In this document: one piece after another, positions 1 through 64,000 of the stretch
Position numbering within the stretch: position 1 is the stretch's first letter
Layout of the letters: each line of letters opens with the position of its first letter
Source: Pseudooceanicola marinus
GTDB lineage: Bacteria; Pseudomonadota; Alphaproteobacteria; Rhodobacterales; Rhodobacteraceae
Assembly: GCF_020177265.1 (NCBI RefSeq)
Contig: NZ_JAIVMC010000003.1
Span: 434,001 to 498,000 of the forward strand
DNA: 64,000 nucleotides
Direction: 5' to 3'
Made by a program: the position numbers and the translations under genes
Notes under the pieces: generated by a model
What the model was told of the DNA's origin: nothing
Seen by the model: the letters and a program-made list of their open reading frames with translations, nothing else
The model's database searches: none

Positions 1-197
1 GGGGCGGAGGCCAGGGGTGCCGGTGTCACTGCTGTTGCCGTTTCGGTTGCCGGGGCCTTGTTGTCGGTCGGCCCTTCTGAGGGAATTTTGCCAGAACCGG
101 GCGCTTTTTGCGACTGCCTTTTTCCGTCCCCCGCCGGGCCGCGAAGTTTCGCGCGTCCGGTGACCGGAAGGGCGGCAGGGCGGATCACCCCCTCCCT

Positions 198-225
198 TTG
201 ACGGGCGCAGGTTCTTCGCTAGGCT
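198..225 (+). promoter_or_regulatory. Candidate sigma-70 promoter for the cox-type maturation genes
   Basis: TTGACG (198-203) and TAGGCT (220-225) are separated by 16 bp and lie about 20 bp upstream of a strong ribosome binding site. The -35 box is good and the -10 box weak. Nothing else recognisable was seen in 1-240. Confidence 0.3.
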
Positions 226-244
226 GTCGGCGGGAGGATCCATC

Positions 245-289
245 ATGACACCGACAGCCCTGTGCCCGGCGTGGCCGGCGGAGCGATGA
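245..289 (+). CDS. Possible 14-residue leader peptide coupled to the VWA gene
   Basis: An ATG at 245 follows GGGAGGA (232-238) at ideal spacing, the best ribosome binding site in this region. The frame encodes MTPTALCPAWPAER and ends in TGA at 287-289, overlapping the ATG (286) of the VWA gene as ATGA. The VWA gene has no well-spaced site of its own, so translational coupling through this short frame is plausible. The alternative is that 245 is simply a spurious strong site and the VWA protein starts at the GTG at 262. No homologue is claimed. Confidence 0.35.
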   Translation: MTPTALCPAWPAER

Positions 290-1545
290 GCGTGGCTGCG
301 CCCCTCGACCTGCCGGACCAGCCGCGCCTGGTGGAGAACCTGGCGCATTTCGCCCGGGCCCTGCGCCGGGCCGGCCTGCCCGTGGGGCCGGGTCAGCTGA
401 TCGAGGCCATCCGCGCGGTCGCGGCGACGGGTTTCGCCGAGAAGCGCGATTTCTTCTGGTGCCTGCACGCCTGTTTCGTCACCCGCCCGGAGGAAAGCCG
501 CGCCTTCACCCAGGTCTTCCGGCTGTTCTGGCGCGATCCGCGCTACATGGAGCACATGATGACGATGATGCTGCCCAGTCTGCGCGGCGTGGCGGAGGAG
601 CGCGCGCCGCAGGCGGCAGAGCGCCGCGCGGCGGAGGCCCTGCTGGCCGATGCCGACCGCGACTTGCCGCCCCCGCAGGCGCAGGAGGAGGCGCAGGAGG
701 TCCAGATCGACGCCCGCGCCACCGCCTCGGAGGAGGAGAAGCTGCGGCAGCTCGACTTCGAGCAGATGAGCGCCGAGGAGATGGCGCGCGCCCGCCGCAT
801 GCTGGCCGAGCTGGCACTGCCGGTGCCGCCGATCCGCACCCGGCGCCTGCGCGCGGTGGCGGCGGGGGATCGGATCGACCGCCGCAGGCTGCTGCGGGAG
901 GCCGGGCGCAGGGGCGGCGAGATCCATCGTCTGCCCCGCGCCGCGCCCCGGACCCGCTGGCCGGACCTGGTGGTGCTCTGCGACATCTCCGGGTCCATGT
1001 CGGCCTACAGCCGCATGGTCCTGCATTTCCTGCACGCCGTGGCCAACCGCGAGGGGCAGGGGTGGGCGCAGGTGCACGCCTTCACCTTCGGCACGCGGCT
1101 GACCAATATCACCCGCCAGCTGCGCCAGCGCGATGTCGACGCGGCCCTGGCCGCCGCTGCCGGCCAGGCGCGGGACTGGGAGGGCGGTACGCGCATCGCC
1201 GAAAGCCTGCATGCCTTCAACCGTGACTGGGCGCGGCGGGTGCTGGCGCGTGGGGCCGTGGTGCTGCTGATCACCGATGGGTTGGACCGCGACGGCGCCG
1301 AGGGGCCGGATCTGGGGCGCGAGACGCAGCGCCTGCGCCTGATGTCGCGACAGCTGATCTGGCTGAACCCGCTGCTGCGCTGGCAGGGATTCGCGCCGCG
1401 GGCAAAAGGGGTCGCGGCGATGCTGCCGCATGTCGACAGCCTGCGCGCCGGGCACTCCGTCGCCTCCCTCCAGGCGCTGGCAGAGGCTCTGACGCGCCCT
1501 GGCGACGATGGTGAAAAAGCCCGCCTTCTCAGGTCCTTGGGCTGA
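286..1545 (+). CDS. CoxE-like VWA domain protein
   Basis: CoxE/YeaD-type von Willebrand A protein of about 419 residues. In this family it works with a MoxR-type AAA+ ATPase in maturation of molybdenum hydroxylases such as CO dehydrogenase. The N-terminal half begins with the family-typical helical stretch (LVENLAHFARALRRAGLPVG), followed by a charged linker. The VWA domain near residue 230 has an intact MIDAS: DISGS, the threonine in GGTRIAESL, and the aspartate in ITDGLDRDG. The ATG at 286 is preferred to the GTG at 262 because it overlaps the preceding short frame as ATGA. The partner MoxR gene is not visible and may lie left of the window. XdhC- and CoxS-like genes downstream support the role. 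Confidence 0.85.
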   Translation: MSVAAPLDLPDQPRLVENLAHFARALRRAGLPVGPGQLIEAIRAVAATGFAEKRDFFWCLHACFVTRPEESRAFTQVFRLFWRDPRYMEHMMTMMLPSLRGVAEERAPQAAERRAAEALLADADRDLPPPQAQEEAQEVQIDARATASEEEKLRQLDFEQMSAEEMARARRMLAELALPVPPIRTRRLRAVAAGDRIDRRRLLREAGRRGGEIHRLPRAAPRTRWPDLVVLCDISGSMSAYSRMVLHFLHAVANREGQGWAQVHAFTFGTRLTNITRQLRQRDVDAALAAAAGQARDWEGGTRIAESLHAFNRDWARRVLARGAVVLLITDGLDRDGAEGPDLGRETQRLRLMSRQLIWLNPLLRWQGFAPRAKGVAAMLPHVDSLRAGHSVASLQALAEALTRPGDDGEKARLLRSLG

Positions 1546-1653
1546 GGTTATCCAATATCATTCAGTCGTCATTGAACCGCAACCCGTCCTTGGGTGTTGG
1601 TGTGGGGACAGAGGACGCACCACGCGTCCGCCGACGACAGAAGGACTGTTCGA

Positions 1654-3678
1654 ATGACGAGTCGTGTTTTCCGCAACGGGACGGCCCTGGCGCTGAGCCT
1701 GGCGATGGCCATTCCGCACGGTGCCGTGGCGCAAAGCGCCCAGGGCCTGAACAACGGTCAGGGCAATGGCCGAGCTGCCGAAGCCTGCGAGGGGCTGGAC
1801 GCCGACGCGCTGCAGGACTGCCTGCAGGCGCAGGAGCGCGCTGAGGGCCAGGAACAGGGCCAGCAAGCGGCTCCGGAGGCTGAACCCTCCGATGAAGACC
1901 GGCTGCGCCAGGCGCTGGAAGGCGAGCAGGAGGAGTCTGACGCCCCGGCAGAGGAACAGGCGCCGGCGGCTGAGGCCGAGCCTGAACTTCAGGCCCCTGA
2001 AACGCAGCCTGATGCCGAAGCTCAGGAAAGCACAGACGGTGATCTGCTGCGCGAGGCCCTGGAAGGGGAGCAGGGCGAAGGTGAGGCCGCCGGCGCTGAA
2101 GAGCAGGCGCCGACCGAGCAACCGCAGGCCGAGGCCGTGGAGCCGGAAGCCATTGATGACGCCGAACCCACCGATGAGGACCGCCTGCGCGAGGCCCTTC
2201 AGGGCGAGCAGGACGAAGGTGACACTGCCGAGGCCGTCGAGCCAGCGCCGACCGAGCAACCGCAGGCCGAAGCCGCTGAGCCGGAAACCACTGACGACGC
2301 CGAAGCCACCGACGAGGACCGCCTGCGCGAGGCGCTTCAGGGCGATCAGGACGAAGGTGACGCGGCCGAAGCCGCAGAGCAGGCGCCGACTGAACAGCCG
2401 CAGGCCGAAGCTGCTGAGGCAGAAGCCACCGACGATGCGGAAGCCACGGACGAGGAGCGCCTGCGTGAGGCCCTGCAGGGGGAGCAGGACGAGTCCGAAA
2501 CCCCCGCCGCAGAGACCGACGAACGCTCCGCCGAGGACACGCCGCTGACCGAGGAAGAGCAGCGTGAACTGGAGCGTCTTCAGGCCCGCCAGCAGGCGGA
2601 GCGTCAGGAAGAACGCTCTCAGGCTGCCGCGGCCCAGGCTGATGCCGAGGCCGAGAATGTCGAAGAGCAGGAGGTGACCGAGGAGAACAGCCGGTCCTCC
2701 GATGAGGAGTTCGACAACAGCGTCAACGAAACCGCCCCGGCGGCCCGCGAGGAAACGCGCGCCCGCGAGGACGATGATGACGACGATGACAACGACGAGC
2801 TGCTGCGGGCCCTGGGCACCGCTGCCGTGGTGGGCCTCGGCGCCTATGCGGTCGGTCGCATCATGAACAACGGCGACGAGGTGGTCTCCAACTCCGGTGA
2901 CCGCGTGGTGGTCGAGCGCGATGGCCGTTATGTCGTGCTGAAGGACGATGACACCCTGCTGCGTCAGCCGGGCAACGATGTGCGCACCGAGACCTTCAAC
3001 GACGGTTCCACCCGCACCACGGTGACCCGCGATGACGGCAGCCGCGTCGTGACCATCCGCGCCGCCGACGGTACGGTGCTGCGCCGGACCCGCGTCCTGC
3101 CCAATGGCCAGGAGGTGCAGCTCTTCGATGATACCCGCCAGTTCGAGCGGGTCGAGGTCGAGGACCTGCCGCAGGCGCCGCGCCGCGAGTTCACTTTCGA
3201 CGAACGCAACTCCGACGAACTGGAACGTGCCCTGGCGTCCTACCGTCCCGAGGTCGACCGCAGCTTCTCGCTCGGTCAGGTCCGTGACATCCGCGCCGTG
3301 CGCAACCTGGTGCCGGAGATCGCCGTGGAGAACGTCAACTTCGAGACCGGCAGCGCCGTGATCCGCCCCGATGAGGCCCGTGATCTGGCCGAGCTTGGGC
3401 AGCTGATGGCCGACATGATCGAGGAAAACCCCGGTGAGGTCTTCCTGGTCGAAGGCCACACCGATGCCGTGGGCCGTGCCAGCTACAACCTGGCCTTGTC
3501 GGACCGCCGCGCGGAAAGCCTGGCCCTGGCCCTGACGGAGTATTTCGACGTGCCGCCCGAGAACATGATCGTTCAGGGCTACGGCGAAAGCGACCTGAAG
3601 GTGGCCACCCAGGACGCCGAGCGCGCCAACCGCCGCGCCGCCGTGCGCCGCATCACGCCGCTGCTGGAAGATCGCTGA
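1654..3678 (+). CDS. OmpA-family envelope protein with acidic tandem repeats
   Basis: About 674 residues, starting at the ATG after AGAAGGA. A signal peptide ends near AVAQS. Residues about 70-290 hold five imperfect repeats of 35-45 residues built on T(D)EDRLREALQGEQDE followed by APTEQPQAEA; the nucleotide repeats span roughly 1890-2520. Next come a Glu/Arg-rich coiled-coil-like stretch, a run of Asp (about 2770-2792) and a Gly/Ala hydrophobic segment (GTAAVVGLGAYAVG). The last 120 residues are a complete OmpA peptidoglycan-binding domain (NFETGSAVI, VEGHTDAVG, LSDRRAESLALAL, NRRAAVRR). It probably tethers the outer layer to peptidoglycan across the periplasm. It sits among cox maturation genes without an obvious functional link and ends at a strong terminator. 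Confidence 0.85.
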   Translation: MTSRVFRNGTALALSLAMAIPHGAVAQSAQGLNNGQGNGRAAEACEGLDADALQDCLQAQERAEGQEQGQQAAPEAEPSDEDRLRQALEGEQEESDAPAEEQAPAAEAEPELQAPETQPDAEAQESTDGDLLREALEGEQGEGEAAGAEEQAPTEQPQAEAVEPEAIDDAEPTDEDRLREALQGEQDEGDTAEAVEPAPTEQPQAEAAEPETTDDAEATDEDRLREALQGDQDEGDAAEAAEQAPTEQPQAEAAEAEATDDAEATDEERLREALQGEQDESETPAAETDERSAEDTPLTEEEQRELERLQARQQAERQEERSQAAAAQADAEAENVEEQEVTEENSRSSDEEFDNSVNETAPAAREETRAREDDDDDDDNDELLRALGTAAVVGLGAYAVGRIMNNGDEVVSNSGDRVVVERDGRYVVLKDDDTLLRQPGNDVRTETFNDGSTRTTVTRDDGSRVVTIRAADGTVLRRTRVLPNGQEVQLFDDTRQFERVEVEDLPQAPRREFTFDERNSDELERALASYRPEVDRSFSLGQVRDIRAVRNLVPEIAVENVNFETGSAVIRPDEARDLAELGQLMADMIEENPGEVFLVEGHTDAVGRASYNLALSDRRAESLALALTEYFDVPPENMIVQGYGESDLKVATQDAERANRRAAVRRITPLLEDR

Positions 3679-3705
3679 CGGCAGCTGACGGGAAAATGGA
3701 AAATG

Positions 3706-3739
3706 GGCGGGGCCTCTCGGACGAGTGGCCCCGCCTTTT
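3706..3739 (+). terminator. Rho-independent terminator of the OmpA-family gene
   Basis: A perfect 9-bp GC stem (GGCGGGGCC at 3706-3714, GGCCCCGCC at 3727-3735) is followed by TTTT. It separates the OmpA gene from the XdhC gene, so the latter needs its own promoter in 3740-3835. Confidence 0.85.
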
Positions 3740-3851
3740 CTCGGGCCGCGCGCCCGCGGAGCCTCTTCACGATCTTCCGATCCGGCCCGCCGCTTGCTTG
3801 TATCCCGTCCCGGCTTGCCCCTAACTGGGGCCGAACCAAGGGAGATGTCCG

Positions 3852-4817
3852 ATGGACCGCTTTGACAATAGTCCCGAACAGGCGCTGGACTGGCACCTGG
3901 CCGGGCGCGGTGCCGCGCTGGCCACGGTGGTCGAGACCTGGGGCAGTGCGCCCCGCCGGGTGGGCAGCCAGCTGGCCGTCTCGGGCACCGGCGAAATGGC
4001 CGGCTCCGTCTCCGGTGGCTGTGTCGAGGGCGCGGTGGTGACCGAGGCACTGGAGGCGCTGGAGGATGGCGCGCCGCGGATGCTGGAATTCGGCGTCAGC
4101 GATGGCGATGCCTTCGCCGTGGGCCTGGCTTGCGGCGGCACGATCCGGGTGCTGGTGCAGCCCGTGGGCGAGGCCTTCGCCCCGGACCTGTTGCAGGAGC
4201 TGGTGACGGCCCGGGCGGATCGGGTCGCGGTTGCCGCGATCTCCGACGCCGAAGGGCGGGTGTCCGAGGTGACGCAGCAGGGCTACCCCGAGCGGTTCCG
4301 CATGGATCGATCGGGGTTCGAGGAAGATGGTCGTTTCGTCGCCGTGCACAACCCGCCGCTGCGGCTGGCGGTGGTGGGGGCGGTGCATATCGCCCAGACG
4401 CTGGTGCCCATGGCCCGCGCCACCGGCTTCGACCCCGTCATCATCGACCCGCGCGACAGTTTCGCCAGCCCCGAGCGCTTCCCCGATACGCGCATCCTCT
4501 CCGACTGGCCGGACGAGGCGGTGGCCGAGGTCGGGCTGGACGCGCGCACCGCGTTGGTGCTGTTGACCCATGATCCGAAACTGGACGACCCGGCGCTGGA
4601 GGCCGCGCTGGCGGCGGAGTGTTTCTACATCGGCGCGCTCGGGTCCAGCCGGACCCATGCCAAACGCCTGGACCGGATGCGCGAAAAGGGGTTTGACGAG
4701 GCGGCGCTGGCGCGGATCCACGGCCCCGTGGGCCTGGACATCGGCGCGGCCAATCCCGCCGAGATCGCCGTGTCGATCCTGGCGGAGATGGTGCAGGTCC
4801 TGAGGAAGGGCGCATGA
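3852..4817 (+). CDS. XdhC/CoxF family molybdenum-hydroxylase maturation protein
   Basis: 321 residues. The N-terminal XdhC/CoxI domain carries TWGSAPRRVGSQLAVS and the cysteine motif SGGCVEGAV (about residues 24-60). The C-terminal Rossmann domain has LAVVGAVHIAQTL and ends with the typical GALGSSRTHAKRL and GLDIGAANPAEIA motifs. XdhC proteins bind the molybdenum cofactor, promote its sulfuration and insert it into xanthine dehydrogenase or CO dehydrogenase-type enzymes. AAGGGAG precedes the ATG. The gene overlaps the next by 4 bp, so the two are translationally coupled. Confidence 0.93.
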   Translation: MDRFDNSPEQALDWHLAGRGAALATVVETWGSAPRRVGSQLAVSGTGEMAGSVSGGCVEGAVVTEALEALEDGAPRMLEFGVSDGDAFAVGLACGGTIRVLVQPVGEAFAPDLLQELVTARADRVAVAAISDAEGRVSEVTQQGYPERFRMDRSGFEEDGRFVAVHNPPLRLAVVGAVHIAQTLVPMARATGFDPVIIDPRDSFASPERFPDTRILSDWPDEAVAEVGLDARTALVLLTHDPKLDDPALEAALAAECFYIGALGSSRTHAKRLDRMREKGFDEAALARIHGPVGLDIGAANPAEIAVSILAEMVQVLRKGA

Positions 4818-5815
4818 AGTTCGGCCCCATAGCGGTGTCCGCTGCCGAGGGCACGATCCTCGCCCATTCGCTGGACCTTCCCGACGGGTCGCGCCTGCGC
4901 AAGGGCCTGCGCCTGGGCAAGGCGGAGATGGACCGCCTCGACTGGTACGGCGTGGAGGAGGTTGTGGCCGCGCGGCTGGAAGCGGGCGACGTGCATGAGG
5001 ATGCCGCCGCCGAGGCCCTGGCCCGCGCCCTGGTGCCGGAACTGGACGGGCTGCGCCTGGGCGTGCCCGGTACGGGACGCGTCAATGTCTTCGCCGAGAC
5101 GACCGGCGTGGCCGAGATCGACGCCGGGAAGATCAACGCGGTCAACGCCCTGCACCCGATGATCACCGTGGCCACCGTGCCGCCCTGGCAGCGGATGGCG
5201 GTGCGCGGCATGGTGGCCACCGTCAAGATGATCTCCTACGCCGTGCCCGGCGCGGCGCTGGAGGCCGCCTGTGCCGCGGGGCAGGGCGCCCTGCGCCTGC
5301 GTCCCGTCACCCGGCGGCGCGCCACGCTGATCCAGACCTTTGTGGGCGAGGAGCTTCAGGGCAAGGGGCCGGAGGCCGTGGCGAAACGGCTGCACCGGAT
5401 GGGGGCAGACCTTGTCGCCGAAAGCAACGTGCCCCACGAGGAGGAGGCGCTGTCCCTGGCGCTCGCGGCAGCGCGGGAGGCGGCGCAGAGCGATGTGATT
5501 CTGATCCTCACGGGGTCGGCCACCTCCGATCCCGACGACGTGGCCCCTGCCGCTCTGCGCCATGCGGGCGGCCATGTGGAACGCTTCGGCATGCCGGTCG
5601 ACCCCGGCAACCTGCTGTTCTTCGGCGATCTGGCCGAGCTGCCGGTGATCGGCCTGCCGGGCTGCGCGCGCAGCCCCGCCCTGAACGGCGCCGACTGGGT
5701 GCTGGAACGCATCCTCTGCGATGTGCCGGTGACGGATGCCGATGTGGCCGCCATGGGGGTCGGCGGGCTCTTGAAGGAAATCCCGACACGCCCTCAGCCG
5801 CGCGACCCGAAATAG
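4814..5815 (+). CDS. Molybdopterin-binding (MoaB/MogA-like) protein
   Basis: 333 residues of the molybdopterin-binding type found next to XdhC in cox and xdh clusters. The N-terminal part resembles the MoeA entry region ([18 protein letters not shown]). The C-terminal MoCF domain has [15 protein letters not shown] and a proline-rich [16 protein letters not shown], close to the family GlPG.arS..nG pattern. No fused MobA-like nucleotidyltransferase domain is seen, although some relatives have one. It probably handles molybdopterin for the hydroxylase matured by the upstream XdhC protein. It overlaps that gene by ATGA. Confidence 0.85.
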
Positions 5816-5905
5816 CACGTCGCGCAGGGCGCGGGCCTTGCTCCCGACACGGCGCCATGGTTTGCTGCCCCCGAGGCCCGCAACCCCAGGCGACGAGGAA
5901 GCCAT

Positions 5906-6370
<465 letters not shown>

Positions 6371-6391
6371 TCCGCGGGCTCGCGTCTGTCT

Positions 6392-6592
6392 GATCGCCCG
6401 TCCCGGGCGATGCCTCCGGCGGGAGTATTTGAAACAAGGTGAAGGCAGGGGCGGGTGCCCTCAAGCCCTGATGTCGCCCCGGCTGACAAGATCGCCGACA
6501 GGGGGCGGGCAAGGTGCTTGTCTTCTCTTTGCCGGAAATATCCGGGGGTGTCGCAGCTTGCCGAGACGGGGGCGGTGTCCCCATTCTGGCCG
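6392..6592. repeat. Composite ~200-bp intergenic repeat, copy 1 (coxS/infC convergent junction)
   Basis: The left half (6392-6446) is a hairpin ATCGCCCG/CGGGCGAT followed by CTCCGGCGGGAGTATTT and a purine-rich CAAGGTGAAG tail. The right half (about 6518-6592) is the inverse version: tail, GAAATATCCGGGGGTG, imperfect hairpin, then a GGGGGC-rich end. The tails face each other. Other copies are at 13098, 21295 and 61631, with single halves at 16245 and 27089. Confidence 0.7.
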
Positions 6593-6620
6593 CTGACCCT
6601 GAAAGAGCCTAGGGGCAACG

Positions 6621-6649
6621 AAAAACGCCCCCCGGAAACCGGAGGGCGT
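6621..6649 (-). terminator. infC terminator
   Basis: On the minus strand an 11-bp GC stem (arms 6625-6635 and 6639-6649, 3-nt loop) is followed by TTTTT, 29 bp beyond the infC stop. Confidence 0.85.
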
Positions 6650-6677
6650 AGACCTGTCGGCGGTGCCGGAGGAGGGA

Positions 6678-7223
6678 TCAGCGCGCGAGCGGGCCGATCA
6701 TCATCACCATCTGGCGACCTTCCATCTTCGGCATGTTCTCGACCTTGCCGAGTTCCTTCACGTCCTCGGCGACACGCTCCAGAAGCTCGCGACCGAGATT
6801 CTGGTGCGCCATCTCGCGGCCCCGGAAGCGCAGGGTGACCTTCACCTTGTCGCCTTTTTCCAGGAACTTGATGACGTTGCGCATCTTCACGTCGTAATCA
6901 TGCTGGTCGGTGTTGGGGCGGAACTTCACCTCCTTCACCTCGATGATCTTCTGCTTCTTGCGGGCTTCGGATTCGCGCTTCTGCTGTTCGTACTTGAACT
7001 TGCCGAAGTCCATGATCTTGCAGACCGGCGGTGTGGCGTTGGGAGAAATCTCGACAAGGTCGAGACCGGCCTCCTCGGCCATGGCGAGGGCCCGGGCGGG
7101 CGGGACAACGCCAACGTTTTCTCCCTCGGCGCCGATCAGGCGCACTTCGGGGGCACGGATGCGGTCGTTTACGCGGGGGCCGGTATCACGGGTCGGCGGC
7201 GCGTTGTGGGGTCTGCGAGCTAT
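6678..7223 (-). CDS. infC: Translation initiation factor IF-3, apparent ATA start
   Basis: 181 residues, normal for IF-3. The N-domain contains [29 protein letters not shown] and [15 protein letters not shown]. The C-domain holds [32 protein letters not shown] and the final MVMMIGPLA. No ATG, GTG or TTG lies where the family begins. ATA (7223-7221) precedes GCT CGC AGA CCC, and AAAGGAC lies 7 nt upstream. A rare start codon is a known feature of infC (AUU in E. coli), where IF-3 represses its own translation by rejecting non-AUG starts. rpmI and rplT do not follow; the gene is monocistronic here. Confidence 0.95.
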
Positions 7224-7338
7224 GGTTTTCGTCCTTTGATCGTTGATCTTAATTAGGCCGGCAAAATAGGCCCGGGCCGGGATTCTTTCAAGCGGCAATT
7301 CCAATGGCCGTCTTGCCGTTCCGTTGGGGATAACGCAA

Positions 7339-7378
7339 GTGGGGCGGCCCTGGTTCCGGACGCCCCACTGCATTTTTT
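7339..7378. terminator. Stem-loop between fpr and infC
   Basis: GTGGGGCG (7339-7346) pairs with CGCCCCAC (7361-7368). The T-run is on the plus side (7373-7378), so on the minus strand the stem is preceded by A-rich sequence and followed by only a weak T-tract. It probably ends fpr transcription but is not a textbook terminator in that direction. Confidence 0.45.
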
Positions 7379-7416
7379 CAAGCACTTGTCCGACCGGGAC
7401 CGGTCGGCGTCGCGGA

Positions 7417-8280
7417 TCAATCCACGAAGGCCTTTTCGACGACGTATTGCTTGGGATCGGAATTGGCGCCCTCTTCGAGGCCGTAATCCTCCAGCATTTC
7501 CTTGATCTCGAGGTTGAAGGCCAGGTTGCCGCAGACCATGGCGCGGTCATCCTCGGGGTTGATCGGCTTGATGCCCAGATCCTCGAAGACCTCGCCCTTG
7601 CGCATCAGGTCGGTGATGCGGCCCATCTTGGGGCTCTCTTCGCGGGTGGTGGTGGGGTAGTAGCGGATCTTCTTGTGGAAGTCCTCGCCCATCAGTTCCG
7701 CCAGCATCTCGTCCTGCTTGATCTCCTCGATCAGAGCGGCGCCATATTGCAGCTCGCCCACGGTGCGGCAGGTGTGGGTGATGACCACCTCGTCGTAGTC
7801 CTCGTAGGTCTGCGGTTCGCGCAGCAGCGAGGCGAAGGGGGCGAAGCCGGTGCCGGTGGCGAAGAACCACAGACGCTTGCCCGGCAGCAGGGCGTCATGG
7901 ACCAGGGTGCCCACGGGCTTGGGCCGCAGGATGATCTGGTCGCCTTCCTTGATGTTCTGAAGCTTCGAGGTCAGCGGGCCGTCGGGCACCTTGATCGAGT
8001 AGAATTCGAGTTCCTCGTCCCAGGAGGGGGAAGCGATGGAATAGGCGCGCAGGATCGGTTTCTGCTTGCCGGTCTTCTCGTCCGGGTCGCCCATCAGGCC
8101 GATCATTACGAACTCGCCCGAGCGGAAACGCAGGGAGGCCGGGCGGGTCACGCGGAAGGAGAACAGGCGGTCGGTCCAGTGCTTGACGAAGGTCACGGTC
8201 TGGGCATCCGGCAGGGCAGGCGCCTTGGGCGCGGTCTTCGTCTGGGTCGCTTGATCGGTCACGGCAAGGCTCTCATTCAT
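7417..8280 (-). CDS. fpr: Ferredoxin/flavodoxin-NADP+ reductase
   Basis: 287 residues, matching bacterial Fpr of the Rhodobacter/Azotobacter subclass. The FAD-binding motif is [18 protein letters not shown]. The NADP site is [17 protein letters not shown], followed by [10 protein letters not shown] and the CGN-type motif MVCGNLAFN. The protein ends YVVEKAFVD, typical of the subclass. The start MNESLAVTD was chosen because upstream residues are not family-like. It exchanges electrons between NADPH and ferredoxin or flavodoxin in the cytoplasm, with roles in redox stress and Fe-S reactions; it could supply the adjacent sulfite reductase, though that is inference. Confidence 0.95.
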
Positions 8281-8353
8281 TAGCACACAAATGGATTTCT
8301 CAATCCATCCTCTAGCGCGGTTGGGCACCGCTTGCAAAGGGGTTTAACAGGGA

Positions 8354-8749
8354 TCAGCCCGCGCGGAGGCGTGACTGATAGTCATGGGCGCGCCAGTCTG
8401 CCCGAAATTTCCACTGTTCTTCCGGCTGGCGTGCGGCGAGTTCGTCCGAGATTTCGACGTCGTCGAAGCCGCTGCGGCGGGCCATGGCGTATTGGTCGGC
8501 GATCACGTGGCCGGAGGCCCGCAGGTGACCGGTGAAGCCGCGCTGGCGCAGTTCGCGGGCAATGGTGAATCCGCGCCCATCGGAGAAGGAGGGAAATTCG
8601 ACGCGCACCAGGGCGGCGCCGTCGAAGTCCACTTCGCGCGGGTTGCTGTCCGACGGCAGGGTCAGGACCTCGACCTCGGAGCAGGCCGCGGCGGCATCGC
8701 TTTCGCTGCCTGCGGAGACGAAGCCCTGGTCGGTGACGATGATACTCAT
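8354..8749 (-). CDS. DUF934 family protein of the sulfur assimilation operon
   Basis: 131 residues. DUF934 proteins are encoded almost always beside sulfite or nitrite reductase and APS reductase; their biochemical role is uncertain. Family-like segments are VRVEFPSFSDGRGFTIARELR, HVIADQYAMARRSGFDDVEI and the C-terminal WRAHDYQSR. The start overlaps the cysH stop as ATGA, so the gene is translated with the operon. It is the last gene of cysG-DUF2849-cysI-cysH-DUF934. Confidence 0.9.
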   Translation of the reverse strand: MSIIVTDQGFVSAGSESDAAAACSEVEVLTLPSDSNPREVDFDGAALVRVEFPSFSDGRGFTIARELRQRGFTGHLRASGHVIADQYAMARRSGFDDVEISDELAARQPEEQWKFRADWRAHDYQSRLRAG

Positions 8750-9510
8750 GCTTGCGGTCCTCTCACGATCTGACCATCCACGACGTGGATGCCGCATTCA
8801 ACCTTGTCCTGGCCGCGCCAGCGGCCCGCACGCGGGTCTTCGCCGGGCTTGACGGGCGTGGTGCAGGGCCAGCAGCCGATCGACGGGTAGCCCTTGGCGA
8901 CCATCGGGTGTTTCGGCAGTCGGTTCTCTTCCATGTAGGCGCGCACGTCTTCGGGGTGCCAGTGGGCCAGCGGGTTCACCTTGATCCGGTCGACGCCATC
9001 GGCCTCGAAGAAATCGAGGGCGGCGCGGGTCGAGGACTGGAACCGCTTGCGCCCGGTGATCCAGCCGTCGAAGCCCGACAGGGCCCGTTCCAGCGGCACC
9101 GTCTTGCGCAGGGCGCAGCAGGCGTCGGTGTCGAACTGGTGCAACGTGCCGTCCGGGTCCTGGCGCGCCAAGTCGGTATCGGTGGCGCGGATGATGCGCA
9201 TGTCCTTCAGGTTCAGCCGCTCGGCCACCTCCTGCTGGTATTCCAGCGTTTCGGTGAACAGCAGCTGGGTGTCGATGAACAGCACCGGAACGGTGTTGTC
9301 GATCACCGACACCAGGTGCAGCAGCGCCACGCTTTCGGCCCCGAAGGAGGAGACCATGGCAAGGTCGCCCACGTCGTGATCCTTCAGCGCCGCTTCCAGC
9401 ACCGAGGTCGCGCCGTGGTGCCGGTAGCGGTCGTTGAGGCGCGCGATCCGCGCCTCCAGTTCGGGCGAGATCTCGGTCGCGCCGAAATCCATTGCGGCTT
9501 CAGGCGGCAT
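8746..9510 (-). CDS. cysH: Adenylyl-sulfate (APS-type) reductase CysH
   Basis: 254 residues. The PP-loop is VSSFGAESVALLHL and the catalytic C-terminal motif is VECGIH. It carries both the CC pair (TDACCALRK) and the CxxC (GCWPCT) that ligate a [4Fe-4S] cluster. By family rules this makes it an APS reductase (thioredoxin-dependent, APS to sulfite) rather than a cluster-free PAPS reductase. The start at 9510 overlaps the end of cysI by 11 bp; an ATG at 9492 is an alternative. Confidence 0.93.
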   Translation of the reverse strand: MPPEAAMDFGATEISPELEARIARLNDRYRHHGATSVLEAALKDHDVGDLAMVSSFGAESVALLHLVSVIDNTVPVLFIDTQLLFTETLEYQQEVAERLNLKDMRIIRATDTDLARQDPDGTLHQFDTDACCALRKTVPLERALSGFDGWITGRKRFQSSTRAALDFFEADGVDRIKVNPLAHWHPEDVRAYMEENRLPKHPMVAKGYPSIGCWPCTTPVKPGEDPRAGRWRGQDKVECGIHVVDGQIVRGPQA

Positions 9511-11167
9511 TGGCTTTCTCTTTCTCCGGGTAGAGCGCGGCCTTGAAGGGGCCGGGCCCGGTACGGCGATAGGCTTCGAGGAAGGTCTCGTCCTCGCTTT
9601 CACGCAGATCGAGATAGGTCGTCAGGATGGTTTCGATGGCGCCGGTGATCTCGTCATAGGCAAAGCCCGGGCCGACGCGCTGGCCGATGGTGGCGTCTTC
9701 CGACCCGTCACCGCCCAGGGTGATCTGGTAGTTCTCGACGCCGGCGCGATCCAGGCCAAGGATCCCGATGTGGCCCACATGGTGGTGGCCGCAGGCGTTG
9801 ATGCAGCCGGAGATCTTGATCTTCAGCGGGCCGATGTCGTGTTCCAGCTTCAGCTCGTCGAAGCGGGTCGCGATCTGCTGGGCCACGGGGATCGACCGGG
9901 CGGTGGCCAGGGCGCAGTAATCCATGCCGGGGCAGGCGATGATGTCCGACACCAGGCCGATGTTGGCCGTGGCCAGGTCGGCCTCCTTCAGCGCCGCGTG
10001 CAGCGCCGGCAGGTCGGACTTGTGCACATGGGGCAGGATCACGTTCTGCTCATGGCTGATGCGGATGTCGTCGTGGCCGTATTGCTCGGCCAGGTCAGCG
10101 ATGACGCGCATCTGCTCGGAGGTGGCATCGCCCGGCGTCTGGCCGTGCTTCTTCAGCGAGATCGACACGATGGCATAGCCCGGCGCCTTGTGGTCCGACA
10201 GGTTGGTGTCGGCCCAGGCGCGGAAGACCGGGTCTGCCTCGCGGGCCGCGTCGTATTCCGTGGTCGGCGCATTGCGGAAGGCCGGCGGGGCGAAATGGGC
10301 GCGGATGCCGTCCAGCATCTCCTGGTCGACACCGGTGAACAGCGGCTTCAGCTCGGCAAAGCGGGCCTCGGTCAGCTCGCGGAAGGTGTCCAGGCCATTC
10401 TCGTTGACGGTGATCTTGATGCGGGCCTTGTACTTGTTGTCGCGGCGGCCCAGCACGTTGTAGGTCGAAACGATCGCCTCGGAATAGGGCAGCAGGTCTT
10501 CCTCGGGCAGGAAGTCGCGGATCACCTTGCCGATGACCGGCGTGCGGCCCAAGCCACCGCCGACCAGCACGCGGTAGCCGCGCTTGCCGTCCTTTTCCAC
10601 CAGCTGCACGCCGATGTCATGGGCCCGGATTACGGCGCGGTCATGCTCGGCGCCGGTGACGGCGAACTTGAACTTGCGCGGCAGGAACTGGAATTCCGGG
10701 TGGTCGGTGGACCACTGGCGCAGCAGTTCGGCCACGGGACGCGGGTCGCCCACCTCGTCGGCGCTGGCACCGGCGAAATGGTCCGCCGTCACGTTGCGGA
10801 TCGTGTTGCCCGAGGTCTGGATGGCGTGCAGCTGCACCTCGGCCAGGGCATCGAGGATGTCCGGGATATCGGGCAGCTTCGGCCAGTTGTACTGGATGTT
10901 CTGACGGGTGGTGAAGTGGCCGTAGCCCTTGTCCCACTTGTCCGCCACATGGGCCAGCTGGCGCATCTGGGCGCTGCCCAGGGTGCCATAGGGGATGGCC
11001 ACCCGCAGCATGTAGGCATGCAGTTGCAGGTAGAGGCCGTTCATCAGGCGCAGCGGCTTGAATTCATCCTCGGTCAGCGATCCGTCGATGCGGCGCGCGA
11101 CCTGCTGGCGGAACTGGGCGTTACGCTCGGCCAGGAAGGCGGCGTCGAAGTCATTGTAGCGATACAT
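9500..11167 (-). CDS. cysI: Sulfite/nitrite reductase hemoprotein (CysI type)
   Basis: 555 residues with two ferrite-like repeats. The [4Fe-4S]-siroheme cysteines are in IIACPGMDYCALA and ISGCINACGHHHVGHIG (C-x5-C and C-x3-C). Further siroheme-contact motifs are GYGHFTTRQNIQYNW and TSGNTIRNVTADHFAG. It reduces sulfite to sulfide in six electrons. No CysJ flavoprotein is present, so electrons presumably come from ferredoxin or another donor. The adjacent APS reductase and siroheme synthase make sulfite, not nitrite, the likely substrate. Confidence 0.94.
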   Translation of the reverse strand: MYRYNDFDAAFLAERNAQFRQQVARRIDGSLTEDEFKPLRLMNGLYLQLHAYMLRVAIPYGTLGSAQMRQLAHVADKWDKGYGHFTTRQNIQYNWPKLPDIPDILDALAEVQLHAIQTSGNTIRNVTADHFAGASADEVGDPRPVAELLRQWSTDHPEFQFLPRKFKFAVTGAEHDRAVIRAHDIGVQLVEKDGKRGYRVLVGGGLGRTPVIGKVIRDFLPEEDLLPYSEAIVSTYNVLGRRDNKYKARIKITVNENGLDTFRELTEARFAELKPLFTGVDQEMLDGIRAHFAPPAFRNAPTTEYDAAREADPVFRAWADTNLSDHKAPGYAIVSISLKKHGQTPGDATSEQMRVIADLAEQYGHDDIRISHEQNVILPHVHKSDLPALHAALKEADLATANIGLVSDIIACPGMDYCALATARSIPVAQQIATRFDELKLEHDIGPLKIKISGCINACGHHHVGHIGILGLDRAGVENYQITLGGDGSEDATIGQRVGPGFAYDEITGAIETILTTYLDLRESEDETFLEAYRRTGPGPFKAALYPEKEKANAA

Positions 11168-11168
11168 C

Positions 11169-11468
11169 TCAGGCCTCCGCTTGCTTGCCGTGGAAATAGT
11201 TGGAGGGGCCGGTGCGCCGGAAATCCTCGCGGAAATGGGTGGGCTCGGGGCCCGCCTCGCCGGGGGCCATGTCGGCCAGGTAGGGGCCGACGACCTCGTG
11301 CTGGCGGGCGTTGGCGTCGATCAGGCGCAGCTCCGCATGGGCTTCGTCGGTCAGCAGCTCGGCCTCGCTCAGGTCGCGGGTCCAGCGGTCGTCGGCGGTC
11401 AGGTAGACCACGTCGCCTTCCAGCAACGCATTGGCGGTGACGACTTTGGGGGTGAACGGACGGGGCAT
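11169..11468 (-). CDS. DUF2849 family protein
   Basis: 99 residues. DUF2849 is a short alphaproteobacterial family normally encoded just upstream of the sulfite/nitrite reductase hemoprotein. The N-terminal part (TANALLEGDVVYLTADDRWTR) resembles a small beta-rich fold, and the C-terminal HFREDFRRTGPSNY motif recurs in the family. The spacing is 1 bp to both neighbours, giving tight translational coupling. Its molecular role is unknown. Confidence 0.88.
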   Translation of the reverse strand: MPRPFTPKVVTANALLEGDVVYLTADDRWTRDLSEAELLTDEAHAELRLIDANARQHEVVGPYLADMAPGEAGPEPTHFREDFRRTGPSNYFHGKQAEA

Positions 11469-11469
11469 A

Positions 11470-12465
11470 TCAGGCGGTATCCTTCAGTTGCGCCGCGTCC
11501 TGCGCGGCGATGCCGGGAATGAGGTCGACAGGGAGGCCGGCGCGACGACAGCTGGCCAGCAGCTTGCGCGGCAGGGGCGCGGCAGAGAGGTAGACGACAT
11601 CGGCGCCGCCATCGGCCTCGATCAGCAGGATCTGGTCGAGCGGCGGCACGTCGAGAGGTTCGGGCAGGGCGACGAGGCGGGCCTCGCGCCGGGCGAGTTC
11701 CAGCACCGCGGGCGAGATCGCGGCGTCATGGACGACGACATCGGCGCGGTCAAGCGCGCGGCGTGCCTTCATGGTCAGCAGGTCGGGATCGTCCGAGCCG
11801 GTGAAGGTCAGCGTCAGCCGGCCTTCGGGGGCGGCCTGGTCCAGGTGGCGGGCCAGCAAGGCGTGCAGGGCGTCGGTCAGGTCGCGGCCGGCGTCCTGGG
11901 CGGCGGGGCCGGCGGTGTCGAACCACTCGGCCCAGAAGGCGCGGCGCGGCGCCCCGTGGGCCAGGGCCTCGGCCTCGGCGCGGAAATCCCGGGCGGCGGC
12001 GGTCAGCGCGGCGGTGCCGGCGGGCAGGTATTCTTCCAGGTGGCGTTTGACCTTGCGCGCCAGCATCGGGGCGGCGCCCTCCGTGCCGATGGCGACGGTC
12101 AGCGGCGCGCGATCCACCATGGCGGGTGTGATGAAGGCCGAGGCCTGCAGGTCATCGACCACGTTCCACAGGACACCGGCGGCCTTGGCGATCTCGACCG
12201 TTTCGGCATCGGTCAGCGCATCCTCGTCGGCGGCATAGACCAGGGCGGCCCCGGCCAGGGCCGCGGGAGTCAGTGGGGCGTCGGTCAGGCTCAGGCGCCC
12301 CTCGGCGGCCCAGGTGCGGATCTCCTGCGCCGGCTCGGCGGCATGGACGATGATCCGGGCGGAGGTCTTCAGCAGCAGGCGCAGTTTGGCGATCGCCGCC
12401 TCGTCCCCACCCGAAAGGACCACGCGGGCGCGGTCCATGTCGAGGAAGATCGGGAAGTGACGCAT
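11470..12465 (-). CDS. cysG: Siroheme synthase with a shortened SUMT-like domain
   Basis: 331 residues, against about 460 for full CysG. Residues 1-200 form a complete precorrin-2 dehydrogenase/ferrochelatase unit (FPIFLDMDRARVVLSGGDEAAIAKLR, VYAADEDALTD, FITPAMVDRAPLTVAIGTEGAAPMLARKVK). The C-terminal ~130 residues begin like uroporphyrinogen-III methyltransferase (TGSDDPDLLTMKARRALDRADVVVHDAAISP). The GPGDP loop reads GSDDP, and most of the downstream catalytic region is absent. Methylation of uroporphyrinogen III is therefore probably done by another enzyme. The start follows from homology (MRHFPIFLDM). First gene of the sulfur operon. Confidence 0.88.
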   Translation of the reverse strand: MRHFPIFLDMDRARVVLSGGDEAAIAKLRLLLKTSARIIVHAAEPAQEIRTWAAEGRLSLTDAPLTPAALAGAALVYAADEDALTDAETVEIAKAAGVLWNVVDDLQASAFITPAMVDRAPLTVAIGTEGAAPMLARKVKRHLEEYLPAGTAALTAAARDFRAEAEALAHGAPRRAFWAEWFDTAGPAAQDAGRDLTDALHALLARHLDQAAPEGRLTLTFTGSDDPDLLTMKARRALDRADVVVHDAAISPAVLELARREARLVALPEPLDVPPLDQILLIEADGGADVVYLSAAPLPRKLLASCRRAGLPVDLIPGIAAQDAAQLKDTA

Positions 12466-12506
12466 CTGGATGGCCTCGTCGCTGTCGGTTCGCTGTCGTT
12501 GACTTG

Positions 12507-12521
12507 TTCCTAATTTAGGAA
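12507..12521. promoter_or_regulatory. Palindromic operator between cysG operon and Lrp-type gene
   Basis: TTCCTAATTTAGGAA is a perfect 7-bp inverted repeat around a single T, in the 157-bp divergent intergenic region. Size and position fit an Lrp/AsnC-family site, most simply for the adjacent regulator acting on the sulfur assimilation operon and possibly itself. Confidence 0.55.
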
Positions 12522-12622
12522 ATAGTCCTGTGTCGGCGCCATGGGGGCGCGGAAATAAGAAAAACGGTTCCTTCGGGGCAGGTGCCCGTGGTCCGCGTTC
12601 CATAGATAGGGGGAAAGGGCGA

Positions 12623-13084
12623 ATGGCTGTCCGCCTCGACCAGACGGATCGGAAAATCCTTTTGCAGCTGCAGCAGGACGCAGCGCAATCACTGGATGAT
12701 ATCGCCAAGCAGGTGGGCTCTTCCAAGACGCCGGTGTGGAACCGGATCCGCAAAATGAAGGAGGCCGGAATCATCGGCCCGCAGGTGGCCCTGCTGGATG
12801 CCGAGGCCCTGGGTTTCGACGCCTGCTTCTTCGTGCTGATCCGCACCAGCGAACATGAGGCCGAGTGGCAGGTGAAATTCCTCAAGGCCCTGAAGGAACG
12901 CCCAGAGGTGCAGGAAGCGCACCGGCTGGCGGGCGACATCGACTATATCCTGAAGGTCCGGGTGAAGAACGCCCGCGCCTACGACGCCTTCTACCAGGCG
13001 CTGATTTCCGAGGTGAAGGTGCATAACGTCACCGCGCTGCTCAGCATGGAAGAGATCAAGTCGACCACCGCCCTGCCGCTCTAA
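12623..13084 (+). CDS. Lrp/AsnC family transcriptional regulator
   Basis: 153 residues. The N-terminal HTH (RLDQTDRKILLQLQQDAAQSLDDIAKQVG, SSKTPVWNRIRKM) is joined to a C-terminal RAM/ligand domain (VQEAHRLAGDIDYILKVRVKNARAYDAFYQ). The ATG at 12623 follows GGGAAAGGG. It is divergent from cysG-cysI-cysH, so a sulfur or cysteine-responsive role is likely, though the ligand is not known. The palindrome at 12507-12521 is its candidate site. Confidence 0.93.
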   Translation: MAVRLDQTDRKILLQLQQDAAQSLDDIAKQVGSSKTPVWNRIRKMKEAGIIGPQVALLDAEALGFDACFFVLIRTSEHEAEWQVKFLKALKERPEVQEAHRLAGDIDYILKVRVKNARAYDAFYQALISEVKVHNVTALLSMEEIKSTTALPL

Positions 13085-13097
13085 CCCGGCGTCGCGC

Positions 13098-13297
13098 CCG
13101 GTCTGACCCGGGTCACATGAGTATTTGGAACAAGGTGAAGACAAGGGGCGCACGCCCCGGATTGGCCGACTTTCGAAGACGGGCGCGTGGCACGCTCCTG
13201 ATTGCCGAAGGAGGCCGCCTCAGGGGGCGCCGTCCCGCCTCTTCACCGCGTCGGAAATACTCCGGGGGGAGCCGCAGGCGGGGGGCAGCGCCCCCCT
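13098..13297. repeat. Composite ~200-bp intergenic repeat, copy 2
   Basis: Lies between the convergent Lrp (+) and P450 (-) genes. The left tail is GAGTATTTGGAACAAGGTGAAG (13119 on). The right half is CTTCACC...GGAAATACTCCGGGGGGAG, a small GCC/GGC hairpin and GGGGGCAGCGCCCCC. The centre (13164-13195) has GGCCGACTTTCG and GCGTGGCACGC, shared with the copies at 21295 and, inverted, 61631. Confidence 0.75.
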
Positions 13298-13310
13298 CCC
13301 GTCGGTGCCT

Positions 13311-14495
13311 TCAGCGACGCACCATCAGTCTTTCGAGCCCGTGGAAGTGGTAGAGATCGGCGAACTGCGGCTCTTCGGTCAGTGCCAGGTCCGGACAGCG
13401 GGCGAAGAGAACCGGCAGCGCGACCTGCAGCTCCAGCCGGGCCAGGGGCGCGCCGATGCAGAAATGCGCCCCGGCCCCGAAGGCCGCGTGGGTGCGCACG
13501 GGGCGCGTCGGGTCGAAGCGGTCGGGATCGGGCCAGACCTCGGGGTCGCGGTTGGCCGCGCCCAGAAGGAGGGCCACGCGGTCACCGCGCTCGAAATGCC
13601 GCCCGGCCACCTCGCAGGGTTCATGGGCGTAGCGGGTGAACATGTGCAGGGCGGGGTCGTGGCGGAAGATCTCCTCCACCGTGCCCTCGACGCGCTCCGG
13701 TGCCAGCCAGTGCGCCGCGTTGCCGTGGCGCAGCAGGTGCATGGTGCCGATGCCCAGGGTGTGCACCGTCGCCTCGTGGCCCGCGTTCAGCAGCAGGATG
13801 CAGGTGGTGATCAGCTCGTCCGTCGACAGTTTCTCGCCCGCTTCCTCTGCCGCCAGCAATTCGGAGATCAGGTCGTCCGAGGGGGTCTTGCGGCGTTCCT
13901 CGGCGTAGCTGCGGATGTAGGCGGCAAACTCGGTGGCGGCCGAGGCGGCGGCCTCCTCGATCGCACGGTCGCGGCGGGCCTGGTACATGGCCACCATGCG
14001 GTTCGACCAGTCCAGCAGTTGCGGGGCCATGGCCTCGGGCACGCCCAGCAGGCGGCAGATGACGATCACCGGCACCTGGGTGGCGAAGGCCGACAGCAGG
14101 TCGAAGGGCTCGTCCTTCGGGAAGGCATCGACCAGGGATGTCGCGATCTCTTCGATTTCCGGGGCCAGGGCCTTGATCCGGCGCGAGGTGAAGGCCCGCA
14201 GCACAAGGCCCCGCAGCCGGCGGTGCACGTCGCCATCGAGTTCCAGCATCGAGTGGTCCTCGATGTCGTAGAAGGGGCGCTGATGGGCCGGGATCTCGGG
14301 CGCCAGCTCCGGCGGGCACTGGCGGCCGAACCGGCGGTCGCGCAAGAGCGTGTTGACCAGATCGTAGCTGACCGCGCAGGGCAGGCCGTAGTCGGCCCAG
14401 TCGATCAGCGGGCCTTGCGCGCGGGCGCGCGCGTAGAAAGGGTAGGGGTTCTGGACGAAGGCGGGATCGGTGGGAGATTGGGTGAGCGTGACCAT
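13311..14495 (-). CDS. Cytochrome P450
   Basis: 394 residues, a complete soluble bacterial (CYP101/107-like) P450. The I-helix motif is LLNAGHEATVH (AGxEA-T), the K-helix motif EEIFR provides ExxR, and the heme-binding loop is FGAGAHFCIGAPLARLEL with the thiolate Cys. The C-helix WxxxR region is replaced by HRRLRGLVLRAFTSRRI. No ferredoxin or reductase gene is adjacent; fpr about 5 kb away could supply electrons. Substrate unknown. It is divergent from dctB with 71 bp between. Confidence 0.95.
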   Translation of the reverse strand: MVTLTQSPTDPAFVQNPYPFYARARAQGPLIDWADYGLPCAVSYDLVNTLLRDRRFGRQCPPELAPEIPAHQRPFYDIEDHSMLELDGDVHRRLRGLVLRAFTSRRIKALAPEIEEIATSLVDAFPKDEPFDLLSAFATQVPVIVICRLLGVPEAMAPQLLDWSNRMVAMYQARRDRAIEEAAASAATEFAAYIRSYAEERRKTPSDDLISELLAAEEAGEKLSTDELITTCILLLNAGHEATVHTLGIGTMHLLRHGNAAHWLAPERVEGTVEEIFRHDPALHMFTRYAHEPCEVAGRHFERGDRVALLLGAANRDPEVWPDPDRFDPTRPVRTHAAFGAGAHFCIGAPLARLELQVALPVLFARCPDLALTEEPQFADLYHFHGLERLMVRR

Positions 14496-14566
14496 GCGCT
14501 CTTGTGGCGGGATGCGCTTTCCAAGACAAGAGGGAGAGGCGCGCGGTCGCGCCGGGTGGAGGAGAA

Positions 14567-16240
14567 ATGTCGCGACGTCTGATGGTGCTGGGGTTCCTGC
14601 TGCTGACCACCGCGGCGCTGTCGCTGGCGGTCTTTCATGCCGCCTATCGCCAGTCGCTGCGCGCCCTGGTCGAACGCGGCGAGGCGGACCTGAGCCTGGC
14701 CGCGGACCGGCTGACCGGACAGTTGCAACGCTATCAGGACCTGGCGGTGCTGCTGAACGCCCATCCGTCGGTGGCTGCCGTCCGTTTCGGCGCCTCGGGC
14801 CGGGCGGAGGCGGAAGAGCTGCTTCAGTGGGCCATCGACCGGACCGGCGTGCTGAACGCTGCCGTGGTGGCGCCCTCGGGCCGGGTGCAGGCGGCGGCGC
14901 GCCCCTTGCCCGACGCGGCCTTCCCCGACTACGTGGCGGGCGCGCTGGACCGGGCGCGGGACGGGGCGCTCGGCACGGGCCATGGGACCACCGCCGACGG
15001 GCTGCGCGTCTATGTCTTCGCCGCGCCGCGTTTTCGCAGCCAGGGGGGCGTCGCGGGGATCCTGCTGCTGTGGGTCAATGTCGAGCTTCTGGAACAGGAA
15101 TGGCGCGGGGATCGTCCGGCGGTCTATTTCACTGATGCGGGGGGCGATGTCTTCATCTCCAACCGGTCCGAGATCCTGGGCTGGCAGCGCCGGCCGGACG
15201 GTGGGCTGATCCCGGGTGCGGCCTCGGCGCCCGAGATGACACGGCGCGACGTGGCCGGGCTGGACCTGTGGCGCATCGACTGGGGGCCCTACCTGCCGCG
15301 CCGGGCGCTGCACCTGGTGCGCGACCTGCCGCAGGTGGACATGCGGGCCGAAACGCTGGTGGATGCGGCGCCGGGGCGGCGCGTGGCGCTTTTGCAGGCG
15401 GCGGTGGCGGGGCTGGTGCTGCTGGTGGCGGGCGGCACGCTGGCCATCGTCACCGCCCGCCGCCGGGCACTGGCCCAGGCCAATCAGCTGCTGGAACAGC
15501 GCGTCGAGGCGCGCACGATCGAGCTGAAACGCGCCCAGGACGAGCTGGTGCAGGCGGGCAAGCTCTCGGCTCTAGGGCAGATGTCGGCCGGGCTGAGCCA
15601 TGAGCTGAACCAGCCGCTGATGGCCATCGGGCAATTTGCCGAGAACGGCGCGCTGTTCCTGGCCAAGGGCAAGACCGACCGTGCCGCGCAGAACCTGGAG
15701 AGGATCGCCGAGCTGTCGGCCCGCATGGGGCGGATCATCCGCAACCTGCGCGCCTTCGCCCGGCAGGAGGCGGAGCCTGCCCGCCGGATCGAGCTGGGCG
15801 CGGTGCTGGACACGGCGCTGGAAATGACCGAGGCGCGCATCGCCAAGGAAGGCGTCACGCTGCAGGTGATCCGCCCCGACGGCCCGGTTCCTGCGCGCGG
15901 CGGCGAGGTGCGGCTGGCCCAGGTGCTGGTGAACCTGATCACCAATGCCGTCGACGCCATGGCCGCCAGTGAACCCCGGTGTCTGACCGTCACGCTGGAG
16001 GGCGGGCGCGCGCCCCGCATCCGCGTGGCCGACAGCGGTCCCGGCATCGCCAGCCCCGAGAAGATTTTCGATCCCTTCTATTCCACCAAGGAGGTGGGTG
16101 CCTCCGAAGGCATGGGCCTGGGGTTGTCGATCTCCTACGGGCTGGTGCAAAGCTTCGGCGGGGCGATCCGGGGGCGCAACCGGGCCGAGGGGGGCGCCGA
16201 GTTCACCGTGGAGCTGGAAGGCGTCGGGGGTGCAGGCTGA
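14567..16240 (+). CDS. dctB: C4-dicarboxylate sensor histidine kinase DctB
   Basis: 557 residues, starting at the ATG after GGAGGAG. A first membrane segment lies at about residues 5-25. A periplasmic sensor region of about 260 residues with double-PDC features follows (the second PDC near YFTDAGGDVFISNRSEILGW). A second membrane segment is at about 285-307, then a coiled-coil linker. The DHp domain has the phospho-acceptor H345 in LSHELNQPL, and the ATPase domain has NLITNAVDAM, VADSGPGIA and GMGLGLSISYGL. It senses periplasmic succinate, malate or fumarate and phosphorylates DctD. Confidence 0.94.
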   Translation: MSRRLMVLGFLLLTTAALSLAVFHAAYRQSLRALVERGEADLSLAADRLTGQLQRYQDLAVLLNAHPSVAAVRFGASGRAEAEELLQWAIDRTGVLNAAVVAPSGRVQAAARPLPDAAFPDYVAGALDRARDGALGTGHGTTADGLRVYVFAAPRFRSQGGVAGILLLWVNVELLEQEWRGDRPAVYFTDAGGDVFISNRSEILGWQRRPDGGLIPGAASAPEMTRRDVAGLDLWRIDWGPYLPRRALHLVRDLPQVDMRAETLVDAAPGRRVALLQAAVAGLVLLVAGGTLAIVTARRRALAQANQLLEQRVEARTIELKRAQDELVQAGKLSALGQMSAGLSHELNQPLMAIGQFAENGALFLAKGKTDRAAQNLERIAELSARMGRIIRNLRAFARQEAEPARRIELGAVLDTALEMTEARIAKEGVTLQVIRPDGPVPARGGEVRLAQVLVNLITNAVDAMAASEPRCLTVTLEGGRAPRIRVADSGPGIASPEKIFDPFYSTKEVGASEGMGLGLSISYGLVQSFGGAIRGRNRAEGGAEFTVELEGVGGAG

Positions 16241-16244
16241 GAGC

Positions 16245-16310
16245 GGGGGCGGGGGACGCTGTCCCCCGGCGCGCGGGCGCGCCTCCCCCTGGAGTATTTT
16301 CAGCTTCAGG
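16245..16310 (+). repeat. Single half of the GAGTATTT repeat between dctB and dctD
   Basis: Two consecutive hairpins (GGGGGAC-GCT-GTCCCCC, then GGCGCG-CGGG-CGCGCC) are followed by CTCCCCCTGGAGTATTTTCAG. Only the forward half is present, between two co-directional genes, so it may reduce read-through from dctB into dctD. Confidence 0.6.
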
Positions 16311-16407
16311 ATTGGGTAGGGTGCTGCCTGGCAGCGTCGTGCCACGAGGCCGGCGGGGCATGGTCTTTGCCGTCGCCGGACGCTAGGTTTTCGCGGGGAG
16401 GTCCGGG

Positions 16408-17658
16408 GTGATGATGAGCGAGACGGGAATGGTGAGCCGGGTTCTTCTGGTCGATGACGATGCCGCCGTGCGCGAGGCGCTGGCGCAGACGCTGGAGCTG
16501 GCGGACCTGGAGCCGCTGGTGGCGGGCAGTTTCATCGAGGCCAAGGATCATATCGGCGCCGGGTTCGAGGGCGTCGTGCTGTCCGACATCCGCATGCCGG
16601 GCCGCGACGGTTTCTTCCTGCTGGATCATACGCTGAAGGCCGATCCCGAACTGCCGGTGATCCTGCTGACCGGCGAGGGCGACATTCCCATGGCAGTGGA
16701 CGCGATGAAGCGCGGCGCCTTCGGATTCCTGGAAAAACCCTGCAAGGGAACGGAACTTCTGCCCGTGCTGGAACGGGCGCTGAAGACCCGCGCCCTGGTG
16801 CTGGAGAACCGCCGGTTGAAGGCGCAGCTGGAAAGCGGCGACCCGGCAGCGCGGATGATCTTCGGCCGCAGCGAACAGAGCCAGGCCCTGCGCCGCCGGG
16901 TGCGACAGGTGGCCGGCACCGGTGCCGAGGTCCTGGTGACCGGCGCGCCGGGGGCGGGGATCTCCAAGGTGGCGGAGGTGATCCATCTCAGCTCCCGCCA
17001 GGCGCAGCGGCCCTTCGTCAAGCGCGCCTCTGCCGGGCTGTCGGTGGCGGCGCTGGAAGGGGCCTTCCAGGAGGCGCTTGGCGGCTCGCTCTACCTTGAT
17101 GAGATCACGCAGCTGCCCGGGGACACCCAGTTCGCCCTGTCGGAGGTGCTGGAACGCCAGCCCGGCGCGCGGCTGATCGCCGGCAGTGCGACCGCGCCCG
17201 AGGAGGCGGTGGAGACGGGACGGTTCAGCCCCGACCTCTTCTATCGCCTCGACGTGATGCGGGTGCATATCCCGGCCCTGTCGGAACGGCCCGAGGACAT
17301 CCCCGTCATGTTCCGCCAATACGTCGCCCAGGCCGCCGAACAGGCGGGCCTGGCCGCGCCGGAGGTGACGCCCGACCATGTGGCCTGGCTGATGGCGCGG
17401 GACTGGCCCGGCAATGCGCGCGCGCTGATGTCGGCCGCCATGCGCTTCGTCCTGTCGGGCGGCGAGGGAGAGGCGGAGGAGCAGAGCGACCTCGGCCTGG
17501 CCGAGCAGATGGCGCAGATCGAGAAGAGCCTGCTGGTCGCCGCCCTGCGTCGTCACGAGGGCCGCGCCGGCGCCGCTGCCGAGGCGCTGAAACTGCCGCG
17601 CAAGACCTTCTACGACAAGCTGGCGAAATATGCGCTGAAGCCGGGCGAATATCGCTGA
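16408..17658 (+). CDS. dctD: DctD-like response regulator with degenerate AAA+ domain
   Basis: About 416 residues (GTG at 16408, or ATG at 16411 or 16414). The receiver is intact, with phospho-acceptor D near residue 58 in SDIRMPGRDG. The central domain is degraded. Walker A reads GAPGAGISK instead of GESGTGKE. The ELFGHEKGAFTGA stretch that contacts sigma-54 is missing: VAALEGAFQEALGGSLYLDEI follows directly. Sensor I is SAT rather than ATN. Walker B-like LYLDEI and the DLFYRLDVMRVHIPALSERPEDI region remain. The C-terminal Fis HTH is intact (AAEALKLPRKTFYDKLAKY). It probably binds DNA in response to DctB but activates without sigma-54 remodelling. Confidence 0.92.
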   Translation: MMMSETGMVSRVLLVDDDAAVREALAQTLELADLEPLVAGSFIEAKDHIGAGFEGVVLSDIRMPGRDGFFLLDHTLKADPELPVILLTGEGDIPMAVDAMKRGAFGFLEKPCKGTELLPVLERALKTRALVLENRRLKAQLESGDPAARMIFGRSEQSQALRRRVRQVAGTGAEVLVTGAPGAGISKVAEVIHLSSRQAQRPFVKRASAGLSVAALEGAFQEALGGSLYLDEITQLPGDTQFALSEVLERQPGARLIAGSATAPEEAVETGRFSPDLFYRLDVMRVHIPALSERPEDIPVMFRQYVAQAAEQAGLAAPEVTPDHVAWLMARDWPGNARALMSAAMRFVLSGGEGEAEEQSDLGLAEQMAQIEKSLLVAALRRHEGRAGAAAEALKLPRKTFYDKLAKYALKPGEYR

Positions 17659-17762
17659 CGTGGCCGGTCCGGTGCGCTCTGCGCGATGGTCCCGGTCGTG
17701 GCGCCGCGTCGTGAAGGTGACCTGGAGGTCGATCTCACGGCTCCGTGATTCCTGCGCATAGG

Positions 17763-17813
17763 TGTGCGGAAATCCGCACGTTATCGCAATCGGACTGTGC
17801 GGGATGTCGCACA
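17763..17813. promoter_or_regulatory. Tandem DctD-type operator sites upstream of dctP
   Basis: Site 1 is TGTGCG-GAAATC-CGCACG (17763-17780), with a perfect GTGCGGA/TCCGCAC dyad. Site 2 is TGTGCG-GGATGT-CGCACA (17796-17813). Centres are 33 bp apart, about three helical turns, as expected for cooperative dimers. The layout resembles the tandem upstream sites of rhizobial dctA as I remember them. They lie 185-235 bp before dctP. No convincing sigma-54 -24/-12 element was found in the 339-bp region 17659-17997. Confidence 0.7.
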
Positions 17814-17997
17814 CATTCTGCATGGCGGATATGCGCTCAGCACATGGCGATCTAGCAAGTAATTGGTAGGGCATACTTTTTCAGGTGATGGGCACAGGGG
17901 GCGACTTTCTCTTGAGCGGGGCTCCGCCGTTATCGAATGTCTCTCCACCGGGGCAGGACGCCCCAGACAGACCTTTCACTCCGGGGAGGAGACCCAG

Positions 17998-18999
17998 ATG
18001 AAATTCCTGACCAGCACCGCCATCGCCCTTGGCCTGGCCATCACCGCATCCGCCGCATCGGCGGCCTGCGACGACGGCGAGATGGTGATCAAGTTCAGCC
18101 ATGTCACCAACACCGACAAGCACCCCAAGGGCATCGCGGCCGAGCTGCTGAAGACCCGCGTCAACGAGGAGATGGACGGCGTCGCCTGCATGGAGGTCTA
18201 CCCGAACTCCACCCTCTACGACGACGACAAGCTGCTGGAAGCCATGCTGCAGGGCGACGTCCAGCTGGGCGCCCCCTCGCTGTCGAAATTCGAGACCTTC
18301 ACCAAGGTCTTCCGCATCTTTGACCTGCCCTTCATGTTCAAGAACATGGAAGCCGTGGACGCCTTCCAGAACTCCGAAAACGGCCAGGAGATGATGTCCT
18401 CGATGGAACGTCGTGGCCTGGCGGGCCTGGCCTTCTGGCACAACGGCCTGAAGCAGTTCTCGGCCAACAAGCCGCTGCTGCTGCCCGAGGACGCCGAGGG
18501 CCTGAAGTTCCGCGTGCAGCCCTCCGACGTGCTGGTCGCCCAGATGGAAGCCATCGGCGCGAGCCCGCAGAAGATGGCCTTCTCCGAGGTTTACGGCGCG
18601 CTGCAGCAGGGCGTTGTCGACGGGCAGGAAAACACCTGGTCGAACACCCTGGGCCAGAAGTACTACGAGGTGCAGGACGGCATCACCGAGACCAACCATG
18701 GTCTGCTGGACTACATGGTCGTGGCCTCGGTCGACTGGCTGGACAGCCTGGATGACGACGTGCGCGAACAGTTCCTGACGATCCTGCAGGAAGTCACCGA
18801 AGAGCGGAACGCGGCGATTGCCGAGGTCGACGCCGCCGCCCGTCAGGGCGTGCTGGACGCCGGCGGCACCATCCGCGAACTGACACCGGAGCAGCGCGAG
18901 GCCTGGGTCGAGGTGATGAAGCCCGTCTGGGAACAGTTCACCGCCGATGTCGGCCAGGAGAACATCGACGCGGCGCAGGAAATCAACGCCATGTACTGA
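17998..18999 (+). CDS. dctP: TRAP transporter C4-dicarboxylate-binding protein DctP
   Basis: 333 residues with a 22-residue signal peptide ending ASAA. Start fixed by GGGGAGGA. The DctP fold is indicated by VIKFSHVTNTDKHPKGIAAELLK, EVYPNSTLYDDDKLLEAMLQGDVQ, the substrate-carboxylate arginine in KFRVQPSDVLVAQMEAIGASP, and VDGQENTWSNT. It captures C4-dicarboxylates in the periplasm and hands them to DctQM. The dctBD pair just upstream and the tandem operators fix its regulation. Confidence 0.95.
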   Translation: MKFLTSTAIALGLAITASAASAACDDGEMVIKFSHVTNTDKHPKGIAAELLKTRVNEEMDGVACMEVYPNSTLYDDDKLLEAMLQGDVQLGAPSLSKFETFTKVFRIFDLPFMFKNMEAVDAFQNSENGQEMMSSMERRGLAGLAFWHNGLKQFSANKPLLLPEDAEGLKFRVQPSDVLVAQMEAIGASPQKMAFSEVYGALQQGVVDGQENTWSNTLGQKYYEVQDGITETNHGLLDYMVVASVDWLDSLDDDVREQFLTILQEVTEERNAAIAEVDAAARQGVLDAGGTIRELTPEQREAWVEVMKPVWEQFTADVGQENIDAAQEINAMY

Positions 19000-19017
19000 T
19001 CGCCCTCCGGGTGATCG

Positions 19018-19055
19018 GGCAGGGGCGCCTCCGAAAGGTTCGCGCCCCTGCCTTG
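19018..19055 (+). terminator. Attenuating stem-loop between dctP and dctQ
   Basis: A 10-bp stem GGCAGGGGCG (19018-19027) / CGCCCCTGCC (19043-19052) is followed by TTGTC. With only a weak T-tract it is more likely a partial terminator or mRNA-stabilising hairpin. That would leave dctP in excess over the permease genes, a common arrangement in TRAP operons. Confidence 0.5.
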
Positions 19056-19151
19056 TCCCGCGCCGCCCACCCGCGGCGCGGGCTTTGCACAGGCCGCCCC
19101 TGGCGCGCCTGACGCAGTATTCAAAGACCAACAAAAAGAGAGGGACGGGCC

Positions 19152-19820
19152 ATGCATCCTCAGCCCGGGGAAAGTGTCGTCGACCGCATCGAGGAGACCC
19201 TCATCGCGGTCATTCTGGGCGCCATGACGCTCATCACCTTTGCCAATGTGGTGGCCCGCTACGTGTTCAATTCGAACATCCTCTGGGCGCTGGAAGCCAC
19301 GGTGTTCCTGTTCGGCTGGCTGGTCCTGCTGGGTGCCTCCTACGCGGTGAAGAAGAACGCCCACCTGGGCGTCGACGCGGTGATCGATATCGTCTCGCCG
19401 GCGGTGCGCCGGGTGCTGGCGATCATCGCCATCACCATCTGCCTGGTCTTCGCCTTCCTGCTGCTGAAGGGCGCCTGGGACTACTGGGCCAACTTCGCCA
19501 ACCTGCCGCAGACCGAGGGTCGCTGGTTCCCAACCGGTTTCGAGGAGAGCTTTCGCCCGAAATCCTGGTACGAGGTGAACGACATTCCCATGCCCGAATG
19601 GCTGCGCTTCCTGGAGGGCGCGATGAACGAGGGCGAGGAATACGAGAAGCTGCCGCGCTTCATCCCCTATGCCATCCTGCCGGCGTCCATGGCGCTGCTT
19701 CTGTTCCGTTTCGCCCAGGTCGCCGTCGGCATCTGGAAAGGCAAGTTCGACCGCATCGTGGCCAGCCACGAGGTCGAGGACGACATCGCGGAAGTCCGCG
19801 AACAGCGCGGGGAGTTCTGA
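19152..19820 (+). CDS. dctQ: TRAP transporter small permease DctQ
   Basis: 222 residues with four predicted membrane helices. The typical motif is MTLITFANVVARYVFNSNILWALEATVFLFGWLVLLGASYAVKKNAHLGVD (about residues 20-75). An insert near residues 110-165 (region around WFPTGFEESFRPKSWYEVND) is longer than in minimal DctQ proteins and should form a periplasmic loop between helices 3 and 4. It pairs with DctM in the Na+-driven dicarboxylate importer. Ends 3 bp before dctM. Confidence 0.93.
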   Translation: MHPQPGESVVDRIEETLIAVILGAMTLITFANVVARYVFNSNILWALEATVFLFGWLVLLGASYAVKKNAHLGVDAVIDIVSPAVRRVLAIIAITICLVFAFLLLKGAWDYWANFANLPQTEGRWFPTGFEESFRPKSWYEVNDIPMPEWLRFLEGAMNEGEEYEKLPRFIPYAILPASMALLLFRFAQVAVGIWKGKFDRIVASHEVEDDIAEVREQRGEF

Positions 19821-19823
19821 TCC

Positions 19824-21218
19824 ATGTCCGTCGCCATTCTCTTCGGCCTCGTCGTGGGCTTCATGCTAATCGGCGTGCCGATCGCGGTTTCGCTGGGCAT
19901 GAGCTCGGTCCTGTTCCTGCTGTTCTACTCCGACACCTCGCTGGCCTCGATTGCCCAGACCCTGATGGGCGCCTTCGTCGGCCATTTCACCCTGCTGGCG
20001 ATCCCCTTCTTCATCCTGGCGTCGTCCTTCATGTCGACGGGGGGCGTGGCGAAACGGATCATCCGCTTCTCCATCGCCTGCGTCGGCCACCTGCAGGGCG
20101 GTCTGGCCATCGCGGGCGTCTTCGCCTGCATGATCTTCGCTGCCCTCTCGGGCAGTTCTCCCGCCACCGTGGTCGCCATCGGCTCCATCGTCATCGGGGC
20201 GATGACCAAGGCGGGCTATTCCAAGGACTTCGCCGCCGGGGTTATCTGTAACGCGGGCACCCTGGGCATCCTGATCCCGCCGTCGATCGTGATGGTGGTC
20301 TACGCGACCGCCACCGATGTCTCGGTCGGGCGCATGTTCCTGGGCGGCGTGATCCCGGGCATCATGGCGGGCCTGATGCTGATGATCGCGATCTGGGTCA
20401 TGGCGCGGATCAAGAACATGCCCAAGGGCGAGTTCGCGGGCATGGGCGAGGTGCTGTCGTCCTTCCGCGAGGCCTTCTGGGGCCTGATGCTGATCGTCAT
20501 CATCATGGTGGGCATCTACGGCATCCCGGGCGTCACCGGCGCGATCTTCACGCCGACCGAAGCCGCCGCCGTGGCCTCCGTCTATGCCTTCATCGCGGCC
20601 AACTTCATCTACCGCGACATGGGCCCGCTGGCGACCGAAGGGGAGGGGCGCAACAAGTCCCTGCTGCAGAAACCCATGGCCCTGGTCACCGCCTGGTTCC
20701 ACCGCGACACCCAGAAGACCCTGTTCGAGGCGGGCAGGCTGACCATCACGCTGATGTTCGTGATCGCCAATGCGCTGATCCTGAAGCACGTGCTGACGGA
20801 TGAGCAGATCCCGCAGATGGTGGCAGAGGCCATGCTCTCGGCCGGGTTCGGCAAGATCATGTTCCTGGTTGTCGTCAACGTCATCCTGCTGATCGGCGGG
20901 CAGTTCATGGAACCCTCGGGCCTGCTGGTCATCGTGGCACCCCTGGTCTTCCCGATCGCCATCGAGCTGGGGGTCGATCCGATCCATCTGGGTATCATCA
21001 TGGTGGTCAACATGGAGATCGGCATGATCACCCCGCCCGTGGGCCTGAACCTCTTCGTCACCTCGGGCGTGGCGGGGATGCCGATGATGCGCGTGGTCAA
21101 GGCCGCGGCGCCCTTCCTGGCGGTGCTCTTCGTCTTCCTGATCCTGGTGACCTATGTGCCCGCGATCTCCACAGCCCTGCCGAACGCGGTGATGGGACCG
21201 GAGATCGTGACGAACTGA
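19824..21218 (+). CDS. dctM: TRAP transporter large permease DctM
   Basis: 464 residues, slightly longer than the usual ~430. About 12 membrane helices are predicted. DctM signatures: GVPIAVSLGMSSVLFLL, FILASSFMSTGGVAKRII, FAALSGSSPATVVAIGSI, GTLGILIPPSIVMVVYA, PTEAAAVASVYAFI and NMEIGMITPPVGLNLFVTSG. An inserted hydrophilic stretch near residues 265-295 (ATEGEGRNKSLLQKPM region) accounts for the extra length. It forms the ion-coupled transport channel of DctPQM. A strong terminator follows. Confidence 0.95.
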   Translation: MSVAILFGLVVGFMLIGVPIAVSLGMSSVLFLLFYSDTSLASIAQTLMGAFVGHFTLLAIPFFILASSFMSTGGVAKRIIRFSIACVGHLQGGLAIAGVFACMIFAALSGSSPATVVAIGSIVIGAMTKAGYSKDFAAGVICNAGTLGILIPPSIVMVVYATATDVSVGRMFLGGVIPGIMAGLMLMIAIWVMARIKNMPKGEFAGMGEVLSSFREAFWGLMLIVIIMVGIYGIPGVTGAIFTPTEAAAVASVYAFIAANFIYRDMGPLATEGEGRNKSLLQKPMALVTAWFHRDTQKTLFEAGRLTITLMFVIANALILKHVLTDEQIPQMVAEAMLSAGFGKIMFLVVVNVILLIGGQFMEPSGLLVIVAPLVFPIAIELGVDPIHLGIIMVVNMEIGMITPPVGLNLFVTSGVAGMPMMRVVKAAAPFLAVLFVFLILVTYVPAISTALPNAVMGPEIVTN

Positions 21219-21248
21219 GCGTTTCAAAGGTGAGATGTTGTGTGGAAG

Positions 21249-21275
21249 CGGCGGTCCTTCGGGGCCGCCGTTTTT
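21249..21275 (+). terminator. dctPQM operon terminator
   Basis: CGGCGGTCC-TTCG-GGGCCGCCG (9-bp stem, one G-T pair, stable UUCG loop) followed by TTTTT, 30 bp after the dctM stop. Confidence 0.9.
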
Positions 21276-21294
21276 ACATTCGCCGGGCGGGGGG

Positions 21295-21497
21295 GATCGG
21301 CCTTCGGCCGATGCCTCCGGCGGGAGTATTTGTGCCTCGGTGAAGGAGCGGGACAGCGCCCGGTGAGGCGGCCGACTTTCGCAGGAGGAGCGTGCCACGC
21401 GCCTCTTGCAAACGTCCGCCGCCCGGAGAGGCAGTTGCTGTGCCTGTCCGGGCGGGGAATACTGGTGGGGGGACGCGCGGCGGGGGCAAGGCCCCCC
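21295..21497. repeat. Composite ~200-bp intergenic repeat, copy 3
   Basis: Lies between convergent dctM (+) and tpiA (-). The left half is hairpin ATCGGCC-TTC-GGCCGAT, then CCTCCGGCGGGAGTATTTG and a GGTGAAG tail. The right half has GGGGAATACTGG, a GC hairpin and GGGGGCAAGGCCCCC. The centre (21370-21400) carries GGCCGACTTTCG and GCGTGCCACGC. Confidence 0.75.
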
Positions 21498-21503
21498 TTT
21501 GCG

Positions 21504-22253
21504 TCAGGCGTTTTCCAGCGCGGTGATGATCGGGGCAAAATCCGCGGCCTTCAGCGAGGCGCCGCCCACCAGGGCGCCGTCGACGTTGGAGATGGCGAAG
21601 ATCTCATCGGCATTCGAGGCCTTCACCGAGCCGCCGTAGAGCAGGCGCACGGATTTGCCGACACCATAGCCGAAGCGGTTCTCCAGCCGGTCGCGCATGA
21701 AGTCATGCACCTCGCCGATCTGGTCGCTGGTGGGGACCTGGCCGGTGCCGATGGCCCAGACGGGTTCATAGGCCACCACCAGGTTTTCGCCGTTGGATCC
21801 GTCGGGGATCGACAGCGACAGCTGGCCGCCGATGATGTCCAGGGTGTTGGTCGCCTCGCGCTGGAACTCGCTTTCGCCGACGCAGATGATGGTGGTCAGC
21901 CCGACCTCCTGCGCGGCCTGGGCCAGCAGGCGCACCTCTTCCGAGGTCTCGCCATGATCGGCGCGGCGTTCGGAATGGCCCAGGATGACGGCGGTGGCGC
22001 CCACATCCTTCAGCATCTCGGCGGAGATGTCGCCGGTGTGCGGACCGGCCAGCTTGTGGTGACAGGTCTGACCGCCGACGAAGAGCGGGCTGGACCAGCA
22101 CATGTCGACGGCCGGGGCCAGCAGCGTGGCGGGCGGGCAGATCAGGATGTCGCAGCCCGGATCGGGGTGTTCATCCTTGAGCTTCTCCAGCTCCTTCAGT
22201 GAGGCGCGGAGCCCGTTCATCTTCCAGTTGCCGGCGGCGAGTTTTCTGCGCAT
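21504..22253 (-). CDS. tpiA: Triosephosphate isomerase
   Basis: 249 residues, full length. N-terminal AAGNWKMNG includes the catalytic lysine. GHSERR carries the catalytic histidine, AYEPVWAIGTG the catalytic glutamate and loop 6, and LYGGSVKASNADEI the phosphate-binding loop. It interconverts dihydroxyacetone phosphate and glyceraldehyde 3-phosphate in the cytoplasm. The start follows GGAAGAGGGAACAGGGA. The 193-bp upstream gap (22254-22446) holds no visible gene. Confidence 0.97.
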   Translation of the reverse strand: MRRKLAAGNWKMNGLRASLKELEKLKDEHPDPGCDILICPPATLLAPAVDMCWSSPLFVGGQTCHHKLAGPHTGDISAEMLKDVGATAVILGHSERRADHGETSEEVRLLAQAAQEVGLTTIICVGESEFQREATNTLDIIGGQLSLSIPDGSNGENLVVAYEPVWAIGTGQVPTSDQIGEVHDFMRDRLENRFGYGVGKSVRLLYGGSVKASNADEIFAISNVDGALVGGASLKAADFAPIITALENA

Positions 22254-22446
22254 TCCCTGTTCCCTCTTCCGGGCGATTTCCACGGTCTCCCGGGGGCTTA
22301 GCCCGGGGCGCCGCGGGTCCGGGACGTGGCGCCCCGGTATCCTTGTCCGCATTCTTGCCCTTGGGAGGGCAAGGTCAAGGGGACGGTAGCGCTCACAGCC
22401 GGGCAATCCACCCCGGAGGCCGGCATGCGCCGATCGCGGCCGGCGA

Positions 22447-22833
22447 TCAGCCCTTTTGACTGGCCGCCCTGCGCGCCTTGGCGGCCCGTTTCGCCAGTGC
22501 CGCCGCCCGCGCCGGACCAAGCGACAGCCGGGCCCAGTGCAGCGCCTCTTCGGGATCGTCGAGGGCGCTTTCGGGCAGGGACATCAGGCTTGGAACCACC
22601 CGCGGACCCGTCTTGCGGGCGTAGGTGAAGGGCTCAGATCCGGCGGTGCGGAAGGCGGCCTCGGTCGTGGCGTCGGATTTCATGTAGATCGTGCCGGAGG
22701 CGGAGATCATAGCGATCGTCACGTCCTCCTCGACGTAAAGTGCCGCGCCCGAGAACATGCGCCCGACCCGCAGCGGGCCGAGGTCGGCGAAAAGATCACG
22801 CAGGTGTTCGAGGAAGTCGGGATCGACGGCCAT
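22447..22833 (-). CDS. TfoX/Sxy N-terminal domain protein
   Basis: 128 residues with a single TfoX_N domain: LFADLGPLRVGRMFSGAALYVEEDVTIAMISASGTIYMKSD. It lacks the C-terminal TfoX domain of competence regulator Sxy and instead ends in an Ala/Lys/Arg-rich tail (AALAKRAAKARRAAS). Stand-alone TfoX_N proteins are common in Rhodobacteraceae and have no established function; a competence role should not be assumed. Confidence 0.85.
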   Translation of the reverse strand: MAVDPDFLEHLRDLFADLGPLRVGRMFSGAALYVEEDVTIAMISASGTIYMKSDATTEAAFRTAGSEPFTYARKTGPRVVPSLMSLPESALDDPEEALHWARLSLGPARAAALAKRAAKARRAASQKG

Positions 22834-22902
22834 TGTGCCCTCCGGGATGCGGGCAGACTGGCCGGAGGGGGCGCGGCGCGCAAGAGGCGCGGCGCCCGGG
22901 GG

Positions 22903-23253
22903 TCACATATCGGCGAACTTGATCGACTCGCCGCAGCCGCAGGCCTCGGTGACGTTCGGGTTGTTGAACTTGAATCCGGATTCCAGCAGCGCGACCTCGT
23001 AGTCGATCTCGGTGCCGAAGAGGAACATCTGCGCCATGGGGGCGATCATCACCCGCGCGCCATCCTGTTCGACGACCTCATCGTTCGGATCGACGCTGTC
23101 CACGTAGTCCATGGTGTATTCCATGCCCGCGCAGCCGCCTTTCTTCACGCCGATGCGCAGGCCCTCGTGGCCGTCCTTCTTCATCAGCTTGACGATCTGC
23201 TGTGCCGCGCGCGGGGTCATGGTGACCGCCTGTTTGCCGGGAATGCTGAACAT
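22903..23253 (-). CDS. HesB/IscA-type Fe-S cluster assembly protein (SufA-like)
   Basis: 116 residues of the A-type carrier family. The three cluster-ligand cysteines are present, in KKGGCAGMEY and TEACGCGES. The start MFSIPGKQAVTMTPRAAQQI is set by GGAGACACC upstream. A-type carriers receive clusters from a Suf or Isc scaffold and pass them to apoproteins. No other suf gene is adjacent; a SufT-like gene lies 2.2 kb away. It could be SufA or ErpA by function. Confidence 0.92.
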   Translation of the reverse strand: MFSIPGKQAVTMTPRAAQQIVKLMKKDGHEGLRIGVKKGGCAGMEYTMDYVDSVDPNDEVVEQDGARVMIAPMAQMFLFGTEIDYEVALLESGFKFNNPNVTEACGCGESIKFADM

Positions 23254-23351
23254 GGTGTCTCCTTTGGCGCCCGTTGGGGCGGGGCGCTTTGACCCCAAGA
23301 TAAGGGGAGCGGGCGGCGATTCCAAGGGACCCTGGCGGGGGCGGGGCGTGC

Positions 23352-24221
23352 CTAGGCGCGCAACGGTCTGTGACCGGCCAGCAGATCCGCGTTGTCCCGG
23401 TAGAGCGCGGCGAGACGGGTGATCAGCCGCCGCAGGGGCGGGCGGTGGCGGTCGTCGGCGTGAAAGACGAGGTGCTGGGTTTCCTCCAGCGCCTCGATGG
23501 GCGGGCCGGCGCGGGTCAGGGCCGGATCGCGGTCGCCGGTCATGCAGGGCATGACGCCGATGCCGGCGCCGGCGCGGACCAGTTCGTGCACCGTTGCGAC
23601 CGAATTGGCAAGCACGGCGACCGGCAGGTCCTGCTCGTGCAGCCAGCGGGCGGCGGGATGGCGGGCGTGGTCGGGATCCATGGCGACCCAGCCCAGCCCT
23701 TCCGCACCGGGCAGGGAGTGGCTGCGGTAGGGGGCGAAGCGCAGGCGACCCAGGGGGCGGGAGGCGAGGTTGCCGGCCTCCGGCGCGCGGTTGCGGATGC
23801 CCGCGTCGATCTCGCGGTGCGCGATGTCCAGCGTGGCCTCGGTAGTGATGAAATGCAGGCGGAAGTCGTCACCGGGGCGACAGATCTCGGCCACCCGGTC
23901 GGCCAGGAAATGCGCGGTGGCAGTCCCGGCGGAGAGGCGCAGGAACGGCGCCTCGGACGCGTCACCGAAAAGCGCCGCGACAGGCCGTGCCGCGGCCTGC
24001 ATGGCGCGGACCCGCTCGTGCAGGGCGCGTCCCGCCGGTGTCAGCTCGTAGCCCGTGGGGCCGCGCCGAAAGAGGCTCTGGCCCGCCATCTCCTCCAGCG
24101 CCAGCATGCGACGCCCGATGGTGGGCGCGCTGAGACCGCAGCGTCGGGCGGCGCCGCTGAGGCCACCGGCCTCGGCCACGTGATAGAAGACATGCAGGTC
24201 GTCCCACTTCAAGTCTTTCAT
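23352..24221 (-). CDS. LysR-family transcriptional regulator
   Basis: 289 residues. The N-terminal winged HTH is DLHVFYHVAEAGGLSGAARRCGLSAPTIGRRMLALEEMAGQSLF, followed by the usual linker helix and a substrate-binding domain from about residue 90. Target and ligand are unknown. A dyad AATCC-N7-GGATT at 24229-24245, 8 bp upstream of its ATG, is a candidate autoregulatory site and would also face the small divergent frame at 24308. Confidence 0.92.
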   Translation of the reverse strand: MKDLKWDDLHVFYHVAEAGGLSGAARRCGLSAPTIGRRMLALEEMAGQSLFRRGPTGYELTPAGRALHERVRAMQAAARPVAALFGDASEAPFLRLSAGTATAHFLADRVAEICRPGDDFRLHFITTEATLDIAHREIDAGIRNRAPEAGNLASRPLGRLRFAPYRSHSLPGAEGLGWVAMDPDHARHPAARWLHEQDLPVAVLANSVATVHELVRAGAGIGVMPCMTGDRDPALTRAGPPIEALEETQHLVFHADDRHRPPLRRLITRLAALYRDNADLLAGHRPLRA

Positions 24222-24228
24222 CAGTGAA

Positions 24229-24245
24229 AATCCTATTGCTGGATT
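24229..24245. promoter_or_regulatory. Candidate LysR operator
   Basis: AATCC (24229-24233) and GGATT (24241-24245) form an inverted repeat with a 7-bp spacer, in the 86-bp gap between the LysR gene and the divergent small frame. Spacing fits a LysR-type interrupted dyad. Confidence 0.4.
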
Positions 24246-24307
24246 AGGCGCAGAAAACCCTCTTTTGGCAGGCTACCTTTCCGCATGCGAAAAGGAAAGG
24301 ACGGCCA

Positions 24308-24562
24308 ATGCTACCACTCCTTCCACCCTCGCCGCGGCGTCTGCTGTCGGAACAGGAGGTCTGGGATCTGGGCGCGCGGACCCCGCGCAACCGGCTGCGC
24401 GCCCTGTACGCCTGGCTGCGCCGCAACGCGAAAAGGGCGACGCCGTGGCGCCGCCCTTCGCATACGTCAACCGATACGGTCGGTCAGGCCACGGCGCCCA
24501 CGCGCTGCGGCGCCACCGGGGTCCCTTCGACCTCGGCCAGCGCCTCGGACAGGGCGGGGTAG
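24308..24562 (+). CDS. Possible small basic protein divergent from LysR gene
   Basis: 84 residues, no family recognised. AAAGGA sits 8 nt before the ATG, and the first ~45 codons have the GC-rich third positions and CTG/GCC/CGC preference of real genes here. That segment reads RRLLSEQEVWDL..., then PRNRLRALYAWLRRNAKR, a basic amphipathic helix-like stretch. The rest runs through a hairpin that terminates the opposing gene and is Ser/Thr-rich, unlike a natural protein end, so the real product may be shorter or frameshifted. Its position opposite a LysR gene with an operator between makes it a plausible regulated target. Confidence 0.4.
   Translation: MLPLLPPSPRRLLSEQEVWDLGARTPRNRLRALYAWLRRNAKRATPWRRPSHTSTDTVGQATAPTRCGATGVPSTSASASDRAG
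24431..24458 (-). terminator. Terminator of the SatD-like gene
   Basis: On the minus strand, AAGGGCG pairs with CGCCCTT around an inner GGCG/CGCC stem and is followed by TTTTC. It begins 26 bp past the stop of the gene at 24484. Confidence 0.7.
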
Positions 24563-25125
24563 CCCGCGCCCATCAGGGCCTGGCGCACGGCCTGGCGGGT
24601 GATCCCGAGGCTTTCGGCCACGGTGGAATGGGTTGGTGCGTCCTGCGACAGCATCGGCAGGACGGCCTTGGCCTGGGCCGCGGTCCAGCGGGCCGAGACA
24701 TGGTCCACGAGCCGCGCCACGGCGGCCAGTTCAGATCCGTCGCCATGTCCGAAGCGCGCGCCGCGCAGACCGTCGAGGATGCCCAGCGAGGTCAGGAAGG
24801 CCAGCCCCTCGGCCTGGCCGAGGTCGCGGCTGGCCGGGATCTCGCCGGGGCCGCTGACCATGGCGATGGCGGTGTCGAATTGCCGGCCCTTCTGGCGGAT
24901 GCCGGCGCGCATGGCCAGCGCCTCGCGCAGGGCAGGGCGAGCGGGACTGAGCACGAGTTGCCAGCCGTATTGACCGATGCGCGTGAAACAGACCGGCATG
25001 TCCTGCCAGGATCGGATCAGCCGGGCCGCCTGGCCCAGACCTTCGTAGCACTCCGCTAGGGCGGACTCGTCCATCTTCGCCCCGGCCTCGATGGTGCCGG
25101 AGAGGACGGTGATTTTCTGTGACAT
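24484..25125 (-). CDS. SatD-like protein with C-terminal helix-turn-helix
   Basis: 213 residues. The N-terminal half starts with ITVLSGTIEAGAKM and contains FTRIGQYGWQLVL, resembling the cyclase-like fold of SatD-family proteins (often annotated MarR-like). The C-terminal segment DAPTHSTVAESLGITRQAVRQALMGAGY is a clear HTH. SatD genes are usually paired with a DUF3307 membrane protein gene; none is adjacent here. Possibly a nucleotide-sensing DNA-binding protein, but this is inferred from fold resemblance only. Confidence 0.6.
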   Translation of the reverse strand: MSQKITVLSGTIEAGAKMDESALAECYEGLGQAARLIRSWQDMPVCFTRIGQYGWQLVLSPARPALREALAMRAGIRQKGRQFDTAIAMVSGPGEIPASRDLGQAEGLAFLTSLGILDGLRGARFGHGDGSELAAVARLVDHVSARWTAAQAKAVLPMLSQDAPTHSTVAESLGITRQAVRQALMGAGYPALSEALAEVEGTPVAPQRVGAVA

Positions 25126-25400
25126 ACTGCTCTACCTTGCCCGTTTTATATCTTGGTTGCCTGTTTGATTTTTTGGGGAAAGGTTAACCCCTTTCGCAGG
25201 ATCTGGGAAGCCCGAAAGCTTCCTGTCAGGATCTGTGGCCCTGCCGCTACATCTCGCGTGGGCGCCAAAAGGCGCCGCAATGGATGGGCCCGGAGAGGCT
25301 GATTTTCAGGGGAAAGGCGCGATCACCGGGCGCAGAAACGCATCGTCGACCAGGGTCGGCGGTTGGGATCAGGGTGCGCGGGACGGGCGAATGGGCGCCC
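25126..25400. other. Intergenic region with promoter-like AT-rich start
   Basis: No gene seen. The part next to the SatD-like gene is AT-rich for this genome (25141-25195), with TTTTATAT and a GGTTAACC palindrome at 25182-25189, and probably holds the promoter. The remainder is GC-rich with no convincing reading frame. Confidence 0.4.
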
Positions 25401-25432
25401 AAAAGAAAAGGCCCCGGGTCTGCCGGGGCCTT
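25401..25432 (-). terminator. Terminator of the SufT-like gene
   Basis: On the minus strand AAGGCCCCGG and CCCGGGGCCTT form a 10-bp stem followed by TTCTTTT, starting 5 bp past the stop codon. Confidence 0.88.
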
Positions 25433-25436
25433 CGGA

Positions 25437-25799
25437 TCACATGAAGCCCAGTTCCAGCCGGGCCTCGTCGCTCATCATGTCCATGCCCCAGGGCGGTTCC
25501 CAGGTCAGCTGCACATCCACCGTCTTGACCCCGTCCAGCGGCTCGACCGCATCGGCGATCCAGCCCGGCATGTCGCCGGCCACCGGGCAGCCAGGGGCGG
25601 TCAGGGTCATGATGATGCGGACGTCGTTCTCGTCCGTGATGTCGATGGTGTAGATCAGCCCCAGGTCGAAGATGTTCACCGGGATCTCCGGGTCGTAGAC
25701 CGTGCGACAGGCCTCGGCCACCTTGTCGTAAAGCGGGTGGTCGGTCGAGGAGGGCGCGATCAGCGGGGCGCCTTCGAGGGGCTCTGATTGCTCGGTCAT
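25437..25799 (-). CDS. sufT: SufT-like DUF59/MIP18 family protein
   Basis: 120 residues. A short variable N-terminus precedes a full DUF59 domain: YDPEIPVNIFDLGLIY, TLTAPGCPVAGDMP and EPPWGMDMMSDEARLELG. The conserved Cys in APGCP is present. SufT proteins help load or distribute Fe-S clusters. The gene is detached from any sufBCD operon in this window, though an A-type carrier gene lies 2.2 kb downstream on the same strand. Confidence 0.9.
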   Translation of the reverse strand: MTEQSEPLEGAPLIAPSSTDHPLYDKVAEACRTVYDPEIPVNIFDLGLIYTIDITDENDVRIIMTLTAPGCPVAGDMPGWIADAVEPLDGVKTVDVQLTWEPPWGMDMMSDEARLELGFM

Positions 25800-25880
25800 G
25801 GTGTCTCCGTCCTATTCCTGACCCGCCATATAAGGATTGCGCGGCGCGAGGTCCAGTGCCGCGCAGGCGTTCGGGCATGC

Positions 25881-27011
<1,131 letters not shown>

Positions 27012-27386
27012 GACGGGGCCATAGCGCGCGCTGCGGCGCTTGGCTAGAGGGAGGGGCGCTGCCCGACGGATCCTCATACCGCCCCCCCCTCTTCATACGT
27101 TGGCCGAAAATACTCCGGGGGAGTCTTCGCCTCGCGAAGACGGGGGGCAGCGCCCCCGCATCCGGCGCGCAGCCAGCGCGCCCTGTGGACAACTCGCTCC
27201 GGGCTGGTTTTTCCCCTGTGGCGCCTTATATCCCGCTTGCTGCCGCCTCGCCCCACGGGCAGGATGGCCGGAACCACGGTTGAAGATCGCGGGCCTCGCG
27301 CCCAGATTAAGAGACTGTAAACCGGAGAAGGCCATGGTTGCCGCCGCGCGGGGCCGGTGCCTTCTGCCCAAGATCAAGGATAGAGC
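27012..27386. other. tgt-lon divergent intergenic region
   Basis: No gene seen. It holds a repeat half (27089-27158) and the lon promoter region. CTTATAT at 27225-27231 could be a -10 element of a heat-shock (RpoH) promoter, but no good CTTG -35 box was found at the right distance. AAGGAT at 27376-27381 is the lon ribosome binding site. Confidence 0.5.
27089..27158 (-). repeat. Single reverse half of the GAGTATTT repeat upstream of lon
   Basis: CTTCATACGTTGGCCG tail, AAAATACTCCGGGGGAG, then hairpin GTCTTCGC-CTC-GCGAAGAC and hairpin GGGGGCAGCGCCCCC. Unlike the other copies it lies between divergent genes (tgt and lon), not after a stop codon. Confidence 0.65.
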
Positions 27387-29798
27387 ATGCAAGAGCCTCT
27401 CAACCCGTCCTACGCCGTCCTGCCCCTGCGTGACATCGCGGTCTTCCCGCACATGATCGTGCCCCTCTTCGTGGGGCGCGACAAATCCGTGCGGGCGCTG
27501 GAAGAGGTGATGACGGAGAACAAGCAGATCCTGCTGGCCAGCCAGAAGGATCCGGCGGAGGACGATCCCACCGCCGAGGGCATCCACCGCACCGGCGTGC
27601 TGGCCAACGTGCTGCAGCTGTTGAAACTGCCCGACGGCACCGTGAAGGTGCTGGTCGAAGGCTCGATCCGCGTGCGGATCGCAGAATATCTGGACAACGA
27701 CGACTTCTTCGAGGCCCGTGCCGAGCTGCTGGAAGAGGAGCCGGGCGACGAGGCGACCACCGAGGCGCTGCTGCGCACCGTGGCCGAGGAGTTCGAACGT
27801 TACGCCAAGGTGAAGAAGAACATCCCCGAGGAGGCGCTGACCGCCGTGGCCGAAAGCCATGAGCCCTCGCGCCTGGCCGACCTGGTTGCCGGCCATCTCG
27901 GCATCGAGGTGGAGCAGAAGCAGGAGCTTCTGGAGACCCTGTCGATCTCCGACCGGCTGGAGAAGGTCTATGGTCTGATGCAGGGGGAGATGTCCGTCCT
28001 GCAGGTCGAGAAGAAGATCAAGACCCGCGTCAAATCCCAGATGGAGCGGACGCAGCGCGAGTACTATCTGAATGAGCAGATGAAGGCCATTCAGAAGGAG
28101 CTGGGCGACGGCGAGGACGGCGAGGGCGAAATCGCCGAGCTGGAGCAGCGCATCAGCGAGACCAAGCTGTCGAAGGAAGCCCGCGAGAAGGCCGAGGCCG
28201 AGATCAAGAAGCTGAAGTCGATGTCGCCGATGTCGGCCGAGGCCACCGTCGTGCGCAATTACCTCGACTGGATGCTGTCGATCCCGTGGGGCACCAAGAG
28301 CCGCGTGAAGAAGGACCTCGGCCTGGCCGAACGGACCCTCGATTCCGATCACTACGGGCTGGAGAAGGTCAAGGAACGCATCGTCGAATACCTCGCGGTG
28401 CAGCAGCGTTCGAAAAAGCTGAAGGGGCCGATCCTGTGCCTCGTCGGCCCCCCGGGCGTGGGTAAGACCTCCCTGGGCAAATCGGTCGCCAAGGCCACGG
28501 GGCGCGAGTTCATCCGCATCAGCCTCGGCGGTGTGCGTGATGAAAGCGAGATCCGCGGCCACCGGCGGACCTACATCGGCTCGATGCCTGGCAAGATCAT
28601 CCAGGCGCTGAAGAAGGCGAAGACGACGAACCCGCTGATCCTGCTCGATGAGATCGACAAGATGGGCCAGGACTTCCGCGGTGACCCGTCCAGCGCCATG
28701 CTGGAGGTGCTCGACCCGGAACAGAACGGCACCTTCGTCGACCACTACCTCGAGGTGGAATACGACCTCAGCAACGTGATGTTCCTGACCACGGCGAACT
28801 CCTACAACATGCCGGGCCCGCTTCTGGACCGGATGGAGATCATCAGCCTCGCGGGCTACACCGAGGACGAAAAGCGCGAGATCGCGCGGCAGCACCTGGT
28901 CGACCAGGAGGTCAAGAACCACGGCCTGAAGAAGGACGAGTTCGAGATCACCGACGGCGCGCTGACCGAGATGATCCAGCGCTACACCCGCGAGGCGGGT
29001 GTGCGGAACCTCAAGCGCGAGATCGCCAAGCTGGCGCGGAAGGCCGTGACGCAGATCGTCAAGAAGGAGACCGACAAGGTTGTCGTCACCGAGGAGAACC
29101 TCGATGACTTCCTGGGCGTGAAGAAGTACCGCTACGGCCTGGCCGAGAAGGAAGACCAGATCGGCGTCGTCACCGGGCTGGCCTGGACCAGCGTGGGCGG
29201 CGACCTGCTGTCCATCGAGGCGCTGCGCCTGCCGGGCAAGGGCCGGATGAAGACCACCGGCAAGCTGGGCGACGTGATGAAGGAGTCGATCGACGCTGCC
29301 TCCAGCTACGTCCGTTCGGTCGCGCCCGAGATCGGCGTCAAGCCGCCGCGCTTTGATCACTGGGACATCCACGTCCACGTGCCTGATGGCGCCACGCCTA
29401 AGGACGGCCCCTCGGCCGGCCTGGCAATGGTGACCTCCATCGTTTCCGTGCTGACGCAGATCCCGGTGCGCAAGGATGTCGCCATGACCGGCGAGGTCTC
29501 CCTGCGCGGCAACGCCATGCCGATTGGCGGGCTGAAGGAGAAGCTGCTGGCCGCGCTGCGGGGGGGCATCAAGACCGTCTTCATCCCCGAGGAGAACGAG
29601 AAGGATCTGGCCGACATTCCCGACAACGTGAAGGAAGGGCTGAAGATCATTCCCGTGACCCACGTGAAGGAGGTTCTGGAACAGGCGCTGGTGCGCCAGC
29701 CGGAGCCCGTGGAATGGGACGAGGAGGCCGAGGAAGCCGCCGCGGCGGCCCGCACCAAGGCCGCCGAGGAAGCCGCCCGCCAGGCGGTTGCCCACTGA
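27387..29798 (+). CDS. lon: ATP-dependent protease Lon
   Basis: 803 residues, full-length LonA. The N-terminal substrate domain begins [24 protein letters not shown] coiled coil near residues 190-260 follows. The AAA+ module has Walker [11 protein letters not shown], the R-rich region [22 protein letters not shown] and Walker [11 protein letters not shown]. The protease domain has the catalytic Ser in [10 protein letters not shown] and the catalytic Lys in [12 protein letters not shown]. It degrades misfolded and regulatory proteins. The Ala/Glu/Lys-rich C-terminal tail is longer than in E. coli. Confidence 0.98.
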
Positions 29799-29850
29799 TC
29801 CAAGGGTCGGCGCCCCTGTGGCGGGCGCCGGCACCCCCGGGCATTTGATC

Positions 29851-29887
29851 AGGCCGCGCCTTCCCACCGGAGGGCGCGGCCTTTCTT
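29851..29887 (+). terminator. lon terminator
   Basis: AGGCCGCGCC (29851-29860) pairs with GGCGCGGCCT (29873-29882), followed by TTTCTT. The HU-like gene downstream therefore needs its own promoter in about 29888-29995. Confidence 0.85.
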
Positions 29888-30008
29888 ATGGGCATCTGCC
29901 AAAGCGCCGCCACGGCAGGCGGGCGGGCAGGCATGAGGTGTTGGCCGCGCGGCATGTGGCTTGCTAGGCTGACAGGGAGCGAAGCCGGGAAATCGAGGGG
30001 GACAAACC

Positions 30009-30506
30009 ATGGCCACCAAACCGACCAGCACCAGCGGCAAGACCGCCGCCAGCCGCGCGGCCACCGCCAGCCGGCGCGCCGCGCAGAGCAGCCGGGCCCC
30101 CCGGACCGATGCGCCCGACGGGGAAACGCCACTGGAGGACACGCCAATGGAGGCGGGGGCCGCGGAAGACGACATGAGTTCGGACAAGGGCGCTGAACAG
30201 ACGCCTCTGAAGAAGAAAGAGCTGATCGACCGCGTCGTGGCTCGCTCCGGCATGAAGAAGAAGGACGCCAAGCCGGTGGTCGAGGCGCTGCTGACGGTTC
30301 TGGGCGAAACCCTGTCCGAGGGGCGCGAGGCGAACCTGCAACCGCTGGGCAAGATCAAGGTCACCCGGACCAAGGATCTGGCCAATGGCCGGGTCATGAC
30401 TGCCCGGGTTCGGCAAAGCGGCCCGGCCCTGGCGGAGCTGGATCAGGCCGCGGCGACCGAGGGTGAAATTTTGTCGAATTCGCCTCTTGCAGACGGCGAA
30501 GAGTGA
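30009..30506 (+). CDS. HU-family DNA-binding protein with long N-terminal extension
   Basis: 165 residues. Residues 66-140 form an HU/IHF fold (KKKELIDRVVARSGMKKKDAKPVVEALLTVLGETLSEG, LQPLGKIKVTRTKDL, VMTARVRQ). The beta-arm region is much shorter than in canonical HU, and the usual N-P-x-T-G tip is absent. The first ~65 residues are low complexity: an Ala/Ser/Arg/Thr-rich basic half, then an acidic half. It may be a nucleoid protein with a disordered tail. Many Rhodobacteraceae carry such a gene next to lon, from memory. Confidence 0.8.
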   Translation: MATKPTSTSGKTAASRAATASRRAAQSSRAPRTDAPDGETPLEDTPMEAGAAEDDMSSDKGAEQTPLKKKELIDRVVARSGMKKKDAKPVVEALLTVLGETLSEGREANLQPLGKIKVTRTKDLANGRVMTARVRQSGPALAELDQAAATEGEILSNSPLADGEE

Positions 30507-30527
30507 CGGTAGAGAACGCGGCACGGC

Positions 30528-30602
30528 GGGTGATTAGCTCAGTGGTAGAGCGCTTCGTTCACATCGAAGATGTCAGGAGTTCAAATCTCTTATCACCCAC
30601 CA
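30528..30602 (+). tRNA. tRNA-Val (anticodon CAC)
   Basis: 75 nt with encoded CCA. Acceptor GGGTGAT/ATCACCC; D-arm AGCTC..GAGC; anticodon stem CTTCG/CGAAG around loop TTCACAT, giving anticodon CAC for GTG codons; T-loop TTCAAAT. The T-stem has one G-T pair. Nearly the same sequence as the TAC isoacceptor at 63910. Confidence 0.95.
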
Positions 30603-30615
30603 TCTAAAACGCTGC

Positions 30616-30650
30616 AGAGCCTCGGGTCCGCCCGGGGCTCTTCGCGTTTC
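30616..30650 (+). terminator. tRNA-Val terminator
   Basis: AGAGCCTCGGG-TCCG-CCCGGGGCTCT (11-bp stem, one G-T pair) followed by TCGCGTTT, 14 bp after the tRNA. Confidence 0.7.
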
Positions 30651-30968
30651 AGGGAGCAAGTCGTGACGCATGCGTCCGGCAGCCCCTGAACACTGACTCC
30701 CGGCGTGGTGTCGGCAGTGCAGTGCACCTCCGCTCTTCTCCCTGCCGCGTCATCTGTGGTCTTCGATCCTATCAAGAACGGCGACCCGGCTCATTTCTGC
30801 TGTCTTCGACGCCTCCATCCCTGCGTGCGTCGTGCCCAGAGGCGCATAAGCAGGCGCTTAGGGTGGGCGAAAGCAGCGTGCGTGCAATCGACCCCATCCA
30901 AGAGAAGGGGCTTTCTGCGGATCAGCCGGGGCGACCTGCTGCCGGTGTCCAACGAAAGGATCCCTGAC
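30651..30968. other. Non-coding stretch after tRNA-Val
   Basis: About 320 bp with lower GC and less biased codons than its surroundings. Open frames through it read as cysteine- and arginine-rich nonsense and match no family. No repeat of the tRNA 3' end was found, so there is no attachment-site evidence. Only the ribosome binding site AAAGGAT for the next gene is recognisable. Confidence 0.5.
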
Positions 30969-31226
30969 ATGAAACTGCTCGTGACCACCTGTGCCCTGGC
31001 GCTGGCCCCGCTGGCCGCCGCCGCCCTGCCGGCCGTCGGCGACAGGGTCGGCACCGATCCCGCCACCGCCACCACCGCGCTGGAGGCCGCCGGCTGCATG
31101 GCGCCCCGGTTCGAGGCCGAGGACGGCAAGATCGAGGCCAAGTGCCATGACGCCGAGATGCGGAAGTGGGAGATCTACATCGACCCGGAAAGCGGCCAGG
31201 TGGCCAGGGTGAAGGCAGATGACTGA
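30969..31226 (+). CDS. Small periplasmic PepSY-domain protein
   Basis: 85 residues. An ~18-residue signal peptide (KLLVTTCALALAPLAAAALP) precedes a PepSY-like domain: TATTALEAAGCMAPRFEAEDGKIEAKCHD, then KWEIYIDPESGQVARVKADD. Two cysteines could form a disulfide. PepSY proteins of this size are often encoded with cytochrome b561, as here (8-bp overlap with the next gene), and are thought to act in periplasmic redox sensing or metal handling. Confidence 0.85.
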   Translation: MKLLVTTCALALAPLAAAALPAVGDRVGTDPATATTALEAAGCMAPRFEAEDGKIEAKCHDAEMRKWEIYIDPESGQVARVKADD

Positions 31227-31860
31227 CGCCCGTCAGCCGGGGAAGGAGGGCGGGGCCGTCGCGCCGCCCGATCCCTGGGATCCGCTGGTGCGGGTCACCC
31301 ACTGGCTGATCGCCCTGGCCGTACTGTTGAACGCTGTTCTGGACGAGGGGGGCTCGGCGCTTCATGTCTGGGTGGGCTGGATGGTGCTGGCGGTGCTGGC
31401 GATCCGGCTGCTCTGGGGCGTCATCGGGCCGGCTGAGGCGCGGTTCTCGGCCTTCCCGCCCGCGCCGCGCGCGGCCCTGCGCCACATGAAGGCGCTGCTG
31501 CGCGGTCGCCCGCGCGAGCACCGCTCTCACAATCCGGCGGGGGCGCTGATGGTCTATGCGCTCTGGGCCTGCCTGGCGCTGATTTCCGTCACCGGCCTGG
31601 TGATGACAGATGCCCGCAGCCCCGTGACCATCGCCGAGGAAAAGGCCGCCGTGGCCGCAGGTGACTGGTCGGTGCTTGCCTCTGCCGACGACAGGGCGGA
31701 GAATGGCGAGATCAAGGAAATCGCCGAGGAGGTGCATGAGGTGCTGGCCAATCTGTTGCTTCTGCTGGCGGCGGTCCACGTGGCCGGGGTCGCGGTCGAA
31801 AGCCGCGCCCTGGGTCGCAACCTCCTGCGCCCGATGCTGACGGGATCGCGCCGGGGATGA
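31219..31860 (+). CDS. Cytochrome b561-type membrane protein
   Basis: 213 residues with four predicted membrane helices. Heme-ligand histidine candidates are in VRVTHWLIA (helix 1), LHVWVGWMVLA (helix 2), and EVHEVLANLLLLLAAVHVAGV (helix 4). It belongs to the bacterial di-heme b561/Ni-Fe hydrogenase cytochrome b group. It probably passes electrons between quinol and a periplasmic partner. It overlaps the PepSY gene upstream and the HTH gene downstream, forming one operon. Confidence 0.9.
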   Translation: MTDARQPGKEGGAVAPPDPWDPLVRVTHWLIALAVLLNAVLDEGGSALHVWVGWMVLAVLAIRLLWGVIGPAEARFSAFPPAPRAALRHMKALLRGRPREHRSHNPAGALMVYALWACLALISVTGLVMTDARSPVTIAEEKAAVAAGDWSVLASADDRAENGEIKEIAEEVHEVLANLLLLLAAVHVAGVAVESRALGRNLLRPMLTGSRRG

Positions 31861-32372
31861 CCCTCGGCGCTGTCCCTCCCCGCGGGCCGCGCAGCGCGCG
31901 CCGATTCTCCGCCGCGCTGGCCGTCACCGTGGTCCTTCAGACCATGGCGGCGCTGTTCTTCGTGGCCGATGCCGTGGCGGACCTGGCAGAGGATCCGGCC
32001 GCCCCGCACAGCATCTTCGAGGCGCTGGTGGCGTTGGCACTGATCCTGGGCGTGGTCATGGGGGTCTGGCAATTGCGCCGGACCCTGGCGCAGATGCGGC
32101 AGCAGGAACGCGCCCTGGACACGGCGCGCGGATCTCTGGCGCAGGTGATCGAGGACCAGTTCGACGCCTGGAAGCTGACGCCGGCGGAACGCGACGTGGG
32201 GCTGCTGGCGCTGAAGGGACTGGACGTGGCGGGCATCGCCGAGATCCGTGGCGCGGCCCAGGGCACGGTGCGGGCGCAGCTGACGCGGATCTATGCCAAG
32301 GCCGGGGTCAGCGGGCGGGCGCAGTTCGCCTCCTGGTTTGTCGAGGACCTGCTGGACCCCGACCCAAGTTGA
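31857..32372 (+). CDS. Membrane-anchored LuxR-type HTH regulator
   Basis: 171 residues. Two hydrophobic segments (about residues 19-40 and 52-72) precede a short coiled coil (RRTLAQMRQQERALDTARGSLAQVIEDQ) and a GerE/LuxR HTH (LTPAERDVGLLALKGLDVAGIAEI, RGAAQGTVRAQLTRIYAKAGVSGRAQF). There is no receiver or autoinducer domain. Co-transcription with PepSY and b561 suggests it reports on membrane or periplasmic redox state. The ATG overlaps the b561 stop as ATGA. Confidence 0.82.
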   Translation: MTLGAVPPRGPRSARRFSAALAVTVVLQTMAALFFVADAVADLAEDPAAPHSIFEALVALALILGVVMGVWQLRRTLAQMRQQERALDTARGSLAQVIEDQFDAWKLTPAERDVGLLALKGLDVAGIAEIRGAAQGTVRAQLTRIYAKAGVSGRAQFASWFVEDLLDPDPS

Positions 32373-32411
32373 TGGATGACGGGCCGGGACGAACCGGCCG
32401 AAAGGACGATC

Positions 32412-33473
32412 ATGAAACGCAAGATACTTCGGACCCTCGGCGTGGCCTTCGCGCTGTTGCTGGTGCTGACCGCCGGGGAACAGCAGGTGTTCCGCTTCGG
32501 CGCGGATGAGGCCCGGGCTGCCATTCTTGGCGATTTTCCGGCCCGCGATGACCGCGCAACCCCGCAGCAGGTGCTGGACCAGGTGGTCGGGCAGGGCGAC
32601 CGGCTGACCCTGTTGGCCGCGGGCGACGTGGCCGAATGCGGGCGGAAGGATACCCTCGGCCAGGTCTGGCCCGCGCTGACCTACGACCTGGGCCTGCCGG
32701 TCGAAGTGGATCGGGACGGGGCCGGGGCGCTGCAGACCGCCGCCCTCGCAGACCTCTATCCCGACGACCTCGTTCTGGGGCTGGGAGATCTGGCCTACCG
32801 CCGTGGCACGCGGGCGGAGTTCGACACCTGTTTCGACCCGCTCTGGGGCGCGCTGGCGCCGCGCCTGCTGCCGACACCGGGCAATCATGAGTATCGGGTG
32901 CCGGGCGCCAACGGTTATTATGAATACTGGGGGCAACAGGCGGGCGCGGACCGCACGGGCCACTATGCGCTGACATGGCGCAACTGGCTGTTGCTGTCGC
33001 TGAACTCGGAAGATGACGCCGACGAGGGCTCCGCGCAGCGCGCCTGGCTGGATGCCCAGCTGTCGGCGCACCCCGATGCCTGCGTTTTGGCCTATTTCCA
33101 CAAGCCGGCCTGGTCGCTGCGGGACCGCCCGGGCAGCGAGGCGGCGCGGGCACTCTTCGCCCGGCTGGAGGAAGCTGGTGCGACCGCGGTGCTGAACGGG
33201 CACAATCACTTCTATGAACGTACGCGGCCCCTGGATGCGGCGGGGCAGCCGGTGGCGGACGGGCTGATCGGCTTCACCATCGGTGTGGGCGGAGAGACGA
33301 GCCACGCCACACCGGCAAAGGCCAGCACCGCGCGCGCCGTCTTCGGGGAAACCGGGCTGCTGCGTCTGACACTGGGGCAGGACAGCCTCGGCTGGGACTT
33401 CCTGTCGGCGGGTGGCGGTAAGGATCTGGACAGCGGCGTGATCCCCTGTCGCGCGCGCGGGCAGGACGCCTGA
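32412..33473 (+). CDS. Exported metallophosphoesterase (purple acid phosphatase-like)
   Basis: 353 residues with an N-terminal hydrophobic leader, starting after AAAGGAC. Metal-binding motifs in order: LLAAGDVAECG, VLGLGDLAY, TPGNHEY, AYFHKPAW and NGHNHFYERT. This is the full calcineurin-like set for a dinuclear metal phosphoesterase, probably periplasmic. The substrate cannot be predicted. Last gene of the + operon begun at 30969. Confidence 0.9.
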   Translation: MKRKILRTLGVAFALLLVLTAGEQQVFRFGADEARAAILGDFPARDDRATPQQVLDQVVGQGDRLTLLAAGDVAECGRKDTLGQVWPALTYDLGLPVEVDRDGAGALQTAALADLYPDDLVLGLGDLAYRRGTRAEFDTCFDPLWGALAPRLLPTPGNHEYRVPGANGYYEYWGQQAGADRTGHYALTWRNWLLLSLNSEDDADEGSAQRAWLDAQLSAHPDACVLAYFHKPAWSLRDRPGSEAARALFARLEEAGATAVLNGHNHFYERTRPLDAAGQPVADGLIGFTIGVGGETSHATPAKASTARAVFGETGLLRLTLGQDSLGWDFLSAGGGKDLDSGVIPCRARGQDA

Positions 33474-33525
33474 GCGTGGGCTGGGCCTGGGCGCAGGGCT
33501 GGTTCCCGGAAAGGGGGGCGGACAT

Positions 33526-33559
33526 GAAAAGGGTCCGGGACCAACTGGCCCCGGACCTT
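33526..33559 (-). terminator. Terminator of the cytoplasmic cupin gene
   Basis: AAGGTCCGGG and CCCGGACCCTT pair on the minus strand and are followed by TTTTC. It lies 41 bp past the cupin stop and also serves the convergent phosphoesterase operon weakly. Confidence 0.7.
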
Positions 33560-33599
33560 GCCGGAAGTCGGCCGGACCCGAGGGGCCGGCCAGGGGCGC

Positions 33600-33995
33600 T
33601 CAGGCGCCGTATTCTTCGTCGGTGACCTTTTCCATCCAGGTGACGGGGGAGCCGTCGATGCTTTCCTGGATGGCGATGTGGCTCATGGCGTTCTCGGGGG
33701 AGGCGCCGTGCCAGTGCTTTTCGCCGGCGGGGAAGAAGACCACGTCGCCCATGGTCACTTCCTCGATCGGGCCACCTTCGCGCTGCACCCAGCCACGGCC
33801 GTAGGTGATGATGATGGTCTGGCCCGCCGGGTGGGTGTGCCAGGCGGTGCGGGCGCCGGGCTCGAAGGTCACATGGGCGCCGGAGGTGCGGCCCGGTTCA
33901 TCGGCCTGGAACATCATCTCCAGCCGGACGGTGCCGGAAAAGGTCTCTTCGGGGCCGGGCATCGAGGGATTGCTGCCGCAACGAATGATTTTCAT
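33600..33995 (-). CDS. Cytoplasmic cupin-domain protein
   Basis: 131 residues, no signal peptide. Cupin motif 1 is [20 protein letters not shown] and motif 2 is [16 protein letters not shown], with the His/His/His metal-binding set. It resembles the cupin type sometimes annotated (R)-mandelonitrile lyase. It is a clear paralogue of the exported cupin at 37592: both share GAR(T/S)AWHTH, GWVQ, HWHGA and end VTDEEY. Start from AAGGAGAAG. Product unknown. Confidence 0.9.
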
Positions 33996-34039
33996 TTTTC
34001 TTCTCCTTGGTCTGTGGGCTGTCCGTCGGCGCGAGGCTC

Positions 34040-34675
34040 TCAGGACAACTTGTCGAAATTGTAAATCAGGGCCGGGCCGCCGGGCTGGACGTAGGCCAGC
34101 TCGACCGTCGCCATGGCGAAGGGTTCGATATAGCGCCCGTTGCGCAGCCCGCCTGCTTCCAGTGGCTCGAAGCCGATATCGCGGATCAGGGCGCCGGCCT
34201 CCTGCTTGGCCCCGGCATCGTCGCCGTAGGTCAGGACCTGGGGCGCCGGTGCCTGGCCCTTGCGATCGAACACCGGGCGGAAGCTCTCGGAAGGGGTGGT
34301 GTTGAAGCATGACACCCAGCGGGCGCCGGGACGCATCCGCGCCAGTTCCTCGGCACCGGAGGAGGTCCGGCCGACCACAAGGTCACGGTTCTGCTCATCC
34401 AGCGGCACGCAGCAGTTCAGCACCAGCTGCCCGTCCAGATCGCCCGCCTGGTCCAGCACGTCTTCGACGCGCGACCAGTGCACGGCCAAAAGCAGGGCAT
34501 CAGCGTCACGTACGGCCTCGGCGACGGAGCCGCTGCGGCCTCCCGCGTCACGTGCAAGCCGGTCGAGTTTCGACTGGCTGCGGGAATAGGCGAAGGTCAC
34601 CTCGTGGCCGCAGCTCGCCCAGAGCGTGCCCAGTTTGGCGCCCATCAGGCCGGATCCGAGAATGCCGATCTTCAT
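34040..34675 (-). CDS. NADPH-binding F420-reductase-like protein
   Basis: 211 residues. The N-terminal Rossmann motif is [33 protein letters not shown]. The Arg/Ser after strand 2 suggest NADP. The family is NADP oxidoreductase, coenzyme F420-dependent, but organisms of this type are not expected to make F420, so another hydride acceptor is likely. AAGGAG precedes the ATG. It sits between cupin and carboxymuconolactone-decarboxylase genes in the LysR-centred locus. Confidence 0.88.
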
Positions 34676-34701
34676 TGCTAACTGCTCCTTGAAGGGGGGG
34701 A

Positions 34702-34724
34702 GGGCCGGACATTTCGTCCGGCCC
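34702..34724 (-). promoter_or_regulatory. Intercistronic hairpin
   Basis: GGGCCGGAC/GTCCGGCCC (9-bp stem, 5-nt loop) between the carboxymuconolactone-decarboxylase-like and F420-reductase-like genes. It lacks a T-tract, so it is more likely an mRNA stability or partial attenuation element than a terminator. Confidence 0.45.
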
Positions 34725-34739
34725 ACCAGTCTGTCTGTC

Positions 34740-35504
34740 TTATTCGGCGCGGCTGGCGAAAACCTCTTTCGCCACCGGCATGGCCGAAAAGACCTTGGGC
34801 CAACCGGCGTAGAAGGCCAGGTGCGACAGCATCGCGCCCGCTTCTTCCTGGGTCAGGCCGTTGTCCATGGCGCGGTTCAGGTGGAAGGTCATCTGTTCGG
34901 GCTGACCGGCGGCGATCAGGGCGGCCACGGTGACCATCGAACGGTCACGCGGCTCCAGCGCCGGGCGCAGCCACATGTCGAGGAACAGCAGCTCCTCGGT
35001 GGTGTCCACGACACCCTGGCTGACATTGCCGTAGTTGTCCTGCACCATGGTCTGGCGGGCGTCTTCGCTTTCCTGATCCAGCGGCAGCATCTCTTCCGGC
35101 TCGACCGCGGGCAGGTCCTCGGCGGTAATGCCGCGGGCCTCGTAGACCGGCGCCATGGCTTCGGCTGCGGCAGTGGCATTGCCCCAGCCGGTGTAGAAGG
35201 CCAGGTGGGTGATGGTTTCCGACAGTTCCGCCGGGGTCACGCCGGCGTCCAGCGCCAGTGCCACGTAGGAGCCCAGGTTCTCGGTCTCGTGACGGGTCAT
35301 CAGCGCGGCGAAGGTGACCAGCGCACGGTCCCGCATCGACATGGCCTCGCCGCTCCAGACGGAGCCGAAAAGATCGTCGGTGGAATAGGCCTGCAGGGCG
35401 GGGGCCACCTGGCCCACGGCGTCGGGCAGGGTGGTCTCAAGCTCCTGTGCGGAAGCACCGGAGGCGAGCAGGGCGAGGGCAGAGGCGGCAAGACGGGTCT
35501 TCAT
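34740..35504 (-). CDS. Exported tandem carboxymuconolactone decarboxylase-like protein
   Basis: 254 residues with a cleavable signal peptide (ALALLASGASAQ). Two CMD domains: the first spans about residues 50-115 (RDRALVTFAALMTRHETENL, AGVTPAELSETITHLAFYTGW), the second about 170-245 (RDRSMVTVAALIAAG, NGLTQEEAGAMLSHLAFYAGWP). No CxxC is present, so it is not an AhpD-type peroxidase. Export is unusual for CMD proteins, which are mostly cytoplasmic. Confidence 0.9.
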   Translation of the reverse strand: MKTRLAASALALLASGASAQELETTLPDAVGQVAPALQAYSTDDLFGSVWSGEAMSMRDRALVTFAALMTRHETENLGSYVALALDAGVTPAELSETITHLAFYTGWGNATAAAEAMAPVYEARGITAEDLPAVEPEEMLPLDQESEDARQTMVQDNYGNVSQGVVDTTEELLFLDMWLRPALEPRDRSMVTVAALIAAGQPEQMTFHLNRAMDNGLTQEEAGAMLSHLAFYAGWPKVFSAMPVAKEVFASRAE

Positions 35505-35609
35505 GGAAAACTCCTTTGATGTCGATGTCGTACCTCTGATCTGGGGTTGTGGCCCTCTGTCTCAATGCGCCGGGACAGCAGCCCACTCATGAGGGGATTT
35601 CATCAATCC

Positions 35610-36539
35610 TCAGCGCCGGACGCGCAGGGCGTCCAGCACCACCTCGAAGGCCGACGACGGGCGCTGCCGCGAGGGGTAGTAGAGGTGGAAGCCGGGGAAG
35701 GCGGGGGAGTAATCGCCCAGGCACATCTGCAACCGGCCGTCGGCCAGCTCGGCCTCGACCATCTTGTCGGGCACCAGAGCCAGGCCGTGCCCGTCCATCG
35801 CGGCGCGCAGCACAGGGCCGATGGTATTGAAACAGGCCTGCCCCTGGACCTTGACCCGGATCTCGGTCCCGTCCTTCTCTTCGAATTCCCAGGCGTAGAG
35901 GGCGCCGTGGGTGGTCAGGCGCAGGTTGATGCAGGCGTGATCCGACAGGTCCTGCGGCGTCTGGGGGACGCCCGCGCGTTCGAAATACTCGGGCGTGCCG
36001 ACGCAGACCATGCGTTCGTCCGGGCCGATGCGCATGGCGATCATCCCGTCGCTGACCTGGTCGCCGTACCGCACCCCCGCATCGCATTGCGAGCTGGCCA
36101 GGTCGGTGAAGCCGTAGTCGACCACCAGTTCCACGTTCACCGCCGGGTATTCCTTCAGCACCGGCGACAGTTTCGGCCAGAGGATGTAGTCGATGGCGTA
36201 ATCGGTGGCGACGATCCGCACCGTGCCCGTGGGCTGGTCGCGCGAGTCGTTCAGCGCCTGAAGCCGGGCCTCGATCTTCTCCAGGCAGGGGTTCAGCGTC
36301 GCCAGCAGGTCTTCGCCTTCCAGTGTCGGCGCGACGGACCGGGTGGTGCGGGTCAGCAGGCGCAGGCCCAGCCGTTCCTCCAGCCCCTTGATGGTGTGGC
36401 TCAGCGCCGATTGCGACACGTTCAGACGTGCGGCGGCACGGGTAAAGCTGCGCTCTTCGGCCACGGCGGCCAGCGCAATGAGATCGTTAATGTTTTCGCG
36501 AAGCATCTGAGAGGCCTTGATCTGGGAACCGATGATCAT
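35610..36539 (-). CDS. LysR-family transcriptional regulator of the cupin/CMD locus
   Basis: 309 residues. The HTH spans ALAAVAEERSFTRAAARLNVSQSALSHTIKGLEERLGLRLL, and the C-terminal domain is of the DmlR/CrgA-like type (VRIVATDYAIDYILWPKLSPVL, VCVGTPEYFERAGVP). The start at 36539 follows GAGAGG; ATG 36506 is an alternative. It lies between the GSDH-type gene and the CMD gene on the same strand. Candidate sites ATGAG-N5-CTCAT occur twice in 38154-38258, and CTCATGAG occurs at 35586-35593 before the CMD gene. Confidence 0.92.
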   Translation of the reverse strand: MIIGSQIKASQMLRENINDLIALAAVAEERSFTRAAARLNVSQSALSHTIKGLEERLGLRLLTRTTRSVAPTLEGEDLLATLNPCLEKIEARLQALNDSRDQPTGTVRIVATDYAIDYILWPKLSPVLKEYPAVNVELVVDYGFTDLASSQCDAGVRYGDQVSDGMIAMRIGPDERMVCVGTPEYFERAGVPQTPQDLSDHACINLRLTTHGALYAWEFEEKDGTEIRVKVQGQACFNTIGPVLRAAMDGHGLALVPDKMVEAELADGRLQMCLGDYSPAFPGFHLYYPSRQRPSSAFEVVLDALRVRR

Positions 36540-36585
36540 CCGGTGGCCTCTCAGTCTATCTGGGGCGAGGGGGGGAGGTCCAACG

Positions 36586-37605
36586 CTATTCTGACCCAGG
36601 GTCAATTCGGAGCAGGGCGTCGTCCGAGGCCCCGTCGCGGCGCGGCGAGCGGTTGGTGGTGATCGCCAGGATCTGACCGTCGCGCAGGGCGATGTCGCGG
36701 GTCCGCTGGCCAAGGTCATGGGCCTCGCTGACCGTGCCGTCGGGCATGATACGCAGGATCCCCTGGGTCCGCAGACCCGCCAGAAGCAGATGCCCCTCCG
36801 CCCAGGCCAGCCCGGAAGGCGCCCAGGTGCTGCGGCCCGAATGGGCCAGGGGCGGGATCATGCCGTCAGCGGTTTCATCCCCTTGAACCAGCGGCCAGCC
36901 GTAGTTGCCGCCCGGCACGATCCGGTTCACTTCGTCGTGACCAGACTGGCCGTGTTCGGCGGCATAGAGCTGTCCGTCGTCATCCCAGGCCAGACCCTGC
37001 GGGTTGCGGTGGCCCAGCGAATAGACCGGCGAGCCGGGGAACGGGTTGTCGTCCGGCACCGCACCCTCGGGCGTTAGGCGCAGGATCTTGCCCGCCAGGC
37101 TGTCCATGTCCTGCGGCCGGGCGCGGTTCTCGGTCCAGCCGGTGGTGACATAAAGCATCCCGTCCGGACCAAAGCCCAGGCGCCCGCCATTGTAGAGCGG
37201 ATGGCCCGGGATGCCGTCCAGCAGGACGCGCGTCTCGCGCCAGACCTCGCCGTCCAGCGCGATCTCGAGCACCCGGTTCTGCCGGGCCTCCGGGCTGCCG
37301 ACATGCTGGTAGACCACGGCGCGGCGGGTCTCAGTGAAATCGGGGCGCAGGGCGAGGCCCAGAAGGCCACCGCCGCGGTCGTTGAGGGTGGGCACGGAGG
37401 TCTCCACCGGCATGCGGCTGAAGGTGGTCCCATCGAAGAGGCCAAGGGTGCCGGCCTTCTCAGTGATGTAGATGTCATCGCCCGCGGTCGCGATCGACCA
37501 GGGATAATCCAGCCCGTCCAGAACGGTTTCGCTGGCCTGCGGGGAGGCTGGCAGCAGCAAGGCCGCTGCCAGCGCCGCCAGCCCGAGGGGCTTAGTCGGC
37601 TGCAT
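36586..37605 (-). CDS. Exported PQQ-dependent-type sugar dehydrogenase (GSDH fold)
   Basis: 339 residues with a signal peptide ending SPQAS. Glucose/sorbosone dehydrogenase beta-propeller motifs: LDYPWSIATAGDDIYITEKAG, GGGLLGLALRPDF, NGGRLGFGPDGMLYVTTG, SLGHRNPQGLAWD and EHGQSGHDEVNRI. The usual GD after the TTG motif reads GW. PQQ dependence follows from the family only; no pqq genes are in view. It overlaps the stop of the exported cupin gene by 14 bp, so the two are co-translated. Confidence 0.88.
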   Translation of the reverse strand: MQPTKPLGLAALAAALLLPASPQASETVLDGLDYPWSIATAGDDIYITEKAGTLGLFDGTTFSRMPVETSVPTLNDRGGGLLGLALRPDFTETRRAVVYQHVGSPEARQNRVLEIALDGEVWRETRVLLDGIPGHPLYNGGRLGFGPDGMLYVTTGWTENRARPQDMDSLAGKILRLTPEGAVPDDNPFPGSPVYSLGHRNPQGLAWDDDGQLYAAEHGQSGHDEVNRIVPGGNYGWPLVQGDETADGMIPPLAHSGRSTWAPSGLAWAEGHLLLAGLRTQGILRIMPDGTVSEAHDLGQRTRDIALRDGQILAITTNRSPRRDGASDDALLRIDPGSE

Positions 37606-38038
37606 ATTCTTCGTCCGTGACCAGCTCACCCCAGTTCACGCCCTTCTGGACGGCGTAGTGGGTGACGGAGGTCTCATCGGTGGCGCCGTGCCAGTGATCG
37701 ACCCCCGGCGGGGCCCAGACCACATCGCCGGCACGCATGATCTGTTTCGGCTGACCGCGTTCCTGCACCCAGCCGGTGCCCTTGGTGACGATCAGCATCT
37801 GGCCTTCGTCATGGGTGTGCCAGGCGGACCGGGCGCCGGGCAGGAAGGTCACTTCGCCGATGCTGACGTCGCCGATCTCAGGCGGGACCACCGGGGCGAC
37901 ATAGGCCGTGCCGGCGAAGGTGTCCGAGCTGCCGATCTGGCCGGGGCGATCTTCGGCGCGGGTGATCTCCAGTGATTGTGCCGAGGCGGCGGCCGGGGCG
38001 GCCAGTGCCAGGGCAAGGGCGAGGGGGGCGAGTTTCAT
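37592..38038 (-). CDS. Exported cupin-domain protein
   Basis: 148 residues, with signal peptide ending AASAQS. Cupin motifs are [20 protein letters not shown] and [16 protein letters not shown]. It is paralogous to the cytoplasmic cupin at 33600. AAGGAGACGACC precedes the ATG. First gene of the minus-strand operon (cupin, GSDH, LysR, CMD and on). Likely metal-binding; the substrate is unknown. Confidence 0.9.
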
Positions 38039-38153
38039 GGTCGTCTCCTTCATGTGGGGGACCCCGTGGTCCCGACCCGGGGGATCCGGGCCTGTGGGAC
38101 AGCAGATAGGATAGAGGGGCTATCGGTTAATGCCGCATGCGCCGGACACATCC

Positions 38154-38258
38154 ATGAGCGACCCTCATCAGTTCGTGCGCGTATGCGGGGCGCAAGGGAA
38201 CCCGCCATCGCAGAATGATCGACATAGCGGCGGCAGGCGATTGATGAGTGCGCCTCAT
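38154..38258. promoter_or_regulatory. Two LysR-type operators in the divergent region 38039-38338
   Basis: ATGAG-CGACC-CTCAT (38154-38168) and ATGAG-TGCGC-CTCAT (38244-38258) are identical dyads with a 5-bp spacer and match the LysR T-N11-A rule. Centres are 90 bp apart, between the exported cupin operon (-) and the cyclophilin-like gene (+). One regulator could control both directions, most simply the LysR at 35610. Confidence 0.65.
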
Positions 38259-38338
38259 GAGTGGCAGTTCCGGCCCGGCTCTTCCCCTTGCCGCGATCCC
38301 GGCTAGATGCTGTCCTGTCCGAAGAGGAGACCGCCGGG

Positions 38339-38791
38339 ATGATGCGCCGTGGCTTCATTGCCTTGCTGGCAGCGGCCAGCCTTCTGCAGGTGATCCCGGG
38401 GGGCCCTGCCATTGCCCAAACTGCGAAAGAGGGTGCCATGACCAAGATCACGATCACCGTGGGCGACGATGTTCTGACCGCGACGCTGGATGACAGTGCT
38501 GCCGGCCGCGATTTCGTCGCCATGATGCCCATGGACCTGGAACTCAGCGACTTCCACGGCATTGAGAAGGTGGCTGATCTGCCGCGCAAGCTGGACACCA
38601 CCGGTGCCCCGGCCAGCTACAAGCCCGAAACCGGGGACATCACGCTTTACGCGCCCTGGGGCAACCTGGCGATCTTCTACAAGCCCTTCCAGTCCTCGCG
38701 GGGGCTGGTCCGGCTGGGGGCCTTCGACGGCCCGCTGGACGCCTTGCTGCAGGATGGCAGCTACACCGCCCGCTTCGAACTGGCGGACTGA
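38339..38791 (+). CDS. Exported cyclophilin-like fold protein
   Basis: 150 residues. A signal peptide ([20 protein letters not shown]...AQ) precedes a single cyclophilin-like domain: [29 protein letters not shown] and [24 protein letters not shown]. Proteins of this type are not proven peptidyl-prolyl isomerases; the fold is shared with DUF369-like proteins. GAGGAG lies 8 nt before the first of two adjacent ATGs. It leads the plus-strand arm (cyclophilin-like, SDR, hydrolase). Confidence 0.85.
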
Positions 38792-38921
38792 CCCGCGCCG
38801 GGCGTCTGGCCCGGGAAATGACACTTCAAAACGCCCCGAGGCGCCGCCCATGCGTGCGGCTCAGGGCGTCCTGCGGCCCGCAGTAAGGCGTGGCCGCACC
38901 AAAGAGAAAGGACCAACCGAC

Positions 38922-39668
38922 ATGACCGACAACATCAACGGCAAAGTCATCGTGATCACCGGCGCCTCCAGCGGCATGGGCGAAGCGACCGCCCGCGACC
39001 TGGCGGCCAAGGGTGCCAAGGTCGTCCTGGGCGCCCGCCGTGCCGAGCGCCTGGAAAGCCTGGTCAAGGACATCGAGGGCCAGGGCGGCACCGCCCTGGC
39101 CGTCGCCACCGACGTGACCAAGCGCGAGGAGGTGCAGCGCCTTGTCGATACTGCCAAGGAAACCTATGGCCGCGTCGACGTCATCTTCAACAACGCGGGC
39201 CTGATGCCCCTGTCGATGCTGGCCAGCCAGAAGGTCGACGAATGGGAGCAGATGATCGACGTGAACCTGAAGGGCACGCTGTACGGCATCTCCGCCGTGC
39301 TGCCGATCTTCCAGGAACAGAAGTCGGGCCACGTGATCAACGTGTCCTCCGTCTACGGCCACAAGACCGTGCCCACGGGTGCCGTATACTGCGCCACGAA
39401 ACACGCCGTCCGCTCGCTGTCCGAGGGCCTGCGCCAGGAGGTGAAGGACTACAACGTGCGCGTCACCGTCATCTCGCCCGGTGCCGTGGATACCGAACTG
39501 ACCAGCCATATCACCGAGGAAGGCACCGGCGACACGGTGCGCGATTTCGTCAGCCAGATCGCCATCCCGGCCAGCACCATGGCCGACATGGTCTCCTTCG
39601 CCGTGTCGCAGCCTGAAAACGTGGACGTGAACGAGATCCTGTTCCGTCCCACCGTGCAGCCCGAGTGA
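38922..39668 (+). CDS. Short-chain dehydrogenase/reductase
   Basis: 248 residues, classical SDR. Cofactor motif [16 protein letters not shown] after strand 2 (favouring NADPH), NNAGLMPLS, and catalytic Ser and Tyr-x3-Lys in NVSSVYG...VYCATKHAV. Start at the ATG after AAAGAGAAAGGA. Related to YdfG/serine dehydrogenase-like SDRs that reduce small carbonyls. Expressed with the neighbouring hydrolase. Confidence 0.93.
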
Positions 39669-39773
39669 TACCGAACGGGCGCCGGGCCTCTCTCCCCCTT
39701 CGTGGCCGGCGCCCCTGGCACCCGCTTCCCTCTGGCGGCGGGTGCCGCAAATTTTCAGTGAAAGACCTCTCCC

Positions 39774-40721
39774 ATGAGCAAGAACAACTACATCTTCGAG
39801 CTGTCGGACAAGGTGACCCGCACCTCCGTCAGCTATACCACCCGCTATGGCATCGCCCTGGCCGCCGACCTCTACCGTCCCGCCGATTTCGACGAGACCA
39901 AGGAATACCCCGCGCTGATCGTCGGCGCCCCCTATGGCGGCGTGAAGGAACAGGGCCCCGGTATCTACGCCAATGAGATGGCGCAGCATGGCTATGTCGT
40001 GCTGACCTTCGATCCGGCCTACAACGGCTATTCCGAAGGCGAGCCGCGCCACCTCTCCTCGCCCGACCTCTTCGTCGAGGACTTCATGGCCGGCGTCGAC
40101 TTCCTGGGCACCCGCGTCTTTGTCGATCGGGATCGCATCGGCGCCATCGGCATCTGCGGCTCGGGCGGGTTCGCCCTGTCGGCGGCGCAGGTCGATCCGC
40201 GCATTCAGGCCGTGGCCACCGTGTCGATGTATGACATCGCCCGCATGCACAAGATGGGCATGAACGACAGCATGTCCGACGAGGACCGCGCCGGTTTCCT
40301 GAAAATGGTCGCAGACCAGCGCTATGCCGACTTCGAGGCCGTCGATCCGGCCCTGACCGATCGCGGCGCCCTGCTGGGCTGGGACGAGGACAGCCACCCC
40401 GTGGGCATTGAGTTCGGCGAATTCTACTCGCGTCCGCGCGGCTATCACCCCAACTCGATCACCCAGTTCACGGTGACCAGCGCCGCCAGCTGGATGAACT
40501 TCGGCCTGCTGGACAACCTGTCCTGGCTGAACGGTCGTCCGATCCTGCTGGTGATGGGTGAAAAGGCGCATTCGGCCTACTTCAGCGAAGACGTCTACGA
40601 GGCGGCGGCGGAGCCGAAAGAGCTCTACACCGTGCCGGGGGCCAACCACGTCGATCTGTATGACAAGACCAACCTTATCCCCTTCGAGAAGCTGAAAGGT
40701 TTCTTCGACGACGCGCTGTAA
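39774..40721 (+). CDS. Alpha/beta hydrolase with cysteine-type elbow
   Basis: 315 residues of the YcjY/dienelactone-hydrolase-like group. The nucleophile elbow is GICGSGGFAL, where Cys rather than Ser occupies the usual GxSxG nucleophile position. The catalytic His is in PGANHVDLY and an Asp lies in the preceding strand region. The N-terminal beta stretch reads YTTRYGIALAADLYRPADF. A terminator follows at 40771. Substrate unknown. Confidence 0.88.
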   Translation: MSKNNYIFELSDKVTRTSVSYTTRYGIALAADLYRPADFDETKEYPALIVGAPYGGVKEQGPGIYANEMAQHGYVVLTFDPAYNGYSEGEPRHLSSPDLFVEDFMAGVDFLGTRVFVDRDRIGAIGICGSGGFALSAAQVDPRIQAVATVSMYDIARMHKMGMNDSMSDEDRAGFLKMVADQRYADFEAVDPALTDRGALLGWDEDSHPVGIEFGEFYSRPRGYHPNSITQFTVTSAASWMNFGLLDNLSWLNGRPILLVMGEKAHSAYFSEDVYEAAAEPKELYTVPGANHVDLYDKTNLIPFEKLKGFFDDAL

Positions 40722-40770
40722 GCGCCCCCTGTCAGGGTGAACGGCCCGGGCCTGATGCGCCCGGGAAAGG

Positions 40771-40800
40771 AAAGACCGGCGCCGGGCGCCGGTCTTTCGC
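40771..40800 (+). terminator. Terminator of the SDR-hydrolase operon
   Basis: AAAGACCGGCGC-CGG-GCGCCGGTCTTT is a perfect 12-bp hairpin ending in TTT, 50 bp after the hydrolase stop. No gene is visible from 40801 to the aldehyde dehydrogenase stop at 41063. Confidence 0.85.
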
Positions 40801-41062
40801 GTTCCGGCCAGGCCGACCGGGAGTTCGGAGGCAGGGCGACCTGTCCGGGCGCGTCCGACCCGGGGCGGGGCCGGGCGCGCCGCGCATCGCCGGGAGGGGG
40901 GGCGATGCGCAATCCTGTGGCCGGACCCTCGCCCCTGGGACGAGGGCAGGGCCCGGCCTGATCGTCCCGCCGGTCTTGGATCGGGCCCGGACACCGGGGT
41001 TCGAGATGGAACGGCCACCCCGGTCTCCGGACCGCGCCAGCGGGACGACGCGGGCGCTGGCC

Positions 41063-42580
41063 TCAGAAAAAGCCCAGCTTGTTGGGGTTGTAGGACATCA
41101 GGATGTTCTTGGTCTGCTGGTAGTGATCCAGCATCATCTTGTGGTTCTCGCGCCCGATGCCCGACTGCTTGTAGCCACCGAAGGCCGCATGGGCAGGGTA
41201 GGCGTGGTAGTTGTTCACCCAGACCCGGCCCGCCTGGATGGCGCGGCCAACCCGGTAGCAGCGGCTGGCGTCGCGGGTCCAGACACCGGCGCCAAGGCCG
41301 TACATCGTGTCATTGGCGATCGCCAGCGCCTCTGCCTCGTCCTTGAAGGTACAGACCGAGACGACGGGCCCGAAGATTTCCTCCTGGAAGACCCGCATCT
41401 TGTTGTGGCCCTTCAGGATCGTCGGCTCGATGTAGTAGCCGCCATCCAGACCGTCGACTTGCGCGGCCTTGCCGCCGGTCAACACCTCGGCGCCTTCCTC
41501 GACCCCGATGGTCAGGTAGGACAGGATCTTTTCCTGCTGCTCGCGGCTGGCCTGGGCGCCCACCATGGTGTCCATGTCGCGCGGGTCGCCGCGCACGATG
41601 GCCTCGACCCGGGCGATGGCACGCTTGATGAACTCCTCATAGATGTCTTCCTGGATCAAAGCGCGGGACGGGCAGGTGCAGACCTCACCCTGGTTGAAGG
41701 CAAAGAGGACGAAGCCCTCGACCGCCTTGTCGAGGAAGGCATCATCCTCGGCCATGACATCGCTGAAGAAGATGTTGGGGGACTTGCCGCCCAGCTCCAG
41801 CGTCACCGGGATCAGGTTCTCGGTTGCGGCCTGCATGATCTTGCGCCCCGTCTCGGTCGAGCCGGTGAAGGCGATCTTGGCGATCCGCGGGGAGCTGGCC
41901 AGGGCCGCGCCCACCTCGCCGCCGAAGCCGTTGACGATGTTCAGAACGCCCGCGGGCAGCAGATCCTGGATCAGGTCCATCAGCACCATGATCGCGGCGG
42001 GCGTCTGTTCGGCGGGCTTCAGCACGATGCAGTTGCCGGCGGCCAGGGCGGGCGCCAGTTTCCACGCCGCCATCAGGATCGAGAAGTTCCACGGGATGAT
42101 CTGGCCGACGACGCCCAGGGGCTCATGGTAGTGGTAGGCCACGGTATCCGCGTCGATCTCGGACATGTTGCCTTCCTGGGCGCGCAGCACACCGGCGAAA
42201 TAGCGGAAGTGGTCCACGGCCAGGGGGATGTCGGCCAGGGTCGTCTCGCGGATCGGCTTGCCGTTGTCCCAGGTCTCGGCCCGGGCCAGCAGGTCCAGGT
42301 TCTCCTCCAGGCGGTCGGCGATCTTCAGCAGGGTGTTGGCGCGTTCGGTGGCCGAGGTGCGGCCCCAGGCATCCTTCGCCAGATGGGCGGCGTCCAGCGC
42401 CAGGTCCACGTCGGCCGCGCCGGAGCGGGCCACCTCGCAGACCACCTCGCCGGTGATCGGCGTGACGTTGTCGAAATATGTGCCGCTGACGGGGGCGGTG
42501 AATCGCCCGCCGATGAAGTTGTCATAGCGGCTCTGGAAGGGCGAGGTGCGGCTCAGGTCGGGTTGGCTCATCTCGTTCAT
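41063..42580 (-). CDS. Aldehyde dehydrogenase (AldA/ExaC type)
   Basis: 505 residues, full length. NAD-binding region [21 protein letters not shown] and [11 protein letters not shown], catalytic Glu in LELGGKSPN, catalytic Cys in [12 protein letters not shown] (two Cys, as in acetaldehyde dehydrogenases of the AcoD/ExaC group), and [10 protein letters not shown]. It probably oxidises acetaldehyde or other short aldehydes to acids. The upstream divergent-style dyad and the GAF-Fis regulator gene 185 bp upstream on the same strand suggest specific induction. Confidence 0.94.
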
Positions 42581-42698
42581 GACAGGTCTCCTCCGTCTGT
42601 CGGAATTCCTCCGGCACCCTCCTCGGCGCCGGTGAAGGAGATCTGGCATTGTGGCGGCGGCGTTGTCAGCGGGGGCAGGGCGGCGGAGGGGGCAAAAC

Positions 42699-42716
42699 TG
42701 TCTCAGGGGTGAGACA
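42699..42716. promoter_or_regulatory. Operator-like dyad TGTCTCA-GGGG-TGAGACA
   Basis: A perfect 7-bp inverted repeat with a 4-bp spacer, 119 bp upstream of the aldehyde dehydrogenase start and just after the regulator gene. A matching half site TGAGACA (43816-43822), with partial CTCA partner, lies 100 bp upstream of the regulator's own start. Confidence 0.65.
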
Positions 42717-42765
42717 CCTTGCGGCGGGCGGCCATGCTGCAGCTGCGAAATGCGGGGCGGCGCGG

Positions 42766-43716
42766 TCAGTCTGCGCCGGAGATGCCCAGCCGTTTCATCC
42801 GGCGGTAGAGCGTCGCGCGCCCGATGCCGAGCGCGCGGGCCGCGGCCGAGACATTGCCGTTGGCGCGCGCCAGGGCCCGGGTCAGTGCGGCCTTCTCGGC
42901 CCCCGACAGCCCCTCGGAGGTTTCCCCAAGAACGTCGCGCAGCGGCACCGGGCGCAGGGCGCCCTGGCGCGCCAGGCCGCAGCCGATCCGCGCGCTGCGC
43001 GTGGCGCCCACGACCAGACCATCGCGATCCACCGCCAGCAGGGCGGTGCCGGCGCGGTCATCGCCGACCAGAACGATCTGGCGGTCGCTGTGGATGTCAC
43101 GGAAGAGGTCGATCTCGATCTTGCTGGCAATGCCGCTGACCATGGCGCCGATCAGCTGGTTGAACCCGTCGCTTTCGGCGCGGGGCGAGGACACGTCCAG
43201 CGCCGCGATCAGCGTGCCTTCGTGGTCGAAGACCGGCGCGTCGATGCAGCTCATGGCGATATTGCGCGCCAGGTAGTGCTGGTCGCGATGGATGATCAGG
43301 GGGCGTTTCTCGGTCAGGCAGGTACCGATGCCGTTGGTGCCCTGGGCCTCCTCGCTCCAGTCGCCGCCCGCGACCAGGCCGGAGCGGATGAAGTCGGCCT
43401 CGTCCGCCGCCCGTTGCCGCGCCCGCAGGATCAATCCGCGCGCATCGGTCATGAAGACGCCGTGGCCGCTTTGTCCGATGGTGGAAAACAGCTCGTCCAG
43501 GCGTGGGCTGGCGACATGCAGCAGCCGGCCCAGCACTTCCTCCTGTTCGGCCAGGCGCGCGGTATCGCGGTCCTGCGGCGGGGCGGCGGCCGGGTCCAGG
43601 CGGTGGTGGGCGAAGGACCGTTGCCAGGACGCGGCAAGACGGGAGCGCGCGGCGGAAGCGTCACAGCTGACGGTCCGCATCACGCGGGTCACATGGTCGT
43701 GGTCACGGCCGGTCAT
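42766..43716 (-). CDS. AcoR-like GAF-Fis regulator lacking the AAA+ domain
   Basis: 316 residues. N-terminal [11 protein letters not shown] and HHRLDP motifs are as in AcoR/acetoin regulators. A GAF domain spans about residues 55-200 ([45 protein letters not shown]). A short linker leads straight to a Fis HTH ([34 protein letters not shown]). The ~240-residue sigma-54-interacting AAA+ domain of AcoR is absent. It likely senses an aldehyde or alcohol-derived signal and controls the downstream aldehyde dehydrogenase through the TGTCTCA dyad. Confidence 0.9.
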
Positions 43717-43858
43717 CGGGCGCCTCCTCCCTTCCTCCTGGGTGACCCGACCGTCGGCCGGGTGACCCGAGGTTAGAATATGACCGGGCCGATGCGGTCG
43801 AGGCAAGCCTCAGTTTGAGACAGCCGGGCAGGGCCGGGCGGGCCCGCTGGACAAGACG

Positions 43859-43886
43859 AAGGCGCCGCCCGGGGGGACGGCGCCTT
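43859..43886 (-). terminator. Stem-loop after the pentaheme cytochrome gene
   Basis: AAGGCGCCG and CGGCGCCTT form a 9-bp stem 24 bp past the stop; the following minus-strand sequence is CGTCTTG, a weak T-tract. Confidence 0.6.
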
Positions 43887-43909
43887 GCGTACGTGGTCAG
43901 GCCTGCGCT

Positions 43910-45082
43910 TCAGCGCAGGATGTTCAGGCTGTCGAAGTCGATGCTGTCGGTGGCGCCGGCCAGGTCCTCGATCGAGTCGTAGAGCAGTTCCAGCGCGTAA
44001 TGCGGATTGTGCGCGTAGATGCCCGGATCGGCGGTGACCAGCTTCCAGTTGTAGGCCGCTTTCAGCGAGCGCGGCGTCCAGGCGGCATAGTTGACACTGC
44101 TGCCGTCGACCTGGTCGGCCACCCCGTCGCCATTGGCGTCGGCGAAGAAGTAGGGGTAGTGCGGCTCAAAGACCAGCGCGGTGCCCGCGACCTCGCTGGT
44201 ATAGGTCACCAGCGTTTCCATCAGCAGCTGCGCATTGGCCTCGATGTCCGAATGGATGCCGACCGTCAGGTTGCCGGAGCCGTCATAGCTTTGCTTGCGG
44301 ATGCGGATCGCCTCCGAAGTTTCGGCATCGTGGCAGGTGGCGCAGGTCTCCACCTTCACCTCCAGGCTGTGCGGGTTGTGGCAGGACACGCAGGAAGCCA
44401 CCGGGCGGGCATGGAAGAAACGGCCCGAGTAGGTCTTGCCCGGGTAGTGATAGCCCGCGCCCCCGTAACCGCCCAGCCAGCTGGCGGCGGCGGTGGCGTA
44501 GTGCGGGTTCACGAAGCGCAGCTCTGCGTCGACGGTGTCATCGGGTTTCGAGGCGGTCGCATTTTCGACAGTCGCCCCGGCGGCGCGCCCCTGGTGACAG
44601 GTCATGCAGGCGGCTTCGACGCCGACGACGGGATGCACGACGCCCGACGGCAGGGTCAGTTCAGAGATCGAGGCGAGGCCGTCGTTGTGGCAGGTCTCGC
44701 AATCCACGACGCCACCGGCGGGAATGGGCGCTTCGGGCAGGCCAGGTTCGCTGCCATCCAGCCCGTGGAAGCTGCGGAAGCCCGCCCCGGCGTGACAGAC
44801 CGAACAGTTGGGCGGCACCGCGCCTTCGTCATCCCAATGCGTGAAGGCCTCGGCGGTGGCATCCGCATGGCCGCCCTTCAGCCAGGCGGTGATCGCGGCG
44901 GTGTTCTGTTCGCCCAGGGATTTCGGCTCGAACGGACCGGCGTCCGGCAACAGGAAGGGTGTGATCGCCTCCTCGCCGGAGGGGGCGGATGAGTCCTGTG
45001 CCTTTGCGCTCGGCGTTCCCGTCAGGAAACTGGCGAACAGCAGGGCGAGGACCGATGAAACGGTAATAATTTTCCCACGCAT
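43910..45082 (-). CDS. Exported pentaheme c-type cytochrome
   Basis: 390 residues. N-terminal MRGKIITVSSVLALLFASFLTG is a signal peptide or anchor ending near SAKAQ. Five CxxCH heme motifs in order: CSVCH, CETCH, CMTCH, CVSCH, CATCH, all in the first two thirds. The last ~120 residues lack cysteines and end with HNPHYALELLYDSIEDL, typical of multiheme proteins of the cytochrome c554/NapC-like assembly. It is periplasmic. Divergent from the Nqr operon with a shared 224-bp promoter region, which suggests co-regulation and electron exchange with it. It could alternatively serve an unrelated respiratory route. Confidence 0.9.
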   Translation of the reverse strand: MRGKIITVSSVLALLFASFLTGTPSAKAQDSSAPSGEEAITPFLLPDAGPFEPKSLGEQNTAAITAWLKGGHADATAEAFTHWDDEGAVPPNCSVCHAGAGFRSFHGLDGSEPGLPEAPIPAGGVVDCETCHNDGLASISELTLPSGVVHPVVGVEAACMTCHQGRAAGATVENATASKPDDTVDAELRFVNPHYATAAASWLGGYGGAGYHYPGKTYSGRFFHARPVASCVSCHNPHSLEVKVETCATCHDAETSEAIRIRKQSYDGSGNLTVGIHSDIEANAQLLMETLVTYTSEVAGTALVFEPHYPYFFADANGDGVADQVDGSSVNYAAWTPRSLKAAYNWKLVTADPGIYAHNPHYALELLYDSIEDLAGATDSIDFDSLNILR

Positions 45083-45306
45083 TGGTTTTTCCCGGCAGTT
45101 GGCTATCAATTGGGCTACGGGTCCGATGATACCTTGGGATAGCGTTCGAGCAATGACACGAACGTGAATGTGGCGAAAAAACTCTCATTCAAACATATGT
45201 TGCAAAAGCACTTTTTAATTATCGCGCGGAATTGTCAGGGTTTTGTGGACGTGGTGCTTAATTTGGCAGAAACCTGTTCCAAGGGTGAATGCAGGTAGGA
45301 GAGACA
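45083..45306. promoter_or_regulatory. Divergent promoter region, pentaheme cytochrome / nqr operon
   Basis: A 224-bp gap with AT-rich centre (about 45175-45230, ACATATGTTGCAAAAG and TTTTTAATTATC), unusual for this GC-rich segment and expected for back-to-back promoters. No clear FNR, ArcA-like or other named box was recognised. AGGAGAG before 45307 sets the nqrA start. Confidence 0.5.
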
Positions 45307-46584
45307 ATGCTGTCGCAGCTCATGCAGGCAGGGCTTAATCCGACGGTGCGTTCGGCGCCGCTGACAGGCGGCGAGCCGGTGGAGCATTGGACGGAAGAGG
45401 CTGCGGTCCTGCCGCAGCATCGCGAACATCTGCGTGTCGACATGGTCGTGCGGGAAGGCGAGGCCGTGGCCGGTGGTGCGCCCGTGGCTCGCCTGCGGGA
45501 CCACCCGGAGATCGCCCTGGTGGCGCCGATGCCCGGCCGTGTGGCGAAGGTGCACCTCGGCCCTGGGCGACAGCTGCATGAGATCGTGCTGTTCCGCGAT
45601 GCGGGCGGAGACATGCGCCGCCATGACACCCAGGCAGCCGGGGCGGGCGATGGCAGTGCGCTGCGGACCCTGCTGCAGGACAGCGGACTATGGCGACAGT
45701 TCCGCGCCCGGCCTTTCGGCCGGATGCCCGCCCCTGGGGCCGTCCCGGCAGCGATTCTGGTCATGGCCGCGGACAGCCGTCCCCTGGCGCCCAACCCGCT
45801 GGCGATGCTGGAAGGGCGCGGGGAGGACCTGATGCGCGGGCTCGCCGCGCTTGGTCACCTGACCGAGGGGCCGGTCTACCTGTGTCAGCGCCGCGGCCCC
45901 GCGCTGGCCGGGCCGGGCGCGGTCGAAGGGCGGCTACGCCTGCTGCGCAGCGGGCCGCGTCACCCGCAGGGCCTGGCGGGGCACCAGTTGCATCATCATC
46001 ACCCGGCGTCCGTCGAAGCCCCGGTCTGGGACATCCACGCCGAGGATGTGGCCGACCTCGGTACGCTGCTGGAGACCGGCCTGCGCCCCGCGCTGCGCAC
46101 CGTTTCGGTGACCGGCCCGGCCCTGAGCGAGGCGCGGCTGCTGCGTTGCCAGGACGGGGCGCATCTGGCCGGGCTGTGCCACGGGCTGACCGTGCCGGGG
46201 CCGCATGATCTGGTGTCGGGCTCGGCGCTGGACGGGCACAGGGCGGTCTGGCTGGCGCCGCGGGATCGGCAGCTGTCGGTGATGACCCATCACCATGGCG
46301 CGCCCCGGGGCCACTGGTTCCGCAACGCGCTCAGCCGGGCCGCGCGGCCCGTGCCGCTGATCCCCACGGCCGCGCTGGAACAGGCTCTTGGCGGGGCCCT
46401 GCCGGCCGTCGCGCTGCTGCGGGCCCTGTCGGCCGGCGATGACGAGACCTTGGCGAAGCTGGGCGGCCTGACCCTGCTGGAAGAGGACCTGGCCCTGGCC
46501 GACTACGTCACCGGGGCCGAGCCACGGCTGTCCGCGCTCCTGCGCGGGGCGCTTGATCGGATCGCGGCGGAGGAGGGGGCATGA
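45307..46584 (+). CDS. nqrA: Nqr complex subunit A (divergent)
   Basis: 425 residues, near the normal ~445. Recognisable NqrA segments include a barrel-sandwich stretch (VREGEAVAGGAPVARLRDHPEIALVAPMPGRVAKVHLGPG), RARPFGRMPAPGAVPAAILVMAADSRPLAPNP and HLTEGPVYLCQRRG. The usual N-terminal GLDLPI.G motif is replaced by MQAGLNPTVRSAPLTGGEPV, so this is a divergent member. NqrA is the cytoplasmic subunit near the quinone site in canonical Nqr. First gene of the operon; overlaps nqrB as ATGA. Confidence 0.88.
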   Translation: MLSQLMQAGLNPTVRSAPLTGGEPVEHWTEEAAVLPQHREHLRVDMVVREGEAVAGGAPVARLRDHPEIALVAPMPGRVAKVHLGPGRQLHEIVLFRDAGGDMRRHDTQAAGAGDGSALRTLLQDSGLWRQFRARPFGRMPAPGAVPAAILVMAADSRPLAPNPLAMLEGRGEDLMRGLAALGHLTEGPVYLCQRRGPALAGPGAVEGRLRLLRSGPRHPQGLAGHQLHHHHPASVEAPVWDIHAEDVADLGTLLETGLRPALRTVSVTGPALSEARLLRCQDGAHLAGLCHGLTVPGPHDLVSGSALDGHRAVWLAPRDRQLSVMTHHHGAPRGHWFRNALSRAARPVPLIPTAALEQALGGALPAVALLRALSAGDDETLAKLGGLTLLEEDLALADYVTGAEPRLSALLRGALDRIAAEEGA

Positions 46585-47402
46585 TGCGCGGCATCTGGGA
46601 TCGTGAAACCGTGGCCCTGCTGCTGCTGGCGGCGCTGATGCCGCTGGCGCTGGCCTGGCTGTGGTACGGTGGGATCGAGGCGGCGGGTCGGCTGGCGCTG
46701 ACCCTGCTGGTCTCGGGCCTCTGGCACCTGATCTTCATGCTGGCCCGGGCCCAGCCTCCCAGCTTTGCCGGCGCCCTGACGGCGCTGGCCGTGGCCATGC
46801 TGGCGCCCGAGGATCTGGGGATCTTCCGCCTGGTCATGGGCATCAGCTTCGGCACCGTGATGGGGGAGCTGGTCTTCGGCGGCTGGGGGCGCAATGTCGT
46901 CAATCCGGCGACGATCACCCTGGCCTTCCTTGGCTTCGGCTTCCCGGCGGCGCCCTGGCCTGACTTCGTGCTGCCGGTTGCCTGGGCGGCGATCCCGGCG
47001 GCGGGGCTGGGGATCCTGCTGGGCGTGATATCGGGGCGCATCATCGCGGGGGCGCTGCTGGCGGCGCTGTTGGCCTGGGCGATCCCGGGCGGGGCCTGGC
47101 CCGCGGGGCTGGAAAAGGTGCTGCCGGTGGCCTGGATCGGGCTGATCCTGCTGGTCTGCGACCCCGTCGCCAGCGCCGCCACGCGGCCCGGTCGCTGGGG
47201 CAACGGCCTGCTTTACGGCGCGCTGATCGTGCTGTTCGCCACCGGCTGGGACGGCGGGGCGCCGGTGCAGATCACCGTTTCCGCCGCCCTTCTGGCCTCT
47301 CTCGCCGCCCCCATCCTGGACGAAGCCGCCATCGCGCTGTGGCGCGCAAGACGCCATCGCGCGCTGGCGCGCAAGACGGAGGACACATCTTGGCTGACCT
47401 GA
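46581..47402 (+). CDS. nqrB: Nqr complex subunit B, shortened and without the FMN-threonine loop
   Basis: 273 residues against about 400-415 in canonical NqrB. Conserved parts are present: GISFGTVMGELVFGGWGRNVVNPATI (about 86-112), ISGRIIAGALLA (about 149), and LLVCDPVASAATRPGRWGNGLLYG. Between residues ~115 and ~149 only a short segment (PAAPWPDFVLPVAWAAIPAAG) replaces a much longer stretch that in Vibrio NqrB contains SGAT with the covalently flavinylated threonine. No SGAT, TGAT or DxxSGA motif occurs anywhere in the protein. The N-terminal cytoplasmic segment is also missing. The reading frame is intact and tightly coupled on both sides, so this is not a frameshift. Confidence 0.9.
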   Translation: MMRGIWDRETVALLLLAALMPLALAWLWYGGIEAAGRLALTLLVSGLWHLIFMLARAQPPSFAGALTALAVAMLAPEDLGIFRLVMGISFGTVMGELVFGGWGRNVVNPATITLAFLGFGFPAAPWPDFVLPVAWAAIPAAGLGILLGVISGRIIAGALLAALLAWAIPGGAWPAGLEKVLPVAWIGLILLVCDPVASAATRPGRWGNGLLYGALIVLFATGWDGGAPVQITVSAALLASLAAPILDEAAIALWRARRHRALARKTEDTSWLT

Positions 47403-48187
47403 ACCCCTTCTCGGCCTGGCGCCGTCTGCTGGCCCTGCCGAATGAAAGCCGGACCAAGACAGTGCTGGTGGCCTTCCTGGTCTCCGCCTGCTGCGCGGTG
47501 ATGGTCAGCGGCGCCACCGTCGTCCTGCGCCCGATCCAGGCGGCCAACCGCGCCGCCGAGGAACAGGCGCGGCTATCGGCGCTGGTGGCGGGCATCCCCG
47601 GCATGTCGACGCTGCTGGAACAATCGGGCGGCGCCCTGTCGACGGTGGTGATCGACCTGGACACCGGCCGCGCGGCGACCGAGGTGAGCCCGGCGACGCT
47701 GGAAACCACCCTGGCCGATGCCGGCAACTGGACGGTGCTGGACCCAGGCGCCGACATCGCGGGCCTCGTGCAGCGTCCCGATTACGCGCAGATCTACCTG
47801 CTGCGCAGCGAGGGCGAGGTGTCCCTGCTGCTGCTGCCCTTCAGCGGGCAGGGCTACAACGGGCGCATCGACGGCATCCTGGCCCTGAAGGGCGACATGC
47901 ACACCATCGCCGGGCTGACCATCACCGGCCAGTCCGAAACCCCCGGCCTCGGCGCCCGGATCGAGGAACCGGCCTGGCAGGCGTCCTTCAACGGGGTGGA
48001 GACCACGGATGACAGCGGCGAGATCCGCTTTGCCGTCGCCCGTGGCCCGGCCTCGACCGAGTATGAGGTCGACGGGATCACCGGCGCCACCCGCACCTCC
48101 TCGGCGATGACGCGCATCATCCGCTTCTGGCTGGGCGAGGAGGGCTATGGCCCGCTGATCGAGGCCGTCCGGCGCGGGGAGTTCTGA
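47390..48187 (+). CDS. nqrC: Nqr complex subunit C, FMN-binding
   Basis: 265 residues, TTG start at 47390 after ACGGAGGACAC, overlapping nqrB by 13 bp. One N-terminal membrane helix (VLVAFLVSACCAVMVSGATVVL), then a periplasmic FMN-binding domain with GYNGRIDGILALKGDMHTIAGLTITG and TPGLGARI. The flavinylation motif is DGITGATRTSSAM, fitting the ApbE target pattern D-x-x-(S/T)-G-A-T. It carries FMN on the periplasmic side and, in canonical Nqr, passes electrons to the NqrB FMN. Confidence 0.93.
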   Translation: MADLNPFSAWRRLLALPNESRTKTVLVAFLVSACCAVMVSGATVVLRPIQAANRAAEEQARLSALVAGIPGMSTLLEQSGGALSTVVIDLDTGRAATEVSPATLETTLADAGNWTVLDPGADIAGLVQRPDYAQIYLLRSEGEVSLLLLPFSGQGYNGRIDGILALKGDMHTIAGLTITGQSETPGLGARIEEPAWQASFNGVETTDDSGEIRFAVARGPASTEYEVDGITGATRTSSAMTRIIRFWLGEEGYGPLIEAVRRGEF

Positions 48188-48190
48188 GCC

Positions 48191-48853
48191 ATGACCGCGC
48201 CGTCCCCTCTCTGGTCCACCTTCACCGATCCGCTGGTGCGGCAGAACCCTGTGACCCTTCAGATCCTCGGCATCTGTTCGGCCCTGGCGGTCACCACCTC
48301 GATGCCCACGGCGCTGACCATGGCGGCCTCGCTGACCACGGTGCTGGTGCTGTCGGCGGGGATCATCAGCCTGATCCGGCGGCATATCCCCGACACCATC
48401 CGGCTGATCGTGCAGATCGTCATCGTCGCCTCGCTGGTGATCGTCATCGACCAGCTGTTGCAGGCCTATCTGTTCGAGATCAGCCAGAGCCTGTCGGTCT
48501 TCGTCAGCCTGATCACCACCAACTGCCTCGTGCTGGGCCGCACCGAGAGCTTCGCGCGGCTGAACCCGCCGGGCCGCTCGATGATCGACGCGCTCGGCAA
48601 CGGGCTGGGCTATTCGCTGATCCTGTGCCTTGTTGGCGCTCTGCGGGAACTGTTCGGCGCGGGCAGCCTGATGGGCCTGCAGGTGCTGCCGCTGGTTGAA
48701 CAGGGCGGCTGGTTCACGCCGCTGGCGCTGATGCTGCTGGCGCCCTCGGCCTTCTTCATCCTGGGCGGGCTGGTCTGGGCCATCCGCTCGATCTGGCCAG
48801 ACCAGGCGGAGGCGCCCGACACGGTGCCGCCCGAGGTGGAGGAGGGCGCGTGA
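48191..48853 (+). CDS. nqrD: Nqr complex subunit D
   Basis: 220 residues with six predicted membrane helices. Two half-channel cysteines are retained: ILGICSALAVTTS and LITTNCLVLGR, corresponding to the NqrD cysteines that with NqrE bind the intramembrane iron or [2Fe-2S] centre. RESFA-like TESFARLNPPGRSMIDALGNGLGY is typical. The acidic tail extends about 15 residues beyond Vibrio NqrD. Confidence 0.94.
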   Translation: MTAPSPLWSTFTDPLVRQNPVTLQILGICSALAVTTSMPTALTMAASLTTVLVLSAGIISLIRRHIPDTIRLIVQIVIVASLVIVIDQLLQAYLFEISQSLSVFVSLITTNCLVLGRTESFARLNPPGRSMIDALGNGLGYSLILCLVGALRELFGAGSLMGLQVLPLVEQGGWFTPLALMLLAPSAFFILGGLVWAIRSIWPDQAEAPDTVPPEVEEGA

Positions 48854-49464
48854 TGGCAGACCTCTGGTCCCTCTTCCTGTCGGCGGCCTTTGTCGAGAAC
48901 CTGCCGCTGACCCTGTTCCTCGGCCTTTGCACCTTCCTGGCGCTGTCGAAACGGCCCGAGACGGCCGTGGGCCTGGGTATCGCCATGATTGCGGTCATGG
49001 GCGTGACGGTGCCGCTGAACCAGGTGATCTACACCGCCGTGCTGGCCCCCGGCGCCTGGGCCTGGGCGGGCTACCCTGAAATGGACCTCTCCTACCTCAG
49101 CCTGGTGGCCTTCATCGGGGTCATCGCGGCCATCGTGCAGCTGCTGGAAATGCTGCTGGACCGCTTCTTGCCCAAGGTCCACGCGGCCTTCGGGGTCTTC
49201 CTGCCGCTTCTGACGGTGCAATGCGCCATCCTGGCGGGCAGCCTCTTCATGGTCGAACGCAACTATGACCTGGCCGAAAGCTTCGTCTTCGGGATCGGCG
49301 GCGGCACGGGCTTTGCCATCTCGGTCATCATGCTCTCGGCAATCCGAGCGCGGCTGGCCTATGCCGACCTGCCCGCGGGGCTGCGGGGTCTGGGCATCAC
49401 CTTCATCCTGGCCGGGCTGATGTCGCTCGGCTTCTCCTCCTTCGCACAGATGGCCGCGCAATGA
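48853..49464 (+). CDS. nqrE: Nqr complex subunit E
   Basis: 203 residues, six membrane helices. Cysteines in FLGLCTFLALSKR and LLTVQCAILAGS (usually TVNCAI) complete the intramembrane cluster site with NqrD. GGGTGFAISVIMLSAIRARL is a family signature. ATG 48853 overlaps the nqrD stop by one base (TGATG). Confidence 0.94.
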   Translation: MADLWSLFLSAAFVENLPLTLFLGLCTFLALSKRPETAVGLGIAMIAVMGVTVPLNQVIYTAVLAPGAWAWAGYPEMDLSYLSLVAFIGVIAAIVQLLEMLLDRFLPKVHAAFGVFLPLLTVQCAILAGSLFMVERNYDLAESFVFGIGGGTGFAISVIMLSAIRARLAYADLPAGLRGLGITFILAGLMSLGFSSFAQMAAQ

Positions 49465-50693
49465 CCGACGAGATCCTCCTCGCCTCCCTCATCGTTGTCC
49501 TGCTGGTGGTGGGGCTGACCCTGGGCCTGCTGCTGGCGCGGCGGCGACTGGTGCCGCAGGGGGGCATCACCATCACCGTGAATGGCACGAAGGAGATCGA
49601 GGCACACCGCAGCGACCGCCTGCTGGGGGTGCTGCATGGCGCCGGCATCGGCATTCCGGCGGGCTGTGGCGGGTCGGGCACCTGCGGGCTCTGCCGCGTG
49701 GTGGTCGAGGGGGAGGGCGCAGGCGAGGCGGGCGCGACCGAACGTGGCATCCTGTCGGCGGCGGAACGCAAGGCGGGCAAGCGGCTGGCCTGCCAGACGC
49801 AGCTGCGCGGCCCCTGTTCCGTCACCGTCCCGGAGGATTTCCTGTCGGGCGGCGGCGGCTTTGAATGCACCGTGGTTTCGAACCGCATGATGGCCCCGCT
49901 GATCCGCGAACTGGTGCTGGAGCTGCCCAAGGGGCACGACTTCAACTTCCGCGCCGGGGGCTTCATGCAGCTGAACGCGCCGCCCTACAGCCTGAACTTC
50001 GCCGAGATGCCGGTGGATGAGACCTTCCGCGCCGCCTGGCACCAGGCCCGCTGGGACAGCCTGACCTCGGAGATCGACGATCAGGTGACCCGCGCCTATT
50101 CCATCGCCTCGCGCCCGGAGGATACCGCAGCCGGCCGTGTCGTCTTCAACATCCGTCTGGCGGTGCCGCCTGCGGGCCGCGAGGAAGAGATCCCGCCGGG
50201 GCAGGTGTCGTCCTGGCTCTTCGCCCGCCAGCCGGGCGACGTTGTCGAGGTGTCGGGCCCGTTTGGCGAGATCCATGTGCAGGACACCACCTCGGACATG
50301 GTCTTCATCGGCGGCGGCGTCGGCATGGCACCGCTGCGCGCGATGATCCACGAACAGATCGGGGCCGGGACCACGCGCAAGATGCGCTATTTCTACGGTG
50401 CGCGGTCGGTGGCGGATCTGTTCTACGTCGAGGAATTCGACGCCATCGCCGACGCGCACCCGAACTTCGACTGGACACCGGCCCTGTCGGACCCCGCGCC
50501 GGGCGACCGCTGGACCGGGGCCACGGGATTCATCCACGAGACGGTGATGCGCGCCATGCAGGGCCACCCTGCGCCCGAGGACTGCGAATACTACCTCTGC
50601 GGCCCGCCGGTCATGATCTCGGCCGTGCTGGCCACGCTGGAACGGCTCGGGGTCGAGCCGGAGAACATCTACAAGGACGATTTCGGAGCCTGA
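49461..50693 (+). CDS. nqrF: Nqr complex subunit F, NADH-oxidising
   Basis: 410 residues. N-terminal helix (LLASLIVVLLVVGLTLGLLLA), a [2Fe-2S] ferredoxin domain with GCGGSGTCGLCRV and a later Cys in LACQTQ, an FAD domain with RAYSIASRPED, and an NAD domain with FIGGGVGMAPLRAMI and YYLCGPPVM. It ends YKDDFGA, as in canonical NqrF. All cofactor motifs are intact, so the complex should accept electrons from NADH. Confidence 0.96.
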   Translation: MTDEILLASLIVVLLVVGLTLGLLLARRRLVPQGGITITVNGTKEIEAHRSDRLLGVLHGAGIGIPAGCGGSGTCGLCRVVVEGEGAGEAGATERGILSAAERKAGKRLACQTQLRGPCSVTVPEDFLSGGGGFECTVVSNRMMAPLIRELVLELPKGHDFNFRAGGFMQLNAPPYSLNFAEMPVDETFRAAWHQARWDSLTSEIDDQVTRAYSIASRPEDTAAGRVVFNIRLAVPPAGREEEIPPGQVSSWLFARQPGDVVEVSGPFGEIHVQDTTSDMVFIGGGVGMAPLRAMIHEQIGAGTTRKMRYFYGARSVADLFYVEEFDAIADAHPNFDWTPALSDPAPGDRWTGATGFIHETVMRAMQGHPAPEDCEYYLCGPPVMISAVLATLERLGVEPENIYKDDFGA

Positions 50694-50696
50694 GCC

Positions 50697-51683
50697 ATGC
50701 AAAGCGACTTCTCGAAACGACCGACCCGCCGCGCCCTGCTGGGCGGGGCCGCCGCGACCCTGGCCCTGCCGGGTCTGTTGCGCGCCGGCACCCGCGCGGT
50801 GGAAACGCTGAGCGGCCCGGCCTTCGGCACCAGCTGGCAGGTCACCTTGCCCGCGGGGCGGGGGATAGAGACGCTGCGCGCCCCGATCATGGATCTGCTG
50901 GCCGGGATCGACAGGCAGATGTCGCCCTGGCGCGCCGACAGCGACATCAGCCGCTTCAACGCCGCCGGGCCGGGCACCTGTGCGCTGCCCGCCGAGACGC
51001 TGGCAGTGACCCGCGCAGCGCTGGCGCTGGCCGAGCGGAGCGGCGGGCATTTCGACCCCACGGTCGGCCCGCAGGTCGCCCGCTGGGGCTTTGGCCCCAT
51101 TGCGGGTGATGGCGCGGCTGACTGGCACGGGCTGACGGCGGACGACGGCGCCGTCATCAAGGCCCGGGCCGGTCTGACGCTGGATCTCTGTGGCATTGCC
51201 AAGGGCCTCGCGCTGGACCGGATGGTGGCGCTGGTTCGGGAAGTGGGCCACGATGATCTGCTGATCGACCTGGGCGGAGAACTGGCCGCGCGCGGACGGC
51301 ACCCCGAGGGGCGCGCCTGGCAGGTGGCGGTGGAGGATCCGCGCCCCGAGACCACCGGCCTTGCGGGCATCCTGTCGCTGACCGGTGCCGTTGCGACCTC
51401 CGGCCTGAAGACGCAGAGCTATACCTTGGACGGCGCCCGCTACGGCCATATCATCGACCCGGAGACCGGCGCGCCCGTGGCGTCCGGCCCGTTGTCGGTT
51501 TCGGTTCTGGGGGCCTCCGCGATGGAGGCCGACGGCTGGGCCACCGCACTTTTCGCTGCAGGCGCCGCGGGACCCGCTCTGGCCCGCCGCGCCGGGATCG
51601 ATGCGCTGTTTGTCAGCGCCGCGCCGGTCGGGCTGACGTCCGAGACCACCGGCACCTTCGCCACCCATCTGAAAGGGGCCTGA
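50697..51683 (+). CDS. apbE: FAD:protein FMN transferase
   Basis: 328 residues. A twin-arginine-like leader (TRRALLGGAAATLALPGLL) suggests export to the periplasm, where NqrC is flavinylated. ApbE motifs: GTSWQVTL, DRQMSPWRADSDISRFN, LDLCGIAKGLALD, LLIDLGGELAARG, and HIIDPETGAPVASG for Mg2+. Located inside the nqr operon; given the NqrB loss, NqrC is its only evident target here. Confidence 0.95.
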   Translation: MQSDFSKRPTRRALLGGAAATLALPGLLRAGTRAVETLSGPAFGTSWQVTLPAGRGIETLRAPIMDLLAGIDRQMSPWRADSDISRFNAAGPGTCALPAETLAVTRAALALAERSGGHFDPTVGPQVARWGFGPIAGDGAADWHGLTADDGAVIKARAGLTLDLCGIAKGLALDRMVALVREVGHDDLLIDLGGELAARGRHPEGRAWQVAVEDPRPETTGLAGILSLTGAVATSGLKTQSYTLDGARYGHIIDPETGAPVASGPLSVSVLGASAMEADGWATALFAAGAAGPALARRAGIDALFVSAAPVGLTSETTGTFATHLKGA

Positions 51684-51684
51684 G

Positions 51685-51855
51685 ATGGAACTTTTCCTCG
51701 TCCTCGCCATCTTCCTGCTGGCCGCCGGGGGCCTGGCCCTGGGCCTGGCCTTTGGGCGCGATCCCGTCCAGACCTCCTGCGGCGGCGCCGCGAAATGCGG
51801 CCGCGCCTGCGAGGTCTGTCCTAACCGGATCGCCGCGATGGAGGAGGAGGCATGA
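51685..51855 (+). CDS. nqrM: NqrM maturation factor
   Basis: 56 residues. One N-terminal membrane helix (LFLVLAIFLLAAGGLALGLAFG) is followed by four cysteines in SCGGAAKCGRACEVCP, the DUF539/NqrM signature. NqrM delivers iron to the NqrD/NqrE intramembrane site during assembly. Its presence argues that the intramembrane iron centre is functional. The ATG follows the apbE stop by 1 bp, and the TGA overlaps the next start as ATGA. Confidence 0.88.
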   Translation: MELFLVLAIFLLAAGGLALGLAFGRDPVQTSCGGAAKCGRACEVCPNRIAAMEEEA

Positions 51856-52247
51856 GCACCGAGGCCCGCGTCTCCGTCCTGATGCAGACCGACTGGGTGG
51901 AAGTGACGCCCGAAACGCCCATGCGCCGCGCCGCCGCCCTTCTGGTCGAGGGGCGGGCCGCGGCCGCTGCGGTGGTCGACGACGAGGGGCTGCTGGTCGG
52001 CATCCTCAGCCAGAAGGACTGTTTCCGGCCCGCGCTCTATGCCTCCTACTACCAGGAATGGAAGGGCAACGTGGCCGAGAACATGAGCCGGGGGGCCATC
52101 ACCTGCAACGCCGAGGATGACCTGATCTCGGTCGCTGAGGCCTTCACCAACTGCCCGCACCGGGTCTTCCCGGTGGTGGAGGAGGGGCGCGTGGTGGGCA
52201 TGCTGCGCCGCTCCGACGTGCTGGCGGCGCTGATGGACATGGGCTGA
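51852..52247 (+). CDS. CBS-pair protein of the nqr operon
   Basis: 131 residues, two CBS domains and little else: TDWVEVTPETPMRRAAALLVEGRAAAAAVVDDEGLLVGILSQKD, then ISVAEAFTNCPHRVFPVVEEGRVVGMLRRSDVL. CBS pairs bind adenine nucleotides. As the last gene of nqrABCDEF-apbE-nqrM, it may tune the complex to energy charge. This gene is not part of canonical nqr operons. Confidence 0.88.
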   Translation: MSTEARVSVLMQTDWVEVTPETPMRRAAALLVEGRAAAAAVVDDEGLLVGILSQKDCFRPALYASYYQEWKGNVAENMSRGAITCNAEDDLISVAEAFTNCPHRVFPVVEEGRVVGMLRRSDVLAALMDMG

Positions 52248-52339
52248 GACGGGGGAGAGACGGGCGGGCGCGCTTTGCGCCTTGCCGGTCTCCACCGGAT
52301 CGGGTAGCCCGGCAAGCTCTTCCGACGCAGGAGCTTTCC

Positions 52340-53584
52340 ATGTCCGCCCCCGATCCCGTCCTGGCAATCGATTTCGGCACCTCCAATTCCGCTGCGGCGA
52401 TCCTGGAGGGAGGCACGCTACGCCGCATCGCCATCGAGGCGGGCGAGGAAACCCTGCCGACGGCGGTCTTCTTCGACAGTGATACCGGCGCCATGCTGAT
52501 CGGCGCGGCGGCGGCGGAGGCGCTGATCGCCGGCGACGAGGGGCGCTACATGCGGGCGCTGAAGTCCGTGCTGGGCACCAGCCTGTTCCACGAAAAACGG
52601 CTGGTCGGCGGCAAGCGCCGCACCCTGGCCGAGATCGTCACGGCCTTCCTGGTGGCGGTGAAGAACCGCGCCGAGGCAGAGACGGGCCGGACCTTCACCC
52701 GCGCGCTGTCGGGTCGCCCGGTGCATTTTCACAGCAACGACCCAGAGCGTGATGCCCAGGCCGAGGCGGACCTGCGCGGCTGCTATGCCGCCGCCGGGTT
52801 CGAGGAGGTCCAGTTCATGTTCGAGCCCGAGGCCGCGGCCCTGGCCAGCCTGGGCGATGGCCACCCGGGCGAGGTCGGGTTGATCGTCGATATCGGCGGC
52901 GGCACCTCGGATTTCACCCTGTTCCGGGCCGAGGGCAACGGAATCGGCATCATCGCCAGCCACGGCATCCGCCTGGGCGGCACGGATTTCGACCACGCGG
53001 TGTCGATGACCCATGCCATGCCCGAACTGGGTCTTGGCGGAGAGCTGCGCCGCACCTTCGGCGAGGGGCTGCTGCCGGTGCCGAAGCCGATCTACGTGGA
53101 CCTGGCGACCTGGGCCAAGATCCCCTTCCTCTACACCGCCGAGACCGCCCGCGCCGTGGCTGACATGGAGGCCCATGCGGTGGATGCCGCCCGCATGGCG
53201 CGCCTGGCCACGGTGATCGAGGACCAGTTGGGGCATGAGCTGGCCTTCGCGGTGGAACGCGGCAAGATCGGCGCCAACGGCCGCGAGGGGGCCGGGCAGA
53301 TCGACATGGGGATGGTGGAACGCGGCCTGACGGTGCGCACCACCGCCGGGTCGGTCAATGCGGCGCTTTCGGAGGCGCGCGAGGCCTTGCGTGGCGCGAT
53401 CTACGACACGCTGGTGGCGGGGGGCGTGGCGCCGGGGCAGGTGAGTTCCGTGATCCTCGTCGGCGGGTCGTCCCTCATGGGGCTGGTGCAGGAAGAGGCG
53501 CAGGGGATCTGCCCGGGCGCCAAGCTGCGCCGGTCCGAGGCCTTTACGGCCGTTGTGGATGGGCTGGCCCTGGCCACGGCCTGA
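52340..53584 (+). CDS. YegD-like Hsp70-family ATPase
   Basis: 414 residues, an actin-like ATPase without the DnaK substrate-binding domain. Nucleotide motifs: AIDFGTSNSAAAI (phosphate 1), DIGGGTSDFTLF (phosphate 2) and ILVGGSSLMGLV (adenosine). EPEAAALASL and GGTDFDHAVS are as in YegD and HscC-like proteins. Probably a specialised chaperone of unknown client; 92 bp after the CBS gene, so it may not be part of the nqr operon. Confidence 0.9.
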   Translation: MSAPDPVLAIDFGTSNSAAAILEGGTLRRIAIEAGEETLPTAVFFDSDTGAMLIGAAAAEALIAGDEGRYMRALKSVLGTSLFHEKRLVGGKRRTLAEIVTAFLVAVKNRAEAETGRTFTRALSGRPVHFHSNDPERDAQAEADLRGCYAAAGFEEVQFMFEPEAAALASLGDGHPGEVGLIVDIGGGTSDFTLFRAEGNGIGIIASHGIRLGGTDFDHAVSMTHAMPELGLGGELRRTFGEGLLPVPKPIYVDLATWAKIPFLYTAETARAVADMEAHAVDAARMARLATVIEDQLGHELAFAVERGKIGANGREGAGQIDMGMVERGLTVRTTAGSVNAALSEAREALRGAIYDTLVAGGVAPGQVSSVILVGGSSLMGLVQEEAQGICPGAKLRRSEAFTAVVDGLALATA

Positions 53585-53587
53585 GCG

Positions 53588-53824
53588 CTACAGCCCCGCC
53601 AACCGGTGCAGCGTGTCGCGGAGCGCGCCGAAGAGGTCGGGCAGGCCCATGGCCGCCTTCAGATCCTTGCCCCAGAAGACCGCATCCAGCAGCGGGTCCA
53701 TCAGCGCATCGGGCAAGGGCAGCTCGAAGGCCCAGTCGACGATCCGCTCGCCCGAAAAGGCCCAGAGCAGGACCAGCGCGGCGCTGAGGGTGAGGAAGAA
53801 ACGCAGGTTGCGGGCCATCGTCAT
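53588..53824 (-). CDS. Small membrane protein of the O-acetylation operon
   Basis: 78 residues with one N-terminal membrane helix (LRFFLTLSAALVLLWAFSGE) and an amphipathic remainder. No family recognised. It starts 3 bp after the MBOAT stop and shares its codon bias, so it is very probably a genuine last gene of that operon. Confidence 0.75.
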   Translation of the reverse strand: MTMARNLRFFLTLSAALVLLWAFSGERIVDWAFELPLPDALMDPLLDAVFWGKDLKAAMGLPDLFGALRDTLHRLAGL

Positions 53825-53827
53825 CCC

Positions 53828-55213
53828 TCAGAACTGGAAGTAGATGAAGGGCGCCACGCCTTCTTGCGCCATGGCGAAACAGAAGATCAGCCCGGCGGCC
53901 AGTGCCAGGGCCTGCACCTCGGGCGCGACGCGCGCCAGGGCCTGGCCAGACCGGGTGAACCAGCTGAGCGGCAGGGCGTTCAGCGCCAGCCCGGCGGTGA
54001 TGAGCATCAGGGCGAAGCCATGCAGCGGCACAGCGTAGTCGCTGGCGGGGCGGGTCAGCGCGGCCAGCATCTGGCCCACCTGGTCCAGGTCATGGGCGCG
54101 GAAGGGCAGCCACAGCAGCGTGACCAGCGCGAAGACCACCACGATCCGCAGCGCCCGCGCGCCTGTGGCGCGGTGCTGCCCGGTCAGCCGCTCGACGGCC
54201 ACCAGCGCCCCGTGCGCCAGCCCCCAGAGGACGAAGGTCCAGGCGGCCCCGTGCCAGAGACCCGCCAGCCCCATGACCACCAGCAGCGTCACCGCCTGCC
54301 GTCCCTTGCCTCCCTTGTTGCCGCCCAGCGGGATGTAGAGGTAATCGCGGATCCAGGTGGACAGCGAGATATGCCAGCGCTGCCAGAACTCACGGAACGA
54401 CGCCGCGCGGTAGGGCTGGTTGAAGTTGGCGTTAAAGCGATAGCCCAGCAGAAGGGCCACGCCGATGGCGATGTCGGAATAGCCCGAGAAGTCGCAATAG
54501 ATCTGCACCGCATAGCCCAGCATGGCCGCCAGCGCCTGCGGCGCGGCCTGGGAGGCGGGATCGGTATAGACCGGGTCGACCAGCAGCACGGCGATGTAAT
54601 TCGCGATCACCAGCTTCTTCACCATCCCCGCCAGGATCAGCGCCACGGCCATCCCGCGCATGGCGGCGTCGGGCCGTTCGGGCCGGTCGAGCTGCGGCAG
54701 GAAGTCGGCGGCGCGCACGATGGGGCCCGCGACGAGCTGTGGAAAGAAGCTGACATAAAGGGCCACGTCGAAGGGGTTGCGGCGCTCGGCGCAATCACCG
54801 CGCGCGCAGTCGACGATATAGCTGATCCCCTGGAAGACGTAGAAGGAGATCCCCACGGGCAGCACCACCTGCGCCCAGCTGAAATCCCGCGACAGGCCCG
54901 CATCCCCCAGCAGGTTGGAAAAGGACAGCAGGAAGAAGTTGAAATACTTGAAGAACGCCAGGCACCCAAGCAGCCCCGCGATGCAGAGCGTGCGCAGCGC
55001 CGTGGCCTTCCGCCGTCCCGGCAACCCGCCCAGCCAGGCCAGGAGGATCACCCCAGTCATCAGCGCCAGGAACCGCAAATCCCAGGCGGCATAGAACCAG
55101 TAGGAGGCCGCCAGCAGCATGCCCTTGCGCCAACCGTTCCAGGCAAACAGCGCCAGGTTCAGCCCCAGAACAGCCGTGAAGAACAGCACGAAGTCGAGTG
55201 TCGGAAAGACCAT
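53828..55213 (-). CDS. MBOAT-family O-acyltransferase (AlgI-like)
   Basis: 461 residues, about 10-11 membrane helices. The canonical AlgI/DltB/PatA motifs are present: FREFWQRWHISLSTWIRDYLYIPLGGN and the catalytic His in GLWHGAAWTFVLWGLAHG. It transfers acetyl groups across the membrane to a periplasmic SGNH partner that acetylates a polysaccharide or peptidoglycan. Two SGNH genes directly upstream in the same operon fit this scheme. Confidence 0.94.
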   Translation of the reverse strand: MVFPTLDFVLFFTAVLGLNLALFAWNGWRKGMLLAASYWFYAAWDLRFLALMTGVILLAWLGGLPGRRKATALRTLCIAGLLGCLAFFKYFNFFLLSFSNLLGDAGLSRDFSWAQVVLPVGISFYVFQGISYIVDCARGDCAERRNPFDVALYVSFFPQLVAGPIVRAADFLPQLDRPERPDAAMRGMAVALILAGMVKKLVIANYIAVLLVDPVYTDPASQAAPQALAAMLGYAVQIYCDFSGYSDIAIGVALLLGYRFNANFNQPYRAASFREFWQRWHISLSTWIRDYLYIPLGGNKGGKGRQAVTLLVVMGLAGLWHGAAWTFVLWGLAHGALVAVERLTGQHRATGARALRIVVVFALVTLLWLPFRAHDLDQVGQMLAALTRPASDYAVPLHGFALMLITAGLALNALPLSWFTRSGQALARVAPEVQALALAAGLIFCFAMAQEGVAPFIYFQF

Positions 55214-55222
55214 TGCCGGGGC

Positions 55223-56056
55223 TTACTGCAAGGCGATGAAGGCCAGCTGCTCCGGGGCCGGTGCCAGCGACGGGAAGCGCCGCACCAGGTCGTCCAGCAC
55301 CAGGTCGGCGACCATTTGGTAACCGCGGATGGTGAAATGCGACCCGTCACCGGAACGGATGGTCAGCGTCTGCTCCCCCAGTTGCGTCGTCGGCACCCAG
55401 GTGAACCCCTCGCCGGAGGCATAGGGTTCCAGCGGGAAGTAGATCCCGCCGTTCTCCTGCGCGGCCTGGGCCAGCAGCGGGTTGATATGATCCAGATGGG
55501 CGTTGAGGTTGGTGTTCCGGTCGGGCGCCGGGCCAATCATGTAGAACAGGGTTCCGGCCTGTGCCGCTTCGGCCACGATGCCACTGGCGCGGGCCTTGTA
55601 GGCGGTGTCCCAGGCCTCGGTCTGGAAGGGCACGGTGCCCTCGGCGGTGCGGATCGACTGCATGTCGTTCGAGCCGAAATGCGCCACGGTGAAATCGGGC
55701 CGGGTGGCGGCCAGCATCTGGGAGAAGTTGCCGGGCCAGTCGTAGAAATCGCCACGGCTGAGCCCGGTGGAATTGCGCCCGCGATTGACGACCCGCAGGT
55801 GCAGCCCGCGCGCCTGGGCCCGCTGGATCAGCAGCATGCCGAAGCCGTCGGACAGGCTGTCGCCGATGACCAGAAGCGTCGCGGGGGCCTCCGCCGAGAA
55901 GCGGCGCGAGGGCTGGGCGACGGGTATGGCGCGGGCGCTGCCCTCGGGACGGGTGAGCAGCTGGCCCAGATCCTGGGCGGAGGTGCAGCCCGCCACCGGC
56001 AGCGTCGCCAGCAGCATCAGTCCGAAGGCGCGGCGGATCTTATTGAAGCGCTGCAT
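55223..56056 (-). CDS. SGNH-hydrolase-like lipoprotein
   Basis: 277 residues. Lipobox in LLATLPVAGCTS. GDSL block LVIGDSLSDGFG (Ser nucleophile), GSND in VAHFGSNDMQS, and the C-terminal catalytic Asp/His in DGSHFTIRGY. The family is the DUF459/AlgJ-AlgX-PatB type, which accepts acetyl from MBOAT proteins and transfers it to sugar. It overlaps the preceding SGNH gene by 17 bp and lies 9 bp before the MBOAT gene. Confidence 0.9.
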   Translation of the reverse strand: MQRFNKIRRAFGLMLLATLPVAGCTSAQDLGQLLTRPEGSARAIPVAQPSRRFSAEAPATLLVIGDSLSDGFGMLLIQRAQARGLHLRVVNRGRNSTGLSRGDFYDWPGNFSQMLAATRPDFTVAHFGSNDMQSIRTAEGTVPFQTEAWDTAYKARASGIVAEAAQAGTLFYMIGPAPDRNTNLNAHLDHINPLLAQAAQENGGIYFPLEPYASGEGFTWVPTTQLGEQTLTIRSGDGSHFTIRGYQMVADLVLDDLVRRFPSLAPAPEQLAFIALQ

Positions 56057-56864
56057 TGCCGAAGATCGCCTTGCGTTCACGGGTGGCCATGGCGTCCTTG
56101 ATCTCGGGCGCCAGGGCGGCGGCGATCAGCTCGTACCCCAACGGGGTGAAGTGGATCTTGTCGGGCGCGCGCAGCTGCCGGGTGCTGCCGTTGACCACGG
56201 CGTTCATGGCGAAATCCTCGGCGCCGAAACGCGACAGCTCGCGGATGTCGTGGAAGGGCAGGTTCAGCGCGGTCAGCGTCTGCGAGATCAGGGCATTGAC
56301 GTGTTGGTACTCGGGTTCGAACTTGCCTTCGCCCACCACCGGCAGGCCGACCCAGAGGATGCGGTCGGCGCGGTCCGACAGGGCGCCGGCGAGCTCGCCC
56401 ACGCGCTTGGCGTAGAGCGTGTCCCATTCGGGGGTGCCATAGGGCACGCGGCTGCGGTCATCGCGCAGGGGGCGCAGATCGTTGGCGCCGATCTGGACGA
56501 TGAAAACGTCTTGCGCATCAGTGCTTTGCGTGGCGTCGTTGAAGCGCTGGATCCACTCCTCGGGGGGCGTGTGGGTCAGGCCGTCGCTGACCTGGGTGAG
56601 GCGCAGCACCTCGACGCTGCCGCATTGGCCAAGGGCGCGCTGCACGGCGCCCCAGAGGCCGTCGGCCAGGCTGTCGCCCAGCACGCCCAGGCGCACGGTG
56701 GAGCGCGGACAGGACAGGCTGTCGAGGCCCATGGTGGTGACGATGGGCACCACGCCCTGGGCGCGGGCCGCGTCGGGCGCCAGGGGCAAGGCCAGCGCGG
56801 CGGCGGCCAGCGTGCCCAGGGCCGCGCGGCGCAGGCGGGTCATGCGGTTTCGGTTCGATGTCAT
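56040..56864 (-). CDS. Second exported SGNH-hydrolase-like protein
   Basis: 274 residues, signal peptide with basic start (MTRLRRAALG) ending DAARAQ. Catalytic motifs: LGVLGDSLADGLWG, QIGANDLRPL and DKIHFTPLGYELIA. It is related to, but only distantly similar to, the neighbouring lipoprotein. Having two SGNH proteins for one MBOAT suggests a relay (as AlgJ/AlgX) or one acetyltransferase and one esterase. Confidence 0.9.
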   Translation of the reverse strand: MTSNRNRMTRLRRAALGTLAAAALALPLAPDAARAQGVVPIVTTMGLDSLSCPRSTVRLGVLGDSLADGLWGAVQRALGQCGSVEVLRLTQVSDGLTHTPPEEWIQRFNDATQSTDAQDVFIVQIGANDLRPLRDDRSRVPYGTPEWDTLYAKRVGELAGALSDRADRILWVGLPVVGEGKFEPEYQHVNALISQTLTALNLPFHDIRELSRFGAEDFAMNAVVNGSTRQLRAPDKIHFTPLGYELIAAALAPEIKDAMATRERKAIFGNAALQ

Positions 56865-56973
56865 GCGTCTGTCCCCTGTTGGCCCGATCCCAAGCGGGCC
56901 GCTGTCTGTTTTGCTGATCCGGGCCTGTCGCGACCGCCGCCGGGGCGGGGCCGGGGGCCGGTGCTGTTGTGTC

Positions 56974-59283
56974 TCAATTGTCGGGCAGCGCCGCATAGGC
57001 CTGCACCGCGTTGATCGTGCCCGGCCCCGGCAGCCCGTCCAGGGCGCCCCGATAGACGCCGGCCTCCTGCAGGCGCGACTGCACGGCGCGCACCACGGCG
57101 CGGTTGCGTTCGCGCAGCTGGGTCGTCAGCTTCTCCAACGCCAGCCGGTCGTCTTCGTAAAGCGCATCGAGGTAGAGCGCGGCTGCCTCGGCGGCGGCCT
57201 CCGGCTCCTGCGCCACGGCGGTTTCCAGCGTTTCGGCCAGCAGGGTCATTGCCGGGACATAGCCCGCGTCGACCGAGTGCTGCAGCCACTCCCGTGCGGC
57301 CTCTGGATCGGGTCGGCCCGAGGGGCCATCGCCGCGCAGGAAGAAGAAGCCGAGGAAATACTGCGACACCGGATCGCCCTCGGCGGCGACGGTCTCGGCC
57401 ACGGCGAAGGCATCATCGGCGCCCTTGCCCTCGATGAAATTCTGCGAATAGAGCAGGACCAGAAGCTGCTGCGACAGCCAGTCGCCCAGGACGGCACCGG
57501 CCAGGCCCAGTTCTTCAGCCCGGTCGTAGTCCGGGGCGCCGTCGCCCTCGGCCGGGTCGAACAGCATGTAGCCCGCCAGGCCATGCGCCATTGGTACGCC
57601 GGCCGCGATCCCGGCCTCATAGGCCTGTCGTGCGGCGGCGGTGTCTCCGGCGGCCTGGGCGATGCGGCCGGCAATGGTCCGGAAGGCGGGGTCGTTGGGG
57701 AAGGCGGCCAGGGCGGCGTCGCAGGCGCCGCGGGCCGCGGCCTGGTCGATGTCGCCCAGAAGGCGCGGCCCCCCCAGTTGCGGCACGGCGGCCGCGCGCC
57801 GGCAGGGGCCGGCCAGTTCGGCCCGGCGGGCGAGGTCGTCCAGCGCGGCTTCGGCCTGCGGGCGCCGGTCGCAGTAGGCGCAATCCTCGATCCAGGCGCG
57901 GATCGCGTCGGCGTCGCGGGCGCGGATCGCTTGCTCCAGCGCCTCGGCCTCGGCGTCGTAAGCGGCGTCTGCCTCGATCTCCGCGATGCGGGCCTGGGCG
58001 GGTTCGACATGTTCACAGGTCACGCAGCTCTCGACGTAATCGCGCAGGCCCTCCAGGTCGAAGGAGGCGGCGAGTTTCGCGTAGAGACGGCTTTCGGCCT
58101 CGGCGGCCTCCGCCTTGGCGGCCAGGCGGGCCAGGGTCTCTTCGGCCTCGGCGCGATGCGCGCAGAGCTCGCAGCGGTCCAGGTAGACCTGCAGGCGGGC
58201 GGCGTTCTCCGGCGCGCTGGTGATACGGGTCCAGATCTGGTCCTCGATCGCGGCCTGGGCGGCGCGGCGGTCGATTTCGGTCAGCCGGGCCTCCAGCTGC
58301 GGTGCCGTCGGGCAGAACCGGCAGCTGTCGAGGTAGGCGCGGATCGGGGCCGGGTCGGTGCCGGCGGCCAGGAACTCGGCCTCGAATTCCTCCAGCGTCA
58401 GGTCGGCCTGCAGCGCGGGGATGTAGACCGGGCTGTCGTGTTGCAGCACCGGCGCCGACGCTTCGCCGCCGTGGTCGAAGACGACCGCATAGGCGCCGGG
58501 GCAGCCGGTGTCCCGGGCCAGGGCGCGGGTCAGGCTGCGGGTCACGAAGGTTTCCGCCTCGGCGAAAGAGGTGGCGCCATCGCCGTCCCCGAAGGCCGGT
58601 CGATCGGCCACGCCCGCCATCAGCGACAGGGTGACGGCGCGCGCCAGCGGGGCGGCGCAGGTGGCTCGGGCCTCGGCCTCGGGGCCGGGGGCGATCAGCA
58701 GCACCCAGAGGCCGAAATCACTGACCCCCAGCATGTCGCGCAGCGGGCCGATCTGACCCGGGAACAGGTCCTGCGGATCGGACACGACGGCCACGGCGGC
58801 CGCCTGATCCCCGGGGACGAACCCGCTGGCGAGTGCCGCGATGCCCAGGCCGAAGTCCTCAGGCGAAAGGTCCTGTCCGCCCTGTCGCAGCCCAAGGGGC
58901 TGGTCCTGGCCGCCGGTCAGCTCAAAGGCGGTTTCCAGCACCAGCTGCTTGGGGGCGCTGGCGGCGGTCAGGCCACTGTCGCCGGTACCGGCGGCGCCGA
59001 TGGTCGACACGGCGCGGCTTTGCAGCATGGTGGCGGTGATCAGGGTCGAGACGGCATCGGCGTCCGGCAAGGTGGTCAGGGGGTAGAACCCGATACCTTC
59101 CGCCTTCGGTGCGCTCGCCTCGGTGGCGAGGCTCAGCAGCGCCATCTCCGGGGCCGGGGGCGTCTGCGCCCGGGCCGCGGGAAGTCCCGACAGACCAGCC
59201 AGCAGGCCCGCGCCGAGAAGGGTGAGTGTGCTGAGACGGGACACGCGCGGCTTCGGGAAAAGCATGCCGGGGCCAAACCGCAT
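56974..59283 (-). CDS. Exported protein with four CxxC repeats, Sel1-like repeats and C-terminal peptidoglycan-binding motif
   Basis: 769 residues. A signal peptide ends ARAQT. Residues ~50-270 have a caspase-like feel (AYAVVFDHG near 250) but no clear catalytic pair. Residues ~285-500 hold four repeats with a (Y/W)-(L/V/I)-x-x-C-x-x-C core: YLDSCRFC, YLDRCELC, YVESCVTC, WIEDCAYC, each about 65-75 residues apart and followed by an acidic helix. Then come TPR/Sel1-like repeats (~520-690) and a terminal motif like PG_binding_1 (VVRAVQSRLQEAGVYRGALDGLPGPGTINAVQAY). Probably a periplasmic scaffold for the O-acetylation machinery; the CxxC repeats could bind metal or form disulfides. Confidence 0.8.
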   Translation of the reverse strand: MRFGPGMLFPKPRVSRLSTLTLLGAGLLAGLSGLPAARAQTPPAPEMALLSLATEASAPKAEGIGFYPLTTLPDADAVSTLITATMLQSRAVSTIGAAGTGDSGLTAASAPKQLVLETAFELTGGQDQPLGLRQGGQDLSPEDFGLGIAALASGFVPGDQAAAVAVVSDPQDLFPGQIGPLRDMLGVSDFGLWVLLIAPGPEAEARATCAAPLARAVTLSLMAGVADRPAFGDGDGATSFAEAETFVTRSLTRALARDTGCPGAYAVVFDHGGEASAPVLQHDSPVYIPALQADLTLEEFEAEFLAAGTDPAPIRAYLDSCRFCPTAPQLEARLTEIDRRAAQAAIEDQIWTRITSAPENAARLQVYLDRCELCAHRAEAEETLARLAAKAEAAEAESRLYAKLAASFDLEGLRDYVESCVTCEHVEPAQARIAEIEADAAYDAEAEALEQAIRARDADAIRAWIEDCAYCDRRPQAEAALDDLARRAELAGPCRRAAAVPQLGGPRLLGDIDQAAARGACDAALAAFPNDPAFRTIAGRIAQAAGDTAAARQAYEAGIAAGVPMAHGLAGYMLFDPAEGDGAPDYDRAEELGLAGAVLGDWLSQQLLVLLYSQNFIEGKGADDAFAVAETVAAEGDPVSQYFLGFFFLRGDGPSGRPDPEAAREWLQHSVDAGYVPAMTLLAETLETAVAQEPEAAAEAAALYLDALYEDDRLALEKLTTQLRERNRAVVRAVQSRLQEAGVYRGALDGLPGPGTINAVQAYAALPDN

Positions 59284-59842
59284 TAAGAACCTCTTACGTC
59301 ATTCCAGATCCGGCCGTTCGTTCCGTTCCGTCTGTCCCGCAGGCGGGCAGGAAGGCTAATGGCTCCGTCGCATTGGCCCGTGTTTGCGTCCGATCCGGCC
59401 GCAGGGCCTGTCGGGTGGTGCAGCCGGGGCGGACAAATGCCGGATAAACAACCGATAATTCCCGACATTGGGCGGAGCGCCCCGGCTTCTGTCAACCCTG
59501 TTTGGGTCCAGTTTCGCCCTTGCCGCCCCGGAACGTCACCCGGCAGACACGGGTTTCGTGCATCGGGGCGTGTAAAGCGGATATGCTTTCCCGCTGGCCG
59601 CAACCCTGACGTGCGGCGGGGCCAGGGCATGTAGTGCTGGACGGGGCGCGGCGGGCGGCACGGGGGCCACGGGGAATCGCGCGGCCCGGTGCGCGCTGAG
59701 GAGGGCTGTGCACAGGTTGCGGCCATTTGCAGCGCCTGCGGACCTTGCGAGAGGCCCAACCGGGGCCCGGCGGCGCTGCGCGCTTGAAACCCTGTGCGCG
59801 ATCTGGGACATCAAGAGGACGTCACAAGGGAGCCACGCTCAC
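59284..59842. other. Divergent intergenic region without a recognisable gene
   Basis: 559 bp between the CxxC-repeat gene (-) and the GH13 phosphorylase gene (+). Several open frames exist on both strands but their products are Pro/Arg-rich and match nothing. A GC-rich imperfect hairpin lies around 59608-59660. The promoters of both flanking genes must be here; no confident boxes were found. Confidence 0.5.
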
Positions 59843-61591
59843 ATGACCGCAGAGTCCTCGTCGACTTTCCACCACAAGCTGGAAACGCTGGTGCGCCAGA
59901 TCTATCCCGACCATGAGGTCGAGACCCTGGCAGAGGAGCTGGCCGAGGCCTTCTGGCCCGAGGGTACGACCCGCCGCCGCCGGGGCCGGGTGCCGGGAAA
60001 CCGGCAATGGTCGGAACGGGATGCGCTGGTCATCACCTATGGCAACTCGATCGTCGACGGCCAGCACAAGCCGCTGGATCTGCTGCGCCACTTCCTGCAC
60101 ACGCATCTGTCGGGGGTGGTCAACGGGGTGCATATCCTGCCCTTCTTCCCCTGGACCTCCGACGACGGCTTCGCGGTGACGGACTACCGTGCGGTGAACC
60201 CGGTGCTGGGCGACTGGTCGGACATCCAGCGGATCGGGTCCGAGTTCCTGCTGATGTCGGACCTGGTGCTGAACCACGTCTCCAGCAGCTCCGCGTGGTT
60301 CAACGCCTACCGGCAAGGCCATGAACCTTATGACAAATTCTTCTTCGAGGCCTCGCCCGACGACGACCTCAGCGACGTGGTGCGTCCACGGACCCATCCG
60401 CTTCTGCGGGAGGTGAACACCTCGCGCGGGATCCGCCATGTGTGGTGTACCTTCAGCCATGACCAGGTTGACCTGGACTTCCGCAACCCGGAGGTTCTGA
60501 AGGAGTTCCTGCGGGTGATGCGCCTGCACGTGGACAACGGCGTGCGGATCATCCGGCTGGATGCGGTGGCCTTCATCTGGAAACAGATCGGCACCAAGTC
60601 GATCCACATGCCGCAGACCCACGCCATCGTGCGCCTGATGCGGCTGTTTGCGGATTTCGCCAGCGAATCCATTATCTTGCTGACCGAAACAAATGTGCCG
60701 AATGCCGAGAATCTCAGCTATTTCGGCAACCGCAACGAGGCCCATGCGGTCTACAACTTCTCCCTGCCGCCGCTGGTCCTGCATGCCATGCTGTCCGGCA
60801 CGGCGAAGAACCTGATCCGCTGGCAGGGTTCCATGCCGCCGGCGCAACTGGGCTGCGCCTACCTCAACTTCACCGCCTCCCATGACGGGATCGGAATGCG
60901 CCCCGCCGAGGGCATCCTGACGCCGGAAGATACCGGCGAGGTGGTGCAGAAGATGAAGGACTTCGGCGGTCGCGTGTCGATGCGCGCGCTGCCCGGTGGA
61001 GGCGAGGCGCCCTATGAGCTGAACATCACCTGGTTCGAGGCGATGAAGGGCACCTTCGCGGGCGAGGACGCGCATCAGGTCGAACGCTTCCTCGCGTCGC
61101 AGTCGCTGGTCATGGCGCTGGAGGGCATCCCGGCCTTCTACATCCATTCGCTGCTGGCCACCCCCAACGACCAGGACGGGGTGGAGAAGTCGGGCCACAA
61201 CCGCGCGATCAACCGTCACCGCTGGGATTACGAGGAGCTGCACGGGCTGCTGGAAGATCCTTCGACCACCCAGCATCAGGTGCTGGAGGAAATGCGCCGC
61301 CGGATCGGTATCCGCCGTCGTCAGCGCGCCTTCCACCCCAATGCCACGCAGTTCACCCTGCAACTGGACCACCGGATCTTCGGCCTCTGGCGGCAGAGCC
61401 TGGATCGCGACCAGTCGATCTTTGCCCTGCACAACGTCTCCGCCGATGCGCTGGAGATCGATGCCATGGCGATCAACCTGATCGACGGCGAGGACTGGGT
61501 GGACCTGCTCTCGGGCGAGACGATCCGCCCCGATGGCGGCCCGATCCCCTTCGCGCCCTATCAGTGCCGCTGGATCACCAACCGCGGCTAG
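59843..61591 (+). CDS. GH13 sugar phosphorylase, probably glucosylglycerate phosphorylase
   Basis: 582 residues, GH13 subfamily 18 (sucrose phosphorylase relatives). Catalytic nucleophile Asp in VRIIRLDAVAFIWK, acid/base Glu in ILLTETNVP, transition-state Asp in FTASHDGIGM. N-terminal VITYGNSIVDG and HILPFFPWTSDDGFAVTDYR are typical of the subfamily. GpgS and the phosphatase next door make glucosylglycerate, which strongly suggests that this enzyme phosphorolyses it to glucose 1-phosphate and glycerate. Sucrose or glucosylglycerol activity cannot be excluded from sequence reading alone. The start MTAESSSTF follows AAGGGAG. Confidence 0.85.
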   Translation: MTAESSSTFHHKLETLVRQIYPDHEVETLAEELAEAFWPEGTTRRRRGRVPGNRQWSERDALVITYGNSIVDGQHKPLDLLRHFLHTHLSGVVNGVHILPFFPWTSDDGFAVTDYRAVNPVLGDWSDIQRIGSEFLLMSDLVLNHVSSSSAWFNAYRQGHEPYDKFFFEASPDDDLSDVVRPRTHPLLREVNTSRGIRHVWCTFSHDQVDLDFRNPEVLKEFLRVMRLHVDNGVRIIRLDAVAFIWKQIGTKSIHMPQTHAIVRLMRLFADFASESIILLTETNVPNAENLSYFGNRNEAHAVYNFSLPPLVLHAMLSGTAKNLIRWQGSMPPAQLGCAYLNFTASHDGIGMRPAEGILTPEDTGEVVQKMKDFGGRVSMRALPGGGEAPYELNITWFEAMKGTFAGEDAHQVERFLASQSLVMALEGIPAFYIHSLLATPNDQDGVEKSGHNRAINRHRWDYEELHGLLEDPSTTQHQVLEEMRRRIGIRRRQRAFHPNATQFTLQLDHRIFGLWRQSLDRDQSIFALHNVSADALEIDAMAINLIDGEDWVDLLSGETIRPDGGPIPFAPYQCRWITNRG

Positions 61592-61630
61592 GCCGCTCCG
61601 GCGCGCGATCCGGTCAAGGCGTGGGGCTGG

Positions 61631-61831
61631 CTGACACCTGCCTTCGGCGAGAGTATTTTTCCCGAGGTGAACGAGGGGGCGGGGACCGCAGAGGTGACCG
61701 CCTAGCGGGCGTCGGGCGTGGTACGCGCGCCTTGCGAAAGTGGGCCACGACGGGGGCCGCCGCCCCTCAGCTTCATCTCGTCTGAAATACTCCGGGGGAG
61801 TCTCCGGCACGGAGACGGGGGCAGAGCCCCC
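61631..61831. repeat. Composite ~200-bp intergenic repeat, copy 4
   Basis: Lies between the convergent phosphorylase (+) and gpgS (-) genes. The left half is CTTCGGCGAGAGTATTTTTCCC with a GAGGTGAACGAGG tail. The right half is CTTCATCTCG tail, GAAATACTCCGGGGGAG, hairpin GTCTCCG-GCA-CGGAGAC and GGGGGCAGAGCCCCC. The inner core (61716-61746) matches copies 2 and 3 in inverted orientation (GGCCCACTTTCG, GCGTACCACGC on the minus strand). Confidence 0.75.
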
Positions 61832-61845
61832 TGTCTTGGGGCGCC

Positions 61846-63066
61846 CTACTTGTACTCTTCGAGATCCGCGGCCACGCCCTTCAGCATGTCCGACATCAGG
61901 TCCGGGTCGGCGGCATGGACGCGGTTCCAGGTCGGGATGAAGGGGGTTTCGTGCGGGTTGGCGAGGAACATGTGCCCGGCGGCGATGATGTTCTCGGCAA
62001 ACAGCTCCACCGCCGTTTCCTCGGCGTGGCGGTCGACGTAGAGGCCATTGGCCTTGGCGTCGTTGTAGTAGCTGTCCAGCAGGTCCAGGGCAGAGCGGTA
62101 GTACGTGGCCTTCAGCGTGCGGAAGACCTCCTCGTTGAAGACGGTGCCATCGGCGGCGAGTTTGCGGAACATGGCCTTGCAGATGTCGATGGACATGCGC
62201 GACAGCCCCTTGGTTTTGTCCTCCGGCGAGAGGTCCTGGTGCTTGTGGTCGTAATTGTCCGCGATCTCCACCTGGCAGACGGATTTTGGTGCCAGGTTGC
62301 GCCAGGCCTCCGACAGCACGCCGATCTCCAGCCCCCAGTCCGAGGGGATGCGCAGGTCGGGCAGGATCCCGGTGCGCATCGCCATCTCGCCCGACAGCGG
62401 GTAGCGGAAGGCGCGCAGGTAATCGAGGTAGTCGCGATCCCCGATGGTGCGTTTCAGGGCGATCAGGATGGGCGAGACCAGGGTGCGGCTGACCCGGCCG
62501 TTCATCTTGTTGCTGCCGACCCGCGCATAGAACCCCTTGGAGATCTGGTAGGGGAAGGAGGGGTTCGCCACCGGATAGACCAGCCGGTTGAGCAGGTCCT
62601 TTTCATAGGTGACGATGTCGCAATCATGGATCGCCACCACCGAGCTGTCGGCGCAGGCGATCAGGAAGCCCAGGCAGGACCAGACGTTCTTGCCCTTGCC
62701 GTTCTCGATCGGCCCCAGGCCCAGCCCCGCCAGACGATCCTGGATCGCCTGCATGCGGGGCGAGGAATTCCAGATTACCACGTGGTTCTTCGGCAGAACC
62801 GAGAAGAATTCCCGTGCGTGGCGGTACTGTTCTTCGGTCGCCTGGTCTAGGCCGATGACGATCCGGTGCAGATAGGGCACCTGAGCCAGTTCGTTGAGGA
62901 TGTTGGGCAGCGCGTCGCCTTCCAGTTCGGAATAGAGCGAGGGCAGCACCAGGGAAATCTTGCGGCTGGCGCCGAAGCTGGTCAGTTCGCGGGTGATATC
63001 CTCGGACGAGCGCGTGCGCAGGTTGTGGATGGTGGCAATGTTGCCGTTCTGGTGAAAGTCTGCCAC
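61846..63066 (-). CDS. gpgS: Glucosyl-3-phosphoglycerate synthase
   Basis: 406 residues, GT81 family. GT-A motifs: ISLVLPSLYSE, IGLDQATEEQ, the metal-binding DxD in VAIHDCDIV, and ISKGFYARV. RAFRYPLSGEMAMR and PSDWGLEIGVL are signatures of GpgS/MpgS-type enzymes. It transfers glucose from a nucleotide donor to 3-phosphoglycerate, the first step of glucosylglycerate synthesis, an osmolyte that accumulates under salt or nitrogen limitation. 18 bp separate it from the phosphatase gene upstream. Confidence 0.94.
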   Translation of the reverse strand: MADFHQNGNIATIHNLRTRSSEDITRELTSFGASRKISLVLPSLYSELEGDALPNILNELAQVPYLHRIVIGLDQATEEQYRHAREFFSVLPKNHVVIWNSSPRMQAIQDRLAGLGLGPIENGKGKNVWSCLGFLIACADSSVVAIHDCDIVTYEKDLLNRLVYPVANPSFPYQISKGFYARVGSNKMNGRVSRTLVSPILIALKRTIGDRDYLDYLRAFRYPLSGEMAMRTGILPDLRIPSDWGLEIGVLSEAWRNLAPKSVCQVEIADNYDHKHQDLSPEDKTKGLSRMSIDICKAMFRKLAADGTVFNEEVFRTLKATYYRSALDLLDSYYNDAKANGLYVDRHAEETAVELFAENIIAAGHMFLANPHETPFIPTWNRVHAADPDLMSDMLKGVAADLEEYK

Positions 63067-63084
63067 CGCGGGCCCCCTCGTCGT

Positions 63085-63861
63085 TCAGGTCAGTCTCGAT
63101 ATTAACTTCAGCATCATCTCGTTCCAGCCCGCAGGGCCGATCTTGCTGCTGCGCAGGATGGTGCCGTTACGTTCACCGCAAAGTTCGGGCATCGGCGCGC
63201 CATGGGGATTGGCGATGATGACGCCGATGTCGGCATGGTCCAGCATTTCGCGGTCATTGGGCGCGTCGCCAAGGGCGATGGTATGGGGCCGGTCGAAGAG
63301 GGCGCCGGCCTCGTCCATGCGATCGGCCTTGGTGCCGCCGAAGGACAGCGTCAGGTAGCGGCCGCCGCGCCGGGCGTGCAGGCCCCTCTCGGTCAGCGCC
63401 TCCAGGAAGGCGCGACGCTCTTCTGCGCTGCCGTCCCAGAGGCCAGGTTCGGAATAGGCGCGCTGGCAGGCCAGGCGGGCCTTGGCGGCCGGCAGCCCCG
63501 CATCTGCCATCACGCCTTCGGGCCCCATGTCACCGAAGCCACGGAAGTGGCGGCGCAGCGCGGGGTCAATCTCGTCCAGCGCGGCGCGCAGCCGCTGATA
63601 GGTCTCGGGCGCCTCGGGCGGGGCCTCGTGCGGCATCAGCAGCCCGGCGCCGTTTTCCACGATGGCCGGCGAGGCGGTCAGCCGCAGCTCCTCACGCAGG
63701 GCATGCAGCTCCGGCGCGGTCTTGGATGAGGCGAGGACCACGGGTACGCCACGTGCGCGCAGCTGGGACAGCGCGGGCAGGGCGGCCGCGTAGGAGTAGG
63801 TCTCGTGGTCCAGCAGGGTGCCATCGAGATCGGTGAAGACCATGAAGGGAGGTTTTGTCAT
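63085..63861 (-). CDS. HAD phosphatase of the mannosyl/glucosyl-3-phosphoglycerate type
   Basis: 258 residues. HAD motif I FTDLDGTLLD (nucleophile Asp), motif II VVLASSKTAPE, Lys in GGTKADRM, motif IV ALGDAPNDREML. Family MPGP (YedP-like). With GpgS on the same transcript it should dephosphorylate glucosyl-3-phosphoglycerate to glucosylglycerate. The order on the minus strand is phosphatase, then gpgS. Confidence 0.9.
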   Translation of the reverse strand: MTKPPFMVFTDLDGTLLDHETYSYAAALPALSQLRARGVPVVLASSKTAPELHALREELRLTASPAIVENGAGLLMPHEAPPEAPETYQRLRAALDEIDPALRRHFRGFGDMGPEGVMADAGLPAAKARLACQRAYSEPGLWDGSAEERRAFLEALTERGLHARRGGRYLTLSFGGTKADRMDEAGALFDRPHTIALGDAPNDREMLDHADIGVIIANPHGAPMPELCGERNGTILRSSKIGPAGWNEMMLKLISRLT

Positions 63862-63909
63862 GTCACCACTTGCACCCCTCTGCCGCTTTGGGGTAATCGG
63901 GCGTCCGTC

Positions 63910-63985
<76 letters not shown>

Positions 63986-64000
63986 TCTTTCACTCATATT

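Follow-up and report, generated by a model that had tools for sequence, protein, structure and literature searches.

The window analysed here, a 64,000-nucleotide stretch of the Pseudooceanicola marinus genome, holds a complete Nqr-type gene set, nqrA to nqrF with apbE and an nqrM-like ORF, on its plus strand. It comprises nqrA (45289..46584, with an inner ATG at 45307 perhaps the start), recognized by Pfam NQRA domains; a short nqrB encoding 273 residues (46581..47402); nqrC (47339..48187, listed with a GTG start but perhaps beginning later), with the FMN motif DGITGAT; nqrD (48191..48853); nqrE (48850..49464, residues numbered from the ATG at 48853); nqrF (49461..50693), for the NADH/FAD/[2Fe-2S] subunit; and apbE (50697..51683; Pfam ApbE, 1.5e-66), for the flavin transferase that would act on NqrC. 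A 56-residue ORF (51685..51855) for a small Cys-rich membrane protein gave no match in the Pfam search and is called nqrM-like by position and cysteines only. The run ends with a gene for a CBS-domain-pair protein (51852..52247), assigned by Pfam and a conserved companion of the variant described below. From nqrA through this last gene, neighbors abut or overlap, and Pfam and NCBIfam bear out the overlapping cluster that a sequence-only reading of this DNA had described. That reading had missed the gene beside nqrA on the minus strand (43910..45082), which encodes a predicted periplasmic pentaheme c-type cytochrome with five CXXCH motifs and, by eye, a signal-peptide-like N terminus.

The six subunits and their order, together with ApbE, are those of the Na+-NQR of Vibrio cholerae. 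NqrD, NqrE and NqrF exceed the NCBIfam TIGR cut-offs (268.4 vs 244.85, 261.5 vs 247.55 and 419.9 vs 295 bits, respectively), whereas NqrA (196.1 vs 321.05), NqrC (130 vs 144) and NqrB (65.9 vs 349.9, and 76.8 vs 414 for a further nqrB cut-off) stay below. The retained motifs had been read correctly: NqrC keeps DGITGAT in sequence and alignment, NqrD (C29/C112) and NqrE (C26/C124) keep the four membrane cysteines, and NqrF keeps its [2Fe-2S] cysteines (C69/75/78/111) and its FAD and NADH domains by Pfam. The divergent multiheme cytochrome and the CBS gene, by contrast, set the locus apart from the V. cholerae system.

The main departure lies in NqrB. HMMER aligns a first block with the V. cholerae protein (query 39-134 to Vc 134-229) and a weak second one reaching query 252 at Vc 402, and no part of the window protein matches the V. 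cholerae DGYSGAT loop (T236) exclusively; two of the three NqrB hits set query 86 onward, which the first block already uses, against this loop. Aligned against five canonical Rhodobacteraceae NqrBs, the window protein shows a 44-column gap that falls between codons 128 and 129 (46962..46967, plus strand), and the missing 44 residues are those bearing the FMN threonine. The absence of the attachment loop from a 273-residue NqrB, and its replacement by about 40 residues without a flavinylation motif, had been claimed before and recur in relatives: each of the 69 aligned short NqrBs has 42 residues in place of the canonical 86. Two further losses had been overlooked. In the alignment the protein lacks the N-terminal quinone-site helices and residues of the quinone pocket described in PMC12174285, and the reported Na+ site has lost a ligand, A263 (numbered from the V. 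cholerae alignment), which falls inside the deleted stretch. The window protein is modelled with a pLDDT of 93.6, and its best PDB matches are V. cholerae NqrB and RnfD. A search of the genome (28 contigs, 98.8% complete) returned this one NqrB/RnfD-family match only, and no second full-length nqrB that would have undercut the idea of a variant complex.

The short NqrB is a shared variant rather than a product of chance or an artefact. It recurs across many alphaproteobacterial genera; our set comprises 73 loci, the window included, and the 69 alignable proteins all have the identical cut and lack [ST]G[AS][ST] at the flavinylation site. The short NqrB of one locus, L070, carries TGAT at residue 221. 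A tree of NqrD+E+F (63 rows) separates the short from the canonical alphaproteobacterial form with an SH-aLRT of 100. The short loci fall into clade 1 (55 loci, including the window) and clade 2 (18 loci). A decayed gene or an assembly artefact could account for NqrB scores so far under the nqrB cut-offs, but the same cut in 69/69, the 52-77% identity to 39 clade-1 relatives, the open frames and the confident fold leave this a negligible chance, and we consider it ruled out by conservation. An apbE match was counted by script in 66/73 short-NqrB loci. By tblastn, a homologue of the CBS gene was found in 68/72 short loci (window not counted), 1/21 canonical loci and 0/15 loci that have the cytochrome without nqr genes.

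The riboflavin site of NqrB has fared differently in the two clades. When the residues described in PMC10643135 (T162, G198, N200, N203, A205, F342 and D346) were compared, the window protein proved to keep every residue except F342, a backbone contact. Equivalents of G198, N200, N203, A205 and D346 are kept in most clade-1 proteins (N200 in 53/54, N203 in 44/54, D346 in 52/54), and N200 and N203 are mostly lost in clade 2 (kept in 3/15 and 5/15, respectively). Because these ligands are mostly kept in the window's clade, a step from the NqrC FMN to riboflavin could still take place, and the strict cut after NqrC claimed by the sequence-only reading goes further than the sequences show. The complex might then be a slimmed-down quinone reductase, the NqrC FMN reaching the NqrB riboflavin, which would reduce quinone or another acceptor; an extracytosolic FMN sampling a non-covalent flavin site has been proposed for two-subunit Nqr/Rnf-like complexes (PMC11334425). 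We find this quite unlikely, since the N-terminal helices of the quinone pocket are missing and Gly140 of the quinone site is replaced in 53/54 clade-1 and 15/15 clade-2 proteins. Moreover, clade 2, mostly without N200 and N203, still has the other parts of the complex and, in 14/18 loci, the cytochrome, and complex I (NuoH was found) is available for quinone reduction in P. marinus.

The cytochrome is tied to the short form. A homologue was found in 69/73 short-NqrB loci (55/55 in clade 1) and 0/21 canonical ones, and it is divergent to nqrA in 68 of the 69 loci having both genes, with 44-520 bp between them (median 115). Five CXXCH motifs were found in 67/69 extracted proteins and five further invariant His in 65/65 aligned ones, a set chosen for length and five CXXCH; these would suit five bis-His hemes and a role as carrier. 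The structural model is of moderate confidence (pLDDT 73) and gave no significant match in a fold search. The four clade-2 loci without a pentaheme homologue differ among themselves: L038 stops inside nqrB, a tetraheme cytochrome occupies the same divergent place in L032 and an EB_dh protein with one CXXCH does so in L035, while the 19.9 kb of L034 contain no frame with more than one CXXCH. Among the neighbors of short-NqrB loci we saw no conserved terminal reductase family, and the presence of NosZ, NapA, MtrB or CCP was not associated with the cytochrome. In relatives the interval between the cytochrome gene and nqrA is enriched for an FNR-type box, but the window has none; such boxes suggest use when oxygen is short. 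The cytochrome is the probable electron acceptor of NqrC, although shared regulation without direct contact can also produce such a neighborhood.

The same cytochrome also occurs without nqr. A profile search of 295 family genomes gave 46 strong hits, 14 of them in genomes without a short-NqrB match. Of 15 loci that have the cytochrome but no nqr genes, 11 carry it divergently from a gene for a protein with Ferric_reduct, FAD and NAD-binding domains; Nqr is replaced there by a ferric-reductase/NOX-like NAD(P)H oxidoreductase, a partner also missing from the other 4/15. The family is known to move electrons outward and is not known to pump ions, and from the Pfam family the partner would carry b-type hemes. 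The acceptor very probably differs from that of textbook Nqr, as the sequence-only reading had held, because the quinone-site helices are missing, the cytochrome is the conserved genetic partner, and this cytochrome pairs elsewhere with an NAD(P)H-to-periplasm conduit.

Taken together, we consider it fairly probable (about 0.7) that this Nqr-type complex has given up NADH:quinone reduction and become an exporter of electrons from NADH to the periplasm. NADH would be oxidised by NqrF, and the electron would cross the membrane via the [2Fe-2S] cluster between NqrD and NqrE and be received on the periplasmic side by the FMN on NqrC. From there it would pass to the soluble periplasmic multiheme cytochrome (pentaheme in most loci), not to an FMN on NqrB, and the cytochrome would hand electrons on to a further acceptor. 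NqrB, having neither quinone site nor covalent FMN, would be a membrane scaffold and the dock for NqrA, which in known Nqr is a cytosolic subunit without cofactors. Several observations sit uneasily with export: the kept riboflavin ligands, odd if NqrB is wholly redox-silent; the cytochrome-free locus L034; the want of a conserved terminal reductase neighbor or of an association with NosZ, NapA, MtrB or CCP; the FNR-type box missing from the window; the moderate confidence of the cytochrome model; and the four cytochrome loci with neither NOX-like partner nor nqr. We infer both the NqrC-to-cytochrome step and the outward direction. Sequence does not fix direction, and an ion gradient might drive electrons from a periplasmic donor through the cytochrome, NqrC, NqrD/E and NqrF to NAD+, Rnf being able to run both ways (PMC12174285). 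The FNR-type boxes of relatives argue against reversed flow, as does the lack of a conserved donor dehydrogenase among the neighbors of short-NqrB loci. So does the NOX-like alternative partner, with FAD and NAD-binding domains and an outward-transferring family behind it, and reversal has a slim chance.

Whether the exporter pumps ions bears on a dispute over the pump site in Nqr/Rnf, placed in NqrB (RnfD) in PMC10643135 and in NqrD/E (RnfE/A) in PMC11889175. Among clade-1 proteins, 53-54 of 54 retain NqrD R71 and E119 and NqrE E99, as do all clade-2 proteins aligned and those of the window. We take R71 and E119 as equivalents of RnfE R67 and E115. With mutations at these positions A. woodii shows impaired growth when fed H2 and CO2, although of the three E115 substitutions one seems milder (PMC11889175). 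A Na+/H+ antiporter homologue lies in the fetched stretch of 20/72 short loci, 0/15 loci without nqr (p 0.018) and 0/21 canonical loci (p 0.005), the gene having been picked post hoc and the stretches differing in length. Since the gating residues are kept and antiporter genes stand beside the Nqr form, not the NOX-like form, ion pumping via NqrD/E is likely; the antiporter genes also fit Na+ better than the new coupling ion entertained before. The full proposal is an energy-conserving NADH:periplasmic-cytochrome oxidoreductase with NqrB a non-redox scaffold, the pump in NqrD/E alone and quinone-free export to a cytochrome elsewhere served by a NOX-like protein; we hold it tentatively, at slightly worse than even odds. 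An uncoupled NADH oxidase module, exporting electrons without pumping and interchangeable with the NOX-like protein, would agree with the latter's substitution in 11 loci, with the damage to the proposed Na+ site and gate of NqrB (A263 deleted; F338/F342, proposed as gate residues in PMC12174285, replaced in 54/54 clade-1 and retained in 14/15 clade-2 proteins), and with the Gln or His that replaces the NqrE Asn beside cluster ligand C124 in 52/54 clade-1 proteins (Q123 in the window). The kept NqrD/E residues and the antiporter genes make it unlikely, and six subunits would be costly for such a role.

If the full proposal is true, this would be a natural Nqr with the redox function of NqrB removed, revealing where the pump lies. 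Evolution has stripped NqrB of its loop for covalent FMN, of its quinone site and of one proposed Na+ ligand; the NqrD/E gating residues stayed. Should the complex pump, its pumping must be independent of FMN chemistry in NqrB; should it not, the model that places the pump in NqrB is strengthened. The complex would also provide many alphaproteobacterial genera with a quinone-free, possibly energy-conserving route from NADH to the periplasm. For annotation, a full nqrABCDEF operon of this kind need not signify an NADH:quinone reductase.

Several known systems resemble parts of this arrangement. Two-subunit Nqr/Rnf-like complexes (PMC8238504, eLife 2021; PMC11334425, mSystems 2024) are described as having an NqrB-like subunit without a flavinylation site, and one-way transfer from NAD(P)H to the periplasm via an NqrC-like FMN protein is proposed there. 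However, they combine an NqrC-like protein with an NqrB-NAD-domain fusion and are described as lacking NqrD/E/F/A, whereas the window NqrB has no further Pfam domain, hence no such fusion, and with six subunits the transmembrane step can use NqrD/E. Nor is the complex an Rnf, with its ferredoxin-type RnfB input and an RnfC carrying FMN and 4Fe-4S: no RnfB or RnfC model matched it, nqrF provides the input, and the models that NqrA matches are those of NQRA domains and nqrA. In the archaeon Methanosarcina acetivorans, Rnf is fed by ferredoxin, and the cytochrome, MmcA, sits in the membrane and has a heme number other than five. There, too, an Rnf/Nqr-type complex is genetically linked to its presumed acceptor cytochrome (PMC6703419), a likeness of linkage. 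Similarly, a CbcC-like ten-heme cytochrome gene adjoins the rnf operon in Desulfovibrionaceae, many members of which have lost the input gene rnfB; that complex is Rnf, not Nqr, its cytochrome is predicted to be cytoplasmic, and the available text makes no mention of a lost RnfD FMN site (PMC11434368). Finally, the ferric-reductase/NOX-like oxidoreductases replace Nqr beside the very same cytochrome, but as a single protein.

The nqr operon is intact, as the sequence-only reading had claimed. Over 13.6 kb, the DNA of the window is 94.7% identical to that of Pseudooceanicola marinus (Rhodobacterales). Pfam searches and ORF reading showed that 45289-52247 holds nqrA to nqrF, apbE, an nqrM-like ORF of 56 aa and a gene for a CBS-domain protein, and the 273-aa length of NqrB (46581-47402) was confirmed. 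A search for a second nqrB returned a single NqrB/RnfD-family match in the genome, which is the short NqrB itself. The curated TIGR models of NCBI accepted NqrD, NqrE and NqrF and did not accept NqrA, NqrB or NqrC, which points to a canonical membrane core and input end with a divergent output end. For apbE, no match was obtained in seven short-NqrB loci (L069, L071, which is cut off, L073, L084, L087, L104 and L106); since it was not found in these loci, it may lie elsewhere in the genome. Frames are broken in three Nqr-variant loci (L044, L082 and L098), which are perhaps decaying or poorly sequenced.

From the 73 loci, 69 short NqrBs, counting that of the window, were aligned with five canonical, that is full-length, Rhodobacteraceae NqrBs; L038 was left out because its contig ends within nqrB, L044 and L082 for their broken frames, and L045 because its sequence was not extracted. 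The absence of the FMN-attachment loop, proposed earlier from the sequence, was borne out by both comparisons made. By phmmer, both halves of V. cholerae NqrB align with the short NqrB and the T236 loop is without a counterpart of its own; in the alignment, 44 residues with [ST]GAT and the subsequent GxxxGSxGETS stretch are gone, 42 residues being left at the cut in 69/69 short NqrBs versus 86 in the five canonical proteins. Approximately the first 58 canonical residues and a loop after the first helix are also missing. The quinone pocket of NqrB is built with N-terminal amphipathic helices that RnfD lacks (PMC12174285, available sections), and these helices are the part absent from the short NqrB. 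Quinone-site Gly140 is replaced in 53/54 proteins of clade 1, the short-form group that includes the window, and in 15/15 of clade 2, the other short forms. A263, given in the same sections of that review as one of three backbone Na+ ligands, falls within the deleted stretch when numbered through the phmmer alignment. The gate residues F338 and F342 are replaced in 54/54 clade-1 proteins and kept in 14/15 clade-2 proteins. The short NqrB is not a remnant: modeled as a single chain by AlphaFold2, it gave a confident fold (mean pLDDT 93.6) resembling V. cholerae NqrB and RnfD by structure comparison, which argues for a folded protein. Two tryptophans flanking the missing FMN-loop site, W126 (46956-46958) and W135 (46983-46985), are invariant in 40 aligned clade-1 NqrBs.

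A pentaheme cytochrome gene with a signal-peptide-like start (43910-45082) adjoins nqrA on the opposite strand. Its homologue is present in 55/55 clade-1 (window included), 14/18 clade-2 and 0/21 canonical loci, as counted in fetched stretches of 5.6 to 20.8 kb; the counts exclude five duplicates and contig L051 (3.7 kb). The two genes are divergent in 68 of the 69 loci having both (spacing 44-520 bp, median 115), the sole exception being the broken locus L044. Five CXXCH motifs were counted in 67/69 extracted cytochromes; in the remaining two, extraction failed (L090) or gave a broken sequence (L044). Among 65 cytochromes selected by length and five CXXCH, five histidines beyond these motifs are invariant (65/65) and a sixth is found in 61/65; the five would suffice for five bis-His hemes, from which we infer a carrier rather than an enzyme. 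Comparison with the PDB was uninformative (phmmer best E 0.061; nothing under 0.001 by Foldseek), and no NCBIfam family was matched at E 0.001.

Four clade-2 loci have no pentaheme cytochrome: L038, which is cut off, L032, L035 and L034. In L032 (1-1510), the divergent place holds a 113-aa tetraheme Cytochrom_c3_2 protein adjoining a frame-broken FAD_binding_2 flavoprotein, possibly the sign of a terminal reductase. In L035 (1367-2752), an EB_dh-domain protein carrying a single CXXCH stands in place of the cytochrome, also divergent to nqrA. Neither the pentaheme cytochrome nor a substitute cytochrome or EB_dh protein was found at L034.

The cytochrome profile gave 48 matches in 295 family genomes, 46 of them strong: all 18 clade-1 genomes (partial in G159), 14 of the 18 clade-2 genomes, and 14 without a short-NqrB match. 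One genome, G047, has a second cytochrome copy, its Nqr form being located elsewhere. In the 15 stretches fetched for these 14 genomes and for the second copy of G047, nqrA, B, C, D and E were absent by tblastn, with only remote nqrF-like matches. In 11 of these, the cytochrome is divergent to a NOX-like protein of ~490-580 aa with Ferric_reduct, FAD_binding_8 and NAD_binding_1 domains, assigned by Pfam on three proteins and by tblastn (60-68% identity to one of those) on the remaining eight. The cytochrome is thus paired with two unrelated devices, whose predicted common feature is the transfer of NAD(P)H electrons across the membrane. This sharing of a partner is the strongest argument for the electron flow proposed below. 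No conduit was found beside the cytochrome in L142, L143 and L154. In L151 (3863-6233), its neighbours are a Cytochrome_cB protein with nine CXXCH and a cytochrome b of the b561 type, with no NOX-like partner; a search for Cytochrome_cB (PF11783) in the genome of the window gave no match, but the controls were equally blank, hence this is no evidence of absence.

In the proposed route, NADH would be oxidised at the FAD/[2Fe-2S] of NqrF, and electrons would pass by the [2Fe-2S] of NqrD/E to the FMN of NqrC, then to the pentaheme cytochrome and a further acceptor. Arrival at the NqrC FMN is very probable and the outward direction nearly as much so; we put the probability that the cytochrome is the electron acceptor at about three in four. 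The most serious alternative is direct transfer from the NqrC FMN to riboflavin in clade 1. The riboflavin ligands of NqrB, as named in the accessible portion of PMC10643135, are mostly kept there (N200 53/54, N203 44/54, D346 52/54); in clade 2, N200 and N203 are mostly lost (kept in 3/15 and 5/15). The idea of a changed acceptor stood, with the quinone helices gone and a cytochrome partner present, but a strict cut of the chain after NqrC is less certain, given the ligands kept in the clade of the window, and we lean only slightly towards a fully non-redox NqrB. By the defining NqrB features tested, the variant is not a Na+-NQR; it is predicted to work as Nqr does up to NqrC. Two-subunit Nqr/Rnf-like complexes are known to have lost the NqrB flavinylation site, and one-way electron export has been proposed for them (PMC11334425 and PMC8238504, in part); the Rnf of Methanosarcina (PMC6703419) and Desulfovibrionaceae (PMC11434368) is, according to excerpts of these papers, cytochrome-linked. 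Among open-licence papers, searched by title and opening of the abstract, we found neither a complete Nqr of six subunits with this shortened NqrB nor an nqr-pentaheme cluster.

Ion pumping by the complex is somewhat favored. In 53-54 of 54 clade-1 proteins and in every aligned clade-2 protein, NqrD R71 and E119 and NqrE E99 are retained; their equivalents are tied to gating in Nqr/Rnf (passages of PMC10643135 and PMC11889175; the numbering correspondence is our own). NqrE residue 123 (49219-49221), beside C124, is Asn in all 16 clade-2 and 20 canonical proteins, and Gln (43), His (9) or Asn (2) in the 54 of clade 1, a change to Gln/His that could alter ion binding. A Na_H_Exchanger homologue, identified by PF00999 on one representative, was found in 20/72 short loci (window excluded), 0/15 cytochrome-without-nqr loci and 0/21 canonical loci, with Fisher p values (0.018 against the 15, 0.005 against the 21) that are flattered because the gene was picked after standing out among neighbours and stretch lengths differ. 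In L065 (5590-6747) and the 19 others, it lies beside the cytochrome or toward the far operon end. The CBS-domain-pair gene (51852-52247) has a homologue in 68/72 short-NqrB loci and 0/15 cytochrome-without-nqr loci; its product may regulate the complex by sensing nucleotides. In relatives, an FNR-type dyad (TTGA-N6-TCAA) is enriched in the region separating the divergent genes, a hint only, with 7/67 exact (0.16 expected) and 21/67 at up to one mismatch (3.2 expected); a control spacing of 5 gave nine with one mismatch and none exact. The dyad is missing from the window's intergenic region.

In a tree of NqrD+E+F (63 alphaproteobacterial rows: 27 clade-1, thinned, 16 clade-2 and 20 canonical), short and canonical forms fall on opposite sides of a branch (SH-aLRT 100 by a quick method). 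The short form is thus set apart and clade 1 is supported (SH-aLRT 100), but clade 2 does not form one side of a branch, and a single origin is not proven as the rows include no wider outgroups. Two genomes (G099 and G125) carry both forms, which suggests that the two have different roles. Among the named carriers of the variant are Pseudooceanicola, Martelella, Nitratireductor, Paracoccus, Jannaschia, Roseivivax, Mesorhizobium, Shinella and a Devosia MAG. The clade-1 NqrB profile matched 14 of 385 class genomes, two with short forms (that of the window and G294, a member of its family); the remaining matches lie in frames of 337 to 484 aa and were taken as canonical or RnfD-like, mostly by length. 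The cytochrome profile gave 11 matches in 398 phylum genomes: seven strong, all in the window's family, and four weak outside it (E 7e-4 to 2e-6). The contig pattern scan found genera that we take to be Rhizobiales, so these genome samples miss some carriers.

Candidates for the terminal acceptor were compared between 40 of the 46 strong cytochrome genomes (six, some less complete or broken, were left out) and 40 hand-picked family genomes without the cytochrome. No association was found for MtrB/PioB (0 with versus 2 without, both weak), NosZ (11 versus 16, p 0.34), CCP/MauG (36 versus 36) or NapA over the cut-off (6 versus 12, p 0.18).

Beyond the cytochrome, a GAF and Fis-type HTH regulator (42766-43806) adjoins an aldehyde dehydrogenase gene (41063-42649); among the relatives' loci searched, it has a match in L072 only. 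Finally, two adjacent DUF459/GDSL-type genes and an MBOAT acyltransferase-like gene recognized by eye (53828-55213) lie at 53828-56996 and are perhaps a polysaccharide acetylation set.
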